DNA of 21,128 nucleotides from a virus. Positions 1 to 21,128 of the stretch are shown one piece after another. Every line of letters begins with the position of its first letter. Within the stretch, counting starts at the first letter, position 1. The DNA lies in the IMG/VR virus record IMGVR_UViG_3300025151_000372, positions 1-21,128 of that record. One strand, written 5' to 3'. Under the pieces are notes generated by a model that was given only the letters and a program-made list of their open reading frames with translations, was not told the DNA's origin and made no database searches. The position numbers were made by a program, and so were the translations under genes.

Positions 1-1
1 T

Positions 2-2584
2 GATGAGCGCCAAAGAATTCTGCAAGAAGAAGTAATAAAGGTAAGGAAATCAAGGAAGGCAGCAGACCCTAAGTTTAAAGCAAAGACAACTAAGGTCAGT
101 CCAGATACTTTCTTTAAAAAGAAGAAACCAGAGGAGCAAGCACAACCAGTTCCAGGACAGAAAGCACTTCCTGGAACTGGTAGTTCTGCCGTTGTAAAGC
201 GAGCACCAAATACAACTGCTATTGCTTCTTTCACTCCTGCGAAAGAAGATCCTGCTAAAAAAGACACGAAGGGGTTGAAGGGTGAGGATACGTTAAAGCA
301 AATTCTGGGTGGTGTTAACTCCATACTAAGAACCTTACAGGCACAAAATAAATTTACAAAGAAACAAGCAGAAAAGGATAGAAGATCTGCAGAGAGACGG
401 AAAAGAGGTGCTCAGGAAGATAAGTTAGAAGCAGCACCAATGAAAAAGTTTTTTGAAGGTGCAAAAAAACTTGCCAAACCAGCACTCAATTTCTTTGAAA
501 GTATATTTGAATTTATTAAAAACATTTTAATTGGTAGATTACTGGTTAAAATTATTGAGTGGATGGGAAATCCTGAGAATGAGAAAAAATTGAAGGCAAT
601 TATAGATTTCTTCAAAGTTACTTGGCCTGCATTCCTTGCAGTATTCTTAGCATTTAAACTTGGTCTCGGTGGATTTATCGGCAGACTGATTGGGTTGATT
701 GCCAGATCAACATTCAGACTTCTTAAATTGATCCCCAAAATGTTGAAGGGATTAAAAACTTTAGCAATGGGTAATCCAATGGCAACTGCTGCTGTTGCTG
801 TTGTTGCTACAACTGCTGTTGCTGCTGTGGCAGCAAACCAAAAAGGAACTGCTGTAGTAAAGGATCCTAAAGATCCAGATAAATCTCATGCAGATGAGAT
901 TAGAGATTTTGGTGGGATGACAGGTGCTCCCATCAGTGGTGATATGTTAGGGTTTCATGGGGGTGGTAAAATACCAGAACCCAAATATGAAGGTAATACA
1001 GGTGGCAAGGAACCAATAATATCTGATCCAGTTGCTAATGTGATGGTCCCTGGAAGTGGAAATAAAGATACTGTACCAGCAATGCTCACACCAGGTGAGA
1101 TTGTGATGTCTAAACCTGCAGTTGAGAAGTATGGTGCTGACACTCTTTTAGGTATGAACGCTGCTGCTGGTTCAACCAATATACCTAAAGTTGTGGAGGG
1201 AGTTCAGTATGCAAATCAGGGTGGAATGGTTTCTTTGACTTCTAATGGTGGAAGACCCATATCAAACAAGAGAATGGAAAAGGGGAAGACTTATAATTTT
1301 AATGATTTGATGCCACACTCCCATAATCCAAAAAGCGTCACATACCATGATGGTATAAAAATGGGTCCTGGTAGGGATTATGGTGTAGGCAAAATCCCAG
1401 ATTACATGCCGACTGGACCTAATGGAGACATCCCTACACCACAGTCAGGTAAAATACTAAGATCTGGTGATGTTGGAAATGGATATGGTAAGACTGTTGT
1501 TGTGGATGGACCTCTTGGACCAATGGGATTCCATCACTTGAGTAGAATTGGATCTGGAATAAAACAAGGTGGCACTGTCAATAAGGGTAAAATTGTTGGC
1601 GTACAGGGTGCAACAGGTGGTAATTATGCAGAACACTTGCATTTAAATGCCAGTAAAGCAGGGCATGAGGCATTTGTAAACTTTATTACTTCTGGAAAAC
1701 CAACTACTGGTGGTGGATCTGTTCCAAAAGAGGAGACCGCAGATTTCTGGGCTCTTGCTGCTATTATGTCTGTTGAAAGTGGCAACGCTCAGGGCAGAGC
1801 AGATGTTGCTCAGTCTATCATGAATAGAGCAGCATCTGGTGGTGTATATAAAGGCGGTCCCTCATTACACGGTTTAATTAATCATCCAGGACAGTATGAA
1901 CCTGTAGAAAAAGGAGATCCTAAGTTATGGAAGGCAATTAAAGACAAATCAACCGCCATTGCAGCACTTAATTCTGTTCCATATGTTGGAGGAAAAGGTT
2001 CTCAAAGAATTGAGGAGGCAGCAAAAGTCCTCAATGATAAGACTTTAATGAGTAATGCTGCTAAATTTGTCGGTCCTCGCACAGACTTCTCTACTCCAAA
2101 GGCTATGTCAGTACATAATCATAGTCGTGCCACTCATAGAGATAAAGAAGTTACTCGTCACGGTCATACCTTTGGTTTCTTTGTTGGACCTGGTGCCGTT
2201 GAACTAGGTAAAAAGCAATTTGCTTCAGGAGCAGGAGCAGCACAAGCTAATTTTGGTAATAATACTTCTTCTGGCGATCTACAAAGCGATGGTGGCGGAT
2301 CAGATAGTTCAGATGGAGAGTCAAAACCATTTGACATGGCTGCATTTAAGAAAAATCTTCGAGATAGAGGTTTATATAACAATCCTCCAAGTAGAGGGAC
2401 AACGATGTCTAGTATTATGAAAGCGCAGGCAGCAAGGTCTGGTTCAACAACATCTCCTGCTTCTAACACTGGTGGTAATCCAGCATCTAAATTAACTTCA
2501 GGTAGTAATAAATTACCAAAAATTGATGCGAATGCGATGATCTCTCAAGAGAAGATTAAAGTTCTTGGTCTGACGGTGGCGTGA
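2..2584 (+). CDS. Large tail protein with M23-like and SleB-like cell-wall domains (5' partial)
   Basis: The reading frame is open from base 2 with no stop, so this gene is cut by the window edge; 860 residues are visible and the TTG at 275 is only an internal codon. In visible numbering: a basic, low-complexity N-terminal part; a block at about 96-186 shared with the next gene (DRR, KR-rich, then KNILIGRLLV); hydrophobic helices to about 280; a DTVPAMLTPGEIVM motif near 356, typical of tape-measure and other tail proteins. An M23 peptidase-like domain lies at about 430-560, with the closing H-x-H at 545/547 in AEHLHL. A SleB/CwlJ-like hydrolase domain starts near 583, with candidate catalytic Glu592 in MSVESG, then QSIMNR and HPGQYEPV. 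The tail is Ser/Gly-rich. Probable role (inference): virion-borne protein, tape-measure-like or hub-associated, that opens peptidoglycan during DNA entry. The hydrolase folds are fairly clear; the tape-measure role is uncertain. Confidence 0.8.
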   Translation, partial: DERQRILQEEVIKVRKSRKAADPKFKAKTTKVSPDTFFKKKKPEEQAQPVPGQKALPGTGSSAVVKRAPNTTAIASFTPAKEDPAKKDTKGLKGEDTLKQILGGVNSILRTLQAQNKFTKKQAEKDRRSAERRKRGAQEDKLEAAPMKKFFEGAKKLAKPALNFFESIFEFIKNILIGRLLVKIIEWMGNPENEKKLKAIIDFFKVTWPAFLAVFLAFKLGLGGFIGRLIGLIARSTFRLLKLIPKMLKGLKTLAMGNPMATAAVAVVATTAVAAVAANQKGTAVVKDPKDPDKSHADEIRDFGGMTGAPISGDMLGFHGGGKIPEPKYEGNTGGKEPIISDPVANVMVPGSGNKDTVPAMLTPGEIVMSKPAVEKYGADTLLGMNAAAGSTNIPKVVEGVQYANQGGMVSLTSNGGRPISNKRMEKGKTYNFNDLMPHSHNPKSVTYHDGIKMGPGRDYGVGKIPDYMPTGPNGDIPTPQSGKILRSGDVGNGYGKTVVVDGPLGPMGFHHLSRIGSGIKQGGTVNKGKIVGVQGATGGNYAEHLHLNASKAGHEAFVNFITSGKPTTGGGSVPKEETADFWALAAIMSVESGNAQGRADVAQSIMNRAASGGVYKGGPSLHGLINHPGQYEPVEKGDPKLWKAIKDKSTAIAALNSVPYVGGKGSQRIEEAAKVLNDKTLMSNAAKFVGPRTDFSTPKAMSVHNHSRATHRDKEVTRHGHTFGFFVGPGAVELGKKQFASGAGAAQANFGNNTSSGDLQSDGGGSDSSDGESKPFDMAAFKKNLRDRGLYNNPPSRGTTMSSIMKAQAARSGSTTSPASNTGGNPASKLTSGSNKLPKIDANAMISQEKIKVLGLTVA

Positions 2585-2585
2585 T

Positions 2586-5501
2586 ATGTTAGGACTTTTA
2601 GCAGGAGCAGCAAAAACGGTTGGTGGTAGCATTGTAAAGAGTGCTGCTAAAGATAGAGCAAAAAGTTTTATCACTGGTAAGAAAAAGAAAGTAAAACCTG
2701 GTGCGATTAAAAAGAAAGGTGGTGATGATTCATCTCCAGGAAAAGGTGGTGCTCTTGCAGTAAGACCATCTTCTGCTCTTGTTCCTGCAGTATCATCAGT
2801 TACTCCAATTTCAGGTGCAGAAACTGCATCAACAAAATCTGGTGGGGGTGACACATTAACTCTAATAAAAGATAAAGTATTTGAGATTGATAAGGTTCTG
2901 AAAGGAACTCTAGCTCAACAAAAAGCAGCTTCTAAGGGTGATAGGAGAGGTGAGGAGAAGGCAAAACGAAAGAAGCAAGAAAACTTATTAGAGAAGATGC
3001 CTAAGATGCCAGGCAGCGGACTAGTTAAGAAACTTGCAGCACCTGCTAAAGGAGTATTTGGTGGTATATTTGATTTTCTTAAAAATATTTTATTAGGTCG
3101 TCTCCTTGTTATTCTAATTGAGAGTAGACCTAATCTACCTGGTGGTAGTATTTTAATGTTCCTTGCTGGAATGGCAGAGAAAATTATTGATTTAATTATT
3201 GGAACCATCGATGCCTTAGGTTCTTTCTTGGCATGGGGTCAAGAGAAACTTGATGGCGCTAAAGAGTGGTTAAAGGAGAATAGAGGTCCAGAGGCAGAGG
3301 AAAGATTTGAAGCTCTGCTTGGAACATTAACAGATCTATTCAATGCTGCATTTATTGTTGGTTCAATTTTTGCTGTTGGTGGTGGTTTTCCTGGTGGTAG
3401 AAAACCTGGAAAACCTGGAAAACCTGGAAAACCTGGAAAACCAACTAAACCCGTTAGTCCAAAACAGAATCTTATTGACAAGGGACGTAAGATAGGTCCA
3501 ACTGGACGTACTCCTTTAGCAGCAAAAGTTCAATTAAAGCACGGACATAACGCTGCTAATGCATGGCAAGTCAAGTATGATGATGCAATATCGAAAGGAA
3601 AGACTCCCGCCCAGGCAAGTAGAACTGCTAATGCATACGTTAAGAAACTCATTAAGAAGGGTGCTTTAAAATCAATGCCTCAGAGAGGTAATCTTGCTGG
3701 TGCAATGAAAGGGAGTAAGATTACCAAAGGTGGAATAAAGAAAGTACCAAAGAGACTTGCGACTAAAGTTCTTGGTAAAACTGGTATTAAGGCAATGAAG
3801 GGTCTTGCTAAAGGATTTGGTAAGATACCTATTGTTGGTCCTTTAATTGTTGCTGTATCCTCCTTGCTTGCAGGAGAACCAATCGGTCAAGCAGTGTTTA
3901 AAGGTATCGGTGCTGCACTTGGCGGTGCATTAGGTTCATTCATTCCAATTCCAGTCTTGGGAACCATACTTGGTGAGAGTATAGGTGTCCTTGTAGGAGA
4001 TATGATGTACTCCCTCATCATGGGTGGTGGTATTGAGGAAGCAGGTCAGAAATTCATGGACGCCCTTAAGACCGTCATGGATGTTGGTGGTCTTATTCTC
4101 AATTTCTTCAAGGAAGGATTTGGTAGATTCTTTAGTAACTTCCCAACAGTTGATGTTCCAGGATTTGCGCAGTCTCCTTTGGGAGCACTATTTCCATTCT
4201 TAGCGACTCCGGGTGCGAAGGGACTTTTGGGTGAGAAACAAGTAAAGGAGATGCCAAACCTCAGCATACTTTTCAACCCAGTTGCTATGGTTACTGAGTT
4301 GATACCTCATGCTGCAGCATCATTCTTACCTGATATTTTTGGGGCAGGTGGAACTGCCTTTGGTTCTGATACCACCGCCGAGGAGATTGATGATCCGAGT
4401 GGTTCAGATTCTGGTTCTAATAATGAAACACGATATTCAGGCAACACTAGTGGAACAGAAAATCTGATGCCTGGTTCAATTCCTTCAGTTCCTCAAACTG
4501 GAGTTGCTCCACCAATTAGTGGCAAAGGAAAAGCAATATATCTTCACTGGACTGCTGGATCTTTTACTAATACTGATGGTCCTTATCACACTGTGTTTAC
4601 GGGTGATGGAACACCGCATTACAAAGCACCTTATACAAAACAAGTAAATCATACTGAAAGTCGAAATAAGAATTCTGTTGGACTATCTCTTGCTGCTAAT
4701 CCAGAGAAAGGATGGTTCCCAACTGAAGCACAATTATCCGCAATGTCAAAAGAGGCAGCACGTATTGCCACTGGATGGGGATGGTCTGCCAGTGATATTA
4801 ACCTCAACAAGGTCATGACTCACGGTGAAGCAGGATCTAACTTGGATGGAATGGTTGCGACCACGAATTATGGAAGATTTGGAAGAGATTGGGCTGCTGG
4901 TAGTAACCAACCTGAGAAGCAGAATAAAGCAAGAGGAAGCATAGCTGATTTTGAACGTTATGATTTGGATGTTATAAGATGGAGTGGTATCAATAAACCT
5001 GATACAAAATTTGGAGCAGGTGGAGATGAAATGCGTGAGAGAATCAGCAAGGATATGCAAGTAGCAAAATCGAGTGAATCTTCATCTGAACCTTCTACAT
5101 ATAATCCTATGGATCCTGCCAATATGACTTCCGAGCAGAGATCTGCAATGGGATACTCTAAAGGTGGTCTTGTTAGAAAGAAAGGAAATTACATGTTGGC
5201 AGAACTAGGTCCTGAATTTGTTTTGGATGCTGATTCGACTCAACCAATTGAAAAAATGTTACCTGGTTTCCTTGACGCAATCAATCAGGCAAGAGGAGAT
5301 GAAGCTGTTAGTGTTCTGATGGAGTATGCATCTTATGAAAGACCATCAGAAACTGAAGTGGTAATGGCAGGACAGTCTGGGGCATCTTCTAGTGGTGGAG
5401 ATATGGGAGGAGAAGATAGTAGTCTCGCACTTCCACCATCTCTACCATCCACTCCACCGCCAAGAGATTCTTGGAAAGAGATTCGTTATAAATTTGGGTA
5501 A
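2586..5501 (+). CDS. Large tail protein with C-terminal N-acetylmuramoyl-L-alanine amidase domain
   Basis: A 971-residue protein whose ATG lies one base after the upstream stop; GGTGG at 2575-2579 may serve as ribosome site. The N-terminus is Lys-rich, and residues 89-179 repeat the block seen in the upstream gene (GDRRGEEKAKRKK, KNILLGRLLVILIE). A GKP tandem repeat lies near 273-287. Residues about 410-490 are Gly/Ala/Ile-rich and hydrophobic, like a tape-measure or membrane-active segment. An amidase_2/PGRP-like domain starts near 650: His654 in YLHWTAGS, NHTESRNKNSVGLSL, PTEAQLSAM, His746 in MTHGEAG, and an ERYDLDV ending where Asp793 could be the third zinc ligand. Near 855-895 is a GG-LVRKKGNYMLAELGPEFVLDADS segment, the 'GE-GPE-V' type found in phage tail proteins. 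It probably cleaves the MurNAc-L-Ala bond during entry. Placement in the virion is inferred from context. Confidence 0.8.
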   Translation: MLGLLAGAAKTVGGSIVKSAAKDRAKSFITGKKKKVKPGAIKKKGGDDSSPGKGGALAVRPSSALVPAVSSVTPISGAETASTKSGGGDTLTLIKDKVFEIDKVLKGTLAQQKAASKGDRRGEEKAKRKKQENLLEKMPKMPGSGLVKKLAAPAKGVFGGIFDFLKNILLGRLLVILIESRPNLPGGSILMFLAGMAEKIIDLIIGTIDALGSFLAWGQEKLDGAKEWLKENRGPEAEERFEALLGTLTDLFNAAFIVGSIFAVGGGFPGGRKPGKPGKPGKPGKPTKPVSPKQNLIDKGRKIGPTGRTPLAAKVQLKHGHNAANAWQVKYDDAISKGKTPAQASRTANAYVKKLIKKGALKSMPQRGNLAGAMKGSKITKGGIKKVPKRLATKVLGKTGIKAMKGLAKGFGKIPIVGPLIVAVSSLLAGEPIGQAVFKGIGAALGGALGSFIPIPVLGTILGESIGVLVGDMMYSLIMGGGIEEAGQKFMDALKTVMDVGGLILNFFKEGFGRFFSNFPTVDVPGFAQSPLGALFPFLATPGAKGLLGEKQVKEMPNLSILFNPVAMVTELIPHAAASFLPDIFGAGGTAFGSDTTAEEIDDPSGSDSGSNNETRYSGNTSGTENLMPGSIPSVPQTGVAPPISGKGKAIYLHWTAGSFTNTDGPYHTVFTGDGTPHYKAPYTKQVNHTESRNKNSVGLSLAANPEKGWFPTEAQLSAMSKEAARIATGWGWSASDINLNKVMTHGEAGSNLDGMVATTNYGRFGRDWAAGSNQPEKQNKARGSIADFERYDLDVIRWSGINKPDTKFGAGGDEMRERISKDMQVAKSSESSSEPSTYNPMDPANMTSEQRSAMGYSKGGLVRKKGNYMLAELGPEFVLDADSTQPIEKMLPGFLDAINQARGDEAVSVLMEYASYERPSETEVVMAGQSGASSSGGDMGGEDSSLALPPSLPSTPPPRDSWKEIRYKFG
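3402..3442 (+). repeat. 9-bp tandem repeat coding for Gly-Lys-Pro
   Basis: Four full copies of AAACCTGGA plus a partial fifth lie in frame inside the amidase-domain tail gene and encode PGKPGKPGKPGKP. The result is a short, basic, extended collagen-like linker between a hydrophobic segment and a Lys-rich region. Copy number could vary between relatives by slippage. Confidence 0.9.
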
Positions 5502-5523
5502 ATAGATGTAGAGGAAAATACAA

Positions 5524-6852
5524 ATGTCAAAGACAACAGAAGCGAATCAAGGACAAAAGGCAGGATCAGCAAAAATTAAAACAGTTGCTGTAACTAGTAA
5601 AACTGACGAGAATCGTAGCGTAGAAATCTCCGGTGGTTTTATTGAGTTTAGATACTATGAAAGTATCTTGCAAGATGGTATAATGGGAACCTACATGTTT
5701 CAAGATGCTGGAGATGCTGTTGATGGCAAATCTGTGGTTGAAGGTTTACCTTTGACTGGCAGTGAAGTCCTTCAGTTTGCTGCTGAAGATAACTTTGAGA
5801 ATGAATTGAAAGCAACATTTATTGTAAGAAAACCATCACCGCTTTCTGATGACACAAGAAAAACAGTTGTTCATTTACCATTGGTGTCAGAAGCATTTGC
5901 AATTAACGATCAGAAAAATGTAAGGAAACTTTTTCCAAAGCAAAAAATTTCAGATCATGTCAAAACTTTAATGTCAGAGTTTTTAGAAACTGAAAAAACT
6001 TTAGACATAGAAGATACTAGCAATGATCTTAAAGAGTATGGTTTGAATAGAAAACCATATTTCATGCTGAATACTTTTGCCAAGAAAGCACAACCGTCTG
6101 GTGGTGAAGGTCAGACTGCAGGATACTTTTTCTTTGAAACCTCAGAGAAGATGATCTTTAAGTCAATTGACAGTTTCTTTGATGAGGAAAAGAATCCAAG
6201 AAAGAAATCAATTATCTATAACGAAACCAACAACAGAGAAGGACTTCCTGCAGGGTATGATTACAAGGCACTATCATATGATAAGGAGGGAGGAGATGTA
6301 GTTGAAATGGCAAAGATGGGTGCTTTTACCACAGCATCTATAACATTTGATCCAATTAACTTTAATTTCAAGAGAACTATCATATCTGCTGCCAAAGATA
6401 TTTTCACAGATGTTGATGATGCAATCGAACCTTTATCTACAGCAGCAAAAGAACTTACATCATTCAATCCAAATCTTCAGAAAGAGTTCACAAGAACTAC
6501 AATGAGTTTTATTGACACAGGAACTTTCTCTGAGAATGCTGAGGGATCAAAAGAGAAGAATTTTGATTTTGCCAATGTATATAATCAGTCGATTATGAGA
6601 TATAATCAAATGTTCGCTGCTAAAGTGAACATTATGATTGAGGCAGATTTTTCTTTACATGCTGGTGATATGATATTTTTTGATGCTCCGTCACCAAGAA
6701 AAGACACAAAGAACGATGAAGTTGACAAGCAGACTGGTGGTCTATATATTATAGCAAGTCTATGTCATTACATAACGCCGGATAGAACTCTAACAAAACT
6801 CTGTTTAATTAGAGATTCTCATGGTAGACAAGGAAACCACGCAAAAAGGTAA
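5524..6852 (+). CDS. gp27: gp27-like baseplate hub protein
   Basis: A 442-residue protein. The ATG is preceded by GAGGA at 5511-5515, a good ribosome site at normal spacing. The N-terminal part (SVEISGGFIEFRYYESI, then GIMGTYMFQDAGD, LPLTGSEVLQF and later FIVRKPSPLS) has the look of the T4 gp27 hub family, whose trimer links the tail tube to the gp5 spike. A later segment (YGLNRKPYFMLNTFAKKA, then GYFFFETSEKMIFKSID) and the C-terminal LHAGDMIFFDAP with YIIASLCHYITPDRTLTKL fit the tandem tube-like barrels of hub proteins. T4 gp27 is 391 residues, so the length is comparable. It sits just before CP12 and the gp5-like gene, the expected partner. The family call rests on pattern and context; a general tail-tube/hub fold protein is the main alternative. 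Confidence 0.7.
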   Translation: MSKTTEANQGQKAGSAKIKTVAVTSKTDENRSVEISGGFIEFRYYESILQDGIMGTYMFQDAGDAVDGKSVVEGLPLTGSEVLQFAAEDNFENELKATFIVRKPSPLSDDTRKTVVHLPLVSEAFAINDQKNVRKLFPKQKISDHVKTLMSEFLETEKTLDIEDTSNDLKEYGLNRKPYFMLNTFAKKAQPSGGEGQTAGYFFFETSEKMIFKSIDSFFDEEKNPRKKSIIYNETNNREGLPAGYDYKALSYDKEGGDVVEMAKMGAFTTASITFDPINFNFKRTIISAAKDIFTDVDDAIEPLSTAAKELTSFNPNLQKEFTRTTMSFIDTGTFSENAEGSKEKNFDFANVYNQSIMRYNQMFAAKVNIMIEADFSLHAGDMIFFDAPSPRKDTKNDEVDKQTGGLYIIASLCHYITPDRTLTKLCLIRDSHGRQGNHAKR

Positions 6853-6855
6853 AAC

Positions 6856-7083
6856 ATGGAAAGCATCGAAAAGCATATCGAGAAGGATAAGGAAATCCTT
6901 CAAGATCCTACAACATCGCCTCAGCAACGTCGTCACATTGAAGGTGAACTTCACGAACTAGAGGTATACGTAGAAAATCATAAAGAAGAAATCGCAGCAG
7001 GAGATCATCATGATCCAACTGCACTGGAACTCTATTGCGAGATGGAACCAGATGCAGACGAATGTAGAATGTACGACGACTGA
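6856..7083 (+). CDS. cp12: CP12-like Calvin-cycle regulator (phage auxiliary metabolic gene)
   Basis: A 75-residue acidic protein ending in the CP12 signature: LELYC-x8-CRMYDD, with Cys61, Cys70, Arg71, Tyr73 and terminal Asp74-Asp75. In cyanobacteria the C-terminal half of CP12 forms a disulfide loop and inserts its tail into GAPDH, after which phosphoribulokinase joins, switching off the Calvin cycle; cyanophage CP12 genes are known. The N-terminal half is charged and helical (HIEKDKEIL, QQRRHIEGELHELEVYVENHKEEI) and has no cysteine, so the N-terminal Cys pair of many host CP12 proteins is absent. The gene sits between the two hub genes with gaps of 3 and 2 bases and has an AAGG ribosome site at 6846-6849. 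It is therefore expected to be co-transcribed with late structural genes. Four of its five Ile codons are ATC and two of three Arg codons are CGT, unlike the neighbours. Confidence 0.8.
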   Translation: MESIEKHIEKDKEILQDPTTSPQQRRHIEGELHELEVYVENHKEEIAAGDHHDPTALELYCEMEPDADECRMYDD

Positions 7084-7085
7084 AT

Positions 7086-9092
7086 ATGTCACAGGACGGA
7101 GGAGCACTATTTGAATCAGGTTTATTAGGATCCAGTTTTTTCTGGTGGGTCGGTCAGATTGCTGACGATTCTGTCTGGAGAGAAAATGAAATACCTGCAC
7201 CTCATGCCCAGGAAGGGGAGAACATAGGTTGGGGTAGGAGGTATAAGGTTCGTATCATGGGTCTCCATGATCAGGGTGAAACTGTAATACCTTCTAAAGA
7301 CTTGCCCTGGGCTAATGTGATGATGCCCGTAACATCGGGAGGAAATCTCACTAGGGCAGGACAATCTTCTGCCTTACGTCAAGGCAACATGGTGTTTGGT
7401 TTCTTTATGGACGGTTCGGCAATGTCCGTTCCTGTTATCATGGGTGTCATTGGAAACAATGCACAGAATCCAATGGCCGCCAAGATTGGTGATAATCGAG
7501 TCACCAATAAACAACCAGGATCCCTGGCAGTTACTGGATATGCTGATGGTCAAGTTCCTAAAGATCCTAAAACTGGAGAGAAACCACTTCCTCCTGATGG
7601 AGATTTAAAATCAGAGCATCCAAATGCAGACCCTGCTCTTGCACCTCAGCGTCCGAACGCAAAAGTTAATAAGTACGGACTTAGACCAGATCTTCCACTG
7701 AACGATGAGCAGTTCAAAGATCAACAGGCAGCAAGAATAAGAGCAGATCAATTAGGACTTAAGGGGGTTGAGAGAGGCGAGTATTTGATGAAAGCCGTTG
7801 CGGACGGCATGAAAAGAAGAGAGGCACAAAATACTTCTAACACTGCTCCATTAAAATCAAGACCAACTAGAGAAAGTCCTGACGGACAGCATATCTCTGC
7901 TGGTGATGTGAAAGAAGATGTTTTGGCAGATGAAAAAACTGTAATGCCAATCCCAGATAAACCAGTTCAATCTGCGATTAAAGCAATACAAACAATCCTT
8001 GATAATATTACTCAGAAAATGGATAAGTATCTGAATGCTATCCAGAGTTATGTTGATGCAGTATCAAGCACCGTTGGAAACCTGGAGGATATGATTTGTA
8101 AGGGTGCGATGCAGGCAGCAAAATATATGAAAGTCATCTTTGATAAGATAATGGAATTTGTTTTGAAACAACTTAATGTTGTTATGTCTAAAGTTATTGC
8201 AGCACTTCCCTCTAACTTAAGAAATCTTTTTGGAGATTTAAAAGAAAAGTTAAATGAAATGATTCTGGGATTGTATAATCAAATGATCGGCGGAATTGGG
8301 GAACAACTTTGCCAAACATTGTTAGATACTTTGCAACCACAAAAAAGAGAAGAAGAGGCGAGACAAATTGCTTCTTCTCAATCTGGTGGATCTTCTGGTG
8401 GATCTGATACTGGTCTTGGTGGTGCTGTTGGTGGTGTTGGTGGAAATGGAAAATTTAAGAGCAGACCAAAAGTTCCCATGTGTTATGCGGAGAGTGTCGC
8501 ATCTACGGTGATATCAAAAAATAAAGGTAAGATAGAAGAAGCAAACAAAAATGTTATTAGAAGTTTGAATGGATTTATAGATGGTATTCAGGGAGAAATT
8601 AATGGCGTAACCAGCGCACTATCTGCAGGACAAGAAGCGATGTCAGCAGGATTAGGAGATTCTATTGGAAATTTTGCTGCCGATGCTGCTGTTGTCACTA
8701 ATGAGATGGATGGAATGTTAAACATGATGCCAGATATTGCGAGTGGTCTTGGTGCAGCACTGGACTTCACTAATATTATTATGAATGTTTTTGCTGGTGA
8801 ACTTCCTCCTAAAGAAGCAATTAACGACTACTACCAACTTGCGGTAGGTGGATCTGGTACAAGTGCATTTGAAATACCAAGTTTGGATGGTATTGCTGAG
8901 TCCGTTCTTCAGAGTGGTGAAGCAAGAGTAGAGAGGATAACAGATCCTCCACCGGTTCCAGATTATGCATCTCCACCAAAAGATGAGCCTGACGTTGATC
9001 TTGATCGCGAAGCGATTGTTACTGATATTGATACTACGGACTTTCAACAGATGACACAAGAAGAACGAGATCAAGCATTACAGATCTATTAA
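7086..9092 (+). CDS. gp5: gp5-like baseplate hub protein with OB domain, no lysozyme
   Basis: A 668-residue protein starting two bases after the CP12 stop. Residues about 18-125 match the N-terminal OB domain of T4 gp5: FFWWVGQIADDS, RRYKVRIMGLHDQGE, IPSKDLPWANVMMPVTSG, then GNMVFGFFMDGSAMSVPVIM; T4 gp5 has WFVGVVEDR, RVRVVGLH, IPTEKLPWMSVIQPITS and VYGHFLDK at the same places. Unlike T4 gp5 there is no T4-lysozyme domain after the OB fold and no repeated V-x-G-x-x-x-x-x beta-helix at the end. Instead there is a charged linker, a long helical region (about 295-425, QSAIKAIQTILDNITQKMDK onward), a Gly/Ser-rich hinge (about 430-457), a second helical region to about 590, and an acidic Pro-rich tail. 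Role: central hub trimer bound to the gp27-like protein. The OB-domain assignment is strong; the function of the rest is unknown. Confidence 0.85.
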   Translation: MSQDGGALFESGLLGSSFFWWVGQIADDSVWRENEIPAPHAQEGENIGWGRRYKVRIMGLHDQGETVIPSKDLPWANVMMPVTSGGNLTRAGQSSALRQGNMVFGFFMDGSAMSVPVIMGVIGNNAQNPMAAKIGDNRVTNKQPGSLAVTGYADGQVPKDPKTGEKPLPPDGDLKSEHPNADPALAPQRPNAKVNKYGLRPDLPLNDEQFKDQQAARIRADQLGLKGVERGEYLMKAVADGMKRREAQNTSNTAPLKSRPTRESPDGQHISAGDVKEDVLADEKTVMPIPDKPVQSAIKAIQTILDNITQKMDKYLNAIQSYVDAVSSTVGNLEDMICKGAMQAAKYMKVIFDKIMEFVLKQLNVVMSKVIAALPSNLRNLFGDLKEKLNEMILGLYNQMIGGIGEQLCQTLLDTLQPQKREEEARQIASSQSGGSSGGSDTGLGGAVGGVGGNGKFKSRPKVPMCYAESVASTVISKNKGKIEEANKNVIRSLNGFIDGIQGEINGVTSALSAGQEAMSAGLGDSIGNFAADAAVVTNEMDGMLNMMPDIASGLGAALDFTNIIMNVFAGELPPKEAINDYYQLAVGGSGTSAFEIPSLDGIAESVLQSGEARVERITDPPPVPDYASPPKDEPDVDLDREAIVTDIDTTDFQQMTQEERDQALQIY

Positions 9093-9099
9093 AAACTAC

Positions 9100-9107
9100 A
9101 ATAAATA
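9100..9107 (+). promoter_or_regulatory. Candidate T4-type late promoter before the giant gene
   Basis: AATAAATA matches the T4 late -10 box TATAAATA at seven of eight positions and lies in the 47-base gap between the gp5-like gene and the VrlC-like gene, 33 bases before its ATG. Late promoters of T4-like phages need only this box and are read by gp55-loaded polymerase. The position is right; the motif is short, so chance occurrence is possible. Confidence 0.5.
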
Positions 9108-9139
9108 TTCACACATGACATCGAAAGAAGCAGTATAAG

Positions 9140-12100
9140 ATGGCAGGGTCAAAGTCTGATCGTAAGAAGAATGCTAAGTTAGATATTTTTGCATCTAATA
9201 AAGATGCAAATGATTCCGTTCGTGTAGGATATATTGATCCAAAGCGTGGATATATTGATGGATTGTCGGTTTATCAGGCAAATAAACATGCTGAGAAGAA
9301 TCCAGGAACTCGATTTATATTCGTAACCCGAGATAAAATAAGATATATTAATATAAATCAGGTTAACAAATTAAAAAATTCGCACACTATACCAAAAAGT
9401 GTTGCCAAGGGTCTTGTTGATGAGAATGGAGAATTTGATCCATGTAATACGGTAAGAGGATTCAACACGAATCCAGATGGTGGAGAACCTGAAATTAAAC
9501 CAGATGACAATCTGCCATTTACTTCATCAGGAGAGTATGATGCAAAAGATAATTATAAAAGATATTTTGGGAGCAAGTCTGGTACTGGTGACGGCAAAGG
9601 TAAGCAGTGTAGAACTAGATTACTGATCCAAGGTGGTGGTGGAATCGGTGCTGTTGCAACTCCCATCATTGGTAAAGATGGATCAATACTTCATGCCAGA
9701 ATTATATCTGGTGGATTTGGATATAAATTTCCACCACAAGTTAGGATTGTAGATGACTGTAAGAGGGGTTCTGGAGCCAGAGCAATATCTCGTTTGGGTT
9801 TCCAAGGATACACCGAAGAGAATTATGATGATGCAGATGATTTTGAAGATTATGACTTCACTCTCAAGAGTGCAGGCGGAGATACTATACTTGATACTAG
9901 TGATATTGCTTGGGGGCAATTATATTCTCTCGGAAATCAAACTGTAATCGGAGAATGGAATCCTGCCAATGTTATTAGTCTTACCAATGACGACAGTTTT
10001 TCTACAAAATTACAAGAGTATCTAAGATTCTTAAAAGGTTACGATCCAAATAAACCCTGGTGGACGACCAGAGATGAGGTTGCCGTAAGAGTTGTTGGAG
10101 ATGGAACTGCTAAGAAAGCAAATAAATTAGGTGGCATCTTATATCCAGTAGAACACTGGGCTTGGGGTGGAACTAAAGAGAGAGATGATCTTTTTGTTGA
10201 TGTTGAGTTTGAAGTATATGGTCAAGGCACTTTTAGAAATAGAAATTTATTTTTCTTCTTTAAAGCAGAAGATGGATCCCATCAATTTAGAGTAAGAGGT
10301 GTCACTAATGAAGCGAGGAGTGGAAAGACAAGAAAACAGGTAATTAAAGTATTAGCAAACACCACTTATAAGGTAACTTCAAACGCTAGAAAGAGAATTG
10401 AAGGTAGCGAAAAAATGGTCCTGGAACAAGGGCTGTTGAATCAAATCGGTAGGAAAGAAAAGGAGATAGGAGGAGACAAAGCAATCGGCAAAACTTCTAA
10501 GGTTATTTTTGCTGATGTTGTTGGATCTCTAAATGACAATGATGATATTCAAGTCAGAGCTAACATCGGAAGATTTAAAGCAGGAGATAGAACGGCAGTT
10601 TCCGTAGATCCTAGTAAAAAGAAAGCTGAAAAGTTCAAAGATCAGAAGAATAGATTTAAGAGAGGAACATTTGAGCTTACATATAGAATCAATCGAAGAA
10701 ATAATATAACTTTTACTAAAGAGGTATTCCCAAGTTTCATGAATAATTATGCAGTTGCTCCGCAATTTGCATCCGATAAACTTGGAACAGATAAAGCAGA
10801 CAAACCTTATACGCTTCTCTATAGAGAATTCTTCCCACACAAAGGAGTTTACACGTTCAGAGGAGCTGCTGACAATCAGGGTGAAGTCTTCTTGGATAAC
10901 CAAAGTATCATGGATATCACTGATACTTTTAAAAATAATTCAAAAGAGAAAAAAGTAACAGTTGAAAAAGGACTTCATGATATTAGAATAGATTTATTAA
11001 ATTTTCCACAGAAAAAGATAGTTGAAAAAACTTTCACTTCAGATGGTCGTGCAGATAGGTTTAAGAAAGTAAATGTAAAGTTTAACGTTGTAGGTAGTGG
11101 AAGTGGTAGACATAGAAAAATTAAATGCATCTTTACTAATAAGGCAGATCCCACTGAAACCTTCACCATTGAAAATAATGGTGACAATAAAGAGGTTCGA
11201 GAGGTACAGAGACCAATAATTGCTAATTCAGAATATGATGTTAAGTTCATAGCAACTGCTGAAAAAAGAGAAGATGCATACAAAGAAACAACCATTCCAA
11301 TTATATTAGCAACACCAGGAACAAAAGGTAGAGGAAAGAAGGCTCGTATTGGTAAAGTTGAACGCAAAAAAATTAAATATCTAGATGAAAAAGGAGATGA
11401 TCCAAACGCACAGTTAAGTATTGACTCGACATCACCAGGACTAACTGCTAGATTTAGTGATGATGGCACCAACCTTATTACAAAAGGCAATGGCAATGTT
11501 ACCTTGAAATTTAAATGGGATGATAATCCTAAGAGTGCTGGTAAAGCAGTTGGTGAATTAACAGTTGCTGATAAAACTTTCAAACAAAAGGGTGAGAAGG
11601 GAGAGGAAAGGCAAACAGTTTATGTTGGAAGCATTAGCCCCTGCGACCCCATACCTGAACGTTCAAAGATCTTTCCGATTACCTATGATAACCTCAATCC
11701 CAATAATGATCCCATAAATGTTAGCCGTAATAGAAAGAAAATTTTCTTAAAAGACGGTGGTGATAGAGATACAAATGCCACTATTACTATTGAAAAAGTT
11801 GAGGGAGGTGTTGCCACATTTACTCCTGACGGAAGGGGTATTGATGTAAAAGGAGATTGTGATGTAACAATATCTTTTAACTGGGATGACAACCCTAATA
11901 CCAGTGGAGTTGCTCTTGATTACTTTAAAATTAACAATAAATTTTTCAGACGAAGAGGTGAATCAGATACTATAGTCCGAACGATTAATCTTAAAGGAAC
12001 TGGAAAACGCCCCAGAAGTTATGCTTCCATTATAGAACAGGGTTGTGTTGAGAACGGCACCAAGAATAAAGAAACAAGAGCAAGTTCTAGCAGAGTTTTT

Positions 12101-15100
12101 GGAGACTATCTTGGATCTGCGAATGATAATGATGACATGCAAGTCTTCGTCAAGAAGGGTGGAATTTTCACATCATCTAATAGAAGGAGAATTGACAGGC
12201 ATGGTGCGGAAGGTGGTGAAAGAGGTAGAGGTACTTTTGATTTGTCATTCAATTATGACATGAGAAAGGGAGGATTTACAAAAGATCTGTGGCAAGAACT
12301 TAAGGATCAAAATATTATTGATGCTAAGACGGGACAGGCACTTGAAAGAAGTGATCTTGAAGTAGCACAAGTATTCAATACAAAAGAATTTATTGATAAA
12401 GCAAATAGACCTCTTTACAGAATGAGACCAGGTGTTGGCCCTTATGGCGATTTCTTCAATAGAAACGGTATTACTCCATTCAATCCTCTGGAAGTGGATC
12501 CAGATATTAAGGATGTAAAACCAACAGTACCCGCACAACCAGAACCAAAGTATGAGAAACCAAAAGTAAAGTTTGTTAAGAGATCGGGAGAAACGTTTCT
12601 TAAAGTTATTGGAACTGGTAAAGCAAAGATTGGATTTAAATTAAAAACGGATGATAATTTTAAAACCTCTGGTGTATTTGCGAAAGAGGTAAAAATTCAA
12701 GCAGATGGTCCAGATGTTATCTTAAAAAGAACTGAGGAGAAAAAATTCAATGCTTCTGGAAAGAGTAGATTCCAGGGACGCGATGCTTACACTAGAAAAC
12801 TAGTAGAAGAAGAAACTATCAAAGGAGAAGGAACTTTTACAGCAGGTAAGGAATATAAAATTAAATCCATTGGAGGATCTCCAACTTCTGGATTCAAACC
12901 AGTAGATGAAACTGTTGTTTTTGATGATGACATTGGTAATGGTCTTGATGACAATGGAACACTCTCTATTAGATACGTTAGACCTATTAATCCACCAAAA
13001 CCAAAGGCACCTAAAGATCCTAAGAATGGTAAAAATCAATCATCCAAAAAATCTTTAGATAACGTTGAAGGATCAGTAAGTGATTATGCAGGAATTCATA
13101 AAATAATTTGGAAAGATATTTATTTTCCAGCATCGGGAACTTATACTGTTGACGTTCAGGTTGACGATAATGTACGTTTGGAAATTTTTAATAGAAGATT
13201 CAAAGCACAAGTATTAGATGTAAAAGGATTTAGAGGTCCAGGAAAATCTAGGGGAATGCAATCCTTCGCTATAGAAGTTCAGAAGGGAACTTATACGCTT
13301 CAAGCATTCTTGCAGCAGATTCCTGGAAAATCCATTGTTGATGGAAACCCTATGGGTCTTGCTGTTAACATCAGAACTGCATATGTTACAGTTAAGGAAG
13401 AGATCACACTTAATCAGTCTTGGAATGAAAATCCATTTGGTGTTGCATTAACAATTCATGCTCCACCACCACCAATTCCACAAGAACCACCTCTGAAACA
13501 GGATGGTCCATGTCCACCAAATCCAGTTTGGACTACCAGGCATAAGGCAAAGGATGCTCAGTGGCATCCATGCAATCATATCTATTCAAATGGTACAAAG
13601 TCTTGGAGTTCATTCATGAACCGCTATGCAATGTCCCCAGTGTTACCCATTGGAACAAAAGGTAGTGGATATAGTGGAGACTCTTGGACTAATTTGTGGG
13701 AGGCAGAGATTCCATTCACTGGATTTTATAATTTCAAGGGAACTGTTGACAATAAAGCATTTGTTACTATCTTACAAGATCCAGGGAATAGTGAAGTTAC
13801 TGAACCAAAAGTACAAGAAATTAAACAACTGGATCATTTTAATACTGAGAAAAAAGATCTTACAAGTAACAAAATTTACTTGGAAAAGGGTCAGGCTCTA
13901 ATTGGAATCACGGTTACAAATGGAGAGGTTTTCAAAACAAAATTAGTCACCAAGAAAGTTTTTAGCACTGCTGATTGGGTAGCCAAATCAGTTAGGAAGG
14001 ATAAACCCCAAAGAGTTCCTGTTGAGTTTGAAGTATACGGTCACGGCAGCAAAAAAAATATGGGATTGAAGTTTGTCTTCAAGGAGATGGGTGGAAATCA
14101 TACTTTTACGATTGATAATGTTGAAAAAAGTAGAGCAACTGAGAAAATAGAGAAGAGGGTAAAACGCAATACTGATTATAAAGTTACTGCGATTGCTACT
14201 GGATCTCATACTTTAAAAAATAAACCATCAGCTGCAAAAGAAAGAACCTACAAAATTGAAGTGGCAGATCGTGGAAGTTTAGGTAGGGGTGATAAAGCTG
14301 CAGTTAAATCTGTTTCAGATAAGGTAATTAAATTTACGGATTCGACCAGTCAAATGGATACTGATGCAGAATTCAGAATTAAATCGCCATCACCTGGATT
14401 AACTGCTAAGTTTAGGGGAAGCAATGATAACGACCTTGAATTGGTTGTTAAGGGTGATGGTGATCTTTCTCTTGAATTGTATTGGAATGATGATCCAAGG
14501 AGTAATGGAGAGTCAGTTGGTAACATTAAAGTCGCTGGTGAGACATGGAAACAAACAGCATTTAAGGATAAAGAAGACTCCATAACTAAAACCATTAAGG
14601 TCGGTGATTCAAATACTAGTTCAGGATCGGCAAGAAAGGATATCACCAAGACTTTCCCTATCAACTATAACGGATTGAATCCCAATAATAATCCCATCAA
14701 CGTTAGTGATAAAAGAAACAAAATTTTCTTAAAAGACGGTGGTGATAGAGATACAAACGCAGAGATTATTATTGAAAACGTTGACGGAGGCACTGCCAAG
14801 TTTACTCCAGATGGAAGATCTATTGAGGCAAGAGGAAATTGTTCTATAAGAATAGCTCTAGAATGGGATGACAACCCTAATACCAGTGGAGTTGCTTTAG
14901 AGAGTTTTGAGATTGGAGGTAAAGTATGGATACAAAAAAGGGAAAAGGGTGAAAAAGTTCAAACGATTACTCTTGATGCAACTCAAAAAGTCCCCGCAAC
15001 CCGCGAAGAGGTGAAACTTGTTCCAGAACAAGGTACATCAAAAGTCTTCGGTAGAGGTAAGAAGGGAACTGAAAGTCAGAAACCCGGTCAGATTATTTTT

Positions 15101-17167
15101 GCTGATATTATTGGATCTGCAAATGACAATGATGATATGCAGATTAGATGTAATGTGGGCGTTTTTACCCCGTCTAATAAGAGAAAAAAGGTAAAGGGCA
15201 CATCAGGTCAAGGAACTCAGAGAAGAAACACTTGGGATTTAACTTATCGTTATGATGATGATACTTTTTCTCCTGAAAATATCACTGAGGTTGATGGTGC
15301 AACTTATGATATTAAAGATAAAGAGACTTCTGAGATTATCACTAGTCAGATAGGTCGGAACAAGAGAAGCGTAGCACCATTAATTAAAAACCCAACCCTT
15401 ACTACGTATAAGAGAGGAACTCTGGGACCATTCTTATCACCATTCTTTGCTAAAGGAAGAAAAGAAGGTGGAGATGCTCTTCAAGGTAGAACTTGGGAGA
15501 TGGTTTGGAAAGATGTTGAATTCCCAGTAGATGGTGAGTACACTTTTAAAGCAGAAGCGGATGATATATTAGATATCGAAGTTAGTACTGAAAGTGTTAG
15601 AGTTAATGTTCCCAGAAAACCTGCAGTTCGTGAATATAAGAAAAAACTTTTGGCACTCATTGGAGATCCAAATACTGCAGAGCGTGGAATTTTCTCACAA
15701 GAGACGCAATGTTATGTTCCAGGTAAAGGTGTAAAGGAAATTGATAGATTGCTTAATGAAGCAGAGATTATTCTTGAAAATAAGAAAACAAAGGCTAAAG
15801 ATTTGAAAGATCAGGCATCTCAACTTTCAGAGGCATCAAAGTTTTTCTCCTCAGATCTTTTGGCGAGAAAAGCAGAGCAGTTGATGTCTCAGTCCATACG
15901 CTTACATAAGCGTCTCAAAGGTAAGATTGACAAACCCTTTAAAAAGGTAGAGGATCGTATCGGAAAAGCAAAAGAAATTGAGAGACAACTCAAGGCATTT
16001 GCAGATCAATACTCTCTCAGTCAAAGTGAGTTGGAAGATCTTGGTGAAGATCGCGCAGAGTTAGAATTTGTATCTATAACTGAAAGAAGACTAGTAAAAC
16101 TTGGAGATCAGGTAAATATTAGTCCTGAAAATATAAAACAAAGACTTAAATCTCTGAAAGATATTCAGGGTGACTCTAGGAAAAAGTTTATGAGAAAAAT
16201 TGATAGACTTGCCGAGAGACTTGCCAGAAGAGATACTGATGGTAAGATTAAAGGTGAGGCAACAATGAGAGATAAAAAAGTTGTCAATTATCAAAGGATA
16301 GGTCGAGCTAGGACTTTCCAGGGAGTAAAAACATTTGTAGCAACAATTAAGGCAGGAAAACGTAATGTTAAACTCACCTTACAAAATGCAAAAATACCTG
16401 GAACCACATTTAAACAAAATCCTGTGGTTGCTGCGTGTAAAATTACTTGTCAAGTTCCTGTAGAAGTTGAAGATCAAAGATCATGGTTGATTAATCCAGT
16501 TGGTGTTAGTGCTGTTCTCATATCTCCTCCTTGTAATAGAGTCATTGGTGGTATAGGTACGGTTCGTGAAATTGATATCATTGAACCAGGAAATTCACAT
16601 CCACCAGATCCACCAGACACTCCAGGTGTACCCAGTACACTTATCATCGATGACATTATTCCAGAAAAACCTGGAATTGGATACACTCCTGGAGATACTG
16701 CTACCATTATTGGCACTGGTGTTAGTTTTCCAATTACTGTAGGACCATTTGGAAAGGTTACTACTGTTGGAGTTACGACTGATATTCCTATCACAACGTA
16801 TCCAAAAATTGATATTTCCACCACTACCGGAACTGGATTTGTACCTCGTATTACAACTAAACTGATTATAGATACTCCTACTGCCGATCCAGAGGACGTT
16901 ATTCAGGTTACAGACCTTGCTGGTCTCAAGCAGAATGGATACATCGAAGGTCGTCCATATTATGGAGAGGTCTTCTTTAAGGATGGAGTTCCATTCGCTG
17001 GAAGATATGAAACTGCTGGAAGACTTATTCAAGTCTATGCTACTCTTCAAGAGAGCATCGATGGTGAAGTTACTACCAGACCTTCTGCAATTCAGAGATC
17101 TGGTACTGATGTCAACAGTAATAATCCTAGACTTAACATTCCAGGAACTCCAGATAATCTAGCTTAA
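9140..17167 (+). CDS. vrlC: Giant VrlC-like virion structural protein
   Basis: A 2675-residue protein without visible signal peptide, of the size and position expected for the VrlC-type structural proteins of T4-like cyanophages. Visible layout: a Gly-rich module near 164-205 (GGGGIGAV, ISGGFGYKFPP); VEFEVYG-type modules starting near 355, 646 and 1628; (V/S)GS-NDNDD modules near 462, 992 and 1992; SPGLTA-F modules near 765 and 1751; a LNPNN/KDGGDRDTNA/DDNPNTSGVAL module near 845-950 and again 1839-1944; four PA14-like segments (YTFRGAADN 571, YTVDVQVDD 1335, YNFKGTVDN 1530, YTFKAEADD 2134). A charged helical region lies at about 2190-2375, followed by another Gly-rich GIGYTPGD module near 2505 and a C-terminal domain with GYIEGRPYYGEVFF. 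It is probably a peripheral baseplate or fibre component; the sandwich modules suggest glycan contact, which is inference. The vrlC name is from recall of cyanophage annotation. Confidence 0.7.
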   Translation: MAGSKSDRKKNAKLDIFASNKDANDSVRVGYIDPKRGYIDGLSVYQANKHAEKNPGTRFIFVTRDKIRYININQVNKLKNSHTIPKSVAKGLVDENGEFDPCNTVRGFNTNPDGGEPEIKPDDNLPFTSSGEYDAKDNYKRYFGSKSGTGDGKGKQCRTRLLIQGGGGIGAVATPIIGKDGSILHARIISGGFGYKFPPQVRIVDDCKRGSGARAISRLGFQGYTEENYDDADDFEDYDFTLKSAGGDTILDTSDIAWGQLYSLGNQTVIGEWNPANVISLTNDDSFSTKLQEYLRFLKGYDPNKPWWTTRDEVAVRVVGDGTAKKANKLGGILYPVEHWAWGGTKERDDLFVDVEFEVYGQGTFRNRNLFFFFKAEDGSHQFRVRGVTNEARSGKTRKQVIKVLANTTYKVTSNARKRIEGSEKMVLEQGLLNQIGRKEKEIGGDKAIGKTSKVIFADVVGSLNDNDDIQVRANIGRFKAGDRTAVSVDPSKKKAEKFKDQKNRFKRGTFELTYRINRRNNITFTKEVFPSFMNNYAVAPQFASDKLGTDKADKPYTLLYREFFPHKGVYTFRGAADNQGEVFLDNQSIMDITDTFKNNSKEKKVTVEKGLHDIRIDLLNFPQKKIVEKTFTSDGRADRFKKVNVKFNVVGSGSGRHRKIKCIFTNKADPTETFTIENNGDNKEVREVQRPIIANSEYDVKFIATAEKREDAYKETTIPIILATPGTKGRGKKARIGKVERKKIKYLDEKGDDPNAQLSIDSTSPGLTARFSDDGTNLITKGNGNVTLKFKWDDNPKSAGKAVGELTVADKTFKQKGEKGEERQTVYVGSISPCDPIPERSKIFPITYDNLNPNNDPINVSRNRKKIFLKDGGDRDTNATITIEKVEGGVATFTPDGRGIDVKGDCDVTISFNWDDNPNTSGVALDYFKINNKFFRRRGESDTIVRTINLKGTGKRPRSYASIIEQGCVENGTKNKETRASSSRVFGDYLGSANDNDDMQVFVKKGGIFTSSNRRRIDRHGAEGGERGRGTFDLSFNYDMRKGGFTKDLWQELKDQNIIDAKTGQALERSDLEVAQVFNTKEFIDKANRPLYRMRPGVGPYGDFFNRNGITPFNPLEVDPDIKDVKPTVPAQPEPKYEKPKVKFVKRSGETFLKVIGTGKAKIGFKLKTDDNFKTSGVFAKEVKIQADGPDVILKRTEEKKFNASGKSRFQGRDAYTRKLVEEETIKGEGTFTAGKEYKIKSIGGSPTSGFKPVDETVVFDDDIGNGLDDNGTLSIRYVRPINPPKPKAPKDPKNGKNQSSKKSLDNVEGSVSDYAGIHKIIWKDIYFPASGTYTVDVQVDDNVRLEIFNRRFKAQVLDVKGFRGPGKSRGMQSFAIEVQKGTYTLQAFLQQIPGKSIVDGNPMGLAVNIRTAYVTVKEEITLNQSWNENPFGVALTIHAPPPPIPQEPPLKQDGPCPPNPVWTTRHKAKDAQWHPCNHIYSNGTKSWSSFMNRYAMSPVLPIGTKGSGYSGDSWTNLWEAEIPFTGFYNFKGTVDNKAFVTILQDPGNSEVTEPKVQEIKQLDHFNTEKKDLTSNKIYLEKGQALIGITVTNGEVFKTKLVTKKVFSTADWVAKSVRKDKPQRVPVEFEVYGHGSKKNMGLKFVFKEMGGNHTFTIDNVEKSRATEKIEKRVKRNTDYKVTAIATGSHTLKNKPSAAKERTYKIEVADRGSLGRGDKAAVKSVSDKVIKFTDSTSQMDTDAEFRIKSPSPGLTAKFRGSNDNDLELVVKGDGDLSLELYWNDDPRSNGESVGNIKVAGETWKQTAFKDKEDSITKTIKVGDSNTSSGSARKDITKTFPINYNGLNPNNNPINVSDKRNKIFLKDGGDRDTNAEIIIENVDGGTAKFTPDGRSIEARGNCSIRIALEWDDNPNTSGVALESFEIGGKVWIQKREKGEKVQTITLDATQKVPATREEVKLVPEQGTSKVFGRGKKGTESQKPGQIIFADIIGSANDNDDMQIRCNVGVFTPSNKRKKVKGTSGQGTQRRNTWDLTYRYDDDTFSPENITEVDGATYDIKDKETSEIITSQIGRNKRSVAPLIKNPTLTTYKRGTLGPFLSPFFAKGRKEGGDALQGRTWEMVWKDVEFPVDGEYTFKAEADDILDIEVSTESVRVNVPRKPAVREYKKKLLALIGDPNTAERGIFSQETQCYVPGKGVKEIDRLLNEAEIILENKKTKAKDLKDQASQLSEASKFFSSDLLARKAEQLMSQSIRLHKRLKGKIDKPFKKVEDRIGKAKEIERQLKAFADQYSLSQSELEDLGEDRAELEFVSITERRLVKLGDQVNISPENIKQRLKSLKDIQGDSRKKFMRKIDRLAERLARRDTDGKIKGEATMRDKKVVNYQRIGRARTFQGVKTFVATIKAGKRNVKLTLQNAKIPGTTFKQNPVVAACKITCQVPVEVEDQRSWLINPVGVSAVLISPPCNRVIGGIGTVREIDIIEPGNSHPPDPPDTPGVPSTLIIDDIIPEKPGIGYTPGDTATIIGTGVSFPITVGPFGKVTTVGVTTDIPITTYPKIDISTTTGTGFVPRITTKLIIDTPTADPEDVIQVTDLAGLKQNGYIEGRPYYGEVFFKDGVPFAGRYETAGRLIQVYATLQESIDGEVTTRPSAIQRSGTDVNSNNPRLNIPGTPDNLA
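11738..11775 (+). repeat. 38-bp exact direct repeat, copy 1 (inside vrlC-like gene)
   Basis: Identical to 14720-14757, exactly 2982 bp (994 codons) downstream. It encodes KIFLKDGGDRDTN. Together with the 33-bp repeat at the same offset it marks a recent or strongly conserved internal duplication. Confidence 0.95.
11882..11914 (+). repeat. 33-bp exact direct repeat, copy 1 (inside vrlC-like gene)
   Basis: Identical to 14864-14896, at the same 2982-bp offset as the 38-bp repeat. It encodes WDDNPNTSGVA. Confidence 0.95.
14720..14757 (+). repeat. 38-bp exact direct repeat, copy 2 (inside vrlC-like gene)
   Basis: Second copy of 11738-11775. The flanking coding sequence is clearly related but diverged at the nucleotide level, so the identical core stands out. 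Confidence 0.95.
14864..14896 (+). repeat. 33-bp exact direct repeat, copy 2 (inside vrlC-like gene)
   Basis: Second copy of 11882-11914, in the same frame and order relative to the 38-bp repeat. Confidence 0.95.
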
Positions 17168-17170
17168 ATA
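17164..17170 (+). promoter_or_regulatory. Possible late promoter overlapping the vrlC stop
   Basis: TTAAATA begins one base before the TAA stop of the giant gene and lies 20 bases before the ATG at 17191. It resembles the T4 late box (TATAAATA) only in part. It is listed because similar TAAATA strings occur at other gene boundaries here. Confidence 0.25.
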
Positions 17171-17190
17171 GTTACTACTAAGTGCGATAA

Positions 17191-17817
17191 ATGTCAACTC
17201 AATCGACCACAGATAATAGTAGATTAGGTGCCGGTTCTGAAACCGCAAAACGTAATTATACTGTTATTGAATATGGAAACGACCATGGAGGTATTTCTTT
17301 TGGTAAGGTCCATAAGAAAGGTGATGTGACATCCTCTGTGATGTTACAAGGCAAAGATGGTCGTCATCGTTTCTACATGGATCATGACGGACAAAGACCG
17401 GGATATACAACACTGACTAGTCCTGGAACTTTTGCTGTCAAGTGTGGGATGGATCTTGACACCGAGCAAGATGGAATCTTTCTCAACGCAGAGAATGGTG
17501 ACATTGACATTATTGCCAGTAATGGTAAAATAAGAATGGTTGCTGATGATATTGAATTTGTTGCTGTTGGATCTTTAGAACAAGGAAACATTAAATTAAA
17601 CGCTAGTGAATCTATTTCTTTTGACTCCAAAAAGATAGTATCTACTGCAAAAAATCTTCTTAGATTATCATCACCAAACACACTTGAAATGGTTGCAAAC
17701 GGTCAGATGAAAATGGTCGCTGCAGTTATGAGATCATGTACTGATGGTGCTGCATTAAAACCAGACAAATACGGAAATGCATATCATCATCTGTTAAACT
17801 TCACCCTACCTGGATAA
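17191..17817 (+). CDS. Beta-helix protein, candidate tail spike tip
   Basis: A 208-residue protein. After a polar N-terminus and a segment HGGISFGKVHKKGDVTSSVM, the middle (about 85-175) is a run of short alternating strands: GIFLNAENGDIDIIASNGKI, RMVADDIEFVAVGS, GNIKLNASESISFDSKKIVS, LLRLSSPNTLEMVANGQMKM. This is the look of a trimeric intertwined beta-helix such as the C-terminal spike of T4 gp5 or of gpV-type spikes. The gp5-like protein upstream lacks such a region, so this separate protein may supply the membrane-puncturing needle; that is inference. No strong ribosome site is visible before the ATG, and GATAA directly precedes it. A short fibre or other beta-helical baseplate protein is the main alternative. 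The C-terminal end YHHLLNFTLPG is not repeat-like and may cap the helix. Confidence 0.65.
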   Translation: MSTQSTTDNSRLGAGSETAKRNYTVIEYGNDHGGISFGKVHKKGDVTSSVMLQGKDGRHRFYMDHDGQRPGYTTLTSPGTFAVKCGMDLDTEQDGIFLNAENGDIDIIASNGKIRMVADDIEFVAVGSLEQGNIKLNASESISFDSKKIVSTAKNLLRLSSPNTLEMVANGQMKMVAAVMRSCTDGAALKPDKYGNAYHHLLNFTLPG

Positions 17818-17819
17818 AA

Positions 17820-18617
17820 ATGTTTTTAGACGATTGCAATATTGGAGGACAACTTAAAGTTGGAACTGGTATCGTACCTGCCATTGGAGAGGGAATTGTA
17901 AAAATTAATGGTTCTCAGTATGTTGAAGGACCTGCTGTTTTTGGTGCCGCTCATGAGTTTGCTACTCCATATGCAACGGTTTGTATCGGAGCATATGGAA
18001 ACTCAGATTCGTCCCCTATCTCTGCAATTGCTGGATTAGTTCCAGGACTCATGCTCCCAGGAGGGAACCATAGTAAATATTCTCTCGCAGTTTCTGGTCC
18101 TACTGCGATGTTTGGTAATGTTGATGCCAACGAAAATGTTTTTGTCGGACAAAATCTGATCGCTCAAGGTCATGTGATGTCTAATAATGGTGGACATATT
18201 CTTGCAGCAAAGAAAAACTTTGATATTCCTCACCCCACCAAGGAAGGATATCGTTTGCGTCATACTTGTCCTGAAGGACCATCAAATGATGTATATTTCA
18301 GAGGAAAGGTAAGAAATTCAAACGAGATTTTGCTACCTACATATTGGAAGGGGTTAGTTGATTGGACCACGATCACAGTTAATCTTACTCCTATCGGGGC
18401 ACATCAAAATGTAATTGTGAAACGTGTTGATGAAGAGAAAGTCTACCTTCAATCTAACGGAGGTATTCCCATCAACTGCTACTATCACATCTTTGCCGAA
18501 AGAGCAGATGGAGAAAGACTTATCCCCGAGTATGAAGGAGAATCACCAGCAGATTATCCAGGAAACAATGATGAATATTCTGTTTCTGGTTACCACTATG
18601 ATAAGAGAGGAGAATAA
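17820..18617 (+). CDS. Virion structural protein with C-terminal FDIPHPTK module (paralogue 1)
   Basis: A 265-residue protein starting two bases after the previous stop. The N-terminal part (about 1-120) is beta-rich and Gly-rich (IGGQLKVGTGIVPAIGEGIV, FVGQNLIAQGHVMSNNGG), like fibre or spike shafts. From about 136 it carries a module beginning KKNFDIPHPTKEGYRLRHTC and running through FRGKV, NEILLPTYWKGLVDWTTITV, NLTPIG, to ESPADYPGNNDE near the end. The same module ends the next gene, and I recall it at the C-termini of other T4-like cyanophage fibre-type proteins. It is probably a fibre, whisker or baseplate-peripheral component; the precise role is unknown. No strong ribosome site precedes it, so translation may be coupled to the upstream gene. 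Confidence 0.75.
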   Translation: MFLDDCNIGGQLKVGTGIVPAIGEGIVKINGSQYVEGPAVFGAAHEFATPYATVCIGAYGNSDSSPISAIAGLVPGLMLPGGNHSKYSLAVSGPTAMFGNVDANENVFVGQNLIAQGHVMSNNGGHILAAKKNFDIPHPTKEGYRLRHTCPEGPSNDVYFRGKVRNSNEILLPTYWKGLVDWTTITVNLTPIGAHQNVIVKRVDEEKVYLQSNGGIPINCYYHIFAERADGERLIPEYEGESPADYPGNNDEYSVSGYHYDKRGE

Positions 18618-19315
18618 TGGCATTTGATTTTTTAAAACCAGACTTGAGGTGGCGAACTCACTGTGCGGATCAACCAACTTTTGGTAGACCATCCTTTATG
18701 TTCGATTATCCAACTAAAGGAATCACTCAGGCAACTGATTATCCACTAGAGGCATGTCAACCTTGGGTTCATTACAATATGAGACTTGGCAATCTTGCCA
18801 TCGATCAGACTCTAGCAGTTGGAGCTACTGGAGTTTTTGGTGCCAACGTTACTGCTCCAACCTTCACCGGCACCCTTATTGGTAATGTTGTTGGTAAAGC
18901 CAGTGGAAACAAGTCTTTTGATATTCCACATGCAACTAAACCAGGAAAAAGAATTCGTCACGTCTGTGCTGAGGGACCTGAACCTGGGATTTATGTTAGA
19001 GGTAGATTAAAAGATTCCAATAAGATCATGTTACCAGAATACTGGGAGGGGTTGATTGATCCTGATAGTATCACCGTAACTTTAACTCAAATTGGATATT
19101 CCCAGGACTTGATTGTTGATTCTATTGACTGGGGTAGAGTTGTTAAAGTAAGATCAGGAGTTGGTGCAAATATTGATTGCTTCTATGACATTTGGGCTGC
19201 CCGTTGGGTAGATCCTGATAATCATGATGAGAAACTGCATGTTGTTTATGATGGTGAGTCCCCAGCAGACTATCCTGGAAATAATGATGACTTCATCGTT
19301 GGAGGATTTCAATAA
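18617..19315 (+). CDS. Virion structural protein with C-terminal FDIPHATK module (paralogue 2)
   Basis: A 232-residue protein. Its ATG shares one base with the upstream TAA (TAATG), and GAGGAGA sits just upstream, so start and coupling are well supported. The N-terminal ~60 residues are unique (DLRWRTHCADQPTFGRPSFM). A short shaft-like stretch follows (NLAIDQTLAVGATGVFGANV, APTFTGTLIGNVVG). The C-terminal module from about 96 matches the upstream gene: KSFDIPHATKPGKRIRHVC, YVRGRLKDSNKIMLPEYW, GLIDPDSITVTLTQIG, IDCFYDIWAARW, and ESPADYPGNNDDF near the end. The shared block and adjacency indicate tandem duplication followed by change of the N-terminal attachment part. It is probably a partner or alternative subunit of the same fibre-like structure; the role is inferred. 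Confidence 0.75.
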   Translation: MAFDFLKPDLRWRTHCADQPTFGRPSFMFDYPTKGITQATDYPLEACQPWVHYNMRLGNLAIDQTLAVGATGVFGANVTAPTFTGTLIGNVVGKASGNKSFDIPHATKPGKRIRHVCAEGPEPGIYVRGRLKDSNKIMLPEYWEGLIDPDSITVTLTQIGYSQDLIVDSIDWGRVVKVRSGVGANIDCFYDIWAARWVDPDNHDEKLHVVYDGESPADYPGNNDDFIVGGFQ

Positions 19316-20409
19316 TGGCAAATCCGTTTTTAAATTCTCAGGGAACCACTGGCGGAAAAGCGGGTTTTGATGCTTTTGAGGGATTGCGTACAGATAAAGA
19401 ATATGATGATGAAACTTTGCAGAAGAATCCAGGATCTCCCCTACCATTTCCTGTAGCAAATCCTCCTGAAGAGTTTGTTGAAGGTAGAAATAACTTTCAA
19501 AGACCTGATTATGAAGGACAGCAACGTACAAGATCTTCAGATCTTAAAAAGACTACGGAAGCACTAGATTATATTTTTGAAACGGAGTATATTGACGAAA
19601 TTAATCGAAAGAAAAGTGAGATAGTTACAATTAGCGGTAATGCATTTGCAGCAATTAATGCGGTAGGAGTTAATTATCCTCAGACGAATGAGAGATTGAT
19701 TTCTACCACTTCTGATTGCTCTAGTGATCCTGCATTGGAAAATGGTAAAAAAGTGGTATTTGATTCTGTAGAGACTGCAGGACTTACTACTTTCGTTTAT
19801 CCTACGAGTGGTACTAGCACTCCCACTGACACTCCTCCATGTACCGTCAATGTAAACTGCGAATTGATAGGGGTAAAGGGGAAAATTTATCCAGATGTCT
19901 TAGCAGCATATCATTTTCCCGTACTGTCTAATGGCACTCATGGGGCAACCGATTTGCCTACTGCAAATGGAACTTTTACTGTGGTTTCTAAAGACAAAAC
20001 AGGTTCTGGTGATTATTCTGCCAATACCTTAGGTATTGGAGTTACTTTAAGATTGTTTAATGACAATGTAAATCAATCTGTAACTCAATCTGAAACAGCA
20101 CTTGGAACCTATTACTTCTTTGCAGGTAACGGAGCAAATGCAAACAATGCTCTAGCAGGTGCAGCAACCTCTATTCAAACTTTGGTTAATCAAATTGATG
20201 ATATACGAGACAATCTTAAAGCACGTATAGGAAAACCAGAAATCAATAATGATTCAGGTGTTAATGATCTCAGAGGACAGAAGCATAGAGAAGAATTAAA
20301 TACTTGGTATATAGATGCGGGCGAGAGAACAGCAAGTTTTTCTAATTTTCAGGGGGGTATGGATGCTCTCGTCGGAAACGCCTCATCAATTTCCGCGTAT
20401 GATGGTTGA
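19315..20409 (+). CDS. Putative virion structural protein, unrecognised
   Basis: A 364-residue protein; its ATG overlaps the previous TAA by one base and GGAGG at 19301-19305 is a strong ribosome site. I do not recognise a family. The N-terminus (ANPFLNSQGTTGGKAGFDAF) is polar. A helical stretch at about 80-100 (TTEALDYIFETEYIDEINRK) is followed by a beta-rich, Thr/Asn-rich region with CTVNVNCELIGVKGKIYPDV, and the C-terminal third is helical (SIQTLVNQIDDIRDNLKARI, GQKHREELNTWYIDAGER). Position at the end of the structural run and lack of catalytic motifs suggest a virion part. Its TGA stop lies inside the -35 box of the downstream promoter, so the structural operon likely ends here, although no strong terminator is visible between the two. 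Confidence 0.7.
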   Translation: MANPFLNSQGTTGGKAGFDAFEGLRTDKEYDDETLQKNPGSPLPFPVANPPEEFVEGRNNFQRPDYEGQQRTRSSDLKKTTEALDYIFETEYIDEINRKKSEIVTISGNAFAAINAVGVNYPQTNERLISTTSDCSSDPALENGKKVVFDSVETAGLTTFVYPTSGTSTPTDTPPCTVNVNCELIGVKGKIYPDVLAAYHFPVLSNGTHGATDLPTANGTFTVVSKDKTGSGDYSANTLGIGVTLRLFNDNVNQSVTQSETALGTYYFFAGNGANANNALAGAATSIQTLVNQIDDIRDNLKARIGKPEINNDSGVNDLRGQKHREELNTWYIDAGERTASFSNFQGGMDALVGNASSISAYDG

Positions 20410-20434
20410 CACCGTGCCCTGATTGCCCTATAAT
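20406..20434 (+). promoter_or_regulatory. Consensus sigma70-type promoter
   Basis: TTGACA at 20406-20411 and TATAAT at 20429-20434 are both perfect consensus boxes, separated by the ideal 17 bases. Transcription would start near 20441, about 16 bases before the ATG at 20458. Such a promoter is read by unmodified host polymerase, as for early or constitutively expressed phage genes, in contrast with the late genes upstream. The -35 box includes the TGA stop of the preceding gene. Confidence 0.85.
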
Positions 20435-20457
20435 AAGCAGGTAATCAAACAAACCCC

Positions 20458-20640
20458 ATGCAAGACGAGTACCTGACACGCTGTGTCGTTGATCCCGTGT
20501 CCCGTAAGTTCTTCCTGTACTCCAGTGAAGGTGAAGAGCGTGTCGTGGATTGTGAAACCGTAGATCAGTTCATGGCAGTCCTTGAGTTGGTGCGTGATAA
20601 GTGTGATGAAGACACACTTGCATATTCCAATCCTCTCTGA
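20458..20640 (+). CDS. Small acidic protein, hypothetical
   Basis: A 60-residue protein, sequence MQDEYLTRCVVDPVSRKFFL onward with VDCETVDQFMAVLELVRDKC in the second half. It looks like a compact two-strand plus helix fold (RKFFLYSS, EERVVDCETVDQF); function not recognised. Support comes from its own consensus promoter, a hairpin terminator just after it, and consistent codon use. All four Arg codons are CGN (CGC, CGT, CGT, CGT) and many codons end in C or G (CTG, GTC, TCC, TTC), whereas the structural genes mostly use AGA and A/T-ending codons. No Shine-Dalgarno sequence is visible in the short leader (AAACAAACCCC precedes the ATG). It is probably an early-expressed host-modifying or regulatory protein, which is inference. 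Confidence 0.7.
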   Translation: MQDEYLTRCVVDPVSRKFFLYSSEGEERVVDCETVDQFMAVLELVRDKCDEDTLAYSNPL

Positions 20641-20669
20641 GGGAAAATCGACCTTTAATTCCATTTTTG

Positions 20670-20696
20670 GTCGGAAAAAAATCCCGGCAATTTTTT
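20670..20696 (+). terminator. Rho-independent terminator-like hairpin
   Basis: GTCGG (20670-20674) pairs with CCGGC (20684-20688), including one G-U pair, around an A-rich loop, and AATTTTTT follows at 20689-20696. The stem is short, but the placement 30 bases after the stop of the 60-residue gene and the six-T tract fit a terminator. Confidence 0.5.
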
Positions 20697-20714
20697 GCTC
20701 TATTACTTTTTGGC

Positions 20715-20879
20715 ATGAATTATTATTCACCTACCCTTTACAAAGAAATCCTAGAGTGTTACGATTATGAGACCAGAAACCCGACAATCTATGGAAATGT
20801 TATTCGCGGCGAAGTGGAATTTACCCAAAGCAGCGAAGAACTGCAATCTGACGGACAAGGAGATGAAAATCACCTTTAA
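20715..20879 (+). CDS. Small hypothetical protein, overlaps next ORF
   Basis: A 54-residue ORF: MNYYSPTLYKEILECYDYET, then RNPTIYGNVIRGEVEF and a polar, acidic tail ending GQGDENHL. The frame is also open upstream to an ATG at 20667, but that start would place the terminator hairpin inside the gene, so the ATG at 20715 is preferred. The first 30 residues look like a real protein (aromatic, ordered); the tail overlaps a different-frame ORF by 113 bases and looks less constrained. No clear ribosome site is seen. Function unknown. Either this gene and the next are both translated, or only one is real. Confidence 0.5.
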   Translation: MNYYSPTLYKEILECYDYETRNPTIYGNVIRGEVEFTQSSEELQSDGQGDENHL

Positions 20880-20922
20880 CGAATATTGCCGTCTCAATCC
20901 TCCTACCTGGAAAGAGGAGTGA
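20767..20922 (+). CDS. Small basic protein (51 aa), hypothetical
   Basis: A 51-residue ORF: MRPETRQSMEMLFAAKWNLP, then KAAKNCNLTDKEMKITFNEY, ending CRLNPPTWKEE. It reads like a small helical DNA- or polymerase-binding protein: a helix, the short turn NLPKAAKNCNLTDKEM resembling helix-turn-helix spacing, then a second helix. The stop is six bases before the tRNA. It overlaps the preceding ORF in another frame from its start to 20879. Composition (Trp, Cys and Pro in ordered positions, balanced charge) favours a real protein, and I consider this the likelier of the two overlapping frames. Function is not recognised; transcription-factor-like is a guess from the pattern only. Confidence 0.6.
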   Translation: MRPETRQSMEMLFAAKWNLPKAAKNCNLTDKEMKITFNEYCRLNPPTWKEE

Positions 20923-20928
20923 TTTCTT

Positions 20929-21013
20929 GGGAGCGTGGCGGAATCGGTAGACGCACCAGACTTAAAATCTGTTGACCGTTAAGGTCGTGGGGGTTCAAGT
21001 CCCCCCGCTCCTA
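20929..21013 (+). tRNA. tRNA-Leu (anticodon UAA)
   Basis: All arms are visible: acceptor GGGAGCG (20929-20935) with CGCTCCT (21006-21012; the first pair is G-U), discriminator A at 21013, anticodon loop CTTAAAA with UAA at 20963-20965, a long variable arm GACC/GGTC typical of class II tRNAs, and a GGGGG/CCCCC T stem with TTCAAGT loop. CCA is not encoded. The outermost anticodon-stem pair is C-T. It reads UUA and probably UUG; UUA is frequent in the phage genes here, which would explain why the phage carries it. Confidence 0.95.
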
Positions 21014-21015
21014 TT

Positions 21016-21039
21016 CCCCCCTAAATATTGGTGGGGTTT
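21016..21039 (+). terminator. Weak hairpin after the tRNA, possible terminator
   Basis: CCCC plus CC (21016-21021) can pair with GG and GGGG (21030-21036) with one bulged T, leaving the loop TAAATATT, and TTT follows. It could end the tRNA transcript. The stem is short and the T run is interrupted by C. Confidence 0.35.
21021..21027 (+). promoter_or_regulatory. CTAAATA late-promoter-like motif
   Basis: CTAAATA, similar to the T4-type late box, lies mostly in the loop of the post-tRNA hairpin and 27 bases before the ATG at 21055. It may drive the gene cut by the right edge. A seven-base match in AT-rich DNA is weak evidence. Confidence 0.3.
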
Positions 21040-21054
21040 CTCTATGGTATTCTA

Positions 21055-21128
21055 ATGAAATACCAAATAACGACAGAATACGCCTGGTACGACACACCTG
21101 AAGGTAGTAAGGTAATTTTAGCGTACTT
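21055..21128 (+). CDS. Hypothetical protein, 3' partial
   Basis: An ORF starting with ATG at 21055 stays open to the window end: MKYQITTEYAWYDTPEGSKV, then ILAY. Only 24 codons are visible. The sequence looks like real protein (aromatic, ordered, no early stop), but no family can be named and no clear ribosome site is seen. Confidence 0.5.
   Translation, partial: MKYQITTEYAWYDTPEGSKVILAY

Follow-up and report, generated by a model that had tools for sequence, protein, structure and literature searches.

A family-wide pair of putative tape-measure-type tail proteins with wall-hydrolase domains in T4-like cyanophages

Introduction

Bacteriophage T4 has, to our knowledge, one tape measure, and we know of no hydrolase carried on it. 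In the T4 genome, gp51 is followed by 27, 28 and 29. The lysozyme family matches two T4 reading frames, one of 579 residues (with the match at 78505-78888) and one of 181 residues, which we take to be gp5 and gene e, respectively. In the mycobacteriophage TM4, according to the available part of the report, the tape measure contains a peptidoglycan-hydrolase motif, mt3, which helps entry and is not essential for viability (PMC1796659).

Tape measures carrying wall hydrolases are already known. For T4-like cyanophages, which are abundant ocean viruses, no agreed assignment of the tape measure and the entry enzymes was found in the literature searched, nor was a description of a modular, family-wide protein pair of the kind considered here. 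Subscription papers lying outside the search, the pair was not found described as tape measures in the available parts of the papers covered (PMC9602691, PMC3037559, PMC10665884, PMC10436341, PMC9964418, PMC7472177, PMC8557907, PMC1796659, PMC12596118, PMC9146016).

Gene layout of the locus

The stretch of DNA analysed, called the window below, comprises 21.1 kb (21,128 nucleotides; IMG/VR virus record IMGVR_UViG_3300025151_000372, positions 1 to 21,128). Its source is a T4-like marine cyanophage, Kyanoviridae-like. The DNA matches Synechococcus and Prochlorococcus phages and cyanophages only (240 records), and the nearest gene orders are found in Kyanoviridae, e.g., Bellamy, S-SM2 and SynMITS9220M01. 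Two long ORFs, A and B, are separated by a single base, and the contig start cuts A, which has 860 residues in the window and 907 in a near-identical relative (L021). The features are as follows.

2..2584, + strand: ORF A, 860 residues, 5'-truncated; N-block, hydrophobic helices, tape-measure-like motif, M23 and SleB-like domains
278..562, + strand: N-block of A, residues 93-187; part of one long predicted helix (97-187)
596..703, + strand: hydrophobic stretch 1 of A, residues 199-234 (Kyte-Doolittle, 19-residue windows)
776-838, + strand: hydrophobic stretch 2 of A, residues 259-279 (Kyte-Doolittle, 19-residue windows)
1049..1123, + strand: tape-measure-type motif of A, PGSGNKDTVPAMLTPGEIVMSKPAV, residues 350-374
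1424..1666, + strand: Peptidase_M23 domain of A, residues 475-555 (Pfam E=8.7e-9; PDB M23 peptidases)
1787..2101, + strand: Hydrolase_2 / SleB-like domain of A, residues 596-700 (Pfam E=1.3e-4, below cut-off)
2586..5501, + strand: ORF B, 971 residues; N-block, helical and hydrophobic core, Amidase_2
2841..3122, + strand: N-block of B, residues 86-179; predicted helices 90-136 and 157-180
3513..3665, + strand: small helical domain of B, residues 310-360; the most reliably modelled region (pLDDT ~84-92 at 311-360)
3813..3998, + strand: glycine-rich hydrophobic core of B, residues 410-471 (Kyte-Doolittle hydrophobicity)
4530..4826, + strand: Amidase_2 domain of B, residues 649-747 (Pfam E=8e-5, below cut-off; phrog_2588 5.6e-37)
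5524..6852, + strand: conserved tail protein after B (phrog_350; T4-GC15 in annotations); gp27-type hub protein by position only
7086..9092, + strand: gp5-like hub spike; Gp5_OB domain, without lysozyme domain

Other genes of the window are noted here for completeness. The protein at 9140-17167 has 2675 residues and is probably a tail fibre or spike; it contains a single PA14 domain (residues 565-626, E=1.8e-8), and BLASTP at E<=1e-5 shows no internal repeat. The 208-residue protein at 17191-17817 has a sub-threshold DUF2345 match (24.5 bits vs 30.7). A second tandem paralogue pair is seen at 17820-18617 and 18617-19315 (41.5% identity over 200 residues, E=2e-43), both members of which are matched by phrog_17490 and phrog_28536. 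Behind the tail gene cluster, a tRNA-Leu (taa) is located at 20928-21014; relatives have tRNAs in similar places.

The N-terminal block shared by A and B

The original prediction, made from the sequence of the window, placed a common N-terminal block at 287-559 and again at 2850-3122, and it is found at both places. In BLASTP, residues 52-186 of A (155-559) align with residues 46-179 of B (2721-3122) at 38% identity, with E=1.3e-15 under composition adjustment and E=2.5e-14 with low-complexity masking; the common block spans ~95 residues. The Smith-Waterman score is 180, compared with a maximum of 73 in 2000 full shuffles and of 116 in 2000 shuffles within 20-residue blocks, where the local Lys-rich make-up is kept. 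The profile-profile alignment proposed at the outset, with six A blocks against six B blocks, gives a probability of 99.4% (E=7e-22), while 60 locally column-shuffled controls reach at most 22.5% and a reversed control 8%. Thus, the concern that the blocks might align no better than shuffled Lys-rich sequence can be set aside.

Structure prediction of both proteins, also proposed at the outset, was only partly informative: the N-blocks are predicted to be helical, but the models are poor overall (mean pLDDT 40 and 46), with some confidence only for the N-block helix and residues 310-360 of B. In A, AlphaFold predicts a long helix at 97-187 (block pLDDT up to ~82), and in B a helix at 90-136 (up to ~79). 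The alignments behind the models, 23 and 26 sequences, are too shallow. Foldseek fold searches with both models returned nothing at E<=0.001, as might be expected from models of this quality. A search of solved structures gave nothing convincing for the N-block (two matches at E ~0.5), and no match for the tail protein or for B. The small helical domain of B at 310-360 is confidently predicted; the Foldseek matches are only weak, e.g., to EF-Ts (E=4, probability 0.89, 36 columns), the position of which within B may differ.

In an unrooted tree of the N-blocks (97 columns), the A and B labels cluster: eight label changes are required, compared with a mean of ~32 after shuffling, and 0 of 500 shuffles were as low. 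This suggests that the duplication is old. A simple, single ancient split of A from B receives no clean support, since at least three of the eight label changes are forced by supported branches of this 97-column tree. Blocks of A and B from the same genome share an identity of 0.292, compared with 0.236 +/- 0.006 for random pairing (0 of 5000 permutations; 45 genomes kept of 62), and the excess is small among close relatives (34 genomes, 21 positive, p=0.04). Such a likeness could stem from events within lineages (re-duplication or gene conversion) or from co-adaptation; in the wider scenario discussed below, the N-blocks might bind each other or one shared partner.

Conservation of the pair among relatives

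The tail protein is present in 110 of the loci fetched from phage records and IMG/VR (counts include overlapping copies of a single contig). A long ORF, B, is located directly upstream in 104 of these and is lacking in six, and both A and B precede the same tail gene in 96. Annotated relatives have the gene order gp26, gp51, A, B, tail gene, gp5. Eight loci have B and lack A; in seven, the contig end cuts B itself, while the eighth (L042) has 721 bases upstream of B, with no long ORF called there. The pair is, thus, family-wide among T4-like cyanophage relatives and no local oddity. The predicted duplication of an N-terminal part stands as far as the single duplicated part is concerned, but it is old and family-wide (96/110 loci) rather than local.

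A model of the N-block, seeded with A of the window and iterated, recovers 69 of the 80 distinct A proteins and 72 of the 83 distinct B proteins. Truncation at the 5' end affects five of the 11 A and six of the 11 B proteins that it misses. The complete proteins missed are A of Syn33, A of S-CAM7 and B of ACG-2014f, and both A and B are missed in S-PRM1, S-CAM9, S-SSM7 and S-CREM2. The 31 further matches, compared with a set that consisted of A and B proteins only, align to members of this set at E<=1.5e-18, and there was no match among 353 other ORFs.

An exception is encountered in S-CRM01, where the slot is occupied by a single protein of 864 residues. It has a lysozyme, an M15-like stretch and the motif, and its N-block is weak. 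In S-B43, only a fragment of the tail gene is present (L018:8001-8393) and an A-like match lies far off on the other strand (record 165580-166680); this layout is either a rearrangement or an assembly artefact.

Wall-hydrolase domains and their exchange

An M23-like and a SleB-like domain had been predicted for the first protein and an amidase_2-like domain for the second; all three were matched in Pfam, two of them below the cut-off. The M23 domain in A (E=8.7e-9) is above the Pfam cut-off, while Hydrolase_2 (SleB-like) in A reaches 23.0 bits against a cut-off of 27 (E=1.3e-4), and Amidase_2 in B reaches 23.4 bits against 26 (E=8e-5). Relatives back both sub-threshold calls, as do the matches of phrog_2588 to residues 647-834 of B (5.6e-37) and 567-790 of A (2e-10). 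The amidase motifs LHWTAG and THGEAG are kept in B of the window. In the M23 domain, a putative enzyme, HLS and HLH are kept and the first zinc histidine is not at the canonical place; a search for a substitute ligand gave only a His cluster ~20 residues upstream, which is common to homologues.

The enzyme survey covered 57 A proteins and 59 B proteins that share less than 80% identity with one another (Pfam, E<=0.001), with counts referring to families, so that one protein may count twice. The A slot contains M23 (8), Hydrolase_2 (6), Phage_lysozyme2 (2), GH19 (2), glucosaminidase (2), Phage_lysozyme (1), SLT (1) and M15_3 (1). The more frequent families in the B slot are Phage_lysozyme (5), M23 (5), Amidase_2 (5), Hydrolase_2 (4) and Phage_lysozyme2 (3), and GH19, C39_2, VanY, Amidase_3, Amidase_5 and CHAP occur once each. 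At least ten hydrolase families are found over both slots, and many of the surveyed A and B proteins have no hydrolase family by Pfam. Gly-zipper_Omp is present in three of 59 B proteins. An M15-like signature was found in 10/83 B and 0/80 A proteins, with no match in one shuffled copy of each set.

The SleB type of the window A is also found in B of L084, the M23 type of the window A in B of S-SRM01 and ACG-2014f, and the B protein of Syn33 combines amidase and SleB. Enzymes are, by such comparisons, swapped in and out of both slots. Of the predicted fitting of three different peptidoglycan activities, the three hydrolase domains downstream of the block are seen, but they are exchangeable cargo of both slots and not the result of a one-off fitting. 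In P-SSM2, S-PRM1 and S-SSM7, no enzyme was recognised by Pfam in A or B and the slot is still kept, so that the enzyme is optional and not the constant function. A docking peptide conserved at the C-terminus of all A or all B proteins was not found, the best end positions reaching 45% in A and 57% in B.

The hydrolase families concerned cut glycan, peptide or amide bonds. Judged by domain family, a glycan cutter is combined with a peptide or amide cutter in the window, in S-SCSM1 (glucosaminidase and VanY), in ACG-2014f (lysozyme and M23) and in Syn33 (amidase and SleB).

Tape-measure features and tail length

A tape-measure-type motif, GSG..DTVPAMLTPGEFVMS, is present in 55 of 80 A proteins and in one of 83 B proteins; a sequence relation to tape-measure families is seen for A but not for B. 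When the motif segment of the window is compared with PHROGs, all matches with a named function are tape measures (3/3 at E<=0.01, 8/8 at E<=1). The S-SM2 segment behaves similarly (9/9 at E<=0.01, 14/15 at E<=1), and that of S-CREM2 matches one endolysin family only. In 17 genomes (16 cyanophages and T4), the tape-measure family phrog_3547 has five matches, all inside A and spread over 5/16 cyanophage genomes. Another tape-measure family, phrog_1272, was discarded as evidence because it is unspecific, also matching gp5 regions and 10/14 control genomes.

Hydrophobic stretches (Kyte-Doolittle, 19-residue windows) are found in 63/80 A and 59/83 B proteins, compared with 60/384 other ORFs. In RefSeq, B of S-SCSM1 is entered as 'tail length tape measure protein'. 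Virion anchoring, as originally suggested for the N-block, is a hypothetical role of a block that is predicted to be helical; the slot position, the motif and the hydrophobic stretches together point to a tape-measure/pilot-type protein inside the tail.

Some A proteins have two copies of the motif (L022:4576-7194, L104:1766-4174, L113:1835-4048). In S-CREM2 (L020:6484-15555), A has long Ser/Thr/Asn-rich stretches, B has many QQSMGSV-type repeats, and a motif region is seen in both proteins (A 370-440, B 1311-1390).

Tail lengths of nine phages were taken from the available parts of published descriptions (PMC10665884, PMC7472177, PMC9964418, PMC10436341, PMC9602691, PMC9146016, PMC8557907).

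S-CRM01: 864 aa (single protein); tail 140-170 nm
S-N03: A/B 933/722 aa; tail 138 nm
S-H34: A/B 943/735 aa; tail 129 nm
S-CREM1: A/B 1016/991 aa; tail 165 nm
MS29: A/B 932/990 aa; tail 124 nm
S-SCSM1: A/B 950/1131 aa; tail 173 nm
S-SZBM1: A/B 893/780 aa; tail 114 nm (larger of two printed values)
S-SRM01: A/B 536/636 aa; sheath ~100 nm
S-CREM2: A/B 1565/1456 aa; tail 418 nm

In this post hoc comparison of values from different laboratories, which lends the ruler role weak support, the length of the longer of A and B correlates with tail length (r=0.92; 0.76 without S-CREM2, p=0.03). The strongest point is S-CREM2, where the extra protein length comes from low-complexity repeats. The total length of A and B was rejected as a ruler (r=0.33 without S-CREM2). 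It is likely that A or B is the tail-length ruler, and A would be the better candidate for setting tail length.

Presence in virions

A and B were both found by MS in virions of S-SCSM1 (PMC9602691). In S-CREM2 virions, A and B gave 73 and 71 unique peptides, compared with 53 for the portal and 25 for the gp27-position protein (PMC10665884). The published virion list of S-SZBM1 contains the adjacent tail protein (65) and not A and B (67, 66). The expectation that these are virion proteins is in line with the data on S-SCSM1 and S-CREM2 and not with the S-SZBM1 list. In the accessible text, the S-SCSM1 authors regard the proteins as non-structural and allow for carry-over after CsCl purification (PMC9602691), and the S-CREM2 authors regard them as non-structural endolysins, perhaps packed in the capsid (PMC10665884). 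The S-CREM2 list also includes a CRISPR-Cas9 nuclease (ORF12) with 28 unique peptides, according to the same source.

Counterparts of T4 hub proteins

Profiles of T4 gp29 (phrog_1283) and gp28 (phrog_1140) match 0 of 14 cyanophage genomes, and the T4 control was matched. Direct similarity of A or B to T4 gp27, gp28 or gp29 was rejected by profile comparison. A and B come after gp51, as 27, 28 and 29 do in T4. A lysozyme domain was found in none of ten cyanophage gp5 proteins, window included, and Gp5_OB in seven of the ten; records and PHROGs label cyanophage gp5 'tail lysozyme'. In 16 cyanophage genomes, the lysozyme family has eight matches, none of them in gp5: four are in the A/B slot (ACG-2014f, S-ShM2, S-CREM2, S-CRM01), and the other four are ORFs of 158-418 residues elsewhere in the genome (4/16 genomes). 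Given that gp5 is without a lysozyme domain and that lysozyme matches occur in the A/B slot, the entry hydrolase is most simply sought on A and B.

Proposed role and alternative explanations

We consider it fairly probable that A and B belong to the virions of T4-like cyanophages as proteins of the tape-measure/pilot type, with exchangeable hydrolase cassettes that do the job of the T4 gp5 lysozyme. Their slot is bounded by gp51 on one side and the gp27-position tail gene on the other, and the genomes concerned have no recognisable gp28 or gp29; each protein would have a helical N-block, membrane-like hydrophobic stretches and a hydrolase cassette in the C-terminal half. Both would reside in the tail tube or hub, with the N-blocks in a similar place. 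Upon contraction, they may exit through the hub ahead of the DNA, and the hydrolases would then cut the wall locally (in the window, presumably peptide, glycan and amide bonds), while the hydrophobic stretches may assist the DNA across the inner membrane. The cassettes would, in this sense, be the counterpart of the lysozyme domain in T4 gp5. Overall, the pair is probably located within the tail and serves to open the wall of the host during entry.

The rival that deserves most attention, though we judge it unlikely, is a role as virion-associated lysins in the baseplate hub, where A and B would be neighbours of gp5 and the gp27-position protein; they would then be outside the tube and no tape measures, with another protein setting the tail length. 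The enzyme domains, the location among hub genes, a gp5 without its lysozyme and the lack of gp29 similarity in A and B all agree with such lysins. The tape-measure motif and family matches (in A only) and the hydrophobic stretches of both proteins do not, nor do the enzyme-less members (P-SSM2, S-PRM1, S-SSM7) that keep the slot. Endolysins or free lysis enzymes, made late and contaminating virions, are considerably more doubtful. Several database records do annotate endolysin or lysozyme, and carry-over is allowed by the S-SCSM1 authors in the available text (PMC9602691). However, contaminants would hardly be expected to exceed the portal and the gp27-position protein in S-CREM2 peptides (PMC10665884, as far as available), to have a long helical/hydrophobic front half or to keep a fixed place between hub genes, and separate, shorter Phage_lysozyme frames are found elsewhere in 4/16 cyanophage genomes.

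A further objection concerns the duplication itself. The N-block is Lys/Glu-rich and predicted to be helical, as would be a convergent Lys-rich coiled coil that arose without duplication. This origin can be given hardly any credence: conserved positions are present in both the A and the B sets, with seven invariant among ten sequences, local shuffles and shuffled profiles fall far short, and the model seeded with A collects A/B proteins or fragments and 0/353 other ORFs.

Returning to the tape-measure/pilot-type reading, it is tempting to speculate that T4-like cyanophages have replaced T4 gp28, gp29 and the gp5 lysozyme with two tape-measure-type paralogues that evolve together. The C-terminal halves would be an open docking slot in which at least ten enzyme families have been exchanged, each phage combining glycan, peptide and amide cutters in its own way to suit its host, and S-CRM01 would be a fused or unduplicated form. 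This wider scenario is held tentatively, with slightly less than even confidence.

The tape-measure/pilot-type reading would supply candidates for both the tape measure and the entry enzymes, and would explain in what way the 'tail lysozyme' annotations of gp5 in these cyanophages mislead. Proteins filed as endolysins would be re-read as entry proteins. It also predicts a modular wall-cutting slot, which could track host wall chemistry and host range.

Comparison with known systems

By gene order, ORF208/209 of S-CREM2 and ORF213/214 of S-SCSM1 ('endolysins') are members of the same pair. Their authors describe virion-associated enzymes without a structural role; in the parts of those reports that are available, there is no discussion of the pair, of its common block or of the slot. 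T4 gp29 (the tape measure) and gp28 are, like A and B, placed in the hub gene cluster near gp51/gp27, but there is no detectable sequence relation between them and A or B. The TM4 tape measure, from what is accessible of its description (PMC1796659), resembles the proposed reading of A and B in being a tape measure that carries a wall hydrolase. TM4, however, is a siphovirus with one protein and one small motif, whereas A and B would be a pair of paralogues in a contractile tail of the T4 type, each with large domains that can be exchanged. The likely role of A and B, i.e., local wall cutting at entry, is that of the T4 gp5 tail lysozyme. The T4 spike itself includes the lysozyme, while in the cyanophages examined gp5 is without a lysozyme domain and the putative enzymes are located on A and B.

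Follow-up and report, generated by a model that had tools for sequence, protein, structure and literature searches.

The cp12 gene in the viral DNA analysed here (a stretch of 21,128 nt, hereafter the window) is probably best explained as an ordinary cyanophage cp12 in its usual slot between two baseplate hub genes, with a sigma70-type site of its own, expression in both the middle and the late phase, and exchange of its alleles in place. New in this picture are the conserved promoter-like site within the gp27-like gene and the exchange of cp12 as a single gene while its slot stays fixed. CP12 is one of the main arguments that cyanophages stop carbon fixation while photosynthesis is kept running, and whether it serves DNA synthesis or virion assembly depends on when it is produced.

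The cp12 locus and its place in cyanophage genomes

The window is a fragment of a T4-like cyanomyovirus, and the nearest isolate found is Bellamy. As the first-pass annotation had stated, cp12 lies between gp27-like and gp5-like genes, and the open reading frame coordinates bear out the gaps of 3 nt (6853-6855) and 2 nt (7084-7085) on either side (Table 1). The gp5-like product matches Gp5_OB in Pfam and PHROG families described as baseplate hub and tail lysozyme. For the gp27-like protein the Pfam search returned no family, and its PHROG matches, with family 350 the best, are all described as tail protein; we use the label gp27 because of these matches, the synteny, and the fact that its relative in S-SM2 is annotated as T4-GC15. 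T4-GC15, the cluster to which that relative belongs, has been found in S-SM1 virions (PMC3037559). Downstream of gp5, positions 9140-17167 hold a single repetitive ORF of 2675 aa, preceded at about 40 nt by a late-type motif; its product is probably tail-associated. Upstream of gp27, the product of positions 2586-5501 has weak similarity to Amidase_2 (E 8e-5, which does not reach the cutoff) and may be a hydrolase of the cell wall carried on the tail.

Table 1 Positions of the genes and sequence motifs around cp12 in the window
Feature	Position	Strand	Remarks
Late-promoter-like motifs upstream of gp27	TATAAAT 5487-5493, TAAATAG 5499-5505	+	identity 0.98-0.99, 19 relatives
gp27-like baseplate hub/tail gene	5524..6852	+	442 aa; PHROG 350 'tail protein', E 2e-78
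Sigma70-type promoter-like site TTGACA-N17-TATATT in the 3' end of the gp27 CDS	6722..6750	+	11/12 consensus; invariant in 19/19 relatives
Invariant 16-nt block TAGCAAGTCTATGTCA, just after the -10 hexamer	6752..6767	+	longest invariant run within 3253-9202, 19 aligned relatives
Possible ribosome-binding stretch AAAAAGG before cp12	6843..6849	+	sequence inspection
cp12	6856..7083	+	75 aa; Calvin-cycle inhibitor CP12 without N-terminal Cys pair; Pfam CP12 above cutoff
gp5-like baseplate hub / tail lysozyme gene	7086..9092	+	668 aa; without late motif directly upstream
Late-promoter-like motif AATAAATA ahead of the following long gene (9140)	9100..9107	+	ATAAATA at 9101: identity 0.97, 17 relatives

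The product of cp12 is a true member of the CP12 family, in the phage form that has the C-terminal cysteine pair. It matches PHROG 627 with an E value of 4e-41 and Pfam CP12 (PF02672) with 47.5 bits (E 3e-12), above the curated cutoff of 22.7. Its 21 C-terminal residues align with the CP12 tails in solved structures (PDB chains), namely with the redox and GAPDH-binding tail of the cyanobacterial and plant proteins (3ZDF, 6GFO, 6KEZ). The cysteine pair C-x8-C (C61 and C70 in the window) is kept in 275 of 275 loci, and the acidic YDD-type tail is present. In other parts the phage form differs from the cyanobacterial and plant proteins. Classical CP12 has an N-terminal cysteine pair and an AWD_VEE core (PMC3906501), whereas both are absent from window CP12, which has only two cysteines, both C-terminal, and carries HIEGELHELEVY in place of the core. 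Through its tail, CP12 would be expected to bind host GAPDH, so that the Calvin cycle is held back. PHROG 627 is itself described as of unknown function despite its CP12 match, and many GenBank records name the gene a hypothetical protein.

A divergent CP12-like protein of 88-89 aa occupies the same slot in six other loci (L099:3306-3575, L100:3291-3560, L443:3899-4165, L445, L446 and L468). The C-terminal tail (CDNHPDSLECRVYDD) is the only part recognisable as CP12, and in the N-terminal half no relation to the common phage CP12 is apparent; either an independent acquisition in the gp27-gp5 slot or replacement of the N-terminal half would account for it. A scan for host CP12 returned only two phage-like contigs in metagenome-assembled genomes (L103 and L104, binned as Euryarchaeota and Rhodopirellula), both with a cyanophage-type cp12 and probably phage contamination of the bins.

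Relatives of window CP12 occur in 362 phage records (tblastn), named Synechococcus, Prochlorococcus or Cyanophage apart from one 'Marine virus', with up to 85% sequence identity to isolates. The order gp27-cp12-gp5 with gaps of -1 to 20 nt is found in S-SCSM2R, S-CAM4, S-SCSM1, Bellamy, S-SM2 and SynMITS9220M01. The closest known systems are the T4-like cyanophage CP12 genes (T4-GC 337; PHROG 627; SSM2_015 of S-SM2, gene 15 of Bellamy), which share the family, the length of 75 aa, the slot from the GC15/gp27-like gene to gp5, and short gaps like those of the window (9 and -1 in S-SM2, 2 and -1 in Bellamy). The hub of the Syn9 and S-RIM2 type, cp12-cpeT(-tRNA-Val)-gp5, also has cp12 directly 3' of the gp27-like gene but differs in that cpeT and other genes separate it from gp5, as in Syn9, S-RIM2, P-SSM3 and S-SZBM1, and in that most such loci have a late-type motif of their own about 30 nt before cp12. 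Homologous CP12 genes are outside the hub in P-HM2, S-TIM5 and S-SKS1; those of P-HM2 and S-TIM5 differ from the window gene in sitting near talC, among metabolic genes. The gp27-gp5 junction is empty in P-HM2, S-H9-2, S-RIM44, S-CAM7 and S-N03.

The 275 non-duplicate loci comprise 148 with a compact hub arrangement, 55 with a hub insert, 18 with a partial hub, 36 with cp12 elsewhere and 18 unresolved, and because they were mostly sampled by similarity to four CP12 queries, these counts are no unbiased frequencies. Among these sampled loci the gp27-cp12-gp5 slot is the commonest position of cp12 and recurs far beyond chance. The first-pass annotation had presented the position as unusual for a metabolic gene, a view that these loci do not sustain: a location 'near gp5' was already reported in 2010 (PMC3037559), the arrangement is also present in the S-SM2 deposition, and as synteny it is ordinary. 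A CP12 tree onto which the locations were mapped implies that the gene has moved many times, but an alignment of 75 columns has little resolving power, and no ancestral state is drawn from it.

A sigma70-type site inside gp27

The site TTGACA-N17-TATATT, with its -35 hexamer at 6722-6727 and its -10 hexamer at 6745-6750, is the best promoter-like site within positions 5000-9500 and ends 105 nt before the ATG of cp12. All twelve of its bases are invariant in 19 relatives, most of which have a gp27 only about 50-74% identical to that of the window, and among 5,921 positions scored in the form 6-17-6 no other reaches an identity of at least 0.99 in these relatives (mean 0.66). Codon conservation along gp27 peaks at the site, at 0.96-0.98 compared to a mean of 0.65-0.67 (permutation p 0.003). 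Sites of this kind are also enriched before cp12 over two controls. At least 11 of the 12 consensus bases are found in the gp27 3' ends of 14 of 144 representatives that precede cp12, compared to 4 of 682 internal gp27 segments (p 2e-8) and 0 of 45 representatives with an empty slot (p 0.024); for at least 10 of 12 bases the comparison with empty slots is 31/144 to 1/45 (p 0.001). The hexamer pair, with a spacing in the range of 16-18, appears to be conserved before cp12 beyond what protein coding would call for.

Alternatively, the block may owe its conservation to the protein, to codon usage or to RNA structure and only resemble a promoter. It encodes a conserved GGLYII.SLCH peptide, and the invariant 16-nt run that follows the -10 hexamer also encodes conserved peptide sequence, with codon conservation nearby in some phages without cp12 as well. 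Two gp27 clades without cp12 have raised codon conservation near the -10, with CTATATAT-like codons kept there. The -10 half of the signal is therefore not specific to cp12, whereas TTGACA is, and the idea that codon conservation over the whole block proves a cp12 promoter is weakened accordingly; what remains specific to cp12 after this control is TTGACA and the full 6-17-6 pair. Against this alternative stand three observations. Among the invariant hexamers of its frame, TTGACA alone has two outer codons that both change amino acid, it contains the only all-GAC column among 13 all-Asp columns, and, as noted, no empty-slot representative has an 11/12 site. We consider a mere look-alike rather unlikely, though it is the strongest of the alternatives weighed here, and we favour the reading of the site as a putative promoter.

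Conservation of the site over all compact loci was considered and rejected: most compact loci outside the clade of the window lack an 11/12 site, and the signal is strong only in that clade and in scattered lineages. The sites differ in their -10 hexamer across lineages, which speaks for repeated origin. In other lineages sigma70-type sites stand before cp12 together with the late TAAATA: in Syn9, S-RIM2 and P-HM2 a 10/12 site and a late motif both precede the gene. One locus with cp12 outside the hub (L176) has a perfect 12/12 site, TTGACA-17-TATAAT, together with a late-type TAAATA, both before cp12. The Syn9 transcriptome paper reportedly places host-like promoters before middle genes.

Timing of cp12 expression

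As the late-type motif we took a TAAATA core, which mostly sits 25-41 nt ahead of the start codon. In a small calibration set chosen by hand, it precedes 13 of 20 structural genes compared to 3 of 19 genes of other kinds. In the window it is found before gp27 (TAAATA 25 nt from the ATG), before the gene at 9140 and before that at 17191. A late motif directly before cp12 was looked for and none was found; a TAAATA or ATAAAT core about 25-42 nt before its start is absent, and gp5 has no late motif directly upstream either. Across the loci, 89% of the insert type and 28% of the compact type have a late motif upstream of cp12, compared to 2% of internal gp27 segments, and TAAATA lies upstream of gp5 in 95% of insert-type loci compared to 1% of compact ones. 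Since the late motif is nearly absent before gp5 in compact loci, gp5 probably relies there on messages that run through cp12. The start of gp5 is 2 bases from the cp12 stop, so the translation of the two is likely to be coupled. The late-type motifs at the head of gp27 in turn make late read-through into cp12 likely.

On another reading of these features, cp12 would lack its own promoter in this lineage, and its expression would be confined to the late phase, in a gp27-cp12-gp5 message. The gaps of just 3 and 2 nt and the conservation of late-type motifs at the head of gp27, with none directly before cp12 or gp5 of the window, fit such a message. The invariant sigma70-type site before cp12, with its enrichment over empty-slot controls, argues against it, as does the reported timing of cp12 in other phages. 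In Syn9, where cp12 is in the same hub slot, a review table lists early co-expression with talC, psbA, zwf, gnd and nrdA/nrdB (PMC6359870), and the cp12 of P-HM2, beside talC, was measured as a middle gene (PMC5082946). Because of this published timing, early for Syn9 and middle for P-HM2, late-only expression is unlikely as a rule. For the window we hold it to be improbable, and middle-type transcription of cp12 from a site of its own appears better supported. The first-pass annotation had tied Calvin-cycle inhibition to late structural transcription; the late read-through in that proposal is likely to hold, while an exclusively late expression is disfavoured by the sigma70-type site and by the timing listed for Syn9 and measured in P-HM2.

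We therefore favour a dual timing, middle and late, which we infer from the motifs and from the published expression. An RNA polymerase with a host-type sigma factor would transcribe cp12 from the site embedded in gp27 in the middle phase, which is when the phage would need pentoses and NADPH to make nucleotides. Read-through from the late-type promoter ahead of gp27 would then give a second round of cp12 transcription in the late phase, and the late message through cp12 would also serve gp5. If the embedded conserved promoter is real, it would reconcile the place of cp12 in a late operon with the reported early and middle expression, and it makes the timing directly testable.

The position of cp12 between two hub genes had also raised the prospect that CP12 travels with the virion, packaged in or on it with the hub and acting at once on entry. 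That position is the one point in its favour. The virion proteome of the hub-slot phage S-SZBM1 lists the gp27-like protein (locus 65, three peptides) but not CP12 (locus 64), a weak argument since gp5 (locus 61) was missed too. CP12 has also been listed apart from the virion structural proteins (PMC3037559), it sits in non-structural surroundings in P-HM2, S-TIM5 and S-SKS1, and the hub works without cp12 in phages with an empty slot. Carriage in the virion is thus unsupported, and we consider it very improbable.

Codon choice and allele exchange

Isoleucine codons in cp12 of the window are ATC in 4 of 5 cases compared to 15 of 69 in the two neighbours, a post hoc comparison on five codons with a binomial p of 0.006-0.009. 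The first-pass annotation had noted this difference correctly, but the later insertion that was read from it is not borne out. Across 72 loci, ATC accounts for 155 of 375 isoleucine codons in cp12, 343 of 2184 in gp27 and 933 of 4116 in gp5, and GC3 of cp12 exceeds that of the neighbours in 68 of the 72. Since relatives have the same bias, it is no mark of recent insertion here; it is an old property of the gene. A recent insertion of cp12 into the hub operon, for which the ATC-rich isoleucine codons and the elevated GC3 would be the signs, also conflicts with a slot that is filled across many genera; it is the allele that is recent, whereas the insertion is not. We give this scenario hardly any weight. 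The gene is under the strongest purifying selection of the trio, with a dN/dS of 0.077 compared to 0.16 and 0.25 for its two neighbours.

Alleles of cp12 are swapped in place between phages by recombination, as a single gene. In the clade of the window, the pairwise distances of gp27 and gp5 are closely correlated (Spearman 0.86) whereas those of cp12 are not correlated with either (0.02 with gp27, 0.15 with gp5); as a control, every 75-codon segment of gp5 gives a correlation of 0.79-0.89 with gp27. The decoupling is not found in every clade, with a value of 0.75 in a clade of 11 members. Sliding identity drops or rises at the borders of cp12. Between L024 and L427 it is 0.90-1.00 through the 3' part of gp27 and at least 0.88 in gp5 but 0.52-0.88 within cp12, and the window and L440 have the reverse pattern in most of cp12. 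The cp12 sequences (228 nt) of three cultured S-RIM2 isolates differ from each other by 9, 16 and 25 nt, with the changes lying in two tracts, compared to 1-3 nt in gp27 and 0-1 nt in the compared part of gp5. Along 50 kb of two such isolates cp12 is one of the two highest peaks of divergence (25 of the 198 differences), and two isolates that are unlike at other peaks have nearly the same cp12 (2 differences). Assembly chimeras were considered as the cause of the incongruence and rejected: both flanks agree with each other, and the cultured isolates behave likewise. Recombination is common in these phages (PMC6722890, PMC5112629); the main texts of these two papers do not mention cp12, and in the literature consulted on T4-like cyanophage CP12 we found no account of an embedded promoter-like site or of allele replacement.

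The slot tolerates exchange because cp12 is a small self-contained ORF between conserved genes, so that recombination between related phages can replace it alone. More tentatively, and with somewhat less than even confidence, we propose that the gp27-gp5 junction is a stable docking slot for single-gene exchange, in which a hidden host-type promoter frees the timing of cp12 from the late operon. If true, this would give CP12 two windows of expression, and the frequent turnover of alleles would hint at variants tuned to the GAPDH and PRK of different hosts. The exchange of single-gene alleles within a virion operon in itself suggests selection on CP12 variants. The near-identical S-RIM2 isolates have other short peaks of divergence as well, one in a run of small hypothetical genes (L560 46589-46817) and one inside the long gene at 6629-9133 (L560 7373-7525).
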